Part shown: piece by piece, positions 1 to 64,000 of the stretch
Position numbering within the stretch: position 1 is the first letter of the stretch
How the letters are laid out: every line of letters begins with the position of its first letter
Source: Thiobacillus denitrificans ATCC 25259
GTDB lineage: Bacteria; Pseudomonadota; Gammaproteobacteria; Burkholderiales; Thiobacillaceae
Assembly: GCF_000012745.1 (NCBI RefSeq)
Contig: NC_007404.1
Coordinates: forward strand, 310,001 to 374,000
Reading direction: 5' to 3'
DNA: 64,000 bases
Translations under genes and position numbers: made by a program
Notes under the pieces: model-generated
Database searches by the model: none
Told to the model about the DNA's origin: nothing
What the model saw: only the letters and a program-made list of their open reading frames with translations

Positions 1-2
1 TC

Positions 3-896
3 GTGCATACGCGCAACCTCGCCGCGCTCGAAGCGCAGTTCGTCGCGGCGGCCGCCGGCGTGCGCGCGACTGTGCACGGCGAGCATGGCCGCGATGTCTT
101 CGACCTTCACGGCCGCAACTGGAAGTACAACCTGCTGCGCCGGGCGGCGCGGCCGCTGGTGACCAACTATCTCGCCGTGAGCCGCGACCTCGAGGCCTGG
201 CTGCGCCGCGACATCGGCGTGCCGGCGCATCGCCTGCACCAGGTTTACAACGGCGTCGACAGCGTGAAATTCCATCCGCGCAGCGGGCCGCGGCCTGACT
301 TCGCCCACCCCGAGAGCATAGTGTTCGGCTCGGTCGGGCGCATGGTCGAGGTCAAGAATTACCCGCTGCTGGTGCGGGCGTTCATCCAGCTCATGCGCCA
401 GCAGCCGGACCGCGCCGAGCGCGCGCGGCTCGCGATCGTCGGCGCCGGCCCGGCGCGCGAGGCCTGCCTCGAGATGCTGCAAGGCGCCGGCCTCGATCAC
501 CTTGCCTGGCTGCCGGGCGAGCGCGACGACATCGCGGCGGTCATGCAGGCGCTCGACGTCTTCGTCCTGCCGTCGAAAAACGAGGGCGTCTCCAATACCA
601 TCCTCGAAGCCTTCGCGAGCGGCCTGCCGGTCATCGCGACGGCGGTCGGCGGCAACGTCGAACTGGTCGAACACGGCGTCAGCGGCCTGCTCGTGCCGTC
701 CGACGACCTCGACGAGATGGTACGGGCCTTGCTCTTCTACCTCGACTCGCCGGCCCGCATCGGCGCGCACGGCAAGGCGGCGCGCGAGCGTGCCGAGCAG
801 CGCTTCAGCATCCCGGCGATGGCGCGGGCCTACGCCGACGTTTACGAACAGACGCTTGGCAGGCGACGCCAAACGGCCGTCGACCGGCCCGAATAA
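3..896 (+). CDS. Glycosyltransferase family 4, 5' end cut by window edge
   Basis: Retaining GT-B glycosyltransferase that probably adds a sugar to a lipid-linked exopolysaccharide repeat on the cytoplasmic side of the inner membrane. The frame is open to the left edge, and the GTG at its first visible codon is probably internal, because the 297 visible residues begin inside the N-terminal Rossmann domain (HTRNLAALEAQ). The C-terminal donor-binding domain is complete: GSVGRMVEVKNYPLL near residue 108, then the GT4 E-x7-E signature in KNEGVSNTILEAFASGLPV near 192. It resembles the sugar transferases found in PEP-CTERM/EpsH loci (TIGR03088 type); that subfamily call is from memory. It lies 24 bases before the amidotransferase gene, on the same strand. 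Donor and acceptor sugars cannot be told. Confidence 0.85.
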   Translation: MHTRNLAALEAQFVAAAAGVRATVHGEHGRDVFDLHGRNWKYNLLRRAARPLVTNYLAVSRDLEAWLRRDIGVPAHRLHQVYNGVDSVKFHPRSGPRPDFAHPESIVFGSVGRMVEVKNYPLLVRAFIQLMRQQPDRAERARLAIVGAGPAREACLEMLQGAGLDHLAWLPGERDDIAAVMQALDVFVLPSKNEGVSNTILEAFASGLPVIATAVGGNVELVEHGVSGLLVPSDDLDEMVRALLFYLDSPARIGAHGKAARERAEQRFSIPAMARAYADVYEQTLGRRRQTAVDRPE

Positions 897-920
897 TCGA
901 CAGAACAGGATTCGACACGC

Positions 921-2840
921 ATGTGCGGCATCACCGGGATTTTCGACACCAGCGGCGTCAACGCGATTTCACGCGACCTGCTGCAGCGCATGAACGAGAC
1001 CCAGCACCACCGCGGTCCCGACGAAGGCGGCCTGCATCTCGAACCTGGACTCGGGCTCGGGCATCGGCGCCTGTCGATCATCGACCTGTCGAGCGGTCAG
1101 CAGCCCTTGGCGAACGAGGACGGCAGCGTCGTCGTCGTGTTCAACGGCGAGATCTACAACTTCCAGGAACTCGTCCCAGAGCTCGAGGCGCTCGGCCATG
1201 TCTTCCGCACCCATTCCGACACCGAAGTCATCGTCCACGCGTGGGAGGCCTGGGGCGAGGCATGCGTCGCGCGCTTTCGCGGCATGTTCGCGTTCGTGCT
1301 GTGGGATCGCAACCAGGAAACGCTCTTCGTGGTGCGCGACCGCTTCGGCGTCAAACCGCTCTATTACGCCTTCCTCGACACCGGCGAGTTCATTTTCGGT
1401 TCCGAGCTCAAGTCGCTGATGGTCCACCCGAGTCTCGGGCGCGAGGTCGACCCGCTCGCGGTCGAGGACTACTTCGCCTACGGCTACGTGCCCGAGCCGC
1501 GCACCATCTTCAAGCGCGTGCACAAGCTGCCGCCCGGCTTCACGCTGACGCTGAAGCGCGGTGCGCCGCGCGCGCTGCCGAAGCAATACTGGGACATGCC
1601 CTTCGCGCCGGTCGCGGTGAAGGACGAAGCCGGCGCGATGGACGAGCTGGTCGAACGCATGAAGGAATCGATCCGCCTGCGCATGATCGCCGACGTGCCG
1701 CTCGGCGCCTTCCTCTCGGGCGGCGTCGACTCGAGCGCCGTCGTCGCGATGATGGCGACCCAGTCGTCGACGCCGGTCAACACCTGCTCGATCGGCTTCG
1801 ACGACCCGGCGTTCAACGAGATCGAGTACGCGCAGCAGGTCGCCGACCGCTACCACACCCGGCACCACGTCGAGACCGTCGCCGCCGACGACTTCAGCCT
1901 GGTTGGCAAGCTCGCCCAGGTCTACGACGAGCCCTACGCTGATTCGTCGGCGCTGCCGACCTATCGCGTCTGCGAACTCGCGCGCAAGCACGTCAAGGTC
2001 GCGCTGTCGGGCGACGGCGGCGACGAGCATTTCGCCGGCTACCGGCGTTACCGCTGGTTCCGCTACGAGGAACGCATGCGCTCCATCATCCCGCTCGGTC
2101 TGCGCCGCCCGCTGTTCGGAACGCTCGGCCTGCTCTACCCGAAGGCCGACTGGGCACCGAAGATGTTTCGCGCCAAGACGACTTTCGAGGCGCTCGCGCG
2201 CGACACTGTCGAAGGCTATTTCCATGGCGTCTCGCTGCTCTCGAACGCCCAGCGCGCCCAGCTTTTTTCGCCGGCGTTCCGGCGTGAGCTGCAGGGCTAC
2301 CAGGCGGTCGACGTGCTGCGACGCCACGCCGCGGTGGCGCCGACCGACGACCCGCTGTCGCTTGTGCAGTATCTCGACATGAAGACCTATCTCGTCGGCG
2401 ACATCCTGACCAAGGTCGACCGCGCGAGCATGGCGCATGCGCTCGAAGTGCGCGAGCCGCTGCTCGATCACGAGCTGATGGGCTGGGTCTCCGGTCTTCC
2501 GGTCGACCTCAAGCTGCGCGGCAGCGAAGGCAAGTACCTGCTCAAGAAGGCGATGGAGCCCTACCTGCCGCACGACGTGTTGTACCGGAAGAAAATGGGC
2601 TTCTCGGTACCGCTCGCGGCCTGGTTCCGCGGCCCGCTCGCGGCGACGATCCGCACGGTCGTGCTCGGCGAGCGGCTCGCCGGGACCGGCATGTTCAACT
2701 GCGAATTCCTCCGCGAGGTGGTCGAGGCGCACCAGTCCGGCCGCCGCGATTTTTCGGTGATCCTGTGGACCGTCCTGATGTTCGACGCCTTCCTCGGCCA
2801 GGTGCTGGGCCTCGACGACACGGCGCGCGAGGCGGCATGA
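921..2840 (+). CDS. Asparagine-synthase-family amidotransferase, exosortase A locus type
   Basis: Glutamine-dependent amidotransferase of the AsnB fold. These enzymes release ammonia from glutamine in the N-terminal Ntn domain and use it on an adenylated acceptor in the C-terminal domain. The start is fixed by MCGITGIF, where Cys2 is the Ntn nucleophile. The synthetase ATP site is SGGVDSS near residues 265-271, followed by SGDGGDE near 368. At 639 residues it has the length of the exosortase-A-associated amidotransferase 1 family (TIGR03108, from memory). In such loci the substrate is thought to be a sugar or uronic acid of the polysaccharide rather than free aspartate; that is inference. The stop overlaps the next start (ATGA), so translation is coupled to the following glycosyltransferase. 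Confidence 0.9.
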   Translation: MCGITGIFDTSGVNAISRDLLQRMNETQHHRGPDEGGLHLEPGLGLGHRRLSIIDLSSGQQPLANEDGSVVVVFNGEIYNFQELVPELEALGHVFRTHSDTEVIVHAWEAWGEACVARFRGMFAFVLWDRNQETLFVVRDRFGVKPLYYAFLDTGEFIFGSELKSLMVHPSLGREVDPLAVEDYFAYGYVPEPRTIFKRVHKLPPGFTLTLKRGAPRALPKQYWDMPFAPVAVKDEAGAMDELVERMKESIRLRMIADVPLGAFLSGGVDSSAVVAMMATQSSTPVNTCSIGFDDPAFNEIEYAQQVADRYHTRHHVETVAADDFSLVGKLAQVYDEPYADSSALPTYRVCELARKHVKVALSGDGGDEHFAGYRRYRWFRYEERMRSIIPLGLRRPLFGTLGLLYPKADWAPKMFRAKTTFEALARDTVEGYFHGVSLLSNAQRAQLFSPAFRRELQGYQAVDVLRRHAAVAPTDDPLSLVQYLDMKTYLVGDILTKVDRASMAHALEVREPLLDHELMGWVSGLPVDLKLRGSEGKYLLKKAMEPYLPHDVLYRKKMGFSVPLAAWFRGPLAATIRTVVLGERLAGTGMFNCEFLREVVEAHQSGRRDFSVILWTVLMFDAFLGQVLGLDDTAREAA

Positions 2841-4057
2841 AGATCCTGCACGTATTCGACCACACGCTGCCGCTGCATTCCGGCTACACCTTCCGCAGCG
2901 CGGCGATCCTGCGCAACCAGCAGAAGCTGGGCTGGCAGACCTTCCACCTCTCTGGCCCCAAGCAGGTCGATTGCAGCGTCGCCGAAGAGGACGCCGACGG
3001 CCTGCATTTCTACCGCACGCCCAGACCTGAAGGCGTGCTCGCGCGGCTGCCCGGCGGCGATCCCTTCGCCGTCATGGCCGCGATCGAGAAACGCCTGCTG
3101 CCGCTCGCGCGCGAGCTGCGTCCCGACGTCCTGCACGCCCACTCGCCCGTGCTCGACGCGATGCCGGCGCTTCGCGTCGGCCGCAAACTCGGCATTCCGG
3201 TGGTGTACGAAATCCGCGCGTTCTGGGAAGACGCCGCGGTCGACCACGGCAGCACGACCGAAGGCAGCCTGCGCTATCGCCTCACGCGCGCGCTCGAAAC
3301 GCGCGCCGTGAAGCAGGCCGACGCCGTCACGGTGATCTGCGAGGGGCTGCGCGCGGATCTGGTCGCGCGCGGCATCCCCGCCGGCAAGATCACGGTCATT
3401 CCGAACGCGGTCGACGTCGACAAGTTTGCGGTCGGCGGCCAGGCCGACCCCGAACTCAAGATGAAGCTCGGCCTCGGGGCCAGCCGCGTGCTCGGCTTCA
3501 TCGGCTCGTTCTATGCCTACGAAGGCCTCGACCTGCTGATCGGCGCCTTGCCGGCGATCACCGCGCGTGCGCCCGACGTGAAGGTGCTGCTCGTCGGCGG
3601 CGGCCCGCAGGACGCCGCGCTCAAGGCGCAGGTGATGGCCCTCGGCCTCAAGGATCGCGTCGTCTTCGCCGGCCGCGTCCCGCACGCCGAGGTCAACCGC
3701 TACTACGATCTCGTCGACGTGCTCGTCTACGCCCGACATCCGATGCGGCTGACCGAACTCGTCACGCCGCTGAAGCCGCTCGAGGCCATGGCGCAGGGCC
3801 GGCTCATGGTCGCGTCCGACGTCGGCGGCCACCGGGAACTGATCGACGACGGCAAGACCGGCGTGTTGTTCCGCGCCGGTGACGCCGACGACCTCGCGCG
3901 CAAGGCGGTCGCGCTGCTCGACAACGCATCCGACTGGGAACGCATCAAGGCGAACGGCCGGCGCTTCGTCGAGACCGAGCGCAACTGGGCGGCGAGCGTC
4001 GCCCGTTATCGCGGCGTCTACCAGCGTCTCGTGCAGACGGAGGCGGTGCTTGACTGA
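2837..4057 (+). CDS. Glycosyltransferase family 4, exosortase A locus type
   Basis: GT-B retaining glycosyltransferase of 406 residues. The start is the ATG inside the ATGA overlap with the amidotransferase stop, giving MKILHVFDHTLPLHSGYTF, which matches the N-terminus typical of the exosortase-A-associated GT family named after Daro_2409 (TIGR04063, from memory). A longer in-frame start 24 codons upstream would lie within the preceding gene and adds only low-complexity Arg/Pro residues. The donor domain shows GFIGSFYAYEGLDLLI near residue 217 and LKPLEAMAQGRLMVASD near 313. It probably builds the exopolysaccharide repeat unit on the cytoplasmic membrane face. Sugar specificity is unknown. 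Confidence 0.9.
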   Translation: MKILHVFDHTLPLHSGYTFRSAAILRNQQKLGWQTFHLSGPKQVDCSVAEEDADGLHFYRTPRPEGVLARLPGGDPFAVMAAIEKRLLPLARELRPDVLHAHSPVLDAMPALRVGRKLGIPVVYEIRAFWEDAAVDHGSTTEGSLRYRLTRALETRAVKQADAVTVICEGLRADLVARGIPAGKITVIPNAVDVDKFAVGGQADPELKMKLGLGASRVLGFIGSFYAYEGLDLLIGALPAITARAPDVKVLLVGGGPQDAALKAQVMALGLKDRVVFAGRVPHAEVNRYYDLVDVLVYARHPMRLTELVTPLKPLEAMAQGRLMVASDVGGHRELIDDGKTGVLFRAGDADDLARKAVALLDNASDWERIKANGRRFVETERNWAASVARYRGVYQRLVQTEAVLD

Positions 4058-5291
4058 AGCGCGCGGCGGCGGCGCCGAGATCGTCGTGTTCAGTTCGCTG
4101 TTCCCGAGCGCGGCACGCCCGGGTGCCGGGCTTTTCATCCGCGAGCGCATGTTCCGCGTCGCGCAGCGTCGCCGGCTCGTCGTCGTCTCGCCGCAGCCAT
4201 GGTTTCCCGGGCAGTCGCTGATACGTCGCGTGCGTGCGGGCTACCGTCCGCCGGTTGCCACGTTCGAGGTCCAGCAGGGGATCGACGTCCACCATCCGCG
4301 TTTCCTTTCGCTGCCCGGTGTGCTGCGCCGGCTCGACGGTCTGTCGATGGCGCTCGCCTGCCTGCCGCTGCTGCGCCGCCTGCGCCGCGACGGCGCACGA
4401 CTCATCGACGCGCACTTCGCCTATCCCGACGGCGACGCGGCGACGCGCCTCGGGCGCTGGCTCGGCCTGCCGGCGACCGTGACCTTGCGCGGCACCGAAG
4501 TGCCGCACAGCCGCAACCCGGTCCTGCGGCGCCGGCTGCGCCGCGTCGTGCGTGACGCCGCGCGCGTGTTTTCGGTGTCGGATTCGCTGCGGCGTCTCGC
4601 GCTGGAGCTCGGCGCCGACCCGCGGAAGACCGAGGTCGTCGGCAATGGCGTCGACGTCGGCGTGTTCCACCCGGTCGATCGTGCCGCAGCCCGCGCGCGC
4701 TTCGGCCTGCCCGACGATGCGCGCGTCCTCGTCTCGGTCGGGGGGCTCGTTGAGCGCAAGGGCATGCACCGGGTTCTCGACTGTCTGCCGGCGCTGCGCG
4801 CGCAATGGCCGGACCTGCATTACCTCGTGGTCGGCGGCGCGAGTGCGGAAGGCGACATGCGTGCCGAACTCGAGGCGCGGACCGCACGCCTGGGCTTTGC
4901 CGGCCGCGTCCACTTTCCCGGCACCTTGCCGCCCGCCGAGCTCAAATGGGCGCTCTCGGCCGCCGATGTGTTCGTGCTCGCGACGCGCAACGAGGGCTGG
5001 GCCAACGTCTTTCTCGAGGCGATGGCCTGCGGCCTGCCCGTCGTCACGACCGACGTCGGCGGCAATCGCGAGGTCGTCGGCAGCGCCGAACTCGGTCGGG
5101 TCGTGCCCTTCGGCGACGCGTCCGCATTGACCGCGGCGCTAACCGACGCGCTGCGCACGGACTGGGACCGCGAGGCGATCATCGACTACGCCCGGCGCAA
5201 CCAGTGGGACGCGCGGATCGAGCAGCTGCTGCGCGCCTTCGACACGATCGTCGGGATCCGCTCCGGCGACGCGGAGTTCGCGCCGCGATGA
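4050..5291 (+). CDS. Glycosyltransferase family 4
   Basis: GT-B glycosyltransferase of 413 residues. I chose the TTG start at 4050 because an exact GGAGG lies at 4039-4043, six bases upstream, and the protein then begins just before the first Rossmann strand (EIVVFSSLFP). It overlaps the previous gene by 8 bases. The acceptor domain carries an HFAYPDGDAA segment and the donor domain carries SVGGLVERKGMHRVL near residue 230 and the E-x7-E motif in RNEGWANVFLEAMACGLPV. It looks like the TuaC/PelF-like GT4 proteins of capsule and exopolysaccharide loci. It is coupled to the next gene by an ATGA overlap. Confidence 0.85.
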   Translation: MTEARGGGAEIVVFSSLFPSAARPGAGLFIRERMFRVAQRRRLVVVSPQPWFPGQSLIRRVRAGYRPPVATFEVQQGIDVHHPRFLSLPGVLRRLDGLSMALACLPLLRRLRRDGARLIDAHFAYPDGDAATRLGRWLGLPATVTLRGTEVPHSRNPVLRRRLRRVVRDAARVFSVSDSLRRLALELGADPRKTEVVGNGVDVGVFHPVDRAAARARFGLPDDARVLVSVGGLVERKGMHRVLDCLPALRAQWPDLHYLVVGGASAEGDMRAELEARTARLGFAGRVHFPGTLPPAELKWALSAADVFVLATRNEGWANVFLEAMACGLPVVTTDVGGNREVVGSAELGRVVPFGDASALTAALTDALRTDWDREAIIDYARRNQWDARIEQLLRAFDTIVGIRSGDAEFAPR

Positions 5292-6673
5292 GCGTGCCGG
5301 CCTGGTTCGCGCGCGGCGTCTTCCGCCTGCAGGAGGCGCTGGTGCGGCGCCCGACCTTCGCCACGCTGCGTGAACTCGAGCGCACGCAATGGCTCACGCC
5401 CGCGCAGATGCGCGACTACCAGACGGCCCGGCTCAATGCGCTGCTGCAGATCGCGCTCGCCCACAGCCCGTGGCACGCGGCGCGCATCGAGGCCGCCGGG
5501 CTCGGCGACAGCGTCAGGGCCGGCCAGATGCAGCTCGACGCGCTCGCGCGTCTGCCGACCATGGACAAGCGCGACGCCCGCGAGAACGTCGAGCAACTGG
5601 TCTGGCGCGGCGTGCCCGGCGGCGTTTTTCCCTATACGACCGGTGGCTCGAGCGGCGAGCCGCTGATTTTCCACTTCGGCCGTGCGCGCCAGGCCGCCGA
5701 CGCCGCGGGGCGCCTGCGCGCACGGCGCTGGTGGGGCGTCGAGCCGGGTGCGCGCGAGGTCTATCTATGGGGGGCGCCGGTGGAGCTGAAGAAGACCGAC
5801 CGCATCAAGACGCTGCGCGACCGGCTCGTGAACCAGTTGCTGCTGAACGCCTTCGAGATGTCGCCCGCGCGCATGGACGACTACCTGCGTGCGATCGCGG
5901 CGTGGAATCCGCAGGCGATCTATGGCTACGCGAGCAGCCTCGCCCTGCTCGCCGCGCATGCCGAAGCGCGCGGGCTGCGCCCCCGGCTGCCCGCGCTGCG
6001 CGTCGTCAGCAGTACCGGCGAGCCGTTGTTTCCGCACCAGCGCGAACTGATCGAACGCGTGTTCGGCGTCGCGGTCTCGGTCGAATACGGCGCGCGCGAC
6101 GCCGGCCTGATGGCGCTCGAGTCACCCGACGGCGTGCTGCTGCAGATGAGCGAGACCCATCTCATCGAGGTACTCGACGGCGCCGGCAATCCGGCCGAGG
6201 AGGGCGAGGCCGTCGTCACCTCCCTCGTCTCTGCGGCGCAGCCCTTCATCCGCTACCGTACCGGCGACGTCGTCCGGCACAGCGGCCGTGCCGATCCGGG
6301 CGGCCGCGGCCTGGCCGTGCTCGACGCCGTCGTCGGGCGGCAGACCGATTTCATCGTCGCCGCCGACGGCCGCATCATGCACGCGCTCGCGCTGATCTAC
6401 GTGCTGCGCGCGATCCCCGGGGTCGCGCAGTTCAAGCTGGTCCAGCACGCGGTCGACCGCATCGAGGTGGAGGTCGTGCCGGGACCGCAATGGGACGCCG
6501 GTGCGGCCGACGCGCTGATCCAGGGCCTGCGCGCCCGCCTCGGCGAGTCGCTCGCGGTCGACCTGAAACTGCAGGAGGCGATCGCGCCCGAGGCGTCGGG
6601 CAAGCACCGCTACGTGGTCAGCCACGTTCGGCTCGACGGCGCACTTGCGCAGGCGGGAGCCGCGCGGACATGA
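5288..6673 (+). CDS. CapK/PaaK-like adenylate-forming enzyme
   Basis: Protein of 461 residues in the phenylacetate-CoA ligase/CapK branch of the ANL superfamily, which activates carboxylates as adenylates. The glycine/serine-rich phosphate loop is YTTGGSSGEPL near residue 118, a VEYGARDAG segment near 265 corresponds to the A5 motif, and IRYRTGDV near 322 is the conserved A7-type motif. The start is the ATG in the ATGA overlap with the preceding glycosyltransferase. In capsule loci such proteins may activate or transfer an acyl or amino-acid decoration, but the substrate is not known. Phenylacetate catabolism is unlikely because no paa genes are nearby. The next gene, of unknown function, overlaps it by 4 bases and may be a partner. 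Confidence 0.82.
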   Translation: MSVPAWFARGVFRLQEALVRRPTFATLRELERTQWLTPAQMRDYQTARLNALLQIALAHSPWHAARIEAAGLGDSVRAGQMQLDALARLPTMDKRDARENVEQLVWRGVPGGVFPYTTGGSSGEPLIFHFGRARQAADAAGRLRARRWWGVEPGAREVYLWGAPVELKKTDRIKTLRDRLVNQLLLNAFEMSPARMDDYLRAIAAWNPQAIYGYASSLALLAAHAEARGLRPRLPALRVVSSTGEPLFPHQRELIERVFGVAVSVEYGARDAGLMALESPDGVLLQMSETHLIEVLDGAGNPAEEGEAVVTSLVSAAQPFIRYRTGDVVRHSGRADPGGRGLAVLDAVVGRQTDFIVAADGRIMHALALIYVLRAIPGVAQFKLVQHAVDRIEVEVVPGPQWDAGAADALIQGLRARLGESLAVDLKLQEAIAPEASGKHRYVVSHVRLDGALAQAGAART

Positions 6674-7767
6674 GACCGAGCGCACGCCTCGATGCGTCGA
6701 TGCGCCACAAGGCGCGGCGCGCGCGCGCGCTGCGCTGGATCCTGCAGGACCTCGCCGGGGTCGCGCGCCAGCCTGAGCAGGCGCATCGCACCCACCTGCG
6801 GGCGACGCTCGAATGGCTGTGCCGTGCGCAGGACGCGTCGGCGACGCCTGGCTTGGCCGCGGGCGGCTGGACCTTCGAAGCGGGCTGGCAGGCGCCGAGC
6901 GTCGACGCCACGGGGCGACTGATCGAAACCTTCCTGCCGGCGGCCGAATATCTGGCCTGGCCGGAACTCACCGAGCGCGCACGCCGCATGCGCGACGCCT
7001 TGCTCGAGACGCCCGAGCCCGCGTCGCTCGGGCGCCTCCACGGCCTGGTGGCCGCGCACGTGCAGCTTGGCGACGCCGAAAGTCTGGCGCGCGCCGTGCG
7101 CGACGCGCGGGGCCTGTACGTCGACACCGGCCGCACGCCGGCGTGGCACGCCGATGCGGCCCACGTGCTCGCGCGGCTCGCGGTACTCGCCGACGAAGCC
7201 GTTTTGCGCGAAGCAGCGCGCGCGCACCTGCAGGCTGCGTGCTGCGCGCAGACGCCGAGCGGCTGGTTCGTCGACGTCGCCGCGCCGACGCCAACCGCGG
7301 CGCTCGCCCGTGCGCTGCGAAGTCTGGCCGAAGCGAGCCGGCTGCTTGGGGATGCGGCCGCGCTCGAGGCGGCCCTGCGCGTCGCCCGCCCGCTCGGCGA
7401 CGCCCTGCGCGCCGACGGCTCGCTATGTGCCGCCTTCGATGACGGATGGACCCCCGGTGCGCGTCACGCCTGCGTGCCCGGCAGCGCGCAAGTGGCCGCC
7501 GCGTGGCTGCGGCTGGCGCAGCTGGGCGAGGGCACGGCCTGGCGCGATGCGGCCTGGCGCCTGCTCGCCTGGGTCAAACGCTGCCAGCGCACCGAAGGTG
7601 AGCGGCTCGCGCTGCGCGGCGCGCTGCCGAATGCGGCGCCGATCTGGCGCGGTCCGGCCGCATTCGGTTTCCACACGCTCGGCGCAAAATACTTCGCCGA
7701 CGCGCTGATGATGGATATGGTCGGAATCGCCATCCCGCCCGCTGTACAGAAAGCCGAATCTGCATGA
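6670..7767 (+). CDS. Unknown protein, predicted alpha/alpha-toroid-like helical repeats
   Basis: A 365-residue protein I cannot assign to a named family. The start is the ATG in the overlap with the CapK-like gene (MRPSARLDASMRHKARRAR). The sequence is almost entirely helical and rich in Ala, Arg and Leu, with recurring W-L-x-x-A-Q or L-x-R-x-A helical pairs and Gly/Trp-rich turns (AAGGWTFEAGW, PSGWFVDVA). That resembles the (alpha/alpha) barrel fold of polysaccharide lyases, six-hairpin glycosidases and terpene-cyclase-like proteins. There is no clear signal peptide, so it is probably cytoplasmic. It ends with an ATGA overlap into the O-ligase-like gene, so it belongs to the same operon and may process or modify the glycan. 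Function is unknown. Confidence 0.75.
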   Translation: MRPSARLDASMRHKARRARALRWILQDLAGVARQPEQAHRTHLRATLEWLCRAQDASATPGLAAGGWTFEAGWQAPSVDATGRLIETFLPAAEYLAWPELTERARRMRDALLETPEPASLGRLHGLVAAHVQLGDAESLARAVRDARGLYVDTGRTPAWHADAAHVLARLAVLADEAVLREAARAHLQAACCAQTPSGWFVDVAAPTPTAALARALRSLAEASRLLGDAAALEAALRVARPLGDALRADGSLCAAFDDGWTPGARHACVPGSAQVAAAWLRLAQLGEGTAWRDAAWRLLAWVKRCQRTEGERLALRGALPNAAPIWRGPAAFGFHTLGAKYFADALMMDMVGIAIPPAVQKAESA

Positions 7768-9050
7768 GAGATATTTTCGTCGTAAGCGTCATTTTCGGGT
7801 TGCTGCCTTTCGTCCTCAGACGTCCCTGGCTCGGCATCCTGCTCTGGTCGTGGCTCGGCTACATGAACCCGCACCGGCTGGCCTGGGGCTTCGCCTACAA
7901 CCTGCCGTTTTCGATGATCGTCGGCCTCGTCACGATCGCCGCCTTCATGGCGTCGAAGGAAAAGAAGGAGATGCCGTGGACGCGGGAGACGATTTTTCTC
8001 CTGATCTTCGTCGCCTGGATGCTCTTCACGACGCTCTTCGCGTTCTATCCCGACGTCGCCTGGATGCAGTGGGACAAGGTGTGGAAGATCCAGCTCATGA
8101 TCTTTCTCACCGCGCTCATCATCAACGATCGCGACAAGCTGCACTGGCTGCTCTGGGTGATCGTGCTGTCCTTCGGTTTCTACGGGATCAAGGGCGGCAT
8201 CTTCACGATCATCAACGGCGGAGCCTACCGCGTGCAGGGGCCGAGCGAGACCTTCATCACGGGCAACAACGAACTCGCGCTGGCGCTCGTGATGACCATC
8301 CCGTTGATCCGCTACCTGCATCTGCAGGACACCCGCAAGTGGATGAAGACCGGGCTCGCCGCCGCGATGGTCCTGACCGGCGTCGCGGCGATCGGCAGCC
8401 AGTCGCGTGGCGGACTCGTGGCGATGGTCGCGATGGGTATCTTTCTCTGGCTCAAGAGCCGCAACAAGATCGTGACCGGCCTCTACATGGCCGTCGCGGT
8501 CGGCATCATCGCGGCGGTCATGCCGCAGGAATGGTACGACCGCATGAACACGATCAACACCTACCAGGACGACCAGTCGGCGCAGGGTCGGATCAACGCC
8601 TGGCACACCGCGTTCAACGTCGCCAAGGACCGCGTCACCGGCGGCGGCTTCGAGATGTGGCGGCCGCCCGTGTTCCGCCAGTACGCGCCGGATCCCTACA
8701 ACGTGCGCGACGTGCACAGCATCTATTTCGAGATCATGGGCGAGCAGGGGTTCATCGGCTTCGCGCTGTTCATGCTGCTCGGGCTCCTGGCCTGGCTGCG
8801 CGCGCAGCAGATCATCAAGCGCTGCAAGAAAGATCCGGACAAGAAATGGGCCGCCGATCTGGCCGCGATGATCCAGGTCAGCCTGATCGGCTACGCGGCA
8901 GGCGGCGCCTTCCTCGGCATGGGCTATTTCGACCTGCCCTACCACCTGATGGTCATTCTGGTGCTGGTCGCCAAATTCTCCGGCGTGCTGCAGAAACAGC
9001 CGGTGCCCGTGGGGGGATTCGGCAAGCGGCGCGAGGCCGCGGCGGGGTAG
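7764..9050 (+). CDS. O-antigen-ligase-like membrane protein, exosortase A-associated
   Basis: Polytopic inner-membrane protein of 428 residues with about ten hydrophobic segments and the large periplasmic loop of the O-antigen ligase/polymerase (Wzy/WaaL) superfamily. The N-terminus MRDIFVVSVIFGLLPFVLRR and the motif IGSQSRGGLVAM near residue 211 match the putative O-glycosylation ligase of exosortase A loci (TIGR03097, from memory). The likely role is transfer or polymerisation of lipid-linked glycan on the periplasmic face, and glycosylation of PEP-CTERM proteins has been proposed for this family. It ends the first plus-strand operon and converges on the minus-strand amidotransferase 18 bases away. 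Confidence 0.88.
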   Translation: MRDIFVVSVIFGLLPFVLRRPWLGILLWSWLGYMNPHRLAWGFAYNLPFSMIVGLVTIAAFMASKEKKEMPWTRETIFLLIFVAWMLFTTLFAFYPDVAWMQWDKVWKIQLMIFLTALIINDRDKLHWLLWVIVLSFGFYGIKGGIFTIINGGAYRVQGPSETFITGNNELALALVMTIPLIRYLHLQDTRKWMKTGLAAAMVLTGVAAIGSQSRGGLVAMVAMGIFLWLKSRNKIVTGLYMAVAVGIIAAVMPQEWYDRMNTINTYQDDQSAQGRINAWHTAFNVAKDRVTGGGFEMWRPPVFRQYAPDPYNVRDVHSIYFEIMGEQGFIGFALFMLLGLLAWLRAQQIIKRCKKDPDKKWAADLAAMIQVSLIGYAAGGAFLGMGYFDLPYHLMVILVLVAKFSGVLQKQPVPVGGFGKRREAAAG

Positions 9051-9068
9051 CGCAGCGTGGAACCGGCG

Positions 9069-10889
9069 CTAGTGCGCGTTCGCCTGCAGCCAGCGCTCGA
9101 GCATCATCACGACCCAGATCATGACGCCGTAGTAGCTCGCGTGCGGGCCACGCTGCATCGCGAGCATGTGGTCGAGGTAGCCCGGCTGGACCCAGCCACG
9201 GCGCTTGAAGTCCGAGAGACTGTCGTGCACGAGTTCGGCGAGCGGCGCGTGTTGTGTGCTCCATACGCCGAACGGCAGGCCGAAGCCGTGCTTGCGCTTG
9301 TTGATGATCTCTTCCGGCAGCAGGTCGCGCAGGGCTTCCTTGAAGAACCAGCGCAGCGCTTGTCCGCGTACCTTCCAGTCGACCGGAAGATGGTTCGCGA
9401 GCGCGACCAGGCGGTCGTCGAGCAGCGGGTAGGCGACCTCGACCCCCGCCGCCTCGGTCATCGTGCCGACCTTGCGCAGGTCGTTGTCGGCGAGCGTGAA
9501 CTTGAGGTCGAGATGCATCATGCGGTTGATGTAGTGGTCCGACGCCGTGCGCGCGTAGACCTCGGTGAGCGCTGCATCCGCCGCCGAAGGATCGACCGCG
9601 GCGACGAAATCGGCGGCGAAGATCTGGTCGAGCGGCGTGCGGTGCAGGAAGTTGTAGCTTTCCATGCGCAGCGGCAGCCCCATGTTCGCCTGGCGGACGT
9701 AGCTCTTGAGCTTGGACAGCGGAAAGTGATCGGACACGCCCGGAAGCGTCGCCAGCGGCTCGATCAGGCCGTGGCGCAGCGGCGCCGGCACGCGGAAATA
9801 ATTTTCGAACAGCTTCTGCTTCGCGTAGCGCGCGTTGCCGCCGAATATCTCGTCGCCGCCGTCGCCGGCGAGCATGCGTCCGAAGCCCGCTTCGCGCGCG
9901 GCGCGGGCGCAGAAATAGGTCGGGACCGCGGAGTCGTTGCCGAAGGGCTCGTCGTATTCGCGCGCGATCAGCGGAATCGCGGTGACGATGTCGGCCGGCT
10001 TGAGGTAGTACTCGTGGCGCCGGCTGTCGTACCGCGCGGCGGCACAGCGGGCATACGCCATTTCGTCGAAGCCCTCGGCGTCGAAACCGATCGAGAAGGT
10101 ATCGACGGGCCCGCCGCGCGCCGCCGTCAGCGCGCCGACGACCGTCGAACTGTCGGTGCCGCCCGAGAGAAACGCTGCGGTCGCCGGCCCGTCGGCGTCG
10201 CGCACGGCCGCGTCGAGGACGCGACGGAAGGCGTCGCGCTGCACGTCGAAGCCCGCGTCGTGCGGCGTGTAATCGGCGTGCCAGTAGAAGCGCGTCGCGA
10301 GCCGTCCGTTCTCGAGCGTGACGATCTGTCCGGGCAGCAGCTTGTGCACGCCGCGGTAGAGGCTGCGCGGCGCGGGGATGTTGTGGAAGTACAGGTAGTC
10401 GTAGATCGCCTGCGGCTCGATGTTGCGGCCGACGGCAGGGTGGGCGGCGACGTGCTGGACGCTGCTGCCGAAAACGAGCTGGTCGCCGCGATGCGCGTAG
10501 CCCAGGCGTTCCGCACCCATGCGGTCGAGCACGAGGCAGGCCTTCTTCGCCTGCGGCTCGAGCACGGCGAAGGCGAAATTCCCCTGCATGCGCGCCGGCA
10601 GGCCGGCGCCGTGGCTGCGCCAGCCCTGCGCGACCGCGGCGGCCGGGCCGGTTTCGCGGGCGACGCGCGCGAGGTCCGCGTCGACGAAGCGCGGGCGTCC
10701 CATGAGCGCCACCGCGTGTCCATCCTCGACCGCGATGTCGGCCTTGCCGAAGCGCGACTGCGCCGCCAGTCCGAGTTCCGCGCTGTGGTATCGACGCAGG
10801 CCGGCCGCGTCGGCATCGCCGCCCGCGATCTGCCGGATCAGGTCCTGATGCGCGCCGTCGGCGCCTAGCCAGCCAAAAATGCCATCCAT
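9069..10889 (-). CDS. Asparagine-synthase-like protein lacking the Ntn cysteine
   Basis: A 606-residue AsnB-fold protein transcribed alone between two plus-strand blocks. The natural N-terminus is MDGIFGWLGADG: the alignment to MCGI...-type amidotransferases is clear, but residue 2 is Asp (codon GAT) where the family has the catalytic Cys. The glutaminase half should therefore be inactive, as in Cys-less AsnB relatives that use free ammonia or act on other substrates. The synthetase half is intact, with SGGTDSSTV near residues 240-248 and AGDGGDEIFGG near 343. A longer frame continues upstream of the ATG but looks non-coding. The substrate is probably a glycan precursor of the surrounding locus; this is inference. 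Confidence 0.87.
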   Translation of the reverse strand: MDGIFGWLGADGAHQDLIRQIAGGDADAAGLRRYHSAELGLAAQSRFGKADIAVEDGHAVALMGRPRFVDADLARVARETGPAAAVAQGWRSHGAGLPARMQGNFAFAVLEPQAKKACLVLDRMGAERLGYAHRGDQLVFGSSVQHVAAHPAVGRNIEPQAIYDYLYFHNIPAPRSLYRGVHKLLPGQIVTLENGRLATRFYWHADYTPHDAGFDVQRDAFRRVLDAAVRDADGPATAAFLSGGTDSSTVVGALTAARGGPVDTFSIGFDAEGFDEMAYARCAAARYDSRRHEYYLKPADIVTAIPLIAREYDEPFGNDSAVPTYFCARAAREAGFGRMLAGDGGDEIFGGNARYAKQKLFENYFRVPAPLRHGLIEPLATLPGVSDHFPLSKLKSYVRQANMGLPLRMESYNFLHRTPLDQIFAADFVAAVDPSAADAALTEVYARTASDHYINRMMHLDLKFTLADNDLRKVGTMTEAAGVEVAYPLLDDRLVALANHLPVDWKVRGQALRWFFKEALRDLLPEEIINKRKHGFGLPFGVWSTQHAPLAELVHDSLSDFKRRGWVQPGYLDHMLAMQRGPHASYYGVMIWVVMMLERWLQANAH

Positions 10890-11012
10890 CGTGTGTGCGG
10901 TCGAAGCGATACGGGATAATGGGCGCCAATATAAACGAGCCCGGCAGGTTGGCACGAATCCTGTCGGACCCGTCCGCCTGGACGGGGCATCGGCGACATA
11001 AACGGGAGGCGC
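10890..11012. promoter_or_regulatory. Divergent intergenic region between amidotransferase and sulfotransferase
   Basis: A 123-base gap between divergently read genes must hold promoters for both. A short AT-richer stretch (GGGATAAT near 10914-10921 and AATATAAAC near 10928-10936) could supply -10 elements. A TTGGCACG sequence near 10950 recalls a sigma-54 -24 box, but the -12 TTGC is absent. No operator is recognised. Confidence 0.35.
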
Positions 11013-11936
11013 ATGCGTTCGCGCGATTTTTTCGAGAAGGTGGGGAAGACGCTGGCATTCCATGCGCGCCGCGCGCAGCGTCGGGCGCGTGGACTGCGCT
11101 GGGATCTTGCGCCGCGCGCCGCGGTTCGCCCGATCATCGTGATCGGCTGTTCGCGCGCGGGCACCACGCTCGTCTACAAGACGCTGTCCGAATCGCACGA
11201 GATCGGCAGCCTGCAGCGCGAGACTCACGATTACTGGGCGAGCCTGCATCCTCCGGCCGCCAAGAACTGGGACACCCATGCCCTCGACGCGGGCGACGCC
11301 AGCGCCGCCGAGCGCGCGACAGTCAGCCGCTACTTCCACACCTGGACCGGACGCGACCGCTGGGTCGACAAGAACAACCAGAACGGCCTCTGCGTGCCCT
11401 ATCTGCACGCGCTTTTCCCCGACGCGGTGTTCGTCTTCGTCAAGCGTAGCCCGGGCGACAACCTCAATTCGCTGATTGAGGGATGGCGCAAGCCCGACGA
11501 ATTCGCGACCTGGTCGCGCGAGCTGCCGGCGGAAGTGGCGGTGGAAAACGGCGAACTGCGCGAGTGGTGCTTCTTTCTCGCCGACGGCTGGCGCGACTAC
11601 CTGAACGCCGCGGTCGAAGACGTCGCGGCCTTCCAGTACGCGGCGATCAACGGCGCGATCCTCGACGCGCGCGCCGCGATCCCGGCAGCGCAATGGGTCG
11701 AGGTGTTCTACGAGGATTTTCTGCGCGACCCGCGGGCGACCTTCCGCGGCATCTTCGAGGCCTGTAGCCTGGCTTTCGATGCGCGCCTCGAGGCGCATTG
11801 CGCCGCGGTGCTCGACATTCCCTACAACGCGTTCTCCGAAATCCGCCTCGACAAATGGAAGGACGGGCGCAACCGCGAGCGGATCGAGCGCGTGCTGCCG
11901 CAGCTGGCGCCGCTGGCGGCGCGGCTCGGCTACTGA
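11013..11936 (+). CDS. Sulfotransferase family protein (PAPS-dependent)
   Basis: A 307-residue protein with the sulfotransferase 5'-phosphosulfate loop IGCSRAGTTLVYKTL near residues 44-58 and a second nucleotide-binding segment VFVKRSPGDNLNSLIEGWR near 140, the 3'-phosphate site with its conserved Arg/Ser. The C-terminal YEDF...DPRATF segment is typical of the family. The likely role is transfer of sulfate from PAPS to a sugar hydroxyl of the exopolysaccharide or its lipid-linked precursor. It is the first gene of the second plus-strand operon, and the next gene overlaps its stop (TGATG). A second sulfotransferase is encoded at 21018-21983. Confidence 0.85.
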   Translation: MRSRDFFEKVGKTLAFHARRAQRRARGLRWDLAPRAAVRPIIVIGCSRAGTTLVYKTLSESHEIGSLQRETHDYWASLHPPAAKNWDTHALDAGDASAAERATVSRYFHTWTGRDRWVDKNNQNGLCVPYLHALFPDAVFVFVKRSPGDNLNSLIEGWRKPDEFATWSRELPAEVAVENGELREWCFFLADGWRDYLNAAVEDVAAFQYAAINGAILDARAAIPAAQWVEVFYEDFLRDPRATFRGIFEACSLAFDARLEAHCAAVLDIPYNAFSEIRLDKWKDGRNRERIERVLPQLAPLAARLGY

Positions 11937-13129
11937 TGGAGTTGCTGGCGTTCGCCCTCGCGGGGCTCGTGCTGCTCTGGGGCGGCGTGCTGCTCGCCTT
12001 CGCGCGCCCGCTCGTCGCGCGCTGGCGCGAGCCGGTGCTGCGCCAGCCCGTGCTCGTGATCGAGAGCGACGACTGGGGCGCCGGGCCGCTCGAACAGGCC
12101 GACGCGCTGCAGGCGCTCGCGTCCCTGCTGCGGCGCGTGCACGACCGGAGCGGTCGCCGTGCGCTGATGACGCTCGGCGTCGTGCTCGAAGTGCCGGACG
12201 GCCCGCGCGTCGCCGCCAGCGGATGTCGCGAATATCACGCGTGCACGCTCGCCGACGCCCGTTTCGCGGCGGTGCGGCAGGCGATCCAGGCCGGCGTCGC
12301 CGACGGCGTCTTCGTCCCGCAGTTGCACGGCCAGTGTCATTACTGGCCGCCGGCGCTGCTGGCCGCGGCGCGCCTCGACGAGGGGGTGCGCGCCTGGCTC
12401 ACCGCAGCCGAGCCCGGGCCGACCGAAGTCCTGCCCGCCGCGCTGCAGACCCGCTGGGTCGACGCCGCGCGCCTGCCCGCGGCAGCGCTTCCGGCGGCGG
12501 CCATCGCAGCCGCGGTCGCCGAAGAGTGCGCGAACTACGCGTCGATCTTCGGGACGCCGCCGAAGGTCGCGGTCGCGACGACCTTCGTCTGGACCGAAGC
12601 CGTCGAAGAGGCCTGGGCACGCTGCGGGGTCGAGGCCGTCGTGAGCCCCGGCGCACGCGCAACCGGCCGCGACGCGCAAGGCCGGCCGGCCGGCGTCGAC
12701 CGGGCGATGCTGAGCGGGCAACGCGCCCGCGCGGGCCAGATCTATCTCGTGCGCGACGTGTACTTCGAACCGGTGCGCGGGCACGCCCCGCAGCAGCTCG
12801 TCGCCGGCCTGCTCGCGCGCGCTCGCCAGGGAAGGGCCTGCCTCGTGGAGACGCACCGCTTCAATTTCCTGCAGGCGCGCGATGCGAGCCTCGCCGCGCT
12901 CGAAGCCGGCCTTGCCGCCGCGCTTGCGGCGTGCCCGGCGCTGCGCTTCGCGACGCCGCTCGAACTTGCCCGCGCGCTGCGCGAGCGCGACCCGGCCTGG
13001 GTCGACACCCGCTGGCGGCCGCGACTCGCGGCGTGGCGCGCGCGCCTCGACGAGATCCCGCGCTTTCGCCGGGCCGCGCGGCTGAGCGGGCTGCAGTTTC
13101 CGCTGGCCTTGCTGCGAGGCGAGCGGTGA
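11936..13129 (+). CDS. Polysaccharide-deacetylase-like (TIM-barrel) protein with N-terminal membrane helix
   Basis: A 397-residue protein starting at the ATG inside the TGATG junction. A hydrophobic segment at residues 2-24 (LLAFALAGLVLLWGGVLL) probably anchors it in the inner membrane. VLVIESDDWGAG near residue 40 gives the Asp pair of the glycoside hydrolase/deacetylase superfamily, FVPQLHGQCHYW near 125 supplies His residues, and LVETHRFNF near 303 would be a late barrel strand. The usual H-x3-5-H metal motif of NodB deacetylases is not obvious (HGQCH is the best candidate), so this may be a divergent deacetylase or a lyase/hydrolase-like barrel. It overlaps the next glycosyltransferase by GTGA. 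Confidence 0.65.
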   Translation: MELLAFALAGLVLLWGGVLLAFARPLVARWREPVLRQPVLVIESDDWGAGPLEQADALQALASLLRRVHDRSGRRALMTLGVVLEVPDGPRVAASGCREYHACTLADARFAAVRQAIQAGVADGVFVPQLHGQCHYWPPALLAAARLDEGVRAWLTAAEPGPTEVLPAALQTRWVDAARLPAAALPAAAIAAAVAEECANYASIFGTPPKVAVATTFVWTEAVEEAWARCGVEAVVSPGARATGRDAQGRPAGVDRAMLSGQRARAGQIYLVRDVYFEPVRGHAPQQLVAGLLARARQGRACLVETHRFNFLQARDASLAALEAGLAAALAACPALRFATPLELARALRERDPAWVDTRWRPRLAAWRARLDEIPRFRRAARLSGLQFPLALLRGER

Positions 13130-14055
13130 CGCCGCGCTTTTCGGTCGTCATTCCGGCGTACAACGCCGCGGCGACGCTCGCGCGCGCGATCGAATCGGTG
13201 CGCGCGCAGAGCTGGCCCGCGCACGAGATCATCGTCGTCGACGACGGGTCGAGCGACGCGACCGCGGACGTCGCTGCAGGCTTCGGCGACGACGTGCGCC
13301 TGATCCGACAGCCGAACCAGGGCGTCGCCGCCGCGCGCAACCGCGGCGCGCGCGAGGCCAGCGGCGACTGGCTCGCGTTCCTCGACGCCGACGACTGGTA
13401 CGCGCCGGACCGGCTGAGGCTGCACGCCGAATGGATCGCCGAAGACCCGACGCTCGATTTCCTGACCGGAGACTACGAATACCGCGACGAGGCGGGGACA
13501 CCGCTCGGAACGTCGATGGCCCAGCACGACGCCGGGCGCCGCATGCTCGACAAGGCAGGCGGCGCGCGGCGCGTCGTGATGGACGCAGCGGACGAGATCG
13601 CGGCCTTCGTCGCCGACCATTTCGGCGATACCCACACGCTGTCGCTGCGTCGCGAACGCTTCATCGCGCTCGGCGGCTATCCCGTCGGCTTCAAGGTCTG
13701 CGAGGACGTGCATCTGCTGACGCGTCTGGTCGCGGTGAGCCGGCGCATCGGCGTGAGCTGCGCGTGTCTCGCCGTCTACCTGATCCACGGCGGCAGCGCG
13801 ACGCGGCGCGATCCGGTCGCGGCGCAGCGCGAGAACGTGCGCACGCTCGCCGACCTCGCGCGGCTCGCCGAGAATTTCCCGCTGCCGGTGAGGCAGGGCG
13901 TGGCGGCGCGCATGGCCGATGCGCGCTACAACCTCGGATGCGCCCTGGTCCGCGAGGGGCAGCGCCTCGCCGCGGTCAGGGCGGTGTGGCCGTCGTTCGC
14001 GGCGCGCCCGGGCAGGCAGAGCCTGCGCAGGCTGTTGTCGATGCTGAAAGGATGA
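13126..14055 (+). CDS. Glycosyltransferase family 2
   Basis: Inverting GT-A glycosyltransferase of 309 residues. The GTG start lies in the GTGA overlap with the previous stop and gives MTPRFSVVIPAYNAAATLAR, the standard GT2 N-terminus. The donor-binding VDDGSSDAT is near residue 37 and the metal-binding DADDWYAPDRL (DxD) near 88. The later ED pair (KVCEDVHLL near 190) would supply the catalytic base. No membrane segment is visible, so it acts at the cytoplasmic membrane face. Longer in-frame starts run through the preceding gene and are rejected. The sugar donor is unknown. Confidence 0.87.
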   Translation: MTPRFSVVIPAYNAAATLARAIESVRAQSWPAHEIIVVDDGSSDATADVAAGFGDDVRLIRQPNQGVAAARNRGAREASGDWLAFLDADDWYAPDRLRLHAEWIAEDPTLDFLTGDYEYRDEAGTPLGTSMAQHDAGRRMLDKAGGARRVVMDAADEIAAFVADHFGDTHTLSLRRERFIALGGYPVGFKVCEDVHLLTRLVAVSRRIGVSCACLAVYLIHGGSATRRDPVAAQRENVRTLADLARLAENFPLPVRQGVAARMADARYNLGCALVREGQRLAAVRAVWPSFAARPGRQSLRRLLSMLKG

Positions 14056-14059
14056 GTGC

Positions 14060-15211
14060 GTGAGTCGTATCCTCGTCTTGAGCGAACTCTTCCTGCCGAC
14101 CAAGGGCGGCACCGCGGTCTGGGCGGCCGAGGTCTACAAGCGCCTCGGCGGCAAGGAGATCCATATCGTGACCGCCGACGTGCCGGGCGCGGCGGTGGTC
14201 GACGCCGCGCATCCCAACACCGTGCACCGCCTCGACCTCAGGCGCGTGCCCTGGCTCAGGCCTGAATCACTCGCGATGTACGCGCGTTTTTTCGGGAAGT
14301 CGCTCGCGCTCGCGTTTACCCATCGCTTCGACGCCGTGCATGCGTTCCGCGCGCTCCCCGAGGGTCTTGTCGCCTGGCTGGTCGCACGGCTGACGCTGCG
14401 GCCGGTCACGATCTACGCGCACGGCGAGGAGCTCACGACCTGGGGGCGCGGCGGCAAATACAAGGCCATGCGCTTTGCGCTCCGGCACGCCGACCGCGTC
14501 ATCGCCAACAGCGAGCACACGCGCGCGACGCTGTTGCAGATGGGGGTCGACGCGGCGCGCGTCGCCGTGATCTCTCCCGGTGTCGACGTCGCCGTCTTCA
14601 GGCCGGGGCTCGACGGCGCCGCGCTGCGGGAGCGAGCGGGCATCGGCGCCGATGAGACGCTCGTCTTCTCGGTCGGTCGGCTGTCGCGTCGCAAAGGCTT
14701 CGACCAGGTCGTTCGCGCGCTCGCCCGGCTACGCGACGACGGCGTCGCGGTGCGCTACGTGATCGGCGGGATCGGCGAGGATGCCGGCTATCTCGACGAA
14801 CTGATCGCGGCGCACGGGCTTTCCGACCGCGTCCATCGCATCGGTGAGGTGAGCGAGGCCGAGCTGCCGCGCTGGATGAACACCTGCGACGTGTTCGCGA
14901 TGCCCAACCGCGAGATCAATGGCGATAATGAAGGCTTCGGCATGGTGTTCATCGAGGCGGCGGCGTGCGGGACGCCGAGCCTCGCCGGCGAGGCCGGCGG
15001 CACCGCGGCCGCGGTACTGGACGGCGGGACGGGGCTGCGCGTCGACGGCGCCTCGGTCGACGCGGTCGCCGACGGCCTGCGGGCCCTGCTCACGCAGCGC
15101 GAGCATCGCCTCGCGCTCGGACGCGCCGCCCTGCAGCGCGTGCAGCGCGAATTCGCCTGGGAGCGCGTCGCAGAAAAGACCCGCGCATTGGACAGAGGAC
15201 AGCATGAGTGA
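14060..15211 (+). CDS. Glycosyltransferase family 4
   Basis: GT-B glycosyltransferase of 383 residues starting at GTG 14060, four bases after the previous stop. Features are the glycine loop LPTKGGTAVW near residue 13, SVGRLSRRKGFDQVV near 207, and the E-x7-E motif in DNEGFGMVFIEAAACGTPS near 294. That last segment (NREINGDNEGFG) resembles the PimB-like mannosyltransferases and related GT4 proteins, so a mannose or GDP/UDP-sugar donor is possible but not shown. The stop falls inside the next gene's start (ATGAGTGA), so the two are translationally coupled. Confidence 0.87.
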   Translation: MSRILVLSELFLPTKGGTAVWAAEVYKRLGGKEIHIVTADVPGAAVVDAAHPNTVHRLDLRRVPWLRPESLAMYARFFGKSLALAFTHRFDAVHAFRALPEGLVAWLVARLTLRPVTIYAHGEELTTWGRGGKYKAMRFALRHADRVIANSEHTRATLLQMGVDAARVAVISPGVDVAVFRPGLDGAALRERAGIGADETLVFSVGRLSRRKGFDQVVRALARLRDDGVAVRYVIGGIGEDAGYLDELIAAHGLSDRVHRIGEVSEAELPRWMNTCDVFAMPNREINGDNEGFGMVFIEAAACGTPSLAGEAGGTAAAVLDGGTGLRVDGASVDAVADGLRALLTQREHRLALGRAALQRVQREFAWERVAEKTRALDRGQHE

Positions 15212-16067
15212 ACCGAAGCCCGCGTGGCCGGTCGCGGTGTTCGCGCACAACGAGGCGCGCAACATCGTCGCCTGTCTCGACAGCCTGCAGGGCGCCAGCC
15301 ATCCGATCGACTGCCACGTGCTCGCCAACGCGTGCAGCGACGACACCGAAGCGCTGGTGCGCGACTATGCCGAGCGGCACCCGAACGTCCACCTCGCGTC
15401 GATCGCGCTCGGTGACAAGGCCAACGCCTGGAACGTCTTCGTGCACGAGCTTGCGCCGGCCGGTGCGCCGTACTATTTTTTCATCGACGGCGACGTTCGC
15501 GCGACGCCCGGTTCGCTCGATGCGCTGGCGCACCAGCTCGCACGCCATGCCGATGCGAACGGCGCGTCGGCGCTGCCGTGCAGCGGACGCGGCGTCGAGG
15601 CCTTCCGCCGCGACATGCTGAAAGACCGGGGTGTCGCAGGCAACCTCTATGCGCTGCGCGGCAGCTTCGTCGATCGCATCCGCGAGCGCGGCATCGCGAT
15701 GCCGGTCGGAACCATCGGCGAGGATGCCCTGATGGGCGCGATGCTGAAATGGGATTTGCGCGGCGACACGCGCTGGGATGACAGCAAGGTCGTCGTCGCC
15801 GAGGCGGCGGGGTTCACCTTCGATTCGGTCTCGCCCTGGCGCTCGCGCGAATGGCGCAAGTATTTCCGCCGCCGCGTGCGCTACAGTGTGCGGGCTTACC
15901 AGAACCGCATGCTCGGGCGCGCGATCCAGCCGGCCGGGTTCGAGGCGTTGCCGCGCCACGTACGCGAGCTGTACCGCCGCTATCCCGAACTGCTGAGCGT
16001 CGGCTGGCGCGGCGTCGACACCGTGTTCGACTGGTTTGCCGTCCGTGAAATCAAGGCCTCGCGCTGA
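15204..16067 (+). CDS. Glycosyltransferase family 2-like protein
   Basis: A 287-residue GT-A protein. The ATG at 15204 overlaps the end of the upstream gene by 8 bases. It begins WPVAVFAHNEARNIVACLDSL, with donor-site ANACSDDTEALV near residue 38 and FIDGDVRATPG (DGD as the DxD) near 92. The C-terminal RRRVRYSVRAYQNR segment is basic and may contact the membrane. It is predicted to be a cytoplasmic-face glycosyltransferase of the exopolysaccharide pathway. The spacing to the next gene (36 bases) is wider than in the rest of the operon. Confidence 0.82.
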   Translation: MSEPKPAWPVAVFAHNEARNIVACLDSLQGASHPIDCHVLANACSDDTEALVRDYAERHPNVHLASIALGDKANAWNVFVHELAPAGAPYYFFIDGDVRATPGSLDALAHQLARHADANGASALPCSGRGVEAFRRDMLKDRGVAGNLYALRGSFVDRIRERGIAMPVGTIGEDALMGAMLKWDLRGDTRWDDSKVVVAEAAGFTFDSVSPWRSREWRKYFRRRVRYSVRAYQNRMLGRAIQPAGFEALPRHVRELYRRYPELLSVGWRGVDTVFDWFAVREIKASR

Positions 16068-16103
16068 GCGGCGCCGCATTCGAACCGAGGAGAAGAAGTC
16101 GTC

Positions 16104-16865
16104 ATGATCCGCGCCGAGAAGATTCTTCTGACCGCACTGGCGGCATGGCTCCCGTTGCCTGCCGCGTTCGCCGCCTGGGCGCCGAGCCCCGCCGAGATGG
16201 CCGCCCTGCCGCCGTATTGTGCGGCGCGCTTCAACGAAGGCTCGCCGGCTTTCCGCAGCTGGCGCACGAGCATGGGAAGCGATTTCGTTCACCTGCATCA
16301 CTACTGCGCCGGCATCAACTTCCTCAACCGCGGGCGCGGCAGCTTCGGCGCGGGCCGCAAGGACACGCTCGGTGCAGCCGTCCGCGAATTCGACTACGTG
16401 CTCGGCAACGTCAGCAGCGGGTTTTACCTGCGCTCCGAGATCCTGATGAACCGCGGCGTCGCGCTGACGCTGTTGAAACGCGACGGCGAGGCGATCGGCA
16501 ACCTGCTCGAAGCGATCCAACTCGACCCGCGCCAGCCCCGCGCCTATTCGGCGCTCGCAGACCTCCACGTCAGGCAGAAAAATCCGGGCAAGGCGCTCGA
16601 AGCGGTCAGCGAGGGCCTGCGGCACAACCCCGATACCAAGTCGCTGCAGCGCCGCTATACCGAGCTGGGCGGCAAACTGCCCTATCCGGCGCCGATCGCC
16701 GCAGCCCCGTCGCCCGCGGGGCCGAGCGAAGAAGCGGCCGACGCCGTGGACGCGGCCCCGCCCGCACCCGACGCCGCGGCGGCTGCTGCGCCGGCCGACG
16801 AAGCGCCTGCGCCGGCGAAGATCGGATCGCCGACCAATCCTTACTGCCGGTTCTGCCCCGATTAG
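16104..16865 (+). CDS. Secreted TPR-like protein of unknown function
   Basis: A 253-residue protein with a clear Sec signal peptide (ILLTALAAWLPLPAAFA, cleavage predicted after AFA near residue 23). It has a strong GAGGAG-type ribosome-binding site just upstream. The middle third (about 95-185) shows TPR-like helical repeats (ALTLLKRDGEAIGNLLEAI, AYSALADLHVRQKNPGKAL). The last 60 residues are Ala/Pro-rich and end in YCRFCPD, a C-x2-C close to the C-terminus. Periplasmic or secreted TPR proteins are common in exopolysaccharide export loci, where they may scaffold the assembly machine; that role is inference. No family name is recognised. Confidence 0.78.
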   Translation: MIRAEKILLTALAAWLPLPAAFAAWAPSPAEMAALPPYCAARFNEGSPAFRSWRTSMGSDFVHLHHYCAGINFLNRGRGSFGAGRKDTLGAAVREFDYVLGNVSSGFYLRSEILMNRGVALTLLKRDGEAIGNLLEAIQLDPRQPRAYSALADLHVRQKNPGKALEAVSEGLRHNPDTKSLQRRYTELGGKLPYPAPIAAAPSPAGPSEEAADAVDAAPPAPDAAAAAAPADEAPAPAKIGSPTNPYCRFCPD

Positions 16866-16879
16866 GCCCGGCCGCGGCG

Positions 16880-17905
16880 ATGCACGTCCCGTGGAAAGTC
16901 AGGAACGCCGCGCGGCTCACGCGCAACGGCCTCGCGTTCGCGCAGCACAAGGCCGGCGCCGCGCTGCGGCGCCCGCAAGGGAAGAAGGTCGTGTTTTGCT
17001 GCAATTTCCACGGCACGTCGGGCGCGACGATCGCCATCGCGCGCATCGCCGACCTGCTGGCCAGCCGCTACGCCGTGAGTTTCGTCGCCGGCCCGGCGAG
17101 CGACTACAACGCAATGCTCGGCACGGCCGTCACGCTGGTGTCGCCGCGCGTGCTGCAGCAGGAGACCTTCGATCTCTACGTCTGCGACGGCCACATGGAC
17201 GAGTCGTTCTTCGCCTGGCTCGCGGCGCATGAGCGCCTGTGTCTGCTCACGATCCACGGCGTGCTGCGCAAGGATAACAAGCTGGAAAAGGTGCACTTGG
17301 CGACCCGCTCGCATCTCGTCAGCGAAATCCAGTTCATGCATCACGCGGTCGACCGCTCGCGCTACTTCGTCATCCCCAATTACTGCGAGCGGATCGCAAA
17401 GAGGCAGCGTACGCGCAACGTCGGCATCGTCGGCCGCCTCGACGATCCCAAGAAGAACGTCGCGGCCGCACTCGAGGTCGCGCGGCGCTCGTCGGCTGCG
17501 CAGATTCATCTTTGGGGCGGCGCCGACAGCCACGCGCCCGACGGCAGGGTCAGCGTCCACGCATGGAGCCGCGACAAGAATCGCATCTATGACTCCTTCG
17601 ACGTGCTCGTTTCGATGTCCGAAGAGGAGTCGATGGGGCTTACCGTGATCGAGGCGATGTCGTGCGGGATTCCGTGCGTGCTCGCCGACATTCCGGGATT
17701 CCAGATCTACCGCGGCTGCCCCGGCGTCGCGCTGGTGCCGCTTGGCGATCGCGACGCCGCCGTCGAATGGGTCGACCGGTTTCTCGACGCGCGCGCCGAA
17801 CTCGCGCCGGCCCTCATCGCCCGCTGGCAAGCGCATTACTCGCGGGATGCGGTCGCCGCACAGTGGTTTCGCGAAGTCGAGGCGCTGACTTCACACGCCG
17901 CCTGA
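16880..17905 (+). CDS. Glycosyltransferase family 4
   Basis: GT-B glycosyltransferase of 341 residues, started at ATG 16880 (MHVPWKVRNAARL); the longer frame upstream is a shadow of the preceding gene. The N-terminal domain is short, with FHGTSGATIAIARIADLL near residue 43. The donor domain has VGIVGRLDDPKKNVAAALE near 182 and the E-x7-E motif in EEESMGLTVIEAMSCGIPC near 249. It is the last gene of the second plus-strand operon and converges on the minus-strand fusion gene 18 bases away. Confidence 0.83.
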   Translation: MHVPWKVRNAARLTRNGLAFAQHKAGAALRRPQGKKVVFCCNFHGTSGATIAIARIADLLASRYAVSFVAGPASDYNAMLGTAVTLVSPRVLQQETFDLYVCDGHMDESFFAWLAAHERLCLLTIHGVLRKDNKLEKVHLATRSHLVSEIQFMHHAVDRSRYFVIPNYCERIAKRQRTRNVGIVGRLDDPKKNVAAALEVARRSSAAQIHLWGGADSHAPDGRVSVHAWSRDKNRIYDSFDVLVSMSEEESMGLTVIEAMSCGIPCVLADIPGFQIYRGCPGVALVPLGDRDAAVEWVDRFLDARAELAPALIARWQAHYSRDAVAAQWFREVEALTSHAA

Positions 17906-17922
17906 TCGCACTGCGGGGGCGT

Positions 17923-20900
17923 TCAGCCGCCGCTGTCGAGGAAGCTTTGCAGCCGTGCCCAGAGTTCGGCCTTGACGTCGGGATGCGCGTCCGACACGTC
18001 GTGCTGGCAGGCCGGGTCGCTCTCGACGTCAAAAAGCCGCAGCAGGCAGCCGTTTTCGAGCGGCTGATAGACGAGCTTCCAGCGCCCGCGCCTCAGCATC
18101 CTGTCCTTGGCCTGCAGCGTGATCGGCGCGTACTGGGTCTTGATCGCGAGCGTTCCGCTTTCGCGGTTGGGAACGCCCATGAGTTCGAGCACGTCGGGGT
18201 AGCGCAAATGCTGCTCGGGCAGGCCCGGCACGTCGGCGAGCCAGATGCCGGTTTCGTTGAAGGCGTCGAGATCGGGGCAGGGGCCCGCCGGCGCCAGACA
18301 GCCGACGAGTGACGCGCCGTCCATGCTCGCCGGCGCCGGCAGGCCGGCGAGTTCGAGCAGGGTCGGGGCGAGATCGATCGAGCGCACGACCTGGGCGACC
18401 GTGCCGCGCCCGGGCCGCCTCGGGTCGTGAATCACGAGCGGGATGCGCGGGCTGAAGTCGCCGACCGCGGAGTTGCCCTGGCCCCAGGTGTCGTGTTCGA
18501 AGAATTCCATGCCGTGGTCCGAATAGACGGCGACGATGGTGTCGTCGGCGAGTCCGCAGGCCTCGAGGTGGGCGAGCATCTTGCCGATCTCGGTGTCGAA
18601 GGCGGCGACGCAGCCGTCGTAGAGATCGATGATCTGGTCGAGGTCGAATTCCTCCTTGGGCGCGCCCTGCCGGCGGATGATCTCGAACGGATCGGTCAGC
18701 CGCGCCATCGCGAATTTCGACTCGCCGGCGTAGCCCGGGTCGGCGAAGCGGGTATACCACGGCCATTCGGATGCGAAAGGCGGATGCGTGGTCGAATAGA
18801 AGACGTTGAGCAGGAAGGGCGCGTCGCTTTCGGCTAGACGCGAGACGAGCCGCCGCGCCCGGCTTCCCAGCGGCCCGGTGAGCGGGACGCCGCCGAGATA
18901 ATAGAGTTCGGGCAGGAGCAGCCGGCCGAGCCGGTTGTGGGTGAACAGCGAAACGAAGAGCCGCAGGTCCTTGGGGCCCTGTCGGATCAGATATTTCAGG
19001 TTCCACTGGTCTTCGGGCAAATCGGTGTAGTCGAAGCCGAAGGAAAACTTGCCCATGTCGGCCCCGCACCAGTCCGAGATCGCCGCGCTGCGGTAGCCGG
19101 CCTGCTTGAGCAGCACAGGCAGTGCGTCGACCTTCAGACGCGTGCTCTCGTCGTCGACGAAATTGTCGCGGATGCCGTGGGTGTGCGGCCAGGTCCCGGT
19201 CAGCATCGAGATCAGGCTCGGTGCGGTGCGGGCGCAGGGCACATAGCAGTTGGCGAAGAGCGCGCTCGTTGAGGCCAGGCGGTCGAGGTTCGGCGTCAGC
19301 GCGCGACGATAGCCGAGCGCGCCGAGCCGGTCGGCGCGTAGAGTGTCCGAGCCGATCATCAGGATGTTGGGCGGCCGGCCCGGCCCGCGAGGCGGCCGCC
19401 TGCGCGACGGCCCGGCCGGCGGCTCCCAGGCCGCCCAGGCGATCGTTCCCAGATAGAGCAGCATGCTTCCCCACAGGGCCACGAGGTCGTCGAGGCGCAT
19501 CGCGCGCGCGAGTTGCACCGACGCGACCGCCAGCAGGAGCACGAGCGCGCCGCCGCCGATATATTCGGCGGCGCGGATGCGTTGTGGCGTCGCCACCCGC
19601 CACAGGCCATAGAGCCGGCTCACGCGGTAATGCATCGACGCCACGAGGAGGCCAGGATTGAACCGCAGCTTGCGCACGAACTGCAGCGCGAAGCCGGCGA
19701 GCAGGCCGAGCAGGGCGGCGACGGTCGCGAGCGCGCTCGACCAGGTCGTGCTCAGCGCGCTCGCGAGCATGAAGTACACGAGCACGCCGCCGCCGGCGGT
19801 GAACAGCATCACGGCGAAGGCCCAGGCCGACAGCCGGGCGAGCGCGAACAGCGTGTAGCGCCGGTAGTGGGTGAGGATTTCCTCGCGGATGCGCGGACCG
19901 GTCTGCGAGAAGTCGAGCAGCGACTTGGCGAGGAGCGCGGCCGTCCCCGCACCGGCGACGGCGATCGCCGGGACGAGGCCGGCCCAGCGTGCGTCGCCCG
20001 CGGCCAACCACGCGACCAGCCCCGCCGCGACGGCGACGAGGCCGAGCGCTTCGACCTGCAAGCCGCCGCGGTCCTGCGGCAAGGCGAGGCGCTTGCGCCG
20101 ATGGCCCGATTCCCGGTGTCCGCGGATTTCGCCGAGTGCGGCGGCCGTCCGCACCCAGTAGAAGCGACGCTGCGCCCAGGTCCGGCTGAACACGCCGTGA
20201 AAGGCGTATTCGCCGAGCTTGCGCCACATGTAAAGCGGAACCGAGCCGCCGCCCTGGATGCGCGCGCTCGAGCGCGTGCGCTGATAGCTTTTCTTGAGCA
20301 GGTAGCGCAGGCGCAGCCGCTCGGTGTCGACGTAGTGGTATTGCACGATCGCCGGCGCGTACTGGCAGCGCGCGCCGCGCGCGAGGACGCGCAGCACGTA
20401 TTCGCTGTCCTCGCCGCCGCCGAGATCGTGCCCGCGCGGCCCGAGCTCGGTCGAGAACGCGCCGCCGAGGTCGAACACGGCTCGACGCAGCGTCAGGTTG
20501 CCGCCGCCCGGTATCGGTCCGCGCTCGGCGGTGATCGCCGCGGGTTCATCACCTTGGTCGTAACGCGGCACCGGCAGCGGATAGATCCGGTACGGTCCCT
20601 CGTCGTGCACCCACGCGGGCTCGCTGCCGTCCCAGTCGGGCAGGATGCGGCCGCAATACAGCCCGGCTTCGGGCCAGCGCCGCGACGCCTGTTCGATCGC
20701 CACCAGAAAGGCCTCGTCGACGCGATGGTCGTCGTCGACGAAGGTCGTGAGCTCGGTTTCGATCAGCGGAAGCGCCGTGTTCAAGGCGTGGGATTTGCCG
20801 GGGGTGGCGACTTCGACGACGTCGAGCGGCAGCAGATTCTCCCGGGCCTGCACGGCCTGGTAGCGCTGCATGCGCGCGACCGTGTCGTCGCTGCAGGCGT

Positions 20901-21021
20901 TCGCCGCCACGAGGATGCGCACCGGCATCTCGGGCCGTTGCGCACGGTTCAGCGAGGCGAGCGTGCGCTCGAGCAGATCGGCGCGGTTGTGCGTGCAGAT
21001 CAGAACCGTGAGCGCGCTCAC
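17923..21021 (-). CDS. GT2 glycosyltransferase fused to membrane region and sulfatase-superfamily domain
   Basis: A 1032-residue three-part protein. The start is GTG at 21021, which overlaps the upstream stop as GTGA; a TTG nine codons earlier lies inside that gene. Part 1 (about 1-300) is a GT2 domain (LICTHNRADLLERTL, VDDDHRVDEAF, GGGEDSEYV). Part 2 (about 320-530) has several hydrophobic helices. Part 3 (about 548-1030) is an alkaline-phosphatase/sulfatase domain with metal motifs IGSDTLRAD near 552 and YSDHGMEFF near 833. In the position of the formylglycine Cys/Ser it has Thr (RTAPSLISMLTG), as in phospho-group transferases and Thr-type sulfatase relatives. It may couple sugar addition to transfer or removal of a phospho- or sulfo-group. 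This architecture is unusual. Confidence 0.85.
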   Translation of the reverse strand: MSALTVLICTHNRADLLERTLASLNRAQRPEMPVRILVAANACSDDTVARMQRYQAVQARENLLPLDVVEVATPGKSHALNTALPLIETELTTFVDDDHRVDEAFLVAIEQASRRWPEAGLYCGRILPDWDGSEPAWVHDEGPYRIYPLPVPRYDQGDEPAAITAERGPIPGGGNLTLRRAVFDLGGAFSTELGPRGHDLGGGEDSEYVLRVLARGARCQYAPAIVQYHYVDTERLRLRYLLKKSYQRTRSSARIQGGGSVPLYMWRKLGEYAFHGVFSRTWAQRRFYWVRTAAALGEIRGHRESGHRRKRLALPQDRGGLQVEALGLVAVAAGLVAWLAAGDARWAGLVPAIAVAGAGTAALLAKSLLDFSQTGPRIREEILTHYRRYTLFALARLSAWAFAVMLFTAGGGVLVYFMLASALSTTWSSALATVAALLGLLAGFALQFVRKLRFNPGLLVASMHYRVSRLYGLWRVATPQRIRAAEYIGGGALVLLLAVASVQLARAMRLDDLVALWGSMLLYLGTIAWAAWEPPAGPSRRRPPRGPGRPPNILMIGSDTLRADRLGALGYRRALTPNLDRLASTSALFANCYVPCARTAPSLISMLTGTWPHTHGIRDNFVDDESTRLKVDALPVLLKQAGYRSAAISDWCGADMGKFSFGFDYTDLPEDQWNLKYLIRQGPKDLRLFVSLFTHNRLGRLLLPELYYLGGVPLTGPLGSRARRLVSRLAESDAPFLLNVFYSTTHPPFASEWPWYTRFADPGYAGESKFAMARLTDPFEIIRRQGAPKEEFDLDQIIDLYDGCVAAFDTEIGKMLAHLEACGLADDTIVAVYSDHGMEFFEHDTWGQGNSAVGDFSPRIPLVIHDPRRPGRGTVAQVVRSIDLAPTLLELAGLPAPASMDGASLVGCLAPAGPCPDLDAFNETGIWLADVPGLPEQHLRYPDVLELMGVPNRESGTLAIKTQYAPITLQAKDRMLRRGRWKLVYQPLENGCLLRLFDVESDPACQHDVSDAHPDVKAELWARLQSFLDSGG

Positions 21022-21983
21022 GCTGCTTTGGGTTTCCGGTGCTGCCAATAGCGTGCGAGCGTTTGGTTGTGCAGACGGTACGCGGCCTTCTCGACGAGCC
21101 GCGGCGGCCGTGCCGGCGTCAAAAGCTCATAGCCGAGTTCGCGTAGCGTATTCCCGGCGACGCTCTCGAACGCGCGGATCTGCGCGCGAGTCATTTCGAC
21201 GCGCCATTTTCCGGCGTTGTCCGCGCGCAGCGGCTTGTGCACGAGCGGCGTCTTGCCGGGATCGTCGACGGGCTCCACTTCGAACATCTCCGGCGAATAG
21301 TCCTCCCCGAGGAAGGCGCACAGGGTCCGCATGGTTTCCTCGGGCTGCGCGAGCAGGTCTTCGTAGCGCAGTTCGAGATATTGGTCCGGCGGCAAGCCGC
21401 GGGCCTGGATGCGGCCTTTCTCGATGTAGCTTTCCCAGTATTCGGCGGCGAAATAAGCGTTGTAGACGCCGAAGTCATGACGTCGTCCGAACAGCGACAG
21501 CGCGACGTCGCGGCCGTCGCGTATCAGGTGCACGAAGCGCGCGTTCGGAAACCATTCGAGCAGTTTCTGCATGTGCATGACGTAGTAGGGCGTCTTGTCG
21601 CCCCAGCGCGCCTTGCCCTCGCCGCGCGCATTCTTCTCGAAGAGGCCGCCGACGATCGCCGGCATCGTGTGCCGGCCCTGTGCGTGAAGCTCCTCGGCGA
21701 GGCTCGCGGCGTCGAAGCGCATGCCGTGCAGGTCCGTCTCGAGAAAATCGCGGCTCTGCGCGTGCATCGCGTCGAGCACGGCGCGTATGTTTTCGATGCG
21801 GGACAGGTCGCCGAACTGCGCCCGGTTGCGGTAAAGCGGAATGAAAAAATGCGATTCGCCAGTCGGCAGCGAGATGCGTGGCAGGTTGCGCAGCCGGTAT
21901 TGCAGCATCGTCGTGCCCGAGCGCGGCGCGCCGACGATGAAGACGGGGCCGTCGTTGTCCGACGTTAGGGGCGTGGTATTCAT
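21018..21983 (-). CDS. Sulfotransferase family protein (PAPS-dependent)
   Basis: A 321-residue sulfotransferase. The start is the ATG in the ATGA overlap with the upstream GT2 gene, giving MNTTPLTSDNDGPVFIVG. The 5'-phosphosulfate loop VGAPRSGTTMLQYRL is at residues 17-31 and the 3'-phosphate site LIRDGRDVALSLFGRR is near 153. YLELRYEDLLAQPEETM near 200 is the family's conserved downstream block. It probably sulfates a sugar of the exopolysaccharide or its precursor using PAPS. It is translationally coupled on both sides (ATGA upstream, GTGA downstream) to a GT2 gene and the GT2-sulfatase fusion, which places sulfation enzymes and a sulfatase-like domain in one operon. Confidence 0.88.
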   Translation of the reverse strand: MNTTPLTSDNDGPVFIVGAPRSGTTMLQYRLRNLPRISLPTGESHFFIPLYRNRAQFGDLSRIENIRAVLDAMHAQSRDFLETDLHGMRFDAASLAEELHAQGRHTMPAIVGGLFEKNARGEGKARWGDKTPYYVMHMQKLLEWFPNARFVHLIRDGRDVALSLFGRRHDFGVYNAYFAAEYWESYIEKGRIQARGLPPDQYLELRYEDLLAQPEETMRTLCAFLGEDYSPEMFEVEPVDDPGKTPLVHKPLRADNAGKWRVEMTRAQIRAFESVAGNTLRELGYELLTPARPPRLVEKAAYRLHNQTLARYWQHRKPKAA

Positions 21984-22909
21984 GAGGGCTCGGTGCGGCG
22001 CTGGTAGCCGACGATCAGGCCGAAGGCGTGCGACGCGTTCATCGCCTGCCGGACCGGGTTGGGGGCGCCCGGCAACAGGTGCCAGAGCGTTTTGAGGCAA
22101 TGGCTGACGAACTGGCCGAGCAGAAAAGGCGGCACGCCAAGCACGGTGCGCGGAAAATCCGGCAGGCGGAACTGGCCGTGGCGCAGGCCCGCGCGGTAAT
22201 GCAGCTTCACGAAATAACGGCGCTTGAGCTTCCACGGGTCGACCGCGTGCCATACCGCCATGTCCGGGCGGTAGCGGATTTTTGCGCTGAGGGCGAGCAG
22301 CGCGCGCAGCATCATCGCGTCTTCGCCGCCGCCGACGTCGGTGCCTTCGCGGTTGTAGCGCGGGTCGAAGTTGAGCTCGGGGTGGGCGCGAAAGAACGCC
22401 ATCGCGTATGCGATGTTGCCGCTCCACAGCGGCGTCGCGCTGTCGGTGACCCAGAAGTCGGCCGGGCCATGGTCGAGGCGGCCGAGAAACCCCGCGACCT
22501 CGTCGTCGAGCCAGGGCGGACGCCGGTGGGGACTGAAGTCGATGTCGATGCGCCCGCCGACGCAGTGCGCGCCTTCGTCGACGATCGCCGCGCACGCCGC
22601 GGCGAGAAAGCCGGGCTGGGGCAGTTCGTCGTCGTCGATGAAAACCAGGATGTCGCGCTCGCGTGTTTCGGCAAGCGCGCGGTTGCGCGCCGGGACGATG
22701 CCGGGCGCGGTTTCGGTGACGACGTGGAGCGGGGCACCCGGGGCCGCACGCAGGCGCTCTAGGACGGCGAGCGTGTCGTCGGGGCTGTTGTTGTTGACGG
22801 CGAGGATTTCGAAAGGCAGCGGGCAGGTCTGCGAACGCAGCGCCGCGACCAGTTTTTCGAGGCGCTCGGGTCGGCGGTAGGTGCAGAAGGCGACGGTGAC
22901 GGCGAACAT
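21980..22909 (-). CDS. Glycosyltransferase family 2
   Basis: GT-A glycosyltransferase of 309 residues. I chose ATG at 22909 (MFAVTVAFCTYRRPERLEKL) because the 32 codons upstream form a strong hairpin sequence rather than a domain. Features are AVNNNSPDDTLAVLE near residue 34, the DxD-like FIDDDELPQPGFL near 88 and a GGGEDAMMLRALL segment near 198 (catalytic ED). The C-terminal portion has a hydrophobic LGVPPFLLGQFVSH stretch, which may contact the membrane. It overlaps the downstream sulfotransferase by ATGA. Confidence 0.85.
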   Translation of the reverse strand: MFAVTVAFCTYRRPERLEKLVAALRSQTCPLPFEILAVNNNSPDDTLAVLERLRAAPGAPLHVVTETAPGIVPARNRALAETRERDILVFIDDDELPQPGFLAAACAAIVDEGAHCVGGRIDIDFSPHRRPPWLDDEVAGFLGRLDHGPADFWVTDSATPLWSGNIAYAMAFFRAHPELNFDPRYNREGTDVGGGEDAMMLRALLALSAKIRYRPDMAVWHAVDPWKLKRRYFVKLHYRAGLRHGQFRLPDFPRTVLGVPPFLLGQFVSHCLKTLWHLLPGAPNPVRQAMNASHAFGLIVGYQRRTEPS

Positions 22910-22938
22910 GTTCAGGCCTGCGGCAGGGCGACGCCCGG

Positions 22939-23002
22939 CGGCGCAGCCTCCGCCGCGCGCTCGGCTTCGCGCGAAGCCCGGCGCCCGGCGGAGGCTGCGC
23001 CG
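22939..23002. repeat. Nested inverted repeat (long hairpin) between glycosyltransferase genes
   Basis: Two perfect 17-base arms, 22939-22955 and 22986-23002, are exact reverse complements. Inside their 30-base spacer sits another perfect palindrome, 22963-22978 (GGCTTCGCGCGAAGCC). Together they could form a cruciform or a very stable RNA stem in the 126-base gap between two minus-strand GT2 genes. There is no U-run, so it is not a standard intrinsic terminator. It could be a REP-like element, a processing site or an attenuator inside the operon. Confidence 0.8.
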
Positions 23003-23035
23003 CACGTAGGCGAGGCAGCGGTCATCGGCGTGCGC

Positions 23036-23992
23036 TCAGGATTGTTCATCGGATGTCCGGGCATGGCGTTCGCGCGTGTCGATCAGCCGGCGATGCCACG
23101 ACTCGGGCAGCCAGGCGGGCAGCATGTATTTCCAGTCCGAGAGTGTGCCATAGCCGAGCCGCATCACTGCGCGGAAGATCGTGCGCGCCGCGGGCAGGTC
23201 GCGCCGCCAGTAGCAGGCGTAGCCGCGCCTGAGGAGTTCGCCGGCGGTCAGCGTGCGCACGCGTGTGTGTCCGAGTTCAGCGGCGAGCGCGGGATGGCTC
23301 TCTAGATACGCACGCTGGGCGTCGAGGTGGTGCAGTGCAGCGCGCACCGGGTCGTCCGAGGCCTGGCCTGCGCCGTGGAAATGATAGAAAGCCAGCACGC
23401 GCGGCACGCGGACGATGGCGCCGCTCAGCGCAACGCGCAGCCACAGCGCGTAGTCCTCGGCATTCGTGAGCCGGGGATCGAATCCGTCGGCGGCCGTCAC
23501 CGCGTCGCGCCTAACGAGCGCAGCATGGATCGGCCAGCGGCAGCCGGCAAAGAGTGTTTCGGCCTTGTCGGGATTCTCGTAATCGGGCGGCACGAAGGGC
23601 GCGCCGGCCTTGTCGCCGCGGCCGACGTTCTGCCAGCCGCAGTAGGCGAGCACGGCATCGGGTCGCGCCTGCAGCGCGTTGACCATGGCGTCTAGAAAAT
23701 CCGGCGCCCAGGTGTCGTCGGCGTCGAGGAAGGCGACGTGGCGGCCCCGTGCCGCGGCCAGCCCCGCGTTGCGCGCCGCACTGACCCCGCCGTTCGGCTG
23801 GCTCAGGACGCGGATACGCGGGTCGCGCTGGGCCTGCAGCCAGGCCAGCGTGGCGTCGCGCGAGCCATCGTCGACGGCGACGAGTTCCCAGTCCGCGAAG
23901 GTCTGCGCGAGTACGCTGCCTACGCTTGCCGGCAAATGCGCCGCGGCGTCGTAGCACGGCATGACGATCGAGACGAGCGGCTTGGCGGCCAC
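23036..23992 (-). CDS. Glycosyltransferase family 2
   Basis: GT-A glycosyltransferase of 318 residues starting at GTG 23992 (MAAKPLVSIVMPCYDAAAHL). Donor-site VAVDDGSRDATLAWL lies near residue 38, and the metal-binding LDADDTWAPDFL (DxD) near 93. The NAEDYALWLR segment near 178 carries the catalytic Asp expected of GT2 enzymes. It follows the deacetylase gene by one base, so it is probably translated by coupling. A long gap with a hairpin separates it from the next gene in the operon, which may reduce downstream expression. Confidence 0.87.
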   Translation of the reverse strand: MAAKPLVSIVMPCYDAAAHLPASVGSVLAQTFADWELVAVDDGSRDATLAWLQAQRDPRIRVLSQPNGGVSAARNAGLAAARGRHVAFLDADDTWAPDFLDAMVNALQARPDAVLAYCGWQNVGRGDKAGAPFVPPDYENPDKAETLFAGCRWPIHAALVRRDAVTAADGFDPRLTNAEDYALWLRVALSGAIVRVPRVLAFYHFHGAGQASDDPVRAALHHLDAQRAYLESHPALAAELGHTRVRTLTAGELLRRGYACYWRRDLPAARTIFRAVMRLGYGTLSDWKYMLPAWLPESWHRRLIDTRERHARTSDEQS

Positions 23993-23993
23993 C

Positions 23994-24791
23994 TCAGACG
24001 CCCCTCAGACGGCGCAGCGCGTAGCGTGCGAGGTCGGGCCAGCCGACGTCGTGGCTCGCGAAATAGAGCTTGCGCGCGAAGCGGCCGACGGTGTCGGTGT
24101 TGAATACGGTCAGGCGCCGCAACCGATGGGGCGCGTTGTCGCGCAAGGCCCAGCCGGTCCGCGTCGTGCATGCGGCGGTGTAGCCGGCCGCTTCGACGGC
24201 GTCGGCGCAGCGTGCGTCCCAGGCGCCGTAGGGGTAGGCGAAACTGCCGACACGTTCGCCCAACAGATCTTCGAGCGCGCGCTTCGAGTCCGCCAGTTCG
24301 TGCGTCAGGCTGACATCGTCGAGATCGGTCAAGCGGCTGTGGTTGACCGTGTGTGACCCGATTTCCATGCCCTCGGCGCGCATCTCGCGCAGTTCGTCGC
24401 CGTTGAGCAGGCGCGCCGCGGGCCGTCCGTCGTCGCGCCAGGCGGGCGTCGTGCCGACCGAGCCCGAGACGATGAAAAAGCTGGCGCGCATGCCGCGTTT
24501 CTTGAGTTCTTCGCAGGCCCCGAGGTTGTCGACATAGCCGTCGTCGAAGGTGATGACCGCGGTGCGCCCGGGCCGACTGGGCGGCGAGGCGACGAGTTCG
24601 CCCATGGTCGGTGTGGCGTAGCCCTCGGCCGCGAGAAAATCGAGCTGTTCGCAGAACCGACGCATCGAGACGGCCCAGGGCCACGCCGGCGTGCCCTTGC
24701 CGGGCGCGACCGCGTGATACATGAGCATGACAGGGCCGTGCTGGCCGGCCTGGTCGTGAAGTGCGCGCGAGACGGGGTCGATCCAGCTCAT
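23994..24791 (-). CDS. Polysaccharide deacetylase (NodB domain)
   Basis: A 265-residue carbohydrate esterase family 4 protein that removes N- or O-acetyl groups from glycans. The start is the ATG in the ATGA overlap with the flippase gene (MSWIDPVSRALHDQ). The metal and catalytic motifs are present: TFDDGYVDNLGAC near residue 78 (motif 1, Asp pair), GSHTVNHSRLTDL near 144 (motif 2, H-x3-H) and FAYPYGAWD near 184 (motif 3). No signal peptide is obvious, so it may act on cytoplasmic-side lipid-linked precursor or be exported in an unknown way. It is not of the longer PEP-CTERM-locus deacetylase type with a C-terminal DUF3473 region. Confidence 0.9.
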   Translation of the reverse strand: MSWIDPVSRALHDQAGQHGPVMLMYHAVAPGKGTPAWPWAVSMRRFCEQLDFLAAEGYATPTMGELVASPPSRPGRTAVITFDDGYVDNLGACEELKKRGMRASFFIVSGSVGTTPAWRDDGRPAARLLNGDELREMRAEGMEIGSHTVNHSRLTDLDDVSLTHELADSKRALEDLLGERVGSFAYPYGAWDARCADAVEAAGYTAACTTRTGWALRDNAPHRLRRLTVFNTDTVGRFARKLYFASHDVGWPDLARYALRRLRGV

Positions 24792-26254
24792 GCGGCGGCG
24801 CGGCACAGTTTGAGTTTGCTTTTCCAGCGGCTCGTCTCTGTGGCGAGCGCCGGAATCGGCAGGTAGAGGAAGGAGACCGCGTAGACCGACCCGCCGACGC
24901 CGGCCATGACCAGCACGTAGAGCGGGTCGGACGTCTTCAAGCCCGGCGGAATGGTTTGCTCGGCCAGCCACAGCGCGCCGAGCAGGATCGCGTTGAGCAG
25001 CGCGGCCGGCATGAAGGCGCGCGCGAGGTCGGCCCAGCGCGCCTCGAGCGCGCGCTTGGCGAGCCAGAACATGTGGACGCTCATATAGAGCAGCGCGAGA
25101 GCGAGGCCGGCGGCGACGCCGTTCATGCCGTAGGGCAGACCGGCGACGATGGCGACTGCCGCGACCGCGACCATGATCGTCTGCGCGACGAGTTCCTTGT
25201 CGAGCCAGCTGCGCGCCGCGAGAACGGCGCCCGACAGGTTCTCGATCATCATCAGCGGCGCCGCGAGGCTCAGGATCATCAGGGGCGCGGCGGAATCGCG
25301 CCAGCGCTCGCCGAAGAGCGTGACGACGAGCGGCTCGGCGAGCCACAGGAAGCCGACATAGAACGGCAACGCGTAGACGGCGACGAGCGTGAGGCTGCGG
25401 AAAAACAGGTAACGCGAGCGGTCGAGGTTGTCCTGTTCCTTGGCGAGCGCACGGAACAGCACTTCGTACACCGAACCGGTGATGAACCCATGCGGCCGGG
25501 CCGCCAAGCTCTCGGCCTTGTTGAACAGGCCGACGCCGGCCGGCCCGAGGCTGCGCGAGAGAATGAAGGTGGGGAGCTGGCTGCGCACGTAGTGCACGAC
25601 GTTGTTGCTCGACGCCAGCAGGCCATATCGCATCAATTCGCCGGCGCGGGCGAAATCGAAGCACCAGCCGGGCCGCCAGCGTGCGTACCAGGCGAATTGC
25701 AGCGCGCCGGCGAGCGCGCTGAAGAGGCCGGCGAGGATCAGACTCCACGGGCCCTGGCCGAGCCACGCCAGACTCAGCGCGACCGCGTTGTAGACGACGA
25801 GGTTGCTGAGCTGGACCGCGGTCTTCGCCTTGAAGCGCATGTCGCGGTGCAGCATATTGCTCGGCACGTTGAAGAAGGGACGGATCAGGAAGGAGAGCGC
25901 CGCGACGCGCAGCAGGTCGGCGTAGAGCGGGTTGTCGTACCAACGGCCGAAGGCCGGCGCGAGCGCGAAAAAGAACGCGACGATGACAAGGCCGATCAGC
26001 ATCTGCAGCGTGAAGAGCAGGTCGAAGTCGCGTTTGCCGGCGTCCTTGGCGCGCACGATCGCCTGTCCCATGCCGCCGCCGGCGACGAAGCCGGCAAGAC
26101 TGGTGAAAATCAGGATCGTCGCGACCATGCCGAATTCGGCCGGCATCAACAGGCGCGCGAGGACCAGACCCAGCGCGAAATTGATGAGCTGGCTGCCGGT
26201 GTTGCCGATGAACACCCATTTGGCGCCGTGGCGGATACTGTCTCCGAGGCTCAT
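24788..26254 (-). CDS. Wzx-type polysaccharide flippase (MOP superfamily)
   Basis: Polytopic membrane protein of 488 residues with 12-14 hydrophobic helices. It begins SIRHGAKWVFIGNTGSQLINF, the typical N-terminus of the lipopolysaccharide biosynthesis/WzxC-like flippases, followed by LARLLMPAEFGMVA near residue 33. It is predicted to move undecaprenyl-linked repeat units across the inner membrane for the O-ligase/polymerase step. A 139-base gap upstream (26255-26393) holds a GC-rich inverted repeat and an AT-rich AATAAT stretch but no gene. The stop overlaps the deacetylase start by ATGA. Confidence 0.9.
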   Translation of the reverse strand: MSLGDSIRHGAKWVFIGNTGSQLINFALGLVLARLLMPAEFGMVATILIFTSLAGFVAGGGMGQAIVRAKDAGKRDFDLLFTLQMLIGLVIVAFFFALAPAFGRWYDNPLYADLLRVAALSFLIRPFFNVPSNMLHRDMRFKAKTAVQLSNLVVYNAVALSLAWLGQGPWSLILAGLFSALAGALQFAWYARWRPGWCFDFARAGELMRYGLLASSNNVVHYVRSQLPTFILSRSLGPAGVGLFNKAESLAARPHGFITGSVYEVLFRALAKEQDNLDRSRYLFFRSLTLVAVYALPFYVGFLWLAEPLVVTLFGERWRDSAAPLMILSLAAPLMMIENLSGAVLAARSWLDKELVAQTIMVAVAAVAIVAGLPYGMNGVAAGLALALLYMSVHMFWLAKRALEARWADLARAFMPAALLNAILLGALWLAEQTIPPGLKTSDPLYVLVMAGVGGSVYAVSFLYLPIPALATETSRWKSKLKLCRAAA

Positions 26255-26393
26255 CGCGCCGCATCCATGGGTTCGGTTCGGCCGGATCGCCGAAGGCTCG
26301 CGGTTCCGGGGTCGAATACGTCGATTATTGTTCTCATGTCTCGATGCGCGGCGACACGCGCCGCAATGCAGGGCTTGGCGACTTTAGCAAAGC

Positions 26394-27044
26394 TCATGCC
26401 GGTCGAACCGTCGCGACGAAGGCGAACTGCAGATAGCGGCAGTCGTCGAGTTTGCCGAGGCTCAGCATGCACGCGAGCCGGGCCTTGATCGAGGCGGTCG
26501 GATTGATGCCGACGATCTGCTGCGGCGCGTAGCCCGCTTCCGCCAGCGTGCGCGCAAAGCTCTTGTGCGTGAAGAAGCGCCTATGGGTGCGGTCGAGCAC
26601 GCCGTCTTCGGCGTAGCGCCAGTCCGCGTTCCAGAGCAGATCGAGCAGTACCGGGAAATAGCGGACGTTGGGGACCGAGCCGACCAGCACCGCGTTCGGC
26701 GCCATCACGCGGGTCAGTGCGCGCAAGGTGGCGTCGGGGTCGTCGAGGTGTTCGAGCACGTCGTTGCAGACGACACAGTCGAAGTGGCGGGTCGGCAGTT
26801 CGTCGAGCCGCGCCTCGAGCCTGCCGTGAAACACGCGGTCGAGACGCGCAGCCGCGCTGCGGGCCGCCTCGGCGTCGGGCTCGACCCCCCACACCTCGGC
26901 CGGCTGACGGTGCTTGAGCGCGCCGCCGAAGGCGCCCGAGGCGCAGCCGAGTTCGAGCACGCGGCTGCGATCCGTCGGCACGAAGCGCAGCATCTCGGGG
27001 CGGGCGTGAGAAAAATAGTCCGCGGGTGGGGGCGGCGTATTCAT
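26394..27044 (-). CDS. Class I SAM-dependent methyltransferase
   Basis: A 216-residue methyltransferase. RVLELGCASGAFGGAL near residue 28 is the SAM-binding motif I, VWGVEPDAEAA near 50 contains the acidic residue that binds the ribose, and CNDVLEHLDDPDATLRAL near 93 is the downstream motif common in sugar and quinone methyltransferases. It is soluble and probably methylates a sugar of the polysaccharide. It overlaps the downstream GT2 gene on its other side (ATGA at 27041-27044). Confidence 0.88.
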   Translation of the reverse strand: MNTPPPPADYFSHARPEMLRFVPTDRSRVLELGCASGAFGGALKHRQPAEVWGVEPDAEAARSAAARLDRVFHGRLEARLDELPTRHFDCVVCNDVLEHLDDPDATLRALTRVMAPNAVLVGSVPNVRYFPVLLDLLWNADWRYAEDGVLDRTHRRFFTHKSFARTLAEAGYAPQQIVGINPTASIKARLACMLSLGKLDDCRYLQFAFVATVRPA

Positions 27045-28069
27045 CGGCGCGTGATCTGAGCGGGGCGCAACAGGGAGAGCAGGGCGTCGAACTCGCTCCA
27101 GTTGCGCGCAAGCAGTGCTTCCGGAACGCGCAAGGCCATGCGGGCCAGGACGAGCGGCAGCCAGCGCCGGTTGTGGCGCCAGGTAAAACGGATCAGACTG
27201 CGATAGTAATGGCGGCGCACGATCCCGCCGGTCGTGCCGCCTTCATGGTGATAGATCACGCTCGCCGGCGCGTAGCCGAGCCGCGTCTCCGGCGGCAGGC
27301 GGAAGGCCCAGTCGAGCTCCTCGTAATACAGAAAGTAGCCCTCGTCCATGAGCCCCACCGTTTCAAGAACGTGGCGGCTCACGAGCATGGACGCGCCGAT
27401 CACGTAGTCCATCGGCTCGGGCCGTGGGTCGGGAGGTTGCAGGGGCCAGTCCCTTCCCGCGCCTATATGTCGCGTCGCGCCGGTCGCGCGTCGCAGACGC
27501 CCGCCGCCGAGCGCGAGCACCTTCGTCGGGCGGTGGATGCTCAGGAGCGTCGAGCCGACGATGCCGATGTCCGGATCGGATTGCTGCACCGCCACCAGTT
27601 GCCGCAGGCTGTCCGCGGCCACGACCGTGTCGTTGTTCAGAATCCAGACATAGTCGGCCCCCTGTGCAAGCGCGTGGCGGATGCCCACGTTGCAGCCCCC
27701 CGCGAAGCCGAGGTTGGCGCCGGTCTGGATCAGGATGAGCGGGGCGGGCGGGCGGGTCCGGCTCGGCGTTTCATCGCGCTGCGCTTCGCACAGCTCGACC
27801 GGCTTGGTCACGGGTGGGTCGACGAGCGGATGCAGTTCCGCTGCCGACGGTGGCGGTGCGCTCTGTCGGCCCCCGGCCCACGCGCGCAGCCTCGACACCG
27901 AGTCGTCGGACGACGCGTTGTCGCAGACGATGACCGAGTAGCTCGGGTAGTCGAGGCGGAATAGGCTTTCGAGGCAGGTCAGCGTGTAGGCCCAGCGGTT
28001 CCAGTTGAGCAGTACGATCGCGACCGATGGCGGTGCGGCTGTTTGGGGCGTGCGTGTGCTTTCCGCCAT
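27041..28069 (-). CDS. Glycosyltransferase family 2 (rhamnosyltransferase-like)
   Basis: GT-A glycosyltransferase of 342 residues. VAIVLLNWNRWAYTLTCLE near residue 17 and VIVCDNASSDDSVSRL near 44 are the pattern of the WbbL/rfbF-like rhamnosyltransferases. VWILNNDTVVAADSL near 155 supplies the DxD (NDT) and YEELDWAFRL near 251 the catalytic base region. A Pro/Ser-rich insert near 65-105 is unusual for the family and looks like a flexible loop. It starts four bases after the next upstream gene's stop. Confidence 0.85.
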   Translation of the reverse strand: MAESTRTPQTAAPPSVAIVLLNWNRWAYTLTCLESLFRLDYPSYSVIVCDNASSDDSVSRLRAWAGGRQSAPPPSAAELHPLVDPPVTKPVELCEAQRDETPSRTRPPAPLILIQTGANLGFAGGCNVGIRHALAQGADYVWILNNDTVVAADSLRQLVAVQQSDPDIGIVGSTLLSIHRPTKVLALGGGRLRRATGATRHIGAGRDWPLQPPDPRPEPMDYVIGASMLVSRHVLETVGLMDEGYFLYYEELDWAFRLPPETRLGYAPASVIYHHEGGTTGGIVRRHYYRSLIRFTWRHNRRWLPLVLARMALRVPEALLARNWSEFDALLSLLRPAQITRR

Positions 28070-28073
28070 GGTC

Positions 28074-29183
28074 CTAGCTCGTCATCCCGGTTTCGAGCAG
28101 GCCGGCGGCCTGCCGCATGAACGCCTCGCGCGAGTAGACCTTCGCCAGCGCTTCACGCGATCGATCGATTCTCGCCTGCCGCAGTCGTGCGTCGCCGAGC
28201 AGCCGGACGCAGTGACGTGCGAAGGCGCCGTCGTCCGACGCGACGTCGAGGCCGTCGATCAGATCGCCCGCGAAGGCGTTCGCGCAATGCGGCGTGGTGA
28301 CGCAGGCGCGGCCGTAGGCCAGCGATTCGACGACCTTGATGTTGGTGCCGCCACCGGCGTAGATCGGCGCGACCGTGAAGGCCGCGTCGCGGTAGGCCGC
28401 GTTCAGGTCGTCGACGTAACCCGGCGCGAACACGTCGGGATGGCCCTCCCATAGCCGTCGCGCAGCCGGGGGGGCGGCGCCGGCGAGCAGCAGGCGCGCC
28501 TCGGGTTCGGCGGCTTTGATTGCTGGCCATATGTACTGGAGAAAGCGATCGACGCCGTCGCGATTGGGGCCGTACCAGAGCGCGCCGACGAAGAGCAGCG
28601 TCCTACTCGCGGCCTGCGGAAAAGGCTCTGCCGGCGGCGTGTAGGGGATGTTCGGGAGGACGGCCGAACGCAGTTCGGGATGCTGCGCCTGGTCGCGCGG
28701 GCTGACGAAGAAGAAAGCGTCGAAGCGTCCGAGCTGGCGCCGCCCGAGCCAGGCCGCGTAGCGCGACTTGAGGCGCGGCCCGAGCGCGAGCCTGCGGCCA
28801 CTGTAGTGATAGCCCCAGTCGTCGAGGTCGACGACGGTCCGCACACCTTTTGGCACGACGAGCTTGCTGAGCGGGTTGAGGTAACGGCTGACGATCACGC
28901 GATAGTCCCTGACGTCCAGGCCGTTTTTCTTCAGCGCGCGATCCAGGGCCATGTCAGGGGAGAATTTTCCGATGCCGAGCGGGCGCTGCTGCCACAGGCC
29001 GTGCGCGAGGACACCGGGCGCCGGGGCGACTAGACGGCTCGGGCCGGCAGTCGGCTCGAGCAGCAGGACGTCGACGTCGGAGAGCTGCTGCAAGGCCGCG
29101 TGCAGCAGGGCCGTGCGCTGCTGCGCGCCCGACTGGGGAGAGAACGGCGACGCGGGCGAAACCAGCAGGATGCGGTCGGGCAT
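28074..29183 (-). CDS. Glycosyltransferase family 4
   Basis: GT-B glycosyltransferase of 369 residues. I chose ATG at 29183 ([20 protein letters not shown]); the longer frame above it overlaps the region in front of aroB and has no recognisable sequence. The N-terminal domain shows [15 protein letters not shown], and the donor domain shows [20 protein letters not shown] near 208 and [18 protein letters not shown] near 296, the pattern of the GT4 group with a GT_WbuB/RgpE-like C-terminus. It is the first gene of the long minus-strand operon, so its promoter lies in the gap facing aroB. Confidence 0.85.
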
Positions 29184-29420
29184 GGGCGTGGCCGGCCCCG
29201 GGGCCGGGCAACGAGTATTCGGCGAAAGTGGCGAGATCATAACGCCCATTTCGTCGGTGTGCGCGGCGACCGATACTGGCCGGGCGCCGTGAGACACAAC
29301 GGGGGAGCGGGGCGGTCGAAACCGCAGCGGACTTCGGCGCGCGACGGCCGCCGCCGTCCGTGCGGGGGCAAGGCGCGGTGCCATTGGTTACAATCGCGCA
29401 ACCCCTATCGATTCACCACC
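29184..29420. promoter_or_regulatory. Divergent intergenic region in front of aroB and the GT operon
   Basis: A 237-base gap between the minus-strand polysaccharide operon and aroB. A TACAAT -10-like hexamer at 29389-29394 lies 26 bases before the aroB start, but its -35 is poor. On the other strand no convincing promoter is seen, although one must exist. No repeats or operators are recognised. This gap is the junction between the exopolysaccharide locus and housekeeping genes. Confidence 0.35.
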
Positions 29421-30500
29421 ATGCAAACCCTTACCGTCGATCTCGGCGACCGTTCCTATCCGATCCACATCGGCGCCGCCCTCTTGACCCGCGCCGACCT
29501 GGTCCTGCCGCACCTCGCGCAGAAACGCGTGATGGTCGTGACCAACACGACCGTCGGCCCCTTGTACCTCGCGCAGTTGAAGGCCGCGCTCGAGGCGGCG
29601 GGCGTGCGCGTGGCCGAGGTCGTCCTTCCTGACGGCGAGGCCTATAAGAACTGGGAAACGCTGAACCTGGTGTTCGACGCGCTGCTGCGTGAGCGTGCCG
29701 AGCGCAAGACGACGCTGATCGCGCTCGGCGGCGGCGTGATCGGCGACATGACCGGGTTCGCCGCGGCGTGCTACCAGCGCGGCGTGCCTTTCATCCAGAT
29801 TCCGACGACGCTGCTGTCACAGGTCGATTCCTCGGTCGGCGGCAAGACCGGGATCAACCATCCGCTCGGCAAGAACATGATCGGCGCCTTCTACCAGCCC
29901 AAACTCGTGCTCGCCGATGCCGCCACCCTGGGCACGCTGCCCGCGCGCGAACTCTCGGCCGGCCTGGCCGAAGTGATCAAGTACGGGCTGATCTGGGACG
30001 TCGAATTCCTCGCCTGGCTCGAGGCCAACATGGACCGGCTGCGTGCGCTCGACGCCGAGGCGATTTCGCATGCGATCTACCGCTCCTGCGAGATCAAGGC
30101 CCAGGTCGTCGCCGAGGACGAGCGCGAAGGCGGCCTGCGCGCGATCCTCAACCTCGGCCACACCTTCGGTCACGCGATCGAGACCGGCATGGGCTACGGC
30201 GCCTGGCTGCACGGTGAAGCGGTGGCCGCCGGCATGGTGCTCGCCGCCGAAACCTCGCAACGTCTGGGCTGGCTCGGCGAAGCCGACGTCGCGCGGACCC
30301 GCGCGCTGATCCGCGCCGCGGGGCTGCCGGACGTCGCGCCCAATCTCGGTGTCGACGCCTATCTCGAGTACATGGGCCACGACAAGAAAGTCGAGGGCGG
30401 AAAAATGCGCTTCGTGCTGCTGAAAAAACTCGGCGAGGCCGTGATCACCGACGCCGTCCCCGCCGACGTGCTCACCGCCGTGCTGACCCCGCCGCACTGA
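29421..30500 (+). CDS. aroB: 3-dehydroquinate synthase
   Basis: Second enzyme of the shikimate pathway: converts DAHP to 3-dehydroquinate using NAD and a divalent metal in the cytoplasm. The 359-residue length is normal for the bacterial monofunctional enzyme. The NAD-binding [17 protein letters not shown] lies near residue 98, substrate-site [14 protein letters not shown] near 133, and the metal-binding His residues in [13 protein letters not shown] near 243 and LHGEAVAAG near 263. ATG 29421 ([18 protein letters not shown]) matches the family N-terminus; the longer frame above it is spurious. aroK, often adjacent, is not here. dgt follows 10 bases later and is probably co-transcribed. Confidence 0.97.
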
Positions 30501-30510
30501 GGAGAACCCA

Positions 30511-31641
30511 ATGGAGCCGTCCTTCGCCCCCTATGCCGCGCATTCCAGCCAGACCCGGGGACGCGTGCACCGCGAGGCACCGGCGGCCCCGCGCTCGGAG
30601 TTCCAGCGCGATCGAGACCGCATCATCCACTCGACCGCGTTCCGCAGGCTCGAGTACAAGACCCAGGTTTTCGTCAATCACGAAGGCGACCTCTTCCGCA
30701 CGCGTCTGACGCACAGCATCGAGGTCGCGCAGATCGGCCGCACGATCGCGCGCCTGTTGAACCTGAACGAGGACCTCGTCGAGGCCGTCGCGCTCGCCCA
30801 CGACCTCGGGCACACGCCCTTCGGCCACGCCGGCCAGGATGCGCTCAATGCCTGCATGCGCGAGCACGGCGGCTTCGAGCACAACCTCCAGTCGCTGCGC
30901 GTGGTCGATCTGCTCGAGGAGCGCTACGCGGAATTCGACGGGCTCAATCTCACCTTCGAGGCGCGTGAAGGCATCCTCAAGCACTGTGCCCTGTCCAACG
31001 CGGAGAAGCTCGGCGAGGTCGGGCGGCGCTTCATCGACAAGAAGCAGCCGTCGCTCGAGGCGCAGGTCGCCAACCTCGCGGACGAAATCGCCTACAACAA
31101 CCACGACGTCGACGACGGCCTGCGCTCGGGCCTGATCACGCTCGAGCAGTTGAGCGAGGTCACGATCTTCGGCCGCCACCTCGCCGAAGTGCGCAGGAAG
31201 CATCCGACGCTTCAGGGACGTCGCGTCGTGACCGAGACGGTGCGGCGCATCATCAACGCGCTGATCCTCGACCTCGTCGACACGACGCGCACCAACGTCG
31301 TGAACAGCGGCGTCGAAACGCTCGACGACGTGCGCAACGCGCCGCCGCTTGCCGCGTTCAGTCCCGCGATTCTCGAGCAGCACCGCGAACTCAAGCGCTT
31401 CCTGCTGCATCACCTCTATCGTCATTACAAGGTGGCGCGCATGAGCACCAAGGCGGGGCGCATCATCAGCGACCTCTATGCCGCATTCACCGGCGACGCA
31501 CGGCTGCTGCCGCCCGAGCACCAGGCCAGGGAATCCCTCGAAGGAACGCGCGCGGTCGCCGACTACATCGCGGGCATGACCGACCGCTACGCGATGCGCG
31601 AACATCGCCGGATCTACGCGGTCGAGGAGATTTACGACTAA
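30511..31641 (+). CDS. dgt: Deoxyguanosinetriphosphate triphosphohydrolase-like protein (HD domain)
   Basis: A 376-residue HD-superfamily nucleotidase that splits dNTPs into deoxynucleoside and triphosphate, lowering the dNTP pool. The metal-binding motif is present as [12 protein letters not shown] near residue 68 (H) and [16 protein letters not shown] near 95 (HD). The N-terminal [20 protein letters not shown] block is conserved in the family. It is shorter than E. coli Dgt and fits the type 2 subfamily common next to aroB in betaproteobacteria. An AGGAGA site precedes the ATG. It converges on comF, with a probable terminator between them. Confidence 0.93.
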
Positions 31642-31642
31642 A

Positions 31643-31676
31643 GGGCCGTCCCGCGCGCTAGCGGCCGCCGCGGCCC
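31643..31676. terminator. Probable terminator between convergent dgt and comF
   Basis: GGGCCG (31643-31648) pairs with CGGCCC (31671-31676) around a GC-rich loop containing another GCGGCCGC palindrome, and a pyrimidine-rich CTTCTTTCC follows. It sits just after the dgt stop and 26 bases before the end of comF. The stem is short and the U-run imperfect. Confidence 0.45.
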
Positions 31677-31701
31677 CTTCTTTCCTGCCGCGGGCGGGCG
31701 T

Positions 31702-32394
31702 TCAGCCGCGATACGGAAGCGTGCGTGCCGCGACCCAGCAGCTCACCTCGCGTGCGCCGGCCCGCTTCAAGGTCGCGGCGAGTTCGTTCAGGCTCGTCCC
31801 CGTCGTCATGACGTCGTCGATCACGGCGACGTGCATCCCGCCCAGATCCGTCGAGCAGGCGAAGGCGCCACGCAGGTTGCGGCGTCGCGCGTCGTGTCGC
31901 AGGCCCATCTGCGGCGGGGTGTCGCGAATGCGCCGGCAACTGTCGCGGTCGAGCGGTAGCTGAAGGCGCTTCGCCACGTCGCGCGCGATCTCGGTCGCGT
32001 GGTTGAACCCGCGCTCGCGGATACGCCCGGCGTGCAGGGGCATCGCGAGCAGGCGGTCAGGGCGGGGCTGCGTCCTGCACGCCTCGGTCAGGCATTCGCC
32101 GAGTAACGGCGCCACGGCGAGCGCGCCGTGATATTTGAGCCGCGGAATCATGCGGTCGAGCGGAAACGCGTAAGCCAGCGCCGCGATGGTGCGGTCGAAG
32201 GCCGGCGAATGCTTGAGGCAGGCGCCGCATACCGCGCCACCGGGGGTCGGCGTCGCGCAGCGCGGGCATTGCGGCGCGCGGTGCCAAGGCAGGCTGTCGC
32301 GGCAGCCGGGGCAGAGCGTGCGTGCGCCGGCCGTATCGCCGCAGAGCAGGCAAGTCCGGGGGGCAAGGTGATCGAGAAATGAGCGGATGTTCAA
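31702..32394 (-). CDS. comF: ComF family phosphoribosyltransferase-like protein
   Basis: A 230-residue ComF/GntX homologue linked to DNA uptake and use. The N-terminal zinc-ribbon cysteines are CLLCGD, LCPGC, CPRCATP and CGAC within residues 15-58. The C-terminal phosphoribosyltransferase domain ends with the PRPP loop VAVIDDVMTTGTSLNEL near residue 190. The enzymatic substrate is unknown for the family; in competent bacteria ComF is needed for handling single-stranded DNA. Start ATG at 32394 gives MNIRSFLDHLAPRTC. It is divergent from the membrane-protein gene and convergent with dgt. Confidence 0.9.
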   Translation of the reverse strand: MNIRSFLDHLAPRTCLLCGDTAGARTLCPGCRDSLPWHRAPQCPRCATPTPGGAVCGACLKHSPAFDRTIAALAYAFPLDRMIPRLKYHGALAVAPLLGECLTEACRTQPRPDRLLAMPLHAGRIRERGFNHATEIARDVAKRLQLPLDRDSCRRIRDTPPQMGLRHDARRRNLRGAFACSTDLGGMHVAVIDDVMTTGTSLNELAATLKRAGAREVSCWVAARTLPYRG

Positions 32395-32412
32395 TTTCCG
32401 GCCCCATTAAAT

Positions 32413-32441
32413 TTGACAGTGGCGGGTGCCGCCCCGAGAAT
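32413..32441 (+). promoter_or_regulatory. Sigma-70-like promoter in front of small membrane protein gene
   Basis: TTGACA at 32413-32418 is an exact -35 consensus. A 17-base spacer leads to GAGAAT at 32436-32441, four of six matches to TATAAT. The predicted start of transcription would fall at about 32447-32449, on or next to the ATG at 32449. Confidence 0.5.
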
Positions 32442-32448
32442 TCGCCCC

Positions 32449-32916
32449 ATGAATGCCCAACGCGTCATCCCCGCCGGCGCCTCGCGCCGAGCCGCCCAAC
32501 TCTTCAACATCTTCACGGTCATCGCGCTGCTGTTGTCCATCACTGCCCTCGCGCTCGGCAAGCTGCTCGCCAGTCAGCACGTCGGTTTCCTGCCTTTCGT
32601 GCTGTCGCTGCCGCCACTGATGATCTGGCTCGGTGGGTCGATTTTTGTGTACGCGAGCATCGCGCATCACCCGAACCCGCGCGCCGTGCATTTCAACAGA
32701 TGGGCAGGCTACCGGTTTTACGGCGTGATGGGCAGCCTGGTCGTGATCGGACCGGCGATCTACGGCCTTCTGAACGGCTGGCGCGGGCTCATGCTCGTGT
32801 TCGGTCTGGCGTTCCTGATCATCGTGCCCTGGGCCGTGGTCGATATCGTCCGGGCGGCGCGTGAGCCCTGGACCGACGTGACGATCGATGCGGAACCGGG
32901 GCCGGGCGGCACGTGA
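32449..32916 (+). CDS. Small four-helix inner-membrane protein of unknown function
   Basis: A 155-residue hydrophobic protein with four predicted membrane helices (about residues 18-40, 46-73, 86-106 and 111-133). Helices 1 and 2 are separated by a short loop, and a basic AHHPNPRAVHFNRW stretch links helices 2 and 3. The start at ATG 32449 is chosen over an in-frame TTG at 32413, because that TTG forms the -35 hexamer. There is no visible ribosome-binding site. It may be a conserved betaproteobacterial membrane protein of unknown role. It precedes bioB by 53 bases on the same strand and could be co-transcribed, but a link to biotin is not shown. Confidence 0.75.
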   Translation: MNAQRVIPAGASRRAAQLFNIFTVIALLLSITALALGKLLASQHVGFLPFVLSLPPLMIWLGGSIFVYASIAHHPNPRAVHFNRWAGYRFYGVMGSLVVIGPAIYGLLNGWRGLMLVFGLAFLIIVPWAVVDIVRAAREPWTDVTIDAEPGPGGT

Positions 32917-32969
32917 GACTCGATGACCGACAACAACAAGCAATGACGCGCCAATGACTAGGCAACACG

Positions 32970-33923
32970 ATGAATGACATGACTCCCCCCGTTCCGCGCC
33001 GCTCGGTCTCCGAGATCGAAGCGTTGTTTGCCCTGCCCTTCGCCGACCTGATGTATCAGGCGCAGGGCGTGCACCGTGCACACTTCGACCCAAATCGCAT
33101 CCAGCTTTCCACGCTGCTGTCGATCAAGACCGGGGGCTGCTCCGAGGACTGCGGCTATTGCCCGCAGTCGGTCCACTACGACGCCGGCGTCGAAAGCCAG
33201 GGGCTGCTCGACCTCGGCGACGTGCTCAAGGCCGCCCGCGCGGCGAAGGACGCCGGGGCCTCGCGCTTCTGCATGGGCGCCGCATGGCGCGGTCCGAAGC
33301 AGCGTGAACTGGAACCGGTGCTCGCGATGGTGCGCGAGGTCAAGGCGCTCGGGCTCGAGACCTGCGCCACGCTCGGCATGCTCAAGGACGGGCAGGCCGA
33401 GCAGCTCAAGGAGGCCGGACTCGACTACTACAACCACAACCTCGACACCGCACCCGAGTTCTACGGCGAGATCATCACCACCCGCGACTACCAGGACCGC
33501 CTCGACACGCTCGAGCGCGTGCGTCGCGCCGACCTGCACGTGTGCTGCGGCGGCATCGTCGGCATGGGCGAGTCCCGCACCCAGCGCGCGGGCCTCATCG
33601 CGCAACTGGCCGCGCTCGATCCGCAGCCCGAGTCGGTGCCGATCAACCTGCTGGTCCGCGTCGAGGGCACGCCGCTCGCGGAGACCGAGGCGCTGGAGCC
33701 GCTCGAATTCGTGCGTACCATCGCCGTGACCCGGCTTTGCATGCCGAAGAGCTTCGTCCGGCTGTCGGCGGGTCGGCAGCAGATGAGCGACGCGGTGCAG
33801 GCCCTGTGTTTCCTCGCCGGCGCCAATTCGATCTTCTACGGCGAAAAGCTCCTGACCACGGGCAACCCCGAGTGGGAGCGCGATCAGCGTCTGTTCGACA
33901 GCCTGGGCGTGACGGCGTTGTGA
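32970..33923 (+). CDS. bioB: Biotin synthase (radical SAM)
   Basis: Inserts sulfur into dethiobiotin to give biotin, the last step of the pathway. It is a cytoplasmic radical SAM enzyme with a [4Fe-4S] and a [2Fe-2S] cluster. The SAM cluster motif C-x3-C-x2-C is seen as CSEDCGYC near residues 57-64. [11 protein letters not shown] near 108, [11 protein letters not shown] near 150 and the C-terminal [15 protein letters not shown] near 287 are conserved BioB blocks. The 317-residue length is normal. ATG 32970 precedes [20 protein letters not shown]. The stop overlaps the bioF GTG start. Confidence 0.97.
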
Positions 33924-35080
33924 CCGACGGCGCGCTGACCCGCCTGGAACACGGGCTGGCGGCGCTGAAGGCCGATCATCTCGCGCGGCGGCGACCGCTG
34001 CTCGACGGTGCGCAGGGCGCGCACGTCACGATCGACGGCCGCCGCGTCGTCTCGTTCTGCAGCAACGACTACCTCGGACTCGCCAACGATCCGGCGCTCG
34101 TCGCCGCCGCCCACGCGGCGCTCGACGGGTGTGGGGTCGGCGCCGGCGCGGCGCATCTGATCAGCGGCCATCATCGCCTGCATCTCGAGTTCGAGACGGA
34201 CTTCGCGCAGTGGGTCGGCAAGCCCGCGGCCCTGCTGTTTTCGACCGGCTATCTCGCCAACCTCGCGGTGGTCACGGCGCTCATTTCCCGCCGCGGCGAA
34301 GTCTTCGCCGACAAACTCAACCACGCCTCGCTGGTCGACGCGGCCAAGCTCTCGGGCGCGCGTTTCAGCCGCTATCGACACGGCGACCTCGCGCAACTCG
34401 AAAGCCGCCTCGCCGCGAGCACGGCACGCGACCGCATGATCGTGTCCGACCTCGTGTTCAGCATGGACGGCGACGTCGCGCCCGTCGACGCCTTGCTCGA
34501 TCTCGCCGAGCGCTACGATGCCTGGCTCTACCTCGACGACGCGCACGGCTTCGGCGTGTTGAACGGCGGTCGTGGCGGGCTCAGCGAGCGGGCGCGGGCG
34601 AGTACGCGCGTGATCTATCTGGCGACGCTCGGCAAGGCCGCGGGCGTCGCGGGCGCGAGCGTCGCGGCGGACGGCAGGGTCATCGAGTGGCTGATCCAGA
34701 CGGCGCGCCCGTACATCTATACGACCGCAGCGCCGCCGCTGCTCGCCGCGGCGCTGCGCGAAAGCCTGCGCCAGATCGCCGCCGGAGCCGCGCGCCGAGG
34801 CCGCCTGCAACGCCACGTCGCTCGGTTGCGCAGCGGACTCGGGGGACTGAAGAACGCGGTGCTCGCCGACTCCTTCACGCCGATTCAGCCGCTCATCGTC
34901 GGCGCCAACGCCGACGCCCTCACGTTGTCGCAGGCCTTGTTGCAACGCGGAATCCTCGTGCCGGCGATCCGCACGCCGACCGTGCCGGCGAATACCGCGC
35001 GGCTGCGCATCACGCTGTCCGCCGCGCACAGCGACGCCGACGTCGCCCGACTCGTCGAGACCGTTCATGAGCTCGCCTAA
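33920..35080 (+). CDS. bioF: 8-amino-7-oxononanoate synthase
   Basis: PLP-dependent enzyme that joins pimeloyl-ACP/CoA and L-alanine to make 8-amino-7-oxononanoate. The start is GTG 33920, overlapping the bioB stop as TTGTGA, giving [16 protein letters not shown]; this fits the family N-terminus and avoids a long spurious extension. [13 protein letters not shown] near residue 46, [17 protein letters not shown] near 74, [10 protein letters not shown] near 204 and [15 protein letters not shown] near 231 (PLP lysine) are all present. Length is 386 residues, standard for BioF. It overlaps bioH by 14 bases. Confidence 0.96.
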
Positions 35081-35806
35081 GCCGGTTCTCGTGCTGGTGC
35101 ATGGCTGGGGCATGAACGCCCGCGTCTTCGATGCGCTCGCCGACCGCCTCGATGACCGCTTCGACGTGCGCGGGTTCGACCTGCCGGGCCATGGCGGACG
35201 CGACGCGCAAGCGGTCAACACGCTCGAGGCCTGGGCCGACGCGCTTGCCGATGCACTGCCCGACGACGCCAACCTGCTCGGCTGGTCGCTCGGCGGCCAG
35301 GTCGCGTTGCGCGCCGCGCTCGATCACCCGAGGAAGGTCGCGCGCCTGATCCTCGTCGCAACGACGCCGCGGTTCGTCCAGCGCGCGGACTGGGCGAGCG
35401 CGATGGACGCCGCCGATCTCGCCGCCTTCGGGGAGGCGCTCCTCGCGGACCCGGCCACAACGCTGCAGCGGTTCCTCAGTCTGCAGACCCGCGGCACGCC
35501 GGGGCAGAAGGCGCTCCTGCAGCATTTGCGGCAGGCGCTCCGCGAGGCGCCCGAGCCCGACCGGGTCGCACTGGCGGCGGGGCTCGCGATCCTCCGCGAT
35601 ACCGACTTGCGCGGCGACGTGTTGCGGCTGACCCATCCGACGCTGGTGCTGCACGGCGCGCTCGACACGCTGACGCCCGCCGCCGCGGGGGCCTGGCTTG
35701 CGGCTAATCTGCGCGCAGCGCGCCACGTCGAACTCGAGCGGGCTGCGCACGCGCCGCATCTGTCGCATCCCGACGATGTCGCGCGCGAGATCGAACGGTT
35801 TTGCCT

Positions 35807-35810
<4 letters not shown>
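35067..35810 (+). CDS. bioH: Pimeloyl-ACP methyl ester esterase
   Basis: Alpha/beta hydrolase of 247 residues that removes the methyl ester from pimeloyl-ACP, ending the BioC-BioH stage of pimelate synthesis. VLVHGWGMNARVFDAL near residue 9 gives the oxyanion-hole HGWGMN, LLGWSLGGQVAL near 70 carries the nucleophile Ser, HGALDTLTP near 192 the acid Asp and HAPHLSHPDD near 228 the His. Its place in a bio operon supports BioH over a general esterase. It starts within the end of bioF and overlaps bioC by ATGA. Confidence 0.93.
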
Positions 35811-37407
<1,597 letters not shown>

Positions 37408-37410
37408 TCT

Positions 37411-37443
37411 TTAATAATTATAATTAAATCAACGACTTAAATC
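37411..37443. repeat. AT-rich palindrome and direct repeats upstream of the cox operon
   Basis: In a GC-rich genome this stretch is nearly all A and T. It contains a perfect 12-base palindrome TAATTATAATTA (37415-37426) and a direct repeat TTAAATC at 37424-37430 and 37437-37443, a 13-base period. It lies between bioD and the DUF2244 gene and may be an upstream promoter element or an operator for the oxidase operon. Confidence 0.6.
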
Positions 37444-37524
37444 GTATTTGAGACTTGTTCGCGGTCGCGGCACCGTGTTACTGTTCGCGACAAAATGCCG
37501 CACCCGGCTTCCCAGGTACCTGAC

Positions 37525-38010
37525 ATGAAACAGGTGGATCCGGAAGACTGTGTAGGCGAGGCGGCGGGCGCCTTCGTGTTTCGATCGCGTCCCAACTGTT
37601 CGCTGACCTCGGCCCAGGAACAGCTCGCCCTGTGGAGCCTCGCGGCCCCGTGCGGTGCGGCGGCGATCGCCTTTGCCCTCGCGGGCTACTGGATCATCCT
37701 GCTCTACGCGGGATTGCAAGTGGGCGTGCTCGCATGGGCGTTCAGAGCGCTGCGCGAGCGCAAGGACGATTACGAGCGCCTGACGATCGACGGCGACAGG
37801 GTCGTGCTGGAATGGCGCAGCCGCAAACGCGAAGGCCGGCGCGAGCTGAATCGGCAGTGGACGCGGGTGCGCTGCACCTGCGCGGCCCCCGGGCGGAATT
37901 GCCGTGTTGGCGTCTGCTGTTACGGGCGCGAAACATTGGTCGGACAGTATCTGAGTGACGAAGCCCGGCTCCGGCTGGCCGCGACGTTACGCAGCAAGTT
38001 GCAGGCATAG
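37525..38010 (+). CDS. DUF2244 membrane protein, first gene of the aa3 oxidase operon
   Basis: A 161-residue protein with one hydrophobic hairpin (about residues 39-72) followed by a soluble C-terminal domain containing three cysteines (RCTCAAPGRNC). The FVFRSRPNCSLTSAQEQLA block near residue 15 is the DUF2244 signature. I chose ATG 37525, which has AGG eight bases upstream; an in-frame ATG at 37495 has no ribosome-binding site. DUF2244 genes often precede coxB in betaproteobacteria. The role is unknown, but oxidase assembly is likely from context. Confidence 0.8.
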   Translation: MKQVDPEDCVGEAAGAFVFRSRPNCSLTSAQEQLALWSLAAPCGAAAIAFALAGYWIILLYAGLQVGVLAWAFRALRERKDDYERLTIDGDRVVLEWRSRKREGRRELNRQWTRVRCTCAAPGRNCRVGVCCYGRETLVGQYLSDEARLRLAATLRSKLQA

Positions 38011-38067
38011 GTTGGCAACGGCGCCCGCAACGACTACCCATAACAATGTGAAGAGGATGGGGACGCG

Positions 38068-39216
38068 ATGAAAAGCACGTGGCGATGGACAAGCGGGACC
38101 GCTGTGGGGCTGCTGACGCAGCCTGCGCTGGCGGAGTACGGTTATAACCTGCAGCAGCCGGCCAGTCAGGTGGCCCATGACGTCTTCCAGCTGCACAACC
38201 TGATCATGCTGGTGTGCGCGGGAATCTTCGTCGTCGTGTTCGGCGCGATGTTCTACGCCCTGATCAAGCATCGCAAATCGGCCGGCCATCCCGCCGCGCA
38301 TTTTCACGAGAACACCACGGTCGAAATCATCTGGACCGTGATCCCGTTCATCATCCTGATGGGTATGGCCTATCCGGCGGCCAAGGTCGTGATCGACATG
38401 AAGGACACGTCGAACCCCGACCTCACAATCAAGGTCACCGGTTACCAGTGGAAGTGGGGCTACGACTACCTCAACGAGGACATCAGTTTCTACAGCACCC
38501 TCGCCACGCCGCGGGCCCAAATCACCGGCGCCGCGCCCAAGGGCGAAAACTATCTGCTCGAAGTCGACGAGCCCGTCGTGGTGCCGGTCGGCAAGCGCGT
38601 GCGCATGCTGATCACCGCCAACGACGTGTTGCACGCGTGGTGGGTGCCCGCGCTGGGCGCCAAGCAGGACGCGATTCCGGGGTTCATCCGCGACATCTGG
38701 TTCAAGGCCGACGCGGTCGGAACGTATCGCGGGCAGTGCGTCGAGCTCTGCGGCAAGGACCACGGTTTCATGCCGATCGTCGTCGAGGTCGTGTCGCAGG
38801 CCGACTACGAGGCCTGGGTCGCCGGCAAGAAGAGCGCCGCGAAGCGCGCCGAGGCCGACAACACGCGTGAGTTCAGCGTCGCCGAACTGGTCGAGCGCGG
38901 CCAGAAGGTCTACGAAAGCAACTGCGCCGCCTGTCACCAGGCCGACGGCAAGGGGCTCGCGGGTTCGTTTCCCGCGATCAGCGGCTCGAAAGTCGCCACC
39001 GGCCCCATCGCCGACCACATTGCGCTCGTGCTGAATGGAAGACCGGGCACGGCCATGGCCGCTTTTGCGAAGCAGCTGTCCGACGCCGACATCGCGGCCG
39101 TCGTCACCTACCAGCGCAACGCGTGGGACAACAAGACCGGCGATCGGGTGCAGCCGGCCGACATCGCGAGCGCACGGGGCGGGGCCAAGGTCGCCGCCGC
39201 GTCCGCCGCACAGTGA
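38068..39216 (+). CDS. coxB: Cytochrome c oxidase subunit II with C-terminal cytochrome c domain
   Basis: CuA-carrying subunit of the haem-copper oxidase, 382 residues. A signal/leader segment at 8-22 is followed by two membrane helices (about 44-66 and 87-108). The CuA ligands are seen as HAWWVPALG near 191 and CVELCGKDHGFM near 227. An extra C-terminal domain carries a haem c motif CAACH near 286 with a distal Met further on, so electrons can enter through a fused cytochrome c (caa3-type layout). ATG 38068 follows GAGGATGGGG. It starts the structural part of the operon. Confidence 0.95.
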   Translation: MKSTWRWTSGTAVGLLTQPALAEYGYNLQQPASQVAHDVFQLHNLIMLVCAGIFVVVFGAMFYALIKHRKSAGHPAAHFHENTTVEIIWTVIPFIILMGMAYPAAKVVIDMKDTSNPDLTIKVTGYQWKWGYDYLNEDISFYSTLATPRAQITGAAPKGENYLLEVDEPVVVPVGKRVRMLITANDVLHAWWVPALGAKQDAIPGFIRDIWFKADAVGTYRGQCVELCGKDHGFMPIVVEVVSQADYEAWVAGKKSAAKRAEADNTREFSVAELVERGQKVYESNCAACHQADGKGLAGSFPAISGSKVATGPIADHIALVLNGRPGTAMAAFAKQLSDADIAAVVTYQRNAWDNKTGDRVQPADIASARGGAKVAAASAAQ

Positions 39217-39237
39217 CCATCCAGGGGAGAGCCGAGA

Positions 39238-40818
39238 ATGTCTGACGCAGTCCACGCCCACGAAGACCACGGACACCACGCGCACCCGAGCGGGATCATG
39301 CGCTGGCTGACGACCACCAACCACAAGGACATCGGGACCCTCTATCTGTGGTTCTCGCTGATCATGCTGTTCTCCGCCGGGAGCATGGCGCTCATGATAC
39401 GCGCCGAGCTGTTCCAGCCGGGTCTGCAGCTTACGCAGCCGGATTTCTTCAATCAGCTCACGACGATGCACGGGCTGATCATGATCTTCGGCGTGATCAT
39501 GCCGGCCTTCTCGGGCTTCGCGAACTGGCAGGTGCCGCTGATGCTCGGCGCCCCGGACATGGCCTTCCCGCGCATGAACAACTGGGCGTTCTGGATCCTG
39601 CCGGTCGCGGCGATCCTGCTCTTGAGTTCCTTCGTGCTGCCGGGCGGTGCAGTCGCGGGTGGCTGGACGATGTATCCGCCGCTCTACATCCAGGGCGGCA
39701 TCTCCTACGATCTCACGATCCTCGCCGTGCACATCATGGGCCTGTCGTCGATCATGGGCTCGATCAACATTATCACGACCATCCTCAACATGCGTGCGCC
39801 GGGCCTCACGCTGATGAAGATGCCGCTGTTCGTGTGGACCTGGCTGATCACCGCCTACCTGCTCATCGCGACCATGCCGGTGCTCGCGGGGGCGGTGACG
39901 ATGCTGCTGACCGACCGCAATTTCGGTACGCACTTCTTCAACGCGGCCGGTGGCGGCGACCCGGTCATGTTCCAGCATATCTTCTGGTTCTTCGCGCATC
40001 CCGAGGTCTACATCCTGATCCTGCCCGCATTCGGCATCGTCTCGCAGGTGATTCCGACCTTCTCGCGCAAGCCGCTGTTCGGCTACGCCTCGATGGTGTA
40101 CGCGACCGCCTCGATCGCGATCCTGTCGTTCATCGTCTGGGCCCACCACATGTTCACGGTCGGCATGCCGGTCGCCGCGCAGTTGTTCTTCATGCTCTCA
40201 ACCATGCTGATCGCGGTGCCGACGGGAGTGAAGGTCTTCAACTGGACCGCGACGATGTGGAAGGGCTCGCTGACTTTCGAGACGCCGATGCTGTTCGCGA
40301 TCGCCTTCGTCTGCCTGTTCACGATCGGTGGCTTCTCGGGCCTCGTGCTCGCGATTGCGCCGGTCGACATCCAGTTGCACGACACCTATTACGTGGTCGC
40401 GCACTTCCACTACGTGCTCGTCTCCGGCGCGCTATTCTCGATCTTCGCCGGCATCTACTACTGGCTGCCGAAATGGACCGGCCACATGTACGACGAGCGG
40501 CTCGGCAAATGGCACTTCTGGCTGTCGGTGATCGGCATGAACATCGTGTTCTTCCCGATGCATTTCCTCGGGCTCGCTGGCATGCCGCGGCGCATTCCCG
40601 ACTACTCGCTGCAGTTCACCGAGTTCAACCAGATCGCGACGGTCGGTGCCTTCATGTTCGGATTCAGCCAGCTCATCTTCCTGGTCGTGGTCCTCAAGGC
40701 GATCCGCGGCGGCGTGAAAGCCCCGGCCCAGGTGTGGGAGGGCGCGGAAGGCCTCGAGTGGACGGTGCCGTCGCCGGCGCCGTATCACACCTTCGTCACT
40801 GCGCCGGTGGTCAAATGA
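39238..40818 (+). CDS. coxA: Cytochrome c oxidase subunit I (aa3-type)
   Basis: Catalytic subunit of 526 residues with 12 membrane helices. Haem a and a3/CuB ligands are visible: TTMHGLIMIF near residue 76, AHPEVYILILPAFG near 257 (CuB His and the cross-linked Tyr), WAHHMFTVG near 301 (two CuB His) and VVAHFHYVLVSG near 386 (haem a3 and haem a His). These mark an A-type proton-pumping oxidase. GGGGAGAG lies upstream. The stop overlaps the 40-residue assembly peptide by ATGA. Confidence 0.97.
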   Translation: MSDAVHAHEDHGHHAHPSGIMRWLTTTNHKDIGTLYLWFSLIMLFSAGSMALMIRAELFQPGLQLTQPDFFNQLTTMHGLIMIFGVIMPAFSGFANWQVPLMLGAPDMAFPRMNNWAFWILPVAAILLLSSFVLPGGAVAGGWTMYPPLYIQGGISYDLTILAVHIMGLSSIMGSINIITTILNMRAPGLTLMKMPLFVWTWLITAYLLIATMPVLAGAVTMLLTDRNFGTHFFNAAGGGDPVMFQHIFWFFAHPEVYILILPAFGIVSQVIPTFSRKPLFGYASMVYATASIAILSFIVWAHHMFTVGMPVAAQLFFMLSTMLIAVPTGVKVFNWTATMWKGSLTFETPMLFAIAFVCLFTIGGFSGLVLAIAPVDIQLHDTYYVVAHFHYVLVSGALFSIFAGIYYWLPKWTGHMYDERLGKWHFWLSVIGMNIVFFPMHFLGLAGMPRRIPDYSLQFTEFNQIATVGAFMFGFSQLIFLVVVLKAIRGGVKAPAQVWEGAEGLEWTVPSPAPYHTFVTAPVVK

Positions 40819-40937
40819 GCGCGGAGCTCACGGGAATGGCCGACGACCGGCGCAAGGGCAAGCTCCGCACGGCCTTGCTGCTCGCGGCCTTCGCGCTCGG
40901 CCTGTTTGTTTTCACGCTTTATACGGGGCTCAAATAG
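40815..40937 (+). CDS. Cytochrome oxidase small assembly protein (40 residues)
   Basis: A 40-residue peptide, too short for most gene finders. It begins in the ATGA overlap with coxA: a charged N-terminus (MSAELTGMADDRRKGKLRT) followed by a single membrane helix (ALLLAAFALGLFVFTLYTGL). Small proteins of this form lie between coxA and ctaG in many betaproteobacteria and are named cytochrome oxidase small assembly proteins. It ends three bases before ctaG. Confidence 0.82.
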   Translation: MSAELTGMADDRRKGKLRTALLLAAFALGLFVFTLYTGLK

Positions 40938-40940
40938 GCC

Positions 40941-41489
40941 ATGGTTCGCGGCAACGGGCGCATGCTGACCAAGCTCGTCGTCGTCGCGGTCGTGATGTTC
41001 GGCTTCGGCTTCGCGCTAGTGCCGTTTTATTACAAGATCTGCGAGGCGACCGGGATCAACGCCGGGGGCGAGCAGAGCCTGGCGAAGAACACGCAGATCG
41101 ACACGAGTCGCTGGGTGACGGTCGAACTCGACGCGAACACCAACGGCGCATTGCCGTGGCGTTTCGCTGCCACCGAGCGTCGCGTCCGCGTTCACCCCGG
41201 TCAGCTCGTGCAGATCGAGTACGAAGTCGTCAACACGAGCACGCGTGCGATCGTCGGCCACGCGGTGCCGAGCTACGGCCCCGCGCGCGCGGCGAATTTC
41301 TTCAGAAAGATCGAGTGTTTCTGTTTCACGCCGCAGACACTCGCCGCCGGAGAAACACGGCGGATGCCGGTGATGTTCGTCCTCGACCCGACGATGGACC
41401 CCGAGGTGCATACCGTGACCTTGTCGTACACGTTTTTCGAGTCCGAGAAGGACGCGCAGGCCGCGCGCGGGAACCCGGGGCGTGCCTGA
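40941..41489 (+). CDS. ctaG: Cytochrome c oxidase assembly protein CtaG/Cox11
   Basis: Copper chaperone that delivers CuB to subunit I. It has 182 residues with one N-terminal membrane helix (about 11-29, LVVVAVVMFGFGFALVPFYY) and a periplasmic beta domain. The copper-binding CFCF motif is at KIECFCFTPQTL near residue 118, and the PVMFVLDP block near 139 is conserved. Two in-frame Met codons (1 and 8) are possible starts. Its 3' end overlaps the DUF2970 gene by 8 bases. Confidence 0.95.
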   Translation: MVRGNGRMLTKLVVVAVVMFGFGFALVPFYYKICEATGINAGGEQSLAKNTQIDTSRWVTVELDANTNGALPWRFAATERRVRVHPGQLVQIEYEVVNTSTRAIVGHAVPSYGPARAANFFRKIECFCFTPQTLAAGETRRMPVMFVLDPTMDPEVHTVTLSYTFFESEKDAQAARGNPGRA

Positions 41490-41679
41490 GCGCGGCAACC
41501 TCAAGGCCGCGCTCGCCGTGTTCTGGAGTTTCTTCGGTGTGCGCAAGCGCCGGGACTACGACACCGACGCGCAGAACCTGACGCCGGCCCAGGTCGTGAT
41601 CGCCGGGCTGATAGGCGCCGCGGTGTTCGTGCTGTCCTTGTTGCTGCTGGTGTATGCGGTGATGCAGTTCGTGACGTGA
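41482..41679 (+). CDS. DUF2970 small membrane protein
   Basis: A 65-residue protein starting at GTG 41482, inside the end of ctaG. A soluble N-terminus (NLKAALAVFWSFFGVRKRRDYD) is the DUF2970 signature, and one membrane helix (VVIAGLIGAAVFVLSLLLLVY) follows. Members of this family sit between ctaG and coxC in betaproteobacterial oxidase operons. Function is unknown, presumably assembly or stability. Confidence 0.85.
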   Translation: MPERGNLKAALAVFWSFFGVRKRRDYDTDAQNLTPAQVVIAGLIGAAVFVLSLLLLVYAVMQFVT

Positions 41680-41709
41680 ACCAACCACAAGACGAGAAGA
41701 GGGGATGAG

Positions 41710-42576
41710 ATGAGTCTGGCACAAACTGACAAGTATTATCTGCCGCAGCCTTCGATCTGGCCGTTCGTCGGCTCGGTCGCGCTGCTGTTGATGGCGGTCG
41801 GCGGCACGATGACGATGCGCGAAATCGACAACGGCGGATGGGTGCTGCTCGCCGGGCTCGCCGTCCTGTTCTACATGATGTTCGGCTGGTTCGGCGAGGT
41901 GATTCGCGACAGCGAGGCGGGACGCTACAACAGGCAGGTCGATTCCTCCTACCGCTGGTCGATGAGCTGGTTCATTTTTTCCGAAGTGATGTTCTTCGCG
42001 GCCTTTTTCGGTGCGCTGTTCTATACCCGTGTGCTCTCGGTGCCGTGGCTCGCCGACGCCGAGACCGGCAGCTTGCTATGGAAGGGCTTCGAGGCGACCT
42101 GGCCGACCGCCGGGCCCGGGCTTGCCCAGGACGGATTCGCCTTCACGCCCATGGGCGCATGGGGGATTCCCGCGATCAATACGCTGCTGCTACTGAGCTC
42201 CGGCGTGACGGTGACCTGGGCGCACTGGGGCCTGAAGAAGGGCAATCGCACCCAACTCATCCTCGGCCTCGCGATGACGGTTGCGCTCGGCGCCACGTTC
42301 CTCGCGTTGCAGGTGTACGAGTACCACCACGCCTATACCGAGCTGGGCCTGACGCTGGGGGCCGGCGTTTACGGCGCGACCTTCTTCATGCTCACGGGCT
42401 TCCACGGATTTCACGTGCTGGTCGGGACGACGATGCTGATCGTGATGCTGTTGCGTTCGATCGCTGGCCACTTCACCGCCGAACACCATTTCGCGTTCGA
42501 GGCCGTGTCCTGGTATTGGCACTTCGTCGACGTCGTGTGGGTGCTGCTGTTCATTCTGGTGTACTGGCTGATCTAG
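41710..42576 (+). CDS. coxC: Cytochrome c oxidase subunit III
   Basis: Non-redox membrane subunit of 288 residues with seven helices. WFGEVIRDSEAGRYNRQVD near residue 56, FSEVMFFAAFFGALFY near 86, and the C-terminal FHGFHVLVGTTML near 233 and WYWHFVDVVWVLLF near 267 are conserved COX3 blocks. A clear AGAGGGGATGAG ribosome-binding site precedes the ATG. It ends the structural genes, and a minus-strand gene follows before SURF1. Confidence 0.96.
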   Translation: MSLAQTDKYYLPQPSIWPFVGSVALLLMAVGGTMTMREIDNGGWVLLAGLAVLFYMMFGWFGEVIRDSEAGRYNRQVDSSYRWSMSWFIFSEVMFFAAFFGALFYTRVLSVPWLADAETGSLLWKGFEATWPTAGPGLAQDGFAFTPMGAWGIPAINTLLLLSSGVTVTWAHWGLKKGNRTQLILGLAMTVALGATFLALQVYEYHHAYTELGLTLGAGVYGATFFMLTGFHGFHVLVGTTMLIVMLLRSIAGHFTAEHHFAFEAVSWYWHFVDVVWVLLFILVYWLI

Positions 42577-42604
42577 TGCGCGGCGCGGCGCTGTTCCGCC
42601 ACGG

Positions 42605-42805
42605 TCAGCGCAGCCCGTTTTCCGGTATGAGGCCCAGGTAGTGGCCCAGCATGAGCAGGGCGAAAAGAATGAACGAGAGCGCGATGCGCACGGTGAGCAT
42701 CTTGACCGTGCGGTCCGACTTGCCTTTGTCCTTGACGAGGTAGTAGAGGGCGCTCGCGAGGCTGGCCAGAATGAGAACGATCAGGAGTAGGGCAAGGACG
42801 CGCAT
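42605..42805 (-). CDS. Twin-transmembrane protein, DUF2909 family
   Basis: A 66-residue protein with two membrane helices (about 2-22 and 36-57) joined by a charged YYLVKDKGKSDRTVKM turn, the DUF2909 pattern. ATG 42805 is chosen over an upstream start in the same frame because the added residues are polar and variable. It is encoded on the opposite strand to all its cox neighbours, between coxC and SURF1, so it either has its own promoter or the arrangement is regulatory. Function is unknown. Confidence 0.78.
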   Translation of the reverse strand: MRVLALLLIVLILASLASALYYLVKDKGKSDRTVKMLTVRIALSFILFALLMLGHYLGLIPENGLR

Positions 42806-42874
42806 GGTGGGATCCGCACGGGAAAATCGAAGTCTAGCCGGATTGTGGAGCATGCCTACTTGTCGAGTTTAGGG

Positions 42875-43591
42875 ATGGGCAGATGGCAGTTCACGCCCGG
42901 CCGGTGGCCGACGGTGGCGGCTCTGTTTTTTTTCGCCTTGACGCTCTGGCTCGGCAACTGGCAGAGCGGGCGCGCTGAAACCAAGCGTGCGCTGCAGGCG
43001 CGTTACGACGCGGCTCTTGCCGAGGCGCCGCTGCGGCTCGGCGCCGCAACGGTCACCTCAGACAGCGTGCGCTATCGCAAAATCGAGGTTGAAGGCGTCT
43101 TCGACGCGGCACGGACGATACTGCTCGACAACCGGATCGCGCAGGGCGTCGCGGGCTATCACGTGCTGACGCCCCTGCTGCCGGGAGCCGGTTCACCTGG
43201 TGTCCTCGTCAATCGCGGCTGGCTCCCGGCCGGCCGGTCGCGCGCAGAGGTCCCGCAGCCCCCCACGCCCGCCGGCCCGGTGAAACTGCAAGGGATCGCG
43301 GTCGACCCCGAGACCCGCTACGTCGAACTCGGCAAGGCCACCACCGAGGGCCGGGTCTGGCAGAACCTCGATTTCGAGCGCTATGCCCGGCAAAGCGGCC
43401 TGCGCCTGCAGCCTATCCTGCTGTTGCAGACGACGGAACTCGACGACGGTCTTTACCGCGCGTGGCCGCGGCCCGACGCGGGCGTCGACATGCACGTCGG
43501 CTACGCCTTCCAGTGGTACAGTCTGGCGACGACGGTCGCCGTGCTGTGGGTCGTGATGAATGTCAAGCGTCGCCCCGCGCGCGGCGACTGA
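42875..43591 (+). CDS. SURF1 family cytochrome oxidase assembly protein
   Basis: A 238-residue protein with helices at each end (about 8-28 and 208-228) flanking a periplasmic domain, the SURF1/Shy1 layout. It is thought to help insert haem a into subunit I. LGNWQSGRAETKRAL near residue 26, VLVNRGWLPAGRSR near 110 and HVGYAFQWYSLATTV near 207 are the family's conserved blocks. I chose ATG 42875 (MGRWQFTPGRWPTV); a GTG ten codons upstream is possible but gives an atypical N-terminus. A Sco-like gene follows. Confidence 0.9.
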   Translation: MGRWQFTPGRWPTVAALFFFALTLWLGNWQSGRAETKRALQARYDAALAEAPLRLGAATVTSDSVRYRKIEVEGVFDAARTILLDNRIAQGVAGYHVLTPLLPGAGSPGVLVNRGWLPAGRSRAEVPQPPTPAGPVKLQGIAVDPETRYVELGKATTEGRVWQNLDFERYARQSGLRLQPILLLQTTELDDGLYRAWPRPDAGVDMHVGYAFQWYSLATTVAVLWVVMNVKRRPARGD

Positions 43592-43613
43592 GTACGTGAC
43601 CATCGCAAAACGC

Positions 43614-44183
43614 ATGACCATGCAACCGACCCCCCGCGCCAAACTGCTGTTCCTGATCGGCATATTCGTCGTGCCGGTGCTGCTCGCTTATCTCGCCTAT
43701 TTCGGCCTGCGGCCGACGGCGCACAGCAATTACGGCGATCTCTTGCCCGTCACACCGTTGCAGCACACGGGAGGCGTTTCCGGCGAGGGCGGGGCGTTCG
43801 ACCTGACATCGCTGCGCGGCAAATGGCTGATGGTTCACGTCGGCCCCAGCCGCTGCGACGCCGCGTGCCAGCAGCAGCTTTACCTGATGCGCCAGATACG
43901 TATCGCGCAGGGCAAGGAACAATCGCGCATCGAACGGCTCTGGGTGGTGACCGATGGCGGCGCGCTCTCGCCCGCGCTGCTGCAGGAGCACCCCGGTCTT
44001 CACGTCTGGCGGCCGGACAGCGTGGCGTTCGTCGCGCAGTTCCCGGCGACCGTTCCCCGCTCCGCGCACATCTATCTCGTCGACCCGCTCGGCAACCTCA
44101 TGATGCGTTTTCCCGTGCAACCCGCCCCCAAGGAAGTCATGAAGGATCTCAGGTTGTTGCTCAAAGCTTCGCAAATCGGTTGA
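43614..44183 (+). CDS. Sco1/SenC-like thioredoxin-fold membrane protein
   Basis: A 189-residue membrane-anchored protein with one helix near residues 11-30 and a periplasmic thioredoxin-like domain. GPSRCDAACQQQLYLMRQ near residue 75 gives the C-x3-C pair of Sco copper chaperones. The third Sco ligand, the His of the DHS block, is replaced: here the aligned sequence is PRSAHIYLVDPLG near 157, with Arg in its place. It may therefore be a thiol-disulfide reductase for CuA rather than a copper donor. The start could also be one of several upstream codons. Confidence 0.8.
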   Translation: MTMQPTPRAKLLFLIGIFVVPVLLAYLAYFGLRPTAHSNYGDLLPVTPLQHTGGVSGEGGAFDLTSLRGKWLMVHVGPSRCDAACQQQLYLMRQIRIAQGKEQSRIERLWVVTDGGALSPALLQEHPGLHVWRPDSVAFVAQFPATVPRSAHIYLVDPLGNLMMRFPVQPAPKEVMKDLRLLLKASQIG

Positions 44184-44191
44184 GCGCGCAC

Positions 44192-45175
44192 ATGTCCGCC
44201 TATCGCAACCTCGCCCTGCTCGCGCTGATACTGACCCTCGGCGTCGTCAGCCTCGGCGCTTTCGTGCGCCTGTCGGACGCCGGGCTCGGCTGCCCCGACT
44301 GGCCCGGCTGTTACGGCAAGCTGACGCCGCATCACGCGGCCGAGGCGATCGACGCGGCGATCGCCGCACAACCGGACGGCCCGGTCACACACCTGAAAGC
44401 CTGGAAAGAGATGGTGCACCGCTATTTTGCCGGCACCCTCGGCATGCTGGTGCTCGGTCTGGCAGTCCTCGCGTGGCGCAGGCGTCGCGATACGCGCGGA
44501 GGACCGGCGCTGCCCCTGCTGCTGCTCGGGCTGATCGTGTTCCAGGCGCTGCTCGGGATGTGGACGGTCACGCAGTTGCTCAAGCCCCTGGTCGTGACCG
44601 CGCATCTGCTGGGCGGCATGGCGACCCTGTCGCTGCTGCTGTGGCTATGGCTGCGCGAGCGCGGCGACGCGAGCGCCGGCGATTCCGCACGCGTCGATCG
44701 CTTGCGTGGGAGCGCGGTTCTCGCGCTGGCGCTGGTCACGATCCAGATCGCGCTCGGCGGCTGGGTCAGCAGTAATTACGCAGCCCTCGCGTGCACCGAT
44801 TTCCCGCTCTGCCAGGGAGCGTGGGCGCCAGCGATGGACTTCGCGCATGGCTTCACGCTGCAGCGCGAACTCGGTGAAACCGCTTCCGGAGAATTGCTCC
44901 CGCTCGCGGCGCTGACCGCGATCCACTGGACCCATCGCGTCATGGCACTGATCGTCGCGCTCTACCTCGCATGGCTGATCTCGCGGCTGCTGCGCACGCC
45001 GGGCTACGCCGGGCTCGGGATCGCGCTCGCTGCGCTCCTCGCACTCCAGGTGACGCTCGGAATCAGCAATGTGTTGCTGAGTCTGCCGCTGGGCCTCGCG
45101 GTCGCCCATAACACGGGCGCAGCGCTGCTGCTTGCAGCCGTTGTGTTGTTGAATTATCGCTTGAGGGGGAAATGA
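44192..45175 (+). CDS. ctaA: Haem A synthase (CtaA/Cox15)
   Basis: Integral-membrane enzyme that oxidises the haem O methyl group to give haem A for the aa3 oxidase. It has 327 residues and eight helices. [19 protein letters not shown] near residue 24, EMVHRYFAG near 72, VTAHLLGG near 133, [15 protein letters not shown] near 192, WTHRVMAL near 248 and VAHNTGAA near 306 carry the His ligands and loop Cys pairs of this family. The ATG at 44192 is chosen over an upstream start that overlaps the Sco-like gene. ctaB follows one base after its stop. Confidence 0.95.
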
Positions 45176-45176
45176 C

Positions 45177-46073
45177 ATGGAGTCCTTGATGATCCAGGGC
45201 GCCGCGTGTCGCTGCCAGCAGTTCCTCGCCCTGTGCAAGCTGCGTGTGGTGAGCCTGATCGTGTTCACGGCCGTGATCGGGATGTTTCTGGCGGTGCCGG
45301 CCTGGCCGAGTTGGACCACGATCTGGGCCGGGACTCTCGGAATCGGGCTCGTCGCGAGCGCCGCGGCCGCGTTCAACTGCCTGATCGAGCAGAAAATCGA
45401 CGCCGTCATGGCGCGCACCCGCGCGCGCCCGTTGCCGCGAGGCGAACTGACCGGCACACAGACGCTCGTGTTCGCCGGCGTGCTCGGCGGAAGCGGTCTG
45501 CTTCTGCTCCATACCGTCGTCAATCCGCTCACGATGTGGCTGACGCTCGCGACCTTCGTCGGCTACGCGGTGATCTATACGGTTCTTCTCAAGCCCGCGA
45601 CGCCGCAGAACATCGTCATCGGAGGCGCCTCGGGCGCGATGCCGCCGGTGCTCGGCTGGGCTGCGGCGACCGGGGAGATTCACCACGACGCCTTGCTGCT
45701 CTTTCTCATCATCTTCGCCTGGACGCCGCCGCATTTCTGGGCGCTGGCGCTGTATCGGCGCGAGGAATACGCGAGGGCCGGACTGCCGATGCTCCCGGTC
45801 ACGCACGGCGAGGCCTATACGCGCCTGCATGTCCTGCTCTACACGCTGCTGCTGCTCGCCGTGAGTCTGCTGCCGGTCGGCACCGGGATGGCCGGCGCCC
45901 TCTACCTCGTCGGCGCGGTCCTGCTGGGAGCGCGTTTCATCCAGTACGGCTGGGCGCTCCACCGCGAATACAGTGACGCGCTGGCGCGCCGGACCTTCCG
46001 GTATTCGATCTGGTATCTTGCCGCCTTGTTCGCGATCATGTTGCTCGACCACTATTTCCCGATACCGGTATGA
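45177..46073 (+). CDS. ctaB: Protoheme IX farnesyltransferase (haem O synthase)
   Basis: Polyprenyltransferase of the UbiA family that adds a farnesyl group to haem B. It has 298 residues with about nine helices. [20 protein letters not shown] near residue 62 is the first Asp-rich motif, and [19 protein letters not shown] near 180 the second conserved block. TTAs in the neighbouring ctaA show that both steps of haem A synthesis are encoded in this operon. It ends the aa3 cluster. ctaB and cyoE are equivalent names. Confidence 0.96.
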
Positions 46074-46091
46074 TTTTTATGAGGATTTAAG

Positions 46092-46127
46092 CAATCTCTG
46101 GATATTCGGACAAGATTGTTTTATATT
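46092..46127 (+). promoter_or_regulatory. Promoter with inverted repeat in front of the Rrf2 regulator
   Basis: CAATCT (46092-46097) and AGATTG (46113-46118) form an inverted repeat with a 15-base spacer. It overlaps a promoter-like pair, TGGATA (46099-46104) and TATATT (46122-46127), 17 bases apart. The stretch is AT-rich against its surroundings. It could be an operator for autoregulation by the Rrf2 protein encoded downstream. Confidence 0.4.
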
Positions 46128-46157
46128 GTGCTTCTTCAATTGATCGTTGGGGCACGT

Positions 46158-46622
46158 ATGATCCTCTCGCGAACGAGCCAGTACGCGGTGCAGGCGCTGA
46201 TTTACATGGCGACCCAGCCCGACGCGACGCCGGTGCTGAACAAGGATATCGCCGCCAAACTGGGTGTGCCCGCCCCCTACCTCGCCAAGATCCTGCAGAG
46301 CCTCGCCAAGGGTAATCTGCTGTTTTCCTTCCGCGGCCGTCTGGGCGGCTTCTGCCTGCGCGAAGGGGGCGAAAAGATCACGCTCATGCAAATTTTCCTG
46401 CTGACGGAAGGCCCTGCGTTCACGCAGAGTTGCCTGCTCGGCCTGAAAAAATGCAGCGACGAGACCGCGTGTCCGCTGCATTTCCGCTGGGTTCCGGTGA
46501 AGAAGAAGATCATCGACCTGCTGCACGAGACGACGCTCGACAAGCTGGCGAAAGCCGTCGAGTCCGGGAAATACCGCCTCGCCGACGTTCCCGGCCTGCT
46601 GTTCGAACAGGTCAAGGCGTGA
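46158..46622 (+). CDS. Rrf2-family transcriptional regulator with three clustered cysteines
   Basis: A 154-residue winged-helix regulator. ATG 46158 gives MILSRTSQYAVQALIYMA, the standard Rrf2 N-terminus. The DNA-recognition helix lies around VPAPYLAKILQSLAKGNLL and the wing at FRGRLGGFCLR. The cysteines are spaced C-x6-C-x5-C (SCLLGLKKCSDETACPLH near residues 93-110), which in IscR/NsrR/RsrR relatives bind an iron-sulfur cluster that senses NO, oxygen or redox state. It sits between the aa3 and cbb3 gene sets and overlaps a Sco gene, so it may regulate terminal oxidase choice; this is inference. Confidence 0.88.
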   Translation: MILSRTSQYAVQALIYMATQPDATPVLNKDIAAKLGVPAPYLAKILQSLAKGNLLFSFRGRLGGFCLREGGEKITLMQIFLLTEGPAFTQSCLLGLKKCSDETACPLHFRWVPVKKKIIDLLHETTLDKLAKAVESGKYRLADVPGLLFEQVKA

Positions 46623-47212
46623 CGCACTGGCTGCGCTACGCCCTCGTGGCGGCGGTCGTGGTCGTCGCCGGTTGCCAGCCGAAGCCGCAGGCGCCCGCGT
46701 TTCAGGCGACCGATATCACCGGCGCCGAGTTCGCGCGCGATTTCACGCTGACTGACCACAACGGGCAGGTGCGCAGCCTCGGCGATTTTCGCGGGAAGGC
46801 CGTCGCGGTCTTCTTCGGCTACACGCATTGTCCGGACGTCTGCCCGACGACGCTCTCGGATTTTGCCGCGGCGTTGTCGCAGCTCGGCCCGCAGGCGGAG
46901 CGCGTGCAGGTCATCTTCGTGACGGTCGATCCCCTGCGCGATACGCCGGATCTGCTCAAGCAGTTCGTGCCGGCTTTCCATCCGAGCTTCCTCGGTATGT
47001 ACGCCGACGGCCCCACGCTCGAGCGCCTGGCGAAGGAATACAAGATCGTCTATCAGAAGACGGCGGAGAAGGCGGCCGACGACTATCTGATCGATCACAG
47101 TGCCGGCACCTACGTCTATGATCCGGCAGGCAAGCTCAGGCTGCTCGTCCCCTACGGCAGCAGCCCAGACGCGATCGCCCAGGACCTGAAAACGCTTCTC
47201 AGCACGTCCTGA
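46619..47212 (+). CDS. Sco1/SenC family copper-chaperone lipoprotein
   Basis: A 197-residue protein with a lipoprotein signal (AAVVVVAGC, lipobox Cys near residue 16), so it is anchored to a membrane in the periplasm. The Sco copper site is complete: GYTHCPDVCPTTL (C-x3-C) near residue 64 and LIDHSAGTYVYDP (the His) near 161. VTVDPLRDTPDLL near 104 is also conserved. GTG 46619 overlaps the Rrf2 stop, so the two are translationally coupled. It should deliver copper to CuA or to the cbb3 oxidase. Confidence 0.92.
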   Translation: MTHWLRYALVAAVVVVAGCQPKPQAPAFQATDITGAEFARDFTLTDHNGQVRSLGDFRGKAVAVFFGYTHCPDVCPTTLSDFAAALSQLGPQAERVQVIFVTVDPLRDTPDLLKQFVPAFHPSFLGMYADGPTLERLAKEYKIVYQKTAEKAADDYLIDHSAGTYVYDPAGKLRLLVPYGSSPDAIAQDLKTLLSTS

Positions 47213-47225
47213 AGGAGGCGGGCGC

Positions 47226-47255
47226 TTGTCGCGCCGGTCTCGTCTATCATATAAT
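47226..47255 (+). promoter_or_regulatory. Promoter candidate for the cbb3 oxidase operon
   Basis: TTGTCG (47226-47231) and TATAAT (47250-47255, an exact -10 consensus) are separated by 18 bases, 85 bases upstream of ccoN. A second AT-rich TTTTAATATAAG stretch follows. I see no FNR/ANR box (TTGAT-N4-ATCAA) in the 127-base gap, which is unusual for cbb3 operons. Confidence 0.5.
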
Positions 47256-47339
47256 CCTTCGGTTTTAATATAAGCATATGCTGTTAAAGGACGCCGTGGA
47301 GTCGGCCGGCGTCGTTTCGGGTCAATTGGAGAGCGGTCG

Positions 47340-48794
47340 ATGTCGGTAAGCACATATTCCGGAGCAGAGCAGTACAACTTTGATATCGTTAAGAAATTTG
47401 CCGTCATGTCGCTCGTCTGGGCGGTGGTGGGCATGTTCGTCGGCGTCTACATCGCCTCCGAACTCGCTTGGCCGTTTCTGAATTTCGATAGTCCCTATTT
47501 TTCGTTCGGCCGTTTCCGGCCCGTGCACACGAGCGCGGTGATCTTCGGCTTCGGCGGCTCGGCGCTGTTCGCTACCTCTTATTACGTGGTGCAGCGTACC
47601 TGCCAGACCCGCCTGATTTCCGACGGCATGGCGAGCTTCACGTTCTGGGGGTGGCAGACCGTCATCGTCCTCGCGGCGCTTTCCTACGTCATGGGCTACT
47701 CGCAGGGCCGTGAATACGCCGAGATGGAATGGCCGATCGACCTGCTGGTCGAGGTCGTCTGGGTCACCTATCTGATCGTGTTCGTCGGCACCATCATGCG
47801 CCGCAAGCAGCCGCACATCTACGTCGCCAACTGGTTCTACCTGTCGTTCATTCTGGCGACGGCGCTGCTGCACACCTTCAATAACCTGGCGATGCCGATC
47901 GACCTGTTCTCGATGAAGTCGTACAGCCTGTTCTCCGGCACCCAGGACGCGATGACCCAGTGGTGGTACGGCCACAACGCGGTCGGCTTCTTCCTGACCG
48001 CCGCCTTCCTCGGCATGATGTACTACTTCGTGCCCAAGCAGGCCGGCCGCCCGATCTACTCCTACCGGCTGTCGATCGTGCACTTCTGGGCGCTTTCCTT
48101 CATGTATATGTGGGTCGGTGGTCACCACCTGCACTGGACCGCGCTGCCTGACTGGACCTCCTCACTCGCCGCCGCGTTCTCGATCCTGCTCTTGATGCCC
48201 TCCTGGGGCGGCATGATCAACGGCATCATGACGCTGTCGGGTGCCTGGGACAAACTGCGTACCGATCCGGTCATGCGCTTCATGATCGTCGCACTGTCGT
48301 TCTACGGCATGTCGACCTTCGAAGGCCCGATGATGTCGCTCAAGGAAGTCAACGCCCTCTCGCATTACACCGACTGGACCGTCGGCCACGTGCACTCGGG
48401 CGCGCTCGGCTGGGTCGCCATGATCTCGTTCGGCTCGCTGTACCACATGATGCCCAAGCTGTGGGACACCAAGATGTACAGCCGCAAGCTGGTCGAATGG
48501 CACTTCTGGCTCGCGACCATCGGCATCGTCCTGTACATCGTCGCGATGTGGATCTCGGGCATCACCCAGGGTCTGATGTGGCGTGCGTTCGACGAGTTCG
48601 GCAACCTCCAATACTCGTTTGCCGAGTCGGTTGCCGCGATGATGCCTTTCTACGCGATGCGCGCGATCGGCGGGATGTTCTTCCTCAGCGGCGCCGCGAT
48701 CATGGCCTTCAACATGTTCATGACCATTCGTCAGGGCAAGCGCGAAAGCGCGGCGCTGGAGGCCAAGCTCGCAGCCAAGATGGCTCACGCATGA
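47340..48794 (+). CDS. ccoN: cbb3-type cytochrome c oxidase subunit I
   Basis: Catalytic subunit of the high-affinity C-type haem-copper oxidase, 484 residues with 12 membrane helices. His ligands are visible in [13 protein letters not shown] near 60 (haem b), [16 protein letters not shown] near 211 (CuB His), [14 protein letters not shown] near 259 (CuB His pair) and [10 protein letters not shown] near 345 (haem b3 and b). The cross-linked Tyr of this class lies in [10 protein letters not shown] near 321. GGAGAG lies nine bases before the ATG. It allows respiration at low oxygen. Confidence 0.97.
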
Positions 48795-48811
48795 TTCTGG
48801 AAAGATAGACA

Positions 48812-49558
48812 ATGAATTTCAATTTCAAGCACGAATGGGTTGAAACCAACATTGGCCTGATGGCCGTGTTGACCATGCTCGCGATCAGCGTCGGCGGCCT
48901 CGTCGAGATCGCACCGCTGTTCTTCATCGACAAGACGATCGAGAAGGTCGACGGCGTGCGGCCCTACACGCCGCTCGAGCAGCGCGGCCGCGACATCTAC
49001 CAGCGCGAAGGCTGCTACACCTGCCACTCGCAGATGATCCGCCCGTTCCGCGACGAGAAGCTGCGCTACGGCCATTACTCGCTGGCGGCCGAATCGCAAT
49101 ACGACCACCCGTTTCAGTGGGGGTCGAAGCGCACCGGTCCGGACCTCGCCCGCGTCGGCGGCAAGTACTCGAACGAATGGCACGTGCAGCACCTCGTCGC
49201 GCCGCGCTCGATGGTCCCCGAGTCGGTGATGCCGAACTATCCGTGGCTGCTTTCCACGCCGCTCGACATCTCGGACACGGCCGATCGCATGAAGGCTTTG
49301 CGCAAGGTCGGCGTTCCCTATTCGCTGAGCCAGGCCGAGTACGACACGAACGTCGGCAAGTTCGGCGAGACCGTCGCCAAGCAGTTGCACATCCCGGACG
49401 CGCAGAAGAATCTCGTTGCGCAAGCGAACTTCGGCAACTACGACGGCGACCGTTCGGGGGTCTCTGAAATGGACGCGCTGGTCGCCTATCTGCAGGTCCT
49501 TGGCACCATGGTCGATTTCAGCAAGCATACCGACGACGCGTTCGTCGACGCCCGCTGA
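48812..49558 (+). CDS. ccoO: cbb3-type cytochrome c oxidase subunit II (monohaem cytochrome c)
   Basis: A 248-residue inner-membrane monohaem cytochrome c. One N-terminal helix (about 11-32) anchors it, and the haem site CYTCHSQM lies near residue 67. [16 protein letters not shown] after it and [18 protein letters not shown] near 108 are conserved CcoO blocks, and [13 protein letters not shown] near 131 contains the axial Met. It passes electrons from CcoP to CcoN. Confidence 0.96.
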
Positions 49559-49581
49559 GCGGCGCGGCCGGGGCTTCGGAT

Positions 49582-49767
49582 ATGGAATGGTTGATGTGGT
49601 TTTCGAAAGCCGAGAACACCAAGCCCCTGGCCTTGATCATCTTTTTCGTCACCTTTATCGGCATTCTGATTTACGTCTACGGTAGCCGGAAGCGGAGCAA
49701 GCGGCTCGAGTCGTACCGCGACATACCGTTCCTCGACGATCAGGAAGGGCCGAAGGACAAGCAATGA
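49582..49767 (+). CDS. ccoQ: cbb3-type cytochrome oxidase subunit CcoQ
   Basis: A 61-residue one-helix protein that stabilises the cbb3 complex. The helix (about residues 12-31, KPLALIIFFVTFIGILIYVYG) is followed by a charged tail (SRKRSKRLESYRDIPF). Its place between ccoO and ccoP and its overlap with the ccoP start (ATGA) identify it. It starts 24 bases after ccoO. Confidence 0.93.
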   Translation: MEWLMWFSKAENTKPLALIIFFVTFIGILIYVYGSRKRSKRLESYRDIPFLDDQEGPKDKQ

Positions 49768-50684
49768 GCGAGCAGAAACTACAATCCCAAACCGTACAAA
49801 CGACTGGTCACGCCTGGGACGGCGACCTGCAGGAATACAACAACCCGCTGCCGGTGTGGTGGGTCTACACCTTCTACGCGACGGTGATCTTCGCCATCGT
49901 TTACTGGATCATTTATCCGTCGTGGCCTGTGGGCAAGGACTGGATCGGCGGCGCGTCGCAGATCAGCTACGTCAATAGTGCCGGCGAGACCAAGACGCAC
50001 AGCTGGAACACCCGCGCGCTGCTGCTCGAGGATCTGAACCAGGCTGCCGCCGAGCAGAAGCCCTACTTCGACAAGGTTTCGGCGATGTCGTACGCGCAGA
50101 TCGCCAAGGATCCGGAAATGAACGGGTTCATCCTGTCCGCAGGCAAGGCCTTGTTCGCCGACAACTGCGCGCCCTGCCACCAGGCGGGCGGGCAGGGCGT
50201 GCCCGGATTCTTCCCCAACCTCGCCGACGACGACTGGCTCTACGGCGGCTCGTTCGACAAGATCCACCAGACCATCACCGGCGGTCGGCGCGGCTACATG
50301 CCCACCTTCAACGAGGTCCTGTCGGGTGAACAGATCGACCAACTGGCCCATTTCGTCGCGAGCCTGTCCGGCACCGAGCACGACGGGGCGAAGGCGACCG
50401 CAGGGCGAGCGCTGTTCCAGGGTGAGGCCGCCGCCTGTTATTTCTGCCACGGGACCGACGCCAAGGGGCGGACCGAAATCGGTGCACCGAACCTGACCGA
50501 CAATATCTGGCTGTGGGTCGATGCGCCGGCCGGCACCGGGGCCGCGGCCAAGGTTGGGGCGATCCGCAGCGTCATCGCCAACGGCGTCAACAAGGGCGTG
50601 ATGCCGGCCTGGGGCGACCGTCTGACGCCCGAACAGATCAAGGTCCTGACGGTCTACGTACACGAGTTGGGCGGAGGTCAGTAA
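49764..50684 (+). CDS. ccoP: cbb3-type cytochrome c oxidase subunit III (dihaem cytochrome c)
   Basis: A 306-residue membrane-anchored dihaem cytochrome c and the entry point for electrons. The N-terminal GHAWDGDLQEYNNPLPVWW near residue 15 is the CcoP signature and precedes the anchor helix (about 34-53). The two haem c sites are CAPCHQAGG near 135 and CYFCHGTDAKG near 225. It ends just before a strong terminator, so ccoNOQP form a defined transcription unit. Confidence 0.96.
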   Translation: MSEQKLQSQTVQTTGHAWDGDLQEYNNPLPVWWVYTFYATVIFAIVYWIIYPSWPVGKDWIGGASQISYVNSAGETKTHSWNTRALLLEDLNQAAAEQKPYFDKVSAMSYAQIAKDPEMNGFILSAGKALFADNCAPCHQAGGQGVPGFFPNLADDDWLYGGSFDKIHQTITGGRRGYMPTFNEVLSGEQIDQLAHFVASLSGTEHDGAKATAGRALFQGEAAACYFCHGTDAKGRTEIGAPNLTDNIWLWVDAPAGTGAAAKVGAIRSVIANGVNKGVMPAWGDRLTPEQIKVLTVYVHELGGGQ

Positions 50685-50704
50685 GACTCAGGCCGATGAC
50701 GACC

Positions 50705-50730
50705 AAAGCCCCCGATCTCGGGGGCTTTTG
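50705..50730 (+). terminator. Intrinsic terminator between ccoP and ccoG
   Basis: AAAGCCCCCGA pairs with TCGGGGGCTTT and the stem is followed directly by TTTT-G-TTT. It lies 21 bases after the ccoP stop. It would end or reduce transcription of ccoNOQP before the assembly genes ccoG, ccoH and ccoS. Confidence 0.85.
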
Positions 50731-50757
50731 TTTCCAGAGCAGCGAATCGCATACGCC

Positions 50758-52194
50758 ATGCAAAAAGGTCTAGAAGAACAGGTCGGTCTCTACCAGAAGC
50801 GGATCCCGATCTTCACGCGTTCCGTGAAGGGGCCTTTCCGGCGCTTCAAGACCTCGGTGCTGGTGCTCGCCTACGCCGTGTACTTCCTGCTGCCGTGGCT
50901 GCCGTGGTCGCGGCTCGATGCGCCGGCGCAGGCCGTGCTGTTCGATCTTCCCGGACGGCGTTTCCTGATCTTCGGGCTGACCGTCTATCCGCAGGACGTG
51001 GTCTGGCTGGCGCTGCTGCTGTTCATCGCGGCTATCTTGCTGTTTTTCGTGACCGGGCTCTTCGGTCGCGCGTTCTGCGGCTACTTCTGCTTTCAGACCC
51101 TGTGGACCGATTTCTTCATCTGGATCGAGCACAAGATCCAGGGCGAGCGCCCGGCACGGGTGCGCCTCTATCGCCAGCCCTGGGATCGCGAAAAGCTGCT
51201 GAAGGTCGGAGGGACGCACGCGTTATGGCTGCTGGCCGCCTTTTGGACCGGCATCACCTTCGTCGCCTACTTCGCGTACGCGCCGCAGCTCGTGGTGGAT
51301 TTCTTCGCCGGCGCCGCCGCACCGGCGGCCTACATCACGGTCACCATCCTGACCCTGTCGACTTACGCCGCGGCGGGCCTCATGCGCGAGCAGATCTGCA
51401 CCTACGTCTGCCCCTACGGCCGCTTCCAGAGCGTGATGTACGAAGCCGAAACGCTTGCCGTGCATTACGACGCGAGGCGGGGCGAGGGCACGCGCGGCCG
51501 CGCCCCCGCGCGCGCGGGACAGCGCACGCTTGCCGAGCGCCATGAAAAGGGCGTGGGCGACTGCGTCGACTGCGGACTCTGCGTACAAGTCTGCCCGGTT
51601 GGCATCGATATCCGCGACGGCCTGCAATACAAGTGCATCTCCTGCGGCCTGTGCATCGACGCGTGCAACACGATCATGGACTCCTTCAGTTTTCCGCGCG
51701 GCCTGATCCGCTACGACTCGGAGAAGAACCTCGCCGCCGCCACGCCGACGAAGCCGAAGGCGGACTGGAAGCGTTTGAAGACGATCGGCTACGGGCTCGC
51801 CCTCGTGCTGATGAGTGCGTATCTCGTCTACAGCATCAGCACGCGCGGCAGCTTCGATCGCGCCGTCAACCAGATCCGCCAGCCGCTCTACGTCGTGCTC
51901 TCGAACGGCGACATCCGCAACCGTTACCAGATCCGCATCACCAACAAGTCGGGGCAGGACGAGACCTATGCGATCAGCGCACGCGGCATCCCGAGCGGGG
52001 CGCTCGACCTCGGCAACTTCCGCGAGATCACCGTGAAGCCTGGCCACAGCGGAGTCGTCCAGGCGAGCGTCCGGCTGTCGCCCGAGGCCGCCGCGAGGAC
52101 CCAGAACTTCGAACTCGTCATCGCGCCGCGGGGCAAGCCGGGTGAGGCGCGGACCGAGAGCGTGCGTTTCGACAGCCCGAGGCCACGCGGATGA
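50758..52194 (+). CDS. ccoG: Cytochrome c oxidase accessory protein CcoG (dicluster ferredoxin-like)
   Basis: A 478-residue membrane protein needed for cbb3 maturation, probably for handling copper(II). N-terminal cysteine motifs FCGYFCFQTLWTD near residue 104 and CTYVCPYGR near 214 are followed by two [4Fe-4S] ferredoxin motifs, CVDCGLCVQVCPVGID near 267 and CISCGLCIDACNTIMD near 292. A C-terminal immunoglobulin-like domain (about 375-475) completes the family layout. ATG 50758 is preferred; a TTG ten codons upstream lies in the terminator. It overlaps the FixH gene by ATGA. Confidence 0.95.
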   Translation: MQKGLEEQVGLYQKRIPIFTRSVKGPFRRFKTSVLVLAYAVYFLLPWLPWSRLDAPAQAVLFDLPGRRFLIFGLTVYPQDVVWLALLLFIAAILLFFVTGLFGRAFCGYFCFQTLWTDFFIWIEHKIQGERPARVRLYRQPWDREKLLKVGGTHALWLLAAFWTGITFVAYFAYAPQLVVDFFAGAAAPAAYITVTILTLSTYAAAGLMREQICTYVCPYGRFQSVMYEAETLAVHYDARRGEGTRGRAPARAGQRTLAERHEKGVGDCVDCGLCVQVCPVGIDIRDGLQYKCISCGLCIDACNTIMDSFSFPRGLIRYDSEKNLAAATPTKPKADWKRLKTIGYGLALVLMSAYLVYSISTRGSFDRAVNQIRQPLYVVLSNGDIRNRYQIRITNKSGQDETYAISARGIPSGALDLGNFREITVKPGHSGVVQASVRLSPEAAARTQNFELVIAPRGKPGEARTESVRFDSPRPRG

Positions 52195-52973
52195 GCACGC
52201 TCACGACCCTTTTCGGCGGCCTCGCCGCGGTCTTCGTGCTGTTCGCCCTGGGCGGCCTGATTCGCGGCCTGCCGCTCGCGCTGCGTGCCGCACTCGCGGG
52301 TCTCGTCCCCCTGATCGCCTATTTCGCCCTGACGATCGGCAAATGGCCGGGGCTCGACGTCGTCGCGATCCACATCTCGGTGTTCCTCGCAGCCGCACTG
52401 GTGCTTTTCGCCCTGACGCAGTTCCGGCGCCGCGGCGCCGGGCGCATGCATTGGGCGCCGAAGTTGCTCACGGCCTTCTTCCTCGGGCTGGTCGTCATCA
52501 ATGCCACCTTGCTATATATCGCGACCAAGGGGCTGCCGGAACCGGTCGCGCGCTGGTGGTTGGGCGGGAAGGGCGACAGCAAGTCCGTGTATAGCGGTTT
52601 TTCCGGGGTCGTCCCCCACGGGCAGGGGGCGGCGAAGGGCATTTCGTCGGAACTCAGCGAACAGCATCGCGCGTCGCAACTCGGGTGGCAGATCACGGTG
52701 AACGGGCTCGACGGCGACGGCCGCACGCGGCCCGTCGAGGTACGCGTGCGGGACCGCACGGGACTTGCGGTCGAGCGGCTCGTCGCCGAACTGCGCCTCC
52801 TGCGTCCCGGGGCCACCGGGCCGACGGCCTCGCTGCCCCTTGCGTCGGCCGAGCCAGGCGTCTACATCGGTGCGCTCGTATTGCCCGCCGGCGGGCGCTG
52901 GTTCGTCGAGCTCCGGCTCCTGCAAGAGGACGAGGTGCGTTTCCGCACCACGCAGGAGATCACCGTGCCATGA
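52191..52973 (+). CDS. ccoH: FixH/CcoH family protein with extra N-terminal membrane helices
   Basis: A 260-residue protein that ends in a FixH domain (about 100-260). WAPKLLTAFFLGLVVINATLLY near residue 88 is the usual FixH membrane anchor, and SSELSEQHRASQLGWQITV near 151 with a C-terminal LPAGGRWFVELRL block is typical. Unlike the 150-170-residue classical FixH, it has about 85 extra N-terminal residues with two or three more hydrophobic helices (LFGGLAAVFVLFALGGLI, LPLIAYFAL, ISVFLAAALVLFAL). CcoH is required for cbb3 assembly. It overlaps ccoS by ATGA, with no ccoI between them. Confidence 0.85.
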   Translation: MSTLTTLFGGLAAVFVLFALGGLIRGLPLALRAALAGLVPLIAYFALTIGKWPGLDVVAIHISVFLAAALVLFALTQFRRRGAGRMHWAPKLLTAFFLGLVVINATLLYIATKGLPEPVARWWLGGKGDSKSVYSGFSGVVPHGQGAAKGISSELSEQHRASQLGWQITVNGLDGDGRTRPVEVRVRDRTGLAVERLVAELRLLRPGATGPTASLPLASAEPGVYIGALVLPAGGRWFVELRLLQEDEVRFRTTQEITVP

Positions 52974-53155
52974 GCGGCGTGCTCGGCTTTCTTTTCCTGC
53001 TTTCGGGCGTCTTCGTCCTGCTGATCATCGTCGGCGTGTTCTGGTCGATCAAAAGCGGCCAGTTCGATGACCTCGAAGGTCCGGCCGAACGCATCCTCAT
53101 GGACGACGACGATCCCTTGCTGCCCGGCCGCCGCTTGAGCGACAAGGACGACTGA
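52970..53155 (+). CDS. ccoS: cbb3-type cytochrome oxidase assembly protein CcoS
   Basis: A 61-residue protein beginning in the ATGA overlap with FixH. One membrane helix (GFLFLLSGVFVLLIIVGVFW) is followed by the CcoS signature SIKSGQFDDLEGPAERILMDDD near residues 26-46, which identifies it. It is needed for haem b insertion or maturation of cbb3 oxidase. It normally follows ccoI, which is absent here. Confidence 0.93.
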   Translation: MSGVLGFLFLLSGVFVLLIIVGVFWSIKSGQFDDLEGPAERILMDDDDPLLPGRRLSDKDD

Positions 53156-53189
53156 TTTAAAATTCACCAACTTCGACGGAGTACACGCA

Positions 53190-53297
53190 ATGAAACAGCT
53201 TCTGACCTTTCAAGGTTTTCCGATGGTGGTCGTGGTCGCCCTGATCGTCTGGTCGTGGATCAGCATCCTCTCGGTGGTGATCGCATCGTTCTTCTGA
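53190..53297 (+). CDS. 35-residue single-helix membrane peptide after ccoS
   Basis: A short gene with GGAG at 53177-53180, nine bases before ATG 53190. The product begins MKQLLTFQGFP and then forms one helix rich in Val, Ile and Trp (VVVVALIVWSWISILS), ending in FF. It lies 34 bases after ccoS and 11 bases before a strong terminator, as the last gene of the cbb3 assembly operon. Size and layout recall CcoM, a 37-residue single-helix subunit of the P. stutzeri cbb3 oxidase, but I cannot align it from memory. It could also be an unrelated small membrane protein. Confidence 0.6.
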   Translation: MKQLLTFQGFPMVVVVALIVWSWISILSVVIASFF

Positions 53298-53308
53298 ACG
53301 CGCCTTCT

Positions 53309-53348
53309 GCCAACAAAAAGCCCCGCATCGGCGGGGCTTTTTGTTGGC
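53309..53348. terminator. Bidirectional terminator between the cco operon and rpoH
   Basis: Two perfect 18-base arms (53309-53326 and 53331-53348) with a 4-base ATCG loop. Each strand shows a GCCCCGC/GCGGGGC stem flanked by A5 and T5 runs, so it works in both directions, closing the plus-strand cco genes and the minus-strand rpoH gene. Confidence 0.95.
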
Positions 53349-53360
53349 AGAACCTCCCGT

Positions 53361-54206
53361 TCAGGCAGGGATCGACGCACGCATCTTCTGCAGCGCGCGC
53401 GCTTCGATCTGGCGGATGCGTTCGGCCGAGACGCCGTATTGCGCCGCGAGTTCATGCAGCGTCGCGACGTCGCCTTCGCTGAGCCAGCGCGCCTGGATGA
53501 TGTGGCGGCTGCGCTCGTCGAGTTCTTCGAGTGCGCTCGTGAGGCCGCTTTCGCGCAGTCGTTCGGTCTGCTCGCGCTCGAGGCGCTGGGCGGGGTTCTC
53601 TTCCGCGCTCGCGAGATAGGCGATCGGGCTGTAGTCGTCCTCGCCGTCGTCGACCATCGGATCGATCGAGACGTCATGGCCCGAGAGCCGCGTTTCCATC
53701 TCGAGCACGTCCTTGCGGCTGACGTTGAGTTCCTGCGCCATCGCGTCGGCCTGCTGCACGGTCAGCGCGTTGAGCGACTGCTTGAGGCTGCGCAGGTTGA
53801 AAAAGAGCTTGCGCTGGGCCTTGGTCGTCGCGAGCTTGACCATTCGGTAGTTCTTCAGCACGTATTCGTGGATTTCAGCGCGGATCCAGTGCAGCGCGAA
53901 GGACACGAGCCGCACGCCGCGGTCCGGATCGAAGCGCTTGACCGCCTTCATCAGGCCGACGTTGCCTTCCTGGATCAGGTCCGCGTGCGGCAGCCCGTAG
54001 CCCAGATAGTGCCGAGCGATGCTCACCACGACGCGCAGGTGCGACAACACCAGCCGGCGCGCCGCTTCAAGGTCTTGTTCGTCATGCCACGCGCGCGCCA
54101 GCTTCTGCTCTTCCTCGAGGCTGAGCATCGGATAGTGGCTCACGGTCTGGATGTAGCTGTCCAGACTGTAGGCGGCGGGAATCGGTAAAGACATTGTCTG
54201 CGTCAT
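53361..54206 (-). CDS. rpoH: Heat-shock sigma factor RpoH (sigma-32)
   Basis: Alternative sigma factor of 281 residues for heat-shock genes. Region 2 shows HADLIQEGNVGLMKAVKRFDP near residues 74-94. The RpoH box QRKLFFNLR lies near 131 and separates it from other group 3 sigma factors. Region 4 ends with ELAAQYGVSAERIRQIEARAL near 253. An exact AAGGAGGT sequence precedes the ATG. CIRCE lies 26 bases upstream of the start, so HrcA control is expected. A bidirectional terminator follows the gene. Confidence 0.96.
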   Translation of the reverse strand: MTQTMSLPIPAAYSLDSYIQTVSHYPMLSLEEEQKLARAWHDEQDLEAARRLVLSHLRVVVSIARHYLGYGLPHADLIQEGNVGLMKAVKRFDPDRGVRLVSFALHWIRAEIHEYVLKNYRMVKLATTKAQRKLFFNLRSLKQSLNALTVQQADAMAQELNVSRKDVLEMETRLSGHDVSIDPMVDDGEDDYSPIAYLASAEENPAQRLEREQTERLRESGLTSALEELDERSRHIIQARWLSEGDVATLHELAAQYGVSAERIRQIEARALQKMRASIPA

Positions 54207-54943
54207 GCGTGTGACCTCCTTGCGGCGAATTTTAGCACTCGCGCATTGGGAGTGCTAATGCGGGCCCGGGTTCCCGCATCTCGGTAATAGGCCTCCTCCA
54301 TCTCATGCCTGGGCAGCATATCTGGGAGGCTGTCGCGGGATGGCCTTTGTTTTCCCGGCTGACGAACTGTCCTGACGCGGAAGGCTATTTCTTGATCCTT
54401 GATGGACCAATTGATGCAGTACAGTCCATCGTCGTTCACTCTGCGCCTGAACAGCAAAAGGTCACCGATATAGGGGAATACCTGCACGTCTGAGCTACCG
54501 GGGACATCTGGGTTCTCGATCCTGACCCGGGGCAGCATTTTCAGATAACCCAGGCGCTCGGCGACTTCAATCATGCCCCTGATGGGCGGTAGCTGGACTT
54601 GGTGCATACCAGGGAATCCAAACAGGGGGTGAGGTGTGGGCCATGGGGCTAACATCCGCTGTTCGTGCAAATCGACCACAGCCGGGTCGTATAACGCAAG
54701 AAGGGCCGCAGCTGTCTCTGGTAGTGATAGGCAGTGGACCTCGCGGCCCAGCTTGCTTGAATTGAGTGTGCAGGCGTGGGATATGGAGGGCGCCTCCTGT
54801 GGGGTGGCGAGGATCGACGGCGTGTAGTCGGAACCGCAGCGCGGCACTGCTTGCCGCTTGAGGATGGTCGACATACGCGTAGGGGTGACGCCTTTCTTGC
54901 GGGCGCGCATAACGTATCTCCAATAGACTTGGTAATTGCGCAT
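54203..54943 (-). CDS. TnsA-like endonuclease ORF, 3' part probably replaced by rpoH leader
   Basis: A 246-residue ORF resembling the TnsA endonuclease of Tn7-like elements. LSLPETAAALLALYDPAVVDLHEQRML near residues 72-98 (split here only for naming) fits the TnsA block with its catalytic Glu and the VxDIxEQ-like end; GDLLLFRRR and YCINWSIKD near 160-185 would supply the Asp and Lys. MEEAYYRDAG near 215 resembles the helix after the nuclease core. The last 17 codons read through the CIRCE element and AAGGAGG site and stop inside the rpoH ATG (ATGA). The natural C-terminus has therefore probably been lost. No tnsB, tnsC or tniQ is nearby. Confidence 0.5.
   Translation of the reverse strand: MRNYQVYWRYVMRARKKGVTPTRMSTILKRQAVPRCGSDYTPSILATPQEAPSISHACTLNSSKLGREVHCLSLPETAAALLALYDPAVVDLHEQRMLAPWPTPHPLFGFPGMHQVQLPPIRGMIEVAERLGYLKMLPRVRIENPDVPGSSDVQVFPYIGDLLLFRRRVNDDGLYCINWSIKDQEIAFRVRTVRQPGKQRPSRDSLPDMLPRHEMEEAYYRDAGTRARISTPNARVLKFAARRSHA
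54229..54258 (-). promoter_or_regulatory. rpoH promoter inside the CIRCE element
   Basis: On the minus strand TAAAAT (plus 54229-54234) is a 5/6 match to the -10 box, and TTAGCA (plus 54253-54258) a 4/6 match to the -35 box, with 18 bases between them. Both hexamers overlap the CIRCE arms, so HrcA binding would directly block RNA polymerase. The predicted start lies just before AAGGAGG, giving a very short leader. Confidence 0.6.
54232..54258 (-). promoter_or_regulatory. CIRCE element (HrcA operator) upstream of rpoH
   Basis: The sequence TTAGCACTC (54232-54240), nine bases, then GAGTGCTAA (54250-54258) is an exact match to the CIRCE consensus TTAGCACTC-N9-GAGTGCTAA. HrcA repressor binds CIRCE and usually controls groESL and dnaK. 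CIRCE in front of rpoH is known for betaproteobacteria from comparative genomics. Here it links HrcA to the sigma-32 regulon. Confidence 0.97.
54258..54279. repeat. Inverted repeat at the CIRCE/TnsA-like junction
   Basis: ATGCGGG (54258-54264) and CCCGCAT (54273-54279) are perfect 7-base arms around an 8-base GC-rich spacer that itself contains CCCGGG. It begins at the last base of CIRCE and lies exactly where recognisable TnsA-like coding sequence ends. It could be the remnant of a transposon end or a hairpin of the old leader. Confidence 0.55.
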
Positions 54944-55148
54944 GGCCGAAGCTGGCCAGGCGGCCTGAATCAGCGCGAATTGACCTTGACTTTTGCCGGT
55001 GCGTTGAAGATACTGAGAGTGCGAGTCAGCAGTACATCATGCACACGCATGGCAAGAGCCGGGCCTTTCGAAAGAGGGGTTCGGTTTTTTGTTACATGAC
55101 GTTCTCCTCGGTACTCTCCATACGGGATGCGGGCTCGATAGCCTCAGA

Positions 55149-55424
55149 TTACTGGCTAGTCAATTTGAGGCTGCTCAGCCACGCCGCAATATCCTCCGTG
55201 TAGGCGAATTTGCCCCTCCGGTGTGGAATATTGAAAGTCTCCACCGGCAACAGTCCTCGGTTAAGCGCTTGGCGAAACGCCTCGTTGCTTGGGTAGCCCA
55301 GCAACCGGGTTAGCTTCTCGCCACCAACTATCGGGCCGTAAGCGCTGGTCAACCATTGGAAGCCAGCCCTCATTTCTCCCGCTGATGGAGTCGTGGCTAT
55401 TGAGGCACAGTCACGCTTAGTCAT
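55149..55424 (-). CDS. Small excisionase-like DNA-binding protein
   Basis: A 91-residue protein. YGPIVGGEKLTRLLGYPSNEAF and RQALNRGLLPV (residues about 29-60) look like a helix-turn-helix followed by a beta-hairpin wing ending FNIPHRRGKFAYTEDIAAWL (about 64-84). This pattern is common in small plasmid and transposon proteins of the excisionase/MerR-like winged-helix group. It is 205 bases upstream of, and in the same direction as, the TnsA-like ORF. The 205-base gap contains no clear gene. It may control excision or transcription of the element; no partner integrase is intact. Confidence 0.6.
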   Translation of the reverse strand: MTKRDCASIATTPSAGEMRAGFQWLTSAYGPIVGGEKLTRLLGYPSNEAFRQALNRGLLPVETFNIPHRRGKFAYTEDIAAWLSSLKLTSQ

Positions 55425-55736
55425 GCGTCGTCCCGTTCAACGTTCTAATTTGCACAGTAAACTAGGACGCCCGCGAGCGCAAGAAATAAAATTACGCAAG
55501 CAATTGTTATTTAATGGTTTTTTGCTGTTGCGTTACTAATTAATACTGCCAGTTAATAGGGCCGTTGATGCTGTAGCGTGTTAGGAACGCAGCGAGCCGA
55601 GACAGGTGTGGGGCGGCGGTACTTGATAAGGGCGCTAAAACGCGCTGGGGATGCCGGGTTTTTCCGCCGATCTTGATTGCGTACCCGGAAGCATCCGGTC
55701 GCAGGTTGAGGAAAACTATCGGGTCTGGAGACGCGC
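55425..55736. other. AT-rich gene-free stretch inside the foreign segment
   Basis: No gene is recognised on either strand. The first half is markedly AT-rich with T-runs (GGTTTTTTG near 55515) and ATTAATAC-like stretches, and may contain the promoter of the minus-strand DNA-binding protein. The second half (from about 55560) returns to higher GC and leads to a TGGAG ribosome-binding site in front of the zinc-ribbon ORF at 55737. Confidence 0.5.
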
Positions 55737-55940
55737 ATGGATTACAAGCTCTGCGCAGCCTGCGGTCAACTCTTCAGGCCGCGCCCTCAGACTCCAACCC
55801 AGACATACTGCCCAGCGCAGGACTGCCAGCGAGAGCGGCGCCGACGCTGGCGGCGAGCTAAACGGCATCACGATCCCGACTACTGCGACAACCAGGTATG
55901 CGGAGCGCCGGGGTATCAGCATCGTGCGTACCTATGCTGA
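55737..55940 (+). pseudogene. Truncated zinc-ribbon protein of mobile-element type
   Basis: GGAG at 55727-55730 precedes ATG 55737. The first about 52 codons (CAACGQLFRPRPQTPTQTYC, then PAQDCQRERRRRWRRAKR) match a small Cys-rich, Arg-rich protein commonly found next to recombinase genes, which normally continues DYRDNQARAQ... for 60 or more residues. Here the sequence continues only to DPDYCDNQ and then switches at about 55894 into the middle of a recombinase in another frame, ending at a chance stop. The 3' part is lost by deletion. Function unknown. Confidence 0.6.
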
Positions 55941-56710
55941 CGAGGGCAAGAGCGGTCTGCGCATCGATGGACGCCGAGCGCTGCAGCAACTGATCAAGGA
56001 TGTTGAAGGCGGGACGGCCGATTTCCAGATCATTTTGGTTTACGACGTCAGCCGCTGGGGTCGCTTCCAGGATGCCGACGAAAGCGCCTACTACGAGTGC
56101 ATCTGCCGCCGCGCAGGCATACAGGTCGCTTATTGCGCCGAGCAGTTCGAGAATGACGGCTCTCCCGTGTCTACCATCGTCAAGGGCGTTAAGCGTGCCA
56201 TGGCCCGCGAGTACAGCCGTGAGCTGTCCGCCAAGGTGTTTGCAGGCCAATGCCGCCTGATCGAACTCGGCTACCGCCAAGGCAGCCCAGCCGGCTTCGG
56301 TCTACGCCGGGTCCTCATCGATCAGCAAGGTTCGTCAAAGGGCATGCTAGCGCGTGGCGAACAGAAGAGCCTGCAGACCGATCGCGTCGTCTTGATGCCG
56401 GGGCCCGGGGACGAGATTCGCATCGTCCACCAGATCTATCGGTGGTTCATCGATGAGGGGCTGGGCGACTCCGAGATCGCCATGCGCCTCAACAGCATAC
56501 GGGTGCGCACCGATTTTGACCGGTACTGGACGCGGGCCACGGTGCATGAGGTGCTGACCAACGAGAAATACATCGGGAACAACGTCTACAACCGCATTTC
56601 CTTCAAGCTCAAGAAACTCCGCGTGGTCAATACGCCTGACATGTGGGATCAAAAAGGAAGGCGCGTTTGAGCCCGTCATGCCGGCGGACATTGTCTCTAC
56701 GAGACGGTAA
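55897..56710 (+). pseudogene. Serine recombinase remnant: no catalytic N-terminus, one frameshift, 3' truncated
   Basis: From about 55897 the frame encodes YAERRGISIVRTYADEGKSG, LILVYDVSRWGRFQDADES-like resolvase core sequence and a Recombinase (PF07508-type) domain to NNVYNRISFKLKK. The first about 40 residues, which hold the catalytic Ser, are absent: the upstream codons belong to a different gene. After codon TGG at 56644-56646 one extra G (56647) shifts the frame; reading on from 56648 gives IKKEGAFEPVMPADIVSTRR, the expected continuation, until about 56700 where kdpE sequence begins. It cannot make an active recombinase. Confidence 0.8.
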
Positions 56711-57316
56711 CCCGGACTCTGTGCGAATGTGGCGCGGTGGGGGTGGGTTTTCTTCGAGCTTACGGCGCAGCCCTGTCATGTAGACGCGTGGATAGTGGGT
56801 ATCCTCGGTATGGCTGGGGCCCCAGACTTCGCGCAGCAGCCGGTGGGTGATTACCCGGCCGGCGCGGGCAATGAGCACGGCGAGCAGCCGGTATTCGATG
56901 GGAGTGAGGTGGACCTCCGCGCCGCTCCGGGTGACCTGGCGCCGGGCCAGGTCCACCGTGACCTCGCCGAATGTGACCAGCGGCCCTTCGCTGCCGGTGA
57001 CGTGCGTGCGACGCAGTAGAGCGCGCACGCGCGCCAGCAACTCCGCCACCCCGAAAGGCTTGGTCAGATAGTCGTCCGCGCCGGCGTCGAGCCACTTTGT
57101 CCGTTTCGTCGACCCGGGCCGACAGGATGAGGATAGGGATGGCTGACCATTGCGCAGGTCGCGCACCACGTCGACGCCATCGCGATCTGAGAGACCGAGG
57201 TCGAGGATGACCAGATCGGGCTTGCGCGTGCCGGCCTCGATCAGCCCTCGTTCGCCGGTGGCGGCGTCCACCACGTGGCAGCCTTCGGCCTCCAGCGAGG
57301 TGCGGACGAAGCGGCG
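56705..57316 (-). pseudogene. KdpE-like response regulator remnant, truncated and frameshifted
   Basis: OmpR/KdpE-family sequence on the minus strand. RRFVRTSLEAEGC near 57316 starts partway into the receiver domain, so the acidic pocket (VVEDE) is missing. PDLVILDLGLSDRDGV (phospho-Asp) and DAGADDYLTKPFG remain, and the winged-helix half VHLTPIEYRLLAVL...YMTGLRRKLEEN follows. Between them the frame is wrong for about 20 codons: a second frame gives WSAIPILILSARVDETDKV, so two indels that cancel out have occurred (near 57148 and 57088). The 3' end is also rearranged at the recombinase junction. A protein from this ORF would have a destroyed receiver. Confidence 0.75.
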
Positions 57317-57392
57317 TGTCCTATAGGTACAAAGCCGATAAAGATGCGGCTAAGACTCGCCACGAAGGTGATAAGAAGACATACAGGCCGAC

Positions 57393-57584
57393 GTGGACGG
57401 CCTGGCTTTTCCCGGTAGATCCGTCTGCCCCAGCGCCGAATGGCGCCCCGAGGAAGAAGTGCGCAAGTTTTATGCCGAGGCATTCGAGCGGATGAGCACC
57501 GGTGCGCGCGTCAAGGATTTTCTTATCGTGCTGACCTCCCGAGAGGTGCGCGAATTGCTTGAGGGAAAGGTAAACCGGCGGTGA
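57393..57584 (+). CDS. DUF3562 family small protein
   Basis: A 63-residue protein beginning at GTG 57393. RPEEEVRKFYAEAFERM near residue 18 and GARVKDFLIVLTSREVRELL near 37 form the two-helix DUF3562 pattern (E-E-V-x2-x-Y-x-x-E-x-x-x-L-x2-x-A-x-V-x-D-F). It is predicted to be soluble and helical. The start is uncertain, and an N-terminal piece may have been lost since the foreign segment ends just upstream. Function unknown. Confidence 0.55.
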   Translation: MDGLAFPGRSVCPSAEWRPEEEVRKFYAEAFERMSTGARVKDFLIVLTSREVRELLEGKVNRR

Positions 57585-57901
57585 CAAGTCTGACAGCAGA
57601 TGCCGCAATCCGGCTTGAAATGAAGCTGGACAGTCGCCTCAGTAGGTACGAAGGCGGCGGAACTCAAAGAACGGAATTTAGGGCGTCAACGAACGCTTTT
57701 TCCTCAATCGCCGTTGGCAAACTTGTGGACAAACGGAAGGCTTCCGTTCCGCGACATCGAGCGATGCCCATAAATAAGGCACTCACGCTCACACCAGTCG
57801 TCACCTCTCGTGGCGGATGGCATGCGCCGAAAGCGGAAAAGCGGCCTTCGGGCGGCTGTTTCCGCCAAGGACCGGATATACGGCGAGACCATACATTTCT
57901 T
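57585..57901. other. Gene-free stretch before the EAL-GGDEF gene
   Basis: Open frames exist here, but none shows a recognisable domain, a ribosome-binding site or a plausible composition. An imperfect inverted repeat (GGAAGCCTTCCG-like, about 57730-57765) is visible. It lies downstream of the minus-strand EAL-CBS-GGDEF gene, whose stop is at 57902, so it may hold its terminator, but I cannot point to one. Confidence 0.4.
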
Positions 57902-59722
57902 TCACGCGCAATTCGCCTCGGGCACCGTGGGTTCCAGTACTAACGTCCGCCGGAAGGGAACGCGGCGCTGGTCGATGAAGAGGCTGTTTCCCTCGACGCG
58001 CTTCGCCATGCGTTTGGCGTCCGAGGCTGCGCGCGCTACCTCCTGGTGATGATGGAAGTGCGTCGGGTCGACGAAGACCGCTCCGATCGACAGTGTCACG
58101 AGGCCGTGAAAGGTCATGACGCCGCGCCTGTCCTCGGTGTGGTAACCGGACGACAGGACGTGTTCGGGGAGGAACAGGGCGAGCCGTTCCTCGTCGAAGC
58201 GGGACAACACGGTACGGCAACGCTCCTCCCAGTCCAGGCTCTGGAACAGGACGACAAAATCGTCACCGCCGATATGCCCGACGAAGTCCAGTTCAGGGTT
58301 GGAGCCATCGCAGAGGATGTGCGCGAGGAGCTGAATGATGTCGTCGCCGCGCCGAAACCCGTAGACGTCGTTGTAAGGCTTGAAGTGATCGAGATCGAAA
58401 TAGGCGGCGACAAAGGTCTGCGAATTCGTCAGTAGCCGCTCCAGGTGTTCCTGAATCGGGACATTGCCGGGCAGCCCCGTAAGTGGATTGGCATAGCGCG
58501 CGGCGACGATCTGCATTTCCGTCACCTCGCGCATCAGATCGAACCCAGATCCCAGGCCCAGGTAACGGCCCTCGTCCGTGATGATGAAGCCTTGCGTGAA
58601 GGCAGCCTTGCCTTTCTGAATGACGAGTTCGGAGAGTTCGCTCATACGGGTGGCCTTGTCGACAATCAGCGGATCGGCATCCATCAGGGCCGAGCAGGGC
58701 TTGCGACCGTGAAGTTCCCGCCCGTAGAGGCTGATGAAACGGTCCAGCAGCGCGGGGCGGTGAATGATGCCGACGGGAATCTCATTGTCGACTACGGCCA
58801 GAGCGTGCAGGTCGGGGCGAAGCATCATGAGTTCGAGCACGTCCTCGCTCACCGTTGCGGGACTTACGGCGGGCGCTGGAACGACGAGCCGGTCCGCCGA
58901 CGCGTGAAGCGTTTCCCGCATCGGTGACCATGGCAGGACGCTTACCACGCCAGATTGCAGGCAGGCCTCGACCTCGCGCGGAAGAAGACGGATCGGATCC
59001 GCCGACGGGCGACCGATGAGGTAGCCCTGTACATAGCGCATTCCGAGGTCCTTGAGCACGGCGAGTTCGGACAGATTTTCCACGCCCTCGGCAATCACGC
59101 ACGAATGCGCGCCCTCGGCGAGCTGGCGAATCGAACGCACAAACTGGATCTTGTGAGGATCCTGATGAATTCCGGAAATGAAGTGTTTGTCGATCTTGAC
59201 GTAGGCGGGCTTCAATTCTGACCACAACCGAAGGCTGGAAAAACCTTCGCCCAGATCATCGATCGCGATGTCGATCCCCTCTGAGCGCAGCGCGCGGACC
59301 GCGTCGCGAAGGCTGCCATAGTCGACGTGCGCGGAATGTTCAGTGATCTCGAAAACCAGACGGTCATTCGCGAGGTCGGCCCCCTTGAGCGCCGCGACAA
59401 CGGCCGCGGGTGCGAAGGCGGGGTCGAGCAGGCTTGCCGGCGACAGATTGACGAACAGTTGTCCGGGAAGACCGAGCGTAGTGAAGGTCGCGAAGGCCGA
59501 GCGTACGCATGCCCATTCAAGCTGTGTGCCGAGCCCGTGCGTTTCAGCCACCCGGAACAAGGTCTGCGGCGCATGCAGCGGGCTGTCCGACGGTCCGCGG
59601 GAGAGTGCCTCATATCCGCTGACCACCCCCTTCGACATGTCGAGGACCGGCTGAAGCAGAGTTGTCAGGCGTGCCGTTGCAAGAATTTCTTCCAGATGGG
59701 AGCGCATATCGTCGGGGCTCAT
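57902..59722 (-). CDS. EAL-CBS-GGDEF protein (cyclic-di-GMP turnover)
   Basis: A 606-residue soluble protein with three parts. EAL domain (about 10-250): GYEALSRGP near 36, FVNLSPASL, FEITEHSAH, AIDDLGEGFSS, VKIDKHFI, VIAEGVENL and VQGYLIGRP keep all metal and catalytic residues, so phosphodiesterase activity is likely. A CBS pair (about 285-410) may bind adenyl nucleotides. The GGDEF domain at the C-terminus has HIGGDDFVVLF near 484, an active-type loop, but the inhibitory RxxD site is PELD, lacking Arg. There is no membrane segment. It faces the EpsA-like regulator and may tune biofilm matrix production. Confidence 0.93.
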   Translation of the reverse strand: MSPDDMRSHLEEILATARLTTLLQPVLDMSKGVVSGYEALSRGPSDSPLHAPQTLFRVAETHGLGTQLEWACVRSAFATFTTLGLPGQLFVNLSPASLLDPAFAPAAVVAALKGADLANDRLVFEITEHSAHVDYGSLRDAVRALRSEGIDIAIDDLGEGFSSLRLWSELKPAYVKIDKHFISGIHQDPHKIQFVRSIRQLAEGAHSCVIAEGVENLSELAVLKDLGMRYVQGYLIGRPSADPIRLLPREVEACLQSGVVSVLPWSPMRETLHASADRLVVPAPAVSPATVSEDVLELMMLRPDLHALAVVDNEIPVGIIHRPALLDRFISLYGRELHGRKPCSALMDADPLIVDKATRMSELSELVIQKGKAAFTQGFIITDEGRYLGLGSGFDLMREVTEMQIVAARYANPLTGLPGNVPIQEHLERLLTNSQTFVAAYFDLDHFKPYNDVYGFRRGDDIIQLLAHILCDGSNPELDFVGHIGGDDFVVLFQSLDWEERCRTVLSRFDEERLALFLPEHVLSSGYHTEDRRGVMTFHGLVTLSIGAVFVDPTHFHHHQEVARAASDAKRMAKRVEGNSLFIDQRRVPFRRTLVLEPTVPEANCA

Positions 59723-59848
59723 GAACGAAAACGGAGGGTCAAATCGCGCGAAGCGTACGGAGCTTGCGTTACCGAGATGTGAATTCGTTCGATGCCTGTA
59801 ACGGCCGTGTCATTCCGGATGTCTAGGCTCGCCTCCCCGGGGGGCAAT

Positions 59849-60625
59849 ATGAATAATGCAATCGAACTCGGGGATGAGGATTGCGGACATCTCGCGCGTA
59901 TTCTGCTCGCGTCGCGTCGCGTCAATCTGCGTCATAACTTTTTCAGTTGGGTGCACGGGCCTGTGCAATCGCTCATTCCGCACGAGATCCTGCTTTGCGG
60001 GATCGCGGACGAAGGCGGCTATCTCCTGCACCAACGGTTCACGGCCTGCCGCTACTTCAAGGACGATCACTATCATCGGGTGATCCATCCTGCGGACGGG
60101 CTCATTCATCAGCTCACCCACGAATGGGGCGCAAAACGCGAACCGCGCCTTATCGCTGCGCTGACTGACGATCCAGACGGCTGGCATCGCCGTCTGCTCG
60201 ACCTCGAGTTGAAGAACCTCGCATTTCATGGGCTGTGCCGGGTCGACGGCCAAATGTGGGGATATGCGAGCTTTTCACGCCTGCGTGTGCCATTCGATGC
60301 GCGCCTTGCGCTCTTCATGGAGCTTCTATTGCCGCATCTTCTGGTGACGCTTGCGCGCGTACTCGCCAACGAAGCGCGAACTCGCTCGCTTGGCGATCGC
60401 CACGCCGGTCTCATCACGGCGCGGGAGGCGGAAGTCCTGGCCTGGGTCCGCGATGGGAAGACCAACGAGGAAATCGCCGCGATCCTCGGACTATCGATGC
60501 TGACCGTGAAGAACCATCTGCGTCACGCGATGCAGAAACTGGTCGTGCGTACGCGCGGGCAGGCAGTCGCACGCGCGATCGCACTTGGGTTTTTGCGTGC
60601 GCAATCGAGCCGAAGGCCGGAATAG
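59849..60625 (+). CDS. LuxR-family transcriptional regulator, EpsA-like
   Basis: A 258-residue regulator. ATG 59849 follows a GGGGGG stretch and is preferred to a start 19 codons upstream. The N-terminal about 185 residues form a sensor-like domain with no recognised ligand motif. The C-terminal HTH is clear: LITAREAEVLAWVRDGKTNEEIA and GLSMLTVKNHLRHAMQKL near residues 190-235, the GerE/LuxR fold. The overall layout and the place next to PEP-CTERM and polysaccharide genes match EpsA, which controls exopolysaccharide genes in Methylobacillus (TIGR03020, from memory). It probably controls the locus at 1-29183 and the PEP-CTERM gene. Confidence 0.82.
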   Translation: MNNAIELGDEDCGHLARILLASRRVNLRHNFFSWVHGPVQSLIPHEILLCGIADEGGYLLHQRFTACRYFKDDHYHRVIHPADGLIHQLTHEWGAKREPRLIAALTDDPDGWHRRLLDLELKNLAFHGLCRVDGQMWGYASFSRLRVPFDARLALFMELLLPHLLVTLARVLANEARTRSLGDRHAGLITAREAEVLAWVRDGKTNEEIAAILGLSMLTVKNHLRHAMQKLVVRTRGQAVARAIALGFLRAQSSRRPE

Positions 60626-60659
60626 AAGCCAGCGCCGGGCGGCACACTCCTTCGCCGAA

Positions 60660-60680
60660 TGAGCCGTCCGGCTCAGTTTT
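60660..60680 (+). terminator. Intrinsic terminator after the EpsA-like gene
   Basis: TGAGCC (60660-60665) and GGCTCA (60670-60675) form a 6-bp stem with a GTCC loop, followed by G and TTTT. It lies 35 bases after the regulator's stop. Confidence 0.75.
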
Positions 60681-60849
60681 CCCCCCGGCTTCTCTTCATC
60701 TCGTGTCATTCGCGCCGCCTAAAGTCGCCTCGTCCGCACGTGCGGGCTCTATTTCCGGTTGGTCCGCATGCAGTCCGCGGGCCTTCCCCACAGGGGGGCG
60801 GAAAGCTTCACCACTTTCTGGGACTTTTACTTAAAAGAGGAGCGCTTAC

Positions 60850-61707
60850 ATGAATTTCAAACTCAACGCACTGGTGGCCGCAGCTTTACTGGCTTCCGGT
60901 TCCGCACACGCTATCACCGCAACGGATGACGTCGCCACTGGCAATGCCTATCTGCTGCTGACCGTGCTCGATGCAAACTACAACGGCGGCGTGGGTCGTT
61001 CCTATACCCGTTCGCTCGAGGTCGCGATGAACGAGTTCGGCACGGGTAACCGTACCACCGGCGGCTTCACGACCAACGTCGACAGCCTGGGCAGCAGCAA
61101 CCAGACGTGGAGCACGGGCGCGCTGTGGGGCACTTTTACGGCGGGCATGGATGCAGCCACGATCGCTGGGCTGCAGTGGGACGTGACGGCGCTGGATGGC
61201 TTTGGTACTTCGTCGGCTGACCAGAAGCGTGTCCTGACCACTTCGGCGACCAATCTGGTTGATGCGCAAGCAGCTGCTGGTGTCGCCACCAACAATACTG
61301 AACTCACTTTCGCTGTGATCAACCAGGATGTTTACTGGGATGCGGCTATCGGCGCCATGGGCACCGATACCGAGATCATCGTTGACGATACGTCTTCGAT
61401 GGCGTTTGCGATCAGTGCTGCAGTGCACAGCACCAACTTCTCCGGGAAGACCCCGGATTTCAGCACTGTGGGCAACGTTGGTGACAGCATGGGTTTTTAC
61501 TACCTGACCCGCAGCGGCAGCAGCAATACGGCTGAGGCAACCGCTGTGGCGTATGGCGTGAATGGCGATGCCACCTTCACTTTCGCCGCCGACGGTTCCC
61601 TGACCTTTGCGCCCACCGTGGCCGCCGTTCCCGAGGCTTCGACCTACGGCATGATCCTGGCCGGTCTGGGCCTGGTCGGCTTTATGGCGCGTCGCCGCGT
61701 CGCCTGA
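60850..61707 (+). CDS. PEP-CTERM sorting-domain protein
   Basis: A 285-residue secreted protein. The Sec signal peptide is LNALVAAALLASGSAHA (cleavage predicted after residue 21). The body is low in Cys, rich in Thr, Ser, Gly and Asn, suitable for a beta-rich, possibly glycosylated surface protein. The C-terminus is a textbook PEP-CTERM: VPEAS at about 259, a short helix (MILAGLGLVGFM) and ARRRVA. Exosortase A recognises this tail, cleaves it and moves the protein to the outer surface, so a partner exosortase must exist elsewhere. GAGGAG precedes the ATG. The 224-base upstream gap holds a terminator and the promoter region. Confidence 0.95.
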   Translation: MNFKLNALVAAALLASGSAHAITATDDVATGNAYLLLTVLDANYNGGVGRSYTRSLEVAMNEFGTGNRTTGGFTTNVDSLGSSNQTWSTGALWGTFTAGMDAATIAGLQWDVTALDGFGTSSADQKRVLTTSATNLVDAQAAAGVATNNTELTFAVINQDVYWDAAIGAMGTDTEIIVDDTSSMAFAISAAVHSTNFSGKTPDFSTVGNVGDSMGFYYLTRSGSSNTAEATAVAYGVNGDATFTFAADGSLTFAPTVAAVPEASTYGMILAGLGLVGFMARRRVA

Positions 61708-61717
61708 TGCACCTTGC

Positions 61718-61733
61718 CCCGCCGCATGGCGGG
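61718..61733 (+). terminator. Weak hairpin after the PEP-CTERM gene
   Basis: CCCGCC (61718-61723) pairs with GGCGGG (61728-61733) around a GCAT loop, 11 bases past the stop. No clear U-run follows (ACTTTCC), so it may allow read-through to the next gene or protect the mRNA 3' end. Confidence 0.4.
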
Positions 61734-61773
61734 ACTTTCCATCGTTAATCGATTACGTCAAAGGGATAGACCA

Positions 61774-63183
61774 ATGAAACTGCATCAAATCGCCGTCGCC
61801 GTTGCCGTTCTGGCGGCCGGTTCTGCTTCGGCCGCCACCGTCACGTTCACCGTGTCAGGCGCCACCGCGCTGAACAAGTCATTCGAAAAAACCGCGCTCG
61901 ACATGTGCAACACGACCGTCGCCTCCGCCACGTATAGCACGGCCGGCGGTGCCAAGCCCGCCGTTCGCTATCAGTGCACCGCCAAGTCGGGCCTGGGCAT
62001 CGCGGGCGTAAATGCCGGCGACACGCTGATCATCAATAAAGAGCAGGGGGGTTCCAGCCATGGCGTGAAGCCAGTCAACAACAGCACGCCCGTGACCGTC
62101 GCCACCACCACCTGCACTACCTCCACGGTTGATCCGGTATTCCCTAATCGTACGCACTGGACGGGTTGCGGCGCCACGACCGCGGTGCCCACCGCGGGCG
62201 TGTCCGACGTCGAGCCCAAGCTGGTCTCCACGGCCGCGGCCGATTACGCCAACCTGAACAATGCGGGTATCGTCGCCCAGGTGTTCGGCATGGCCGTGTC
62301 GGACAACGTCTATCGCCAGTTGCAGGCCATCCAGGGTCTGAGCGACGTCAATGCCACCACCTTCGACCCCGCCAACGCCCCCAGCCTGCCGGCCTCGTTC
62401 GTGCGCGGCGCATTCGCTGGCGCCGCGGCCGACTGGACCGCGGTCAGTGACCAGATCGTCGCTGACAGCGACCGTAGCGGGGAGAACCATCCCAATCAGA
62501 CCGCTTGGGACGACGCAGGTGTGAACACCACCGAAATCAAAGTCTGCCGCCGCGCCACCGGCTCCGGCACGCTGGCTTCCTTCGAAGCCACAGTGATGGC
62601 GCAGCCCTGCGGTACCAGCCCGACCTATGGCGGTGCTACGGGTTTGTCTTCCTTCTCGGGTGATAACACCACGCTCAATGACACCAACAAGGCGTTCCTC
62701 GGTGAGACGGATGTCTATACCGTGGTCGAGCACGGCCAGCAGGAAGGCGTCGACACCTGCCTGACCCAAGCCTACTACCAGGGCGAGATGGCGATCGCCA
62801 TCATGGGCACCGAGCGCCAGAGCGGCGACACCGGTTCCAAGATCTCGGGTTCGGACGACAACGATGGCGTACAGGACAAGTGGCATTACGTGAAGATCGG
62901 TCAGGTGTACCCGAGCGTCGAGAACTTCGTCGCCGGCGACTACGACTTCTACTGGGCCGAGGCCAGCTTCAACCGCCGCAAGACCGGTTACACCAACACC
63001 GAGACCAACCTCATGAACTACTTCGCCAACAAGATGGGCGACCCGGTTGCGATCGTCGACATTCCGCTGCCCGGTCTGGCCGCGCTGACCTCGAACGGCT
63101 ACACGTTCGACTATGGCGTCTCGCCGGTCGCGCGTGCCTCGCGCGGTGGCAACACCTGCTCGATGGGCGTGCAGACGTACTGA
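61774..63183 (+). CDS. Secreted protein, PstS/periplasmic-binding-protein-like, unknown role
   Basis: A 469-residue exported protein with a Sec signal peptide (QIAVAVAVLAAGSASA, cleavage after residue 20). TVSGATALNKSFEKTA follows directly, like the SGA-x-A first strand of phosphate-binding (PstS-type) proteins. KVCRRATGSGTLASFEATV near 255 resembles the R-x2-GSGT ligand loop, and YVKIGQVYPSVENFVAGDYDFYW near 370 the conserved VxGxYP-x-Y-x-Y block. It has eight or so Cys, which suggests disulfides. There is no PEP-CTERM tail. ATG 61774 has GGGATAG upstream. A TpsB transporter gene follows, so secretion by that partner is possible but unproved. Confidence 0.68.
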   Translation: MKLHQIAVAVAVLAAGSASAATVTFTVSGATALNKSFEKTALDMCNTTVASATYSTAGGAKPAVRYQCTAKSGLGIAGVNAGDTLIINKEQGGSSHGVKPVNNSTPVTVATTTCTTSTVDPVFPNRTHWTGCGATTAVPTAGVSDVEPKLVSTAAADYANLNNAGIVAQVFGMAVSDNVYRQLQAIQGLSDVNATTFDPANAPSLPASFVRGAFAGAAADWTAVSDQIVADSDRSGENHPNQTAWDDAGVNTTEIKVCRRATGSGTLASFEATVMAQPCGTSPTYGGATGLSSFSGDNTTLNDTNKAFLGETDVYTVVEHGQQEGVDTCLTQAYYQGEMAIAIMGTERQSGDTGSKISGSDDNDGVQDKWHYVKIGQVYPSVENFVAGDYDFYWAEASFNRRKTGYTNTETNLMNYFANKMGDPVAIVDIPLPGLAALTSNGYTFDYGVSPVARASRGGNTCSMGVQTY

Positions 63184-63235
63184 GTCAAGGGGTTCGATTC
63201 CGCGCCGGGGCAAGTCGACCGGCGCGCATTCCCAA

Positions 63236-63260
63236 CCCCCCGCGCAAGCGGGGGGCTTTT
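63236..63260 (+). terminator. Intrinsic terminator after the secreted PBP-like gene
   Basis: CCCCCCGC (63236-63243) pairs with GCGGGGGG (63248-63255) around a GCAA tetraloop, then C-TTTT. It lies 52 bases after the stop and should separate this gene from the transporter gene downstream. Confidence 0.9.
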
Positions 63261-63365
63261 CGTTTAGGCATGGCGTGTTTTTCGCGAGGGAAGCGTTTGC
63301 GTTTCAGTGTTTCCCTGGCGGCGAGTGCGTCGATGGGTTGGATGATCTTGATGGTTGGCGTGTAC

Positions 63366-64000
63366 ATGAATGATAGGTCTGGCCGAGCGGCCGTTTGGCT
63401 GTTGTTGGGGTTGTGTTGGGCGCCAGCGGTTGGGGCGGTCGAAACGACACCGACCACCGCGTCGTCCTCCGCAGTGCCGGCGTCTGCCGGCAAGGATGAT
63501 GCAGCGTCGGCGACCGCCCGGGCAGATGGTGCGCCTCGATTTGACGTATTCGAATACCGCGTGGAAGGCACGACGTTGCTGCCCGCCATCGCGATCGAGC
63601 GGGCGGTATATCCACATTTTGGTGAGAAAAAGACGATCGCCGATGTCGAGCAGGCGCGCGAGGCGCTGGAGAAGGCCTACCACGGCGCCGGCTACCTGAC
63701 CGTGCTGGTGAGCATCCCGCAGCAGAAAGTGGATGAAGGCGTCGTGCGCCTGACGGTGACCGAGGCGCCCGTACAGCGGCTGCGCGTCGTGGAGTCGCGC
63801 TACTTCAGCCTCGGTGAAATCAAGGCCGGCGTGCCGCAGCTGGCCGAGGGCACGGTGCCGAACTTTCCGCAGATGCAGAAGGAACTGGCGGCTCTCAACA
63901 AGTCCGCGGATCGCCGCATCACGCCCGTGCTGCGCGCGGGCAAGACGCCGGGGACGGTCGAGGTCGACCTCAAGGTGCAGGACCGGCTGCCGCTGCATGG
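63366..64000 (+). CDS. ShlB/FhaC-type two-partner secretion transporter (TpsB), 3' end cut by window
   Basis: The first about 211 residues of an outer-membrane Omp85-superfamily transporter. MNDRSGRAAVWLLLGLCWAP is a signal peptide with cleavage near AVGA; in-frame ATG codons at 63333, 63342 and 63351 are alternative starts. A Ser/Ala-rich linker leads to the first POTRA domain (FEYRVEGTTLLP near 58, ALEKAYHGAGYLTVLVSIP near 98 and VDEGVVRLTVTEAPV near 120), followed by the second POTRA region up to the window edge. TpsB proteins export large exoproteins (TpsA); such a partner probably lies to the right. The frame is open to the last base. Confidence 0.85.
   Translation, partial: MNDRSGRAAVWLLLGLCWAPAVGAVETTPTTASSSAVPASAGKDDAASATARADGAPRFDVFEYRVEGTTLLPAIAIERAVYPHFGEKKTIADVEQAREALEKAYHGAGYLTVLVSIPQQKVDEGVVRLTVTEAPVQRLRVVESRYFSLGEIKAGVPQLAEGTVPNFPQMQKELAALNKSADRRITPVLRAGKTPGTVEVDLKVQDRLPLH

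Follow-up and report, generated by a model that had tools for sequence, protein, structure and literature searches.

The gene at positions 17923-21021 (reverse strand) of the window, by which we mean the whole stretch of 64,000 nucleotides of Thiobacillus denitrificans ATCC 25259 that was analysed, encodes a chain of 1032 amino acids in which a family 2 glycosyltransferase (GT2) head, a six-helix membrane domain and a Thr-type domain of the alkaline phosphatase (AP) superfamily, with Sulfatase fold, are joined. Across related bacteria the membrane and AP parts form a constant chassis, while the GT head has been swapped repeatedly between lineages. We propose, with a probability of about 45% for the full scheme, that the protein is a two-enzyme inner-membrane component of an XrtA-linked EPS pathway whose catalytic heads would work on the same face of the membrane, adding a sugar and a phospho-group to a lipid-linked unit. 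What is new here is the exchange of GT heads on a constant chassis and the placing of the AP domain, by prediction, on the cytoplasmic side; a literature search, covering mostly papers that need no subscription, found no described fusion of a GT with a sulfatase among the papers listed.

The fusion is genuine and forms one chain. The gene is a single open frame of 1032 codons plus stop, with a GTG start and zero internal stops, and is present once in its genome (one contig of 2,909,809 bases). The GT2 head, of type A and predicted to be cytoplasmic (20119-21021, reverse strand, residues ~1-301), bears the motifs VDDDHRVD and GGGED and matches the Pfam families PF13641 (residues 4-249) and PF00535 (residues 5-140), both over cut-off. 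In the acidic motif, residue 98 is Asp in 36 of the 39 alignment rows that have a letter there and Gly in three, which equals the number of type-C rows in the alignment. Next comes the membrane domain (19429-20070, reverse strand, residues ~318-531), where the AlphaFold2 model of the fusion, made with a 45-sequence alignment (pLDDT 86.7, pTM 0.77), places six long helices at residues 318-341, 344-369, 387-422, 429-454, 479-506 and 510-531. This domain is without a Pfam family: the part from the window protein, searched alone, gave zero Pfam matches at E 5, and the same search in relatives gave only sub-threshold matches, in two of them. The AP domain (17926-19371, reverse strand, residues ~551-1032) matches the Sulfatase family PF00884 over residues 551-893 with 142 bits against a cut-off of 25, and presents the metal-ligand positions D559, D835 and H836, together with H746, H843 and, in the motif RTAPSL...LTG, Thr599 at the place of the nucleophile. 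The original prediction had described just this combination in one protein of 1032 residues, as well as the Thr, and the intact frame, the Pfam matches, the six helices and the presence of Thr in 45 of 45 relatives bear it out.

Counter-evidence of the kind named in advance, namely a frameshift or an internal start dividing the domains, or a family annotation for the whole fusion, was looked for and not seen. There is no frameshift between the domains, with the gene's own frame intact and full-length alignments in one frame in related genomes. The stretch from residue 295 to 351 contains three TTG codons, zero ATG or GTG, and no clear internal start; a possible start (V or M) stands at or beside the same aligned residue in many relatives, and others are without one exactly there. 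No model covering the GT-membrane-AP fusion was found in Pfam or NCBIfam. The whole chain, aligned from residue 1-4 of the query through residue 1027 or beyond, is present in one frame without a stop in 22 of 60 related genomes, that of T. denitrificans included; one of the 22 belongs to another family. A chance fusion or an assembly error is ruled out by this full-length occurrence, which extends to a second genome collection.

A search for the same architecture in other loci had been proposed as a check, and a scan of a public genome collection brought together 80 loci. In five of them (L090, L109, L110, L112 and L119) a contig end truncates the locus, and these have no head class; among the 75 classifiable loci, meaning those not cut in this way at their 5' side, 66 are fused and nine consist of the membrane and AP parts without a GT. 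Among the 66 are L087, in which the frame of the head is broken, and L076, L111 and L113, which are cut at the other end; L047 and L087 are the same locus, and both were kept. The loci L023-L050 and L051-L130 overlap heavily in genomes, and their counts were not summed because many genomes are common to both. Fused forms come from records named Thiobacillus, Candidatus Nitrotoga, Sulfuricella, Aromatoleum and Thauera, among others, and T. aminoaromatica S2 carries the fusion at L115. Unfused forms come from Marichromatium, a Chromatiaceae bacterium, Candidatus Tenderia, one Thiobacillus MAG (L128) and other MAGs of Gammaproteobacteria or Pseudomonadota. None of 434 plasmid records held one place covering 80% of the query, and the best 12 plasmid matches concerned the AP part only, at 26-29%. 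In a phylum-wide sample the membrane domain occurred in 1 of 398 genomes, that of T. denitrificans itself, which suggests that the chassis family is confined to part of one class.

The 66 fused loci carry three types of head: A in 50, B in 11 and C in five. Head A matches type-B heads at 41-45% and shows no match to type-C heads at E 1e-5. We placed these labels on a tree of the chassis, built from the membrane and AP columns alone with the head columns omitted, for 67 of the 80 loci and three of the five type-C rows. A minimum of 12 changes on this tree is needed to account for the labels A, B, C and none. Its starred branches force 10 changes for head A, 6 for head B and 3 for head C, and each of the three type-C rows stands separately. 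Long branches, among them L093, L097 and L116, were flagged by the tree program. Single joins could be distorted by recombination inside the chassis, which would scarcely affect the overall pattern of head exchange.

The GT and AP parts belong together even where they are separate genes. A separate type-A GT gene, 49-58% identical to head A, lies upstream in all nine unfused loci of the genome scan, and in L116 the ATG of the AP gene follows 6 bases past the GT stop codon. A further unfused locus, L143 of genome G396, has a separate GT just upstream that is 66% identical to head C, with its stop codon 83 bases ahead of the first ATG of the chassis gene; in genome G369 (L132) a head 71% identical to head C is fused. 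Heads A and C are therefore both known as neighbours and as fused parts. In a sample of 369 class genomes, 21 have the membrane domain and 16 a GT-A/B gene (presence threshold E 1e-40), with 15 genomes common to both (Fisher p 4.7e-21). One genome, G308, has GT-A without the chassis, and six of the 21 chassis genomes (G396, G369, G120, G129, G140 and G318) are without GT-A/B at that threshold.

The side of the membrane on which each head lies is central to any account of function, and the original prediction had a sugar added on one side and a charged group edited on the other. A GT2 that uses activated sugars has to be cytoplasmic, and a cytoplasmic GT2 followed by six helices would put the AP domain inside too; the modelled topology thus probably places both on the cytoplasmic side. 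Six hydrophobic peaks were counted in 64 of 64 distinct fused proteins, plus 7 more, exact copies having been removed before this count and that of charge bias, and repeats among the further rows removed by hand. Of 21 distinct unfused proteins, 20 are without the first helix, their core beginning at helix 2 (15 + 5), and the standalone GT-A genes, checked in eight of nine loci (L123 left out), all end without a membrane helix. Since every fusion examined has an added helix, the core orientation would be kept with the GT inside; a reversed core could have taken the GT directly at its N-terminus, and the addition of a helix instead argues for the predicted orientation. L143, unfused yet provided with the first helix, has a basic N-terminus, which fits the same core orientation; L042, with a basic N-terminus and no first helix, has no clear fit to it. 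The unfused L126, L127 and L137 have an extra peak, which lies within the second inner loop and is not the first helix. L131 and L145 have no class from the additional helix check, and where flagging of helices with a cruder cut was wrong, for L124 (fused, missed) and L148 (unfused, flagged outside the likely gene), the peak count settled both. As the helices are paired, failure of one pair to span the membrane would leave the predicted side unchanged.

Charge and conservation point the same way as this helix count. Of 80 distinct proteins, 75 show a greater density of Lys and Arg in the loops predicted to be inside, and the five exceptions are all unfused, distant proteins. Columns conserved in at least 90% of rows number 16 of 71 in two inner loops and 0 of 25 in two outer loops; only two outer loops were compared because the unfused rows are gapped in the GT head and in the first helix and outer loop, where 90% is unreachable. 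The conserved loops KSLLDFSQTGPRIREE and NPGLLVASMHYRVSRLYGLW lie on the predicted inner face of the membrane domain.

In LtaS, EptA and CptA a membrane part precedes an AP-fold domain that uses Thr as its nucleophile, and the membrane-tied transferases LtaS and EptA act outside the cytoplasm. The fusion is like them in its membrane part, AP fold and Thr nucleophile (T599, in 45 of 45 members) and differs in its six predicted helices, the predicted cytoplasmic AP domain, the GT head and a weak sequence match. On the strength of the Thr and the membrane anchoring, one could place the AP domain in the periplasm, where it would add a phospho-group after flipping while the GT stayed cytoplasmic. 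This arrangement would require an odd number of helices, where six are predicted and found throughout the fused proteins; the charge bias opposes it, and the LtaS and CptA models match the fusion protein only at E 6e-5 and 1e-3, neither reaching its cut-off. We consider it unlikely. The models for arylsulfatase, choline-sulfatase and PehA, none over its own cut-off, match at E 1.5e-34 (arylsulfatase) to 3e-27, so that the kinship with transferases of phosphoglycerol or phosphoethanolamine suggested at the outset was probably wrong. The view of opposite sides was probably wrong too.

The AP domain is the most conserved part of the protein (mean 0.78), and D559, T599, H746, D835 and H836 are invariant in 45 of 45 aligned relatives. 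Its best fold match among those listed by Foldseek is the phosphonate monoester hydrolase (PMH) 4uph, at E 6.9e-20, and the best 60 of 127 matches in a PDB profile search are S1 sulfatases and phosphonate monoester hydrolases. EptA or LtaS may stand among the remaining 67, or further down the Foldseek list. With the formylglycine sulfatases of S1 (SulfAtlas) the domain shares its fold and PF00884, whereas the four S1-sulfatase signature patterns, as given in the available part of PMC5066984, were each found in 0 of 45 members. The catalytic pattern (Cys/Ser, then P-x-R) is replaced by Thr at the nucleophile in all 45, with Leu in 44 and Met in one at the place of the Arg, and the two Ca-binding patterns and the GY..GK.WH pattern are each absent as well. 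With the PMH/S1_0 group (4uph, 2vqr, 2w8s) and EfAS the domain shares the fold and the Asp-His pair D835-H836; the metal ligands D20, D311 and H312 of EfAS, as reported in the available passages of PMC12421950, align to D559, D835 and H836. The fusion differs from PMH in having Thr599 for the formylglycine Cys and in the replacement of the anion-binding Arg, Lys and His, and also in being membrane-bound and joined to a GT. The same passages include Q21, R65, K110, H112 and K324 of EfAS among the mutants with dramatically reduced or no activity (PMC12421950), and the alignments, as we read them, put T560, L603, D650, C652 and Q848 at these places. The replacement of several substrate-binding residues of sulfatases (L603, D650, C652, Q848) would suit a catalytically dead AP domain kept as a scaffold, which is very unlikely given that the metal-ligand positions and Thr599 are invariant in the most conserved part of the chain. 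Taken with the missing sulfatase patterns, this invariance suggests that the AP domain is probably an active enzyme, and probably not a formylglycine sulfatase or a PMH. Other branches of the AP superfamily use Thr-based phospho-chemistry, which by analogy is the natural reading here.

A sulfotransferase gene (21018-21974, reverse strand, PF13469) overlaps the start of the fusion gene, whose GTG shares the sequence GTGA with the TGA of its neighbour. The overlap makes the proposed translational coupling plausible in T. denitrificans, but the arrangement is not general. Of 67 testable loci, namely the 80 minus 13 with too little upstream sequence, 18 have a relative of this one protein over 100 bits no more than 2.5 kb upstream, and in 12 it directly adjoins the gene. 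By head the counts are 13 of 44 for A, 5 of 9 for B, 0 of 5 for C and 0 of 9 for unfused loci. The sulfotransferase is thus optional beside the fusion and cannot, in general, account for the AP domain. The adjoining gene and the Pfam Sulfatase match would together agree with a true sulfatase that removes the sulfate placed by its neighbour; yet the formylglycine Cys/Ser and all four S1 patterns are absent from 45 of 45 members, and 49 of the 67 loci have the AP domain without such a sulfotransferase within 2.5 kb. We therefore reject a sulfatase undoing its neighbour's sulfation, a reading that is extremely improbable.

The fusion is a component of an XrtA-linked EPS locus, in accordance with the expectation of an exosortase locus. 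XrtA (TIGR03109, over cut-off) occurs in 73 of the 369 class genomes, distributed as 20 of the 21 chassis genomes against 53 of the 348 others (p 1.4e-14), with G111 the sole chassis genome without it. The XrtA gene of T. denitrificans lies ~1 kb left of the window and ~19 kb from the fusion, and the available text of the PEP-CTERM paper lists XrtA for this organism (PMC1569441). Within the window, the exosortase locus is marked by an XrtA-associated O-ligase/Wzy_C protein (7764-9050, forward strand, TIGR03097), and it also contains a separate GT2 that is 34% identical to the fused head (21980-22915, reverse strand) and a Wzx-type flippase (24788-26254, reverse strand, PF13440). The flippase suggests a lipid-linked repeat unit that is assembled in the cytoplasm.

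Likely members of the family have already appeared by name in EPS clusters. Genes called 'sulfatase (wbbL)' are reported as mz1t_3253 in Thauera MZ1T and RGS1_10427 in Rubrivivax gelatinosus, with deacetylase, GT2 and asparagine synthase genes as neighbours, and both clusters are tied to floc or biofilm formation through other genes of the cluster (PMC4784049, PMC3684757). Name and gene neighbours are the basis of this likely assignment. In the available passages of these papers the fusion is not discussed, RGS1_10427 is not marked as an insertion target, and mz1t_3253 is absent from the table of mutated genes (PMC4784049, PMC3684757). The EPS of MZ1T is described, in the available text, as having possible esterified non-sugar substituents; a literature search for the structure of the Thauera polysaccharide found none among its best matches.

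According to the scheme that we favour, both catalytic heads would sit at the cytoplasmic face of the inner membrane, where the GT2 head would add one sugar to a lipid-linked repeat unit. The membrane domain would keep the protein at the inner leaflet and bind a lipid substrate through its conserved cytoplasmic loops. In the AP-fold head, Thr599 would attack a phosphodiester donor and the phospho-group would pass to the same lipid-linked glycan ahead of flipping; the chassis would remain constant while the GT head was exchanged among lineages as the glycan changed. We infer the substrate of the AP domain and the order of these steps, and favour transfer over hydrolysis because of the biosynthetic nature of the locus and the tie of the protein to a GT. 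It is possible, though we think it somewhat unlikely, that the AP head of the same co-facial protein is instead hydrolytic, working as a phosphodiesterase or phosphatase in the cytoplasm to trim or proofread a lipid- or nucleotide-linked intermediate beside the GT. Its nearest solved folds among the matches listed are hydrolases (4uph and the S1 sulfatases), yet the constant tie to a GT and the anabolic EPS locus fit modification at least equally well. Extending the transfer scheme, we tentatively suggest, and regard as rather doubtful at this breadth, a new class of membrane phosphotransferases with a cytoplasmic-face AP domain, its own helical chassis and interchangeable GT heads, in which exchange of the head would rewrite the glycan and leave in place the phospho-modification, made before flipping.

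If the scheme is true, a cytoplasmic AP-fold transferase joined to a GT of its own pathway would add to repeat-unit assembly a step that is now hidden under the annotation 'sulfatase'. The exchange of heads on a constant chassis is a natural experiment in the evolution of modular enzymes. Likely relatives occur in EPS clusters of bacteria that form flocs or biofilms (PMC4784049, PMC3684757).

Four cysteines of the AP (Sulfatase-fold) domain of the fusion protein, at residues 592, 596, 804 and 1005, are each kept in 44 or all 45 of the 45 aligned relatives, and two of them lie shortly before the nucleophile motif. A match to this domain is also borne on a plasmid: a gene annotated as 'sulfatase-like hydrolase/transferase' on lbp1 of Leptospira borgpetersenii (L152, 3059-5512) encodes an AP part 29% identical to that of the window protein, preceded by about 310 residues.

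Elsewhere in the window, the minus-strand frame at 9069-11798 comprises 909 residues, the C-terminal part of which is an asparagine-synthase-type amidotransferase, while its N-terminal approximately 385 residues have no match in Pfam. In several relatives these two parts lie in different frames, and the start or the fusion of this frame is therefore only putative. Two long frames of the locus lack family matches: 30472-31605 (minus strand) in Pfam and NCBIfam searches, and 5389-7767 (plus strand), which may be spurious, in Pfam and in NCBIfam at E 1e-20.

Further observations concern the glycosyltransferase and the chassis, the latter being the membrane and AP part. Genome G308 carries a standalone type-A glycosyltransferase (C1:1901615-1902535), and a search of the same genome for a chassis match returned none. 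The type-B head of a Thiobacillus MAG (a single locus, L047/L087) has a broken frame, reflecting either a sequencing error or a real loss; the locus was retained unaltered. At L143, in genome G396, a glycosyltransferase with 66% identity to head C (314-1381) lies directly upstream of the chassis gene (1408-3612), whose predicted extra first helix is present although the chassis is unfused. This arrangement represents either a split fusion or a state preceding the fusion.
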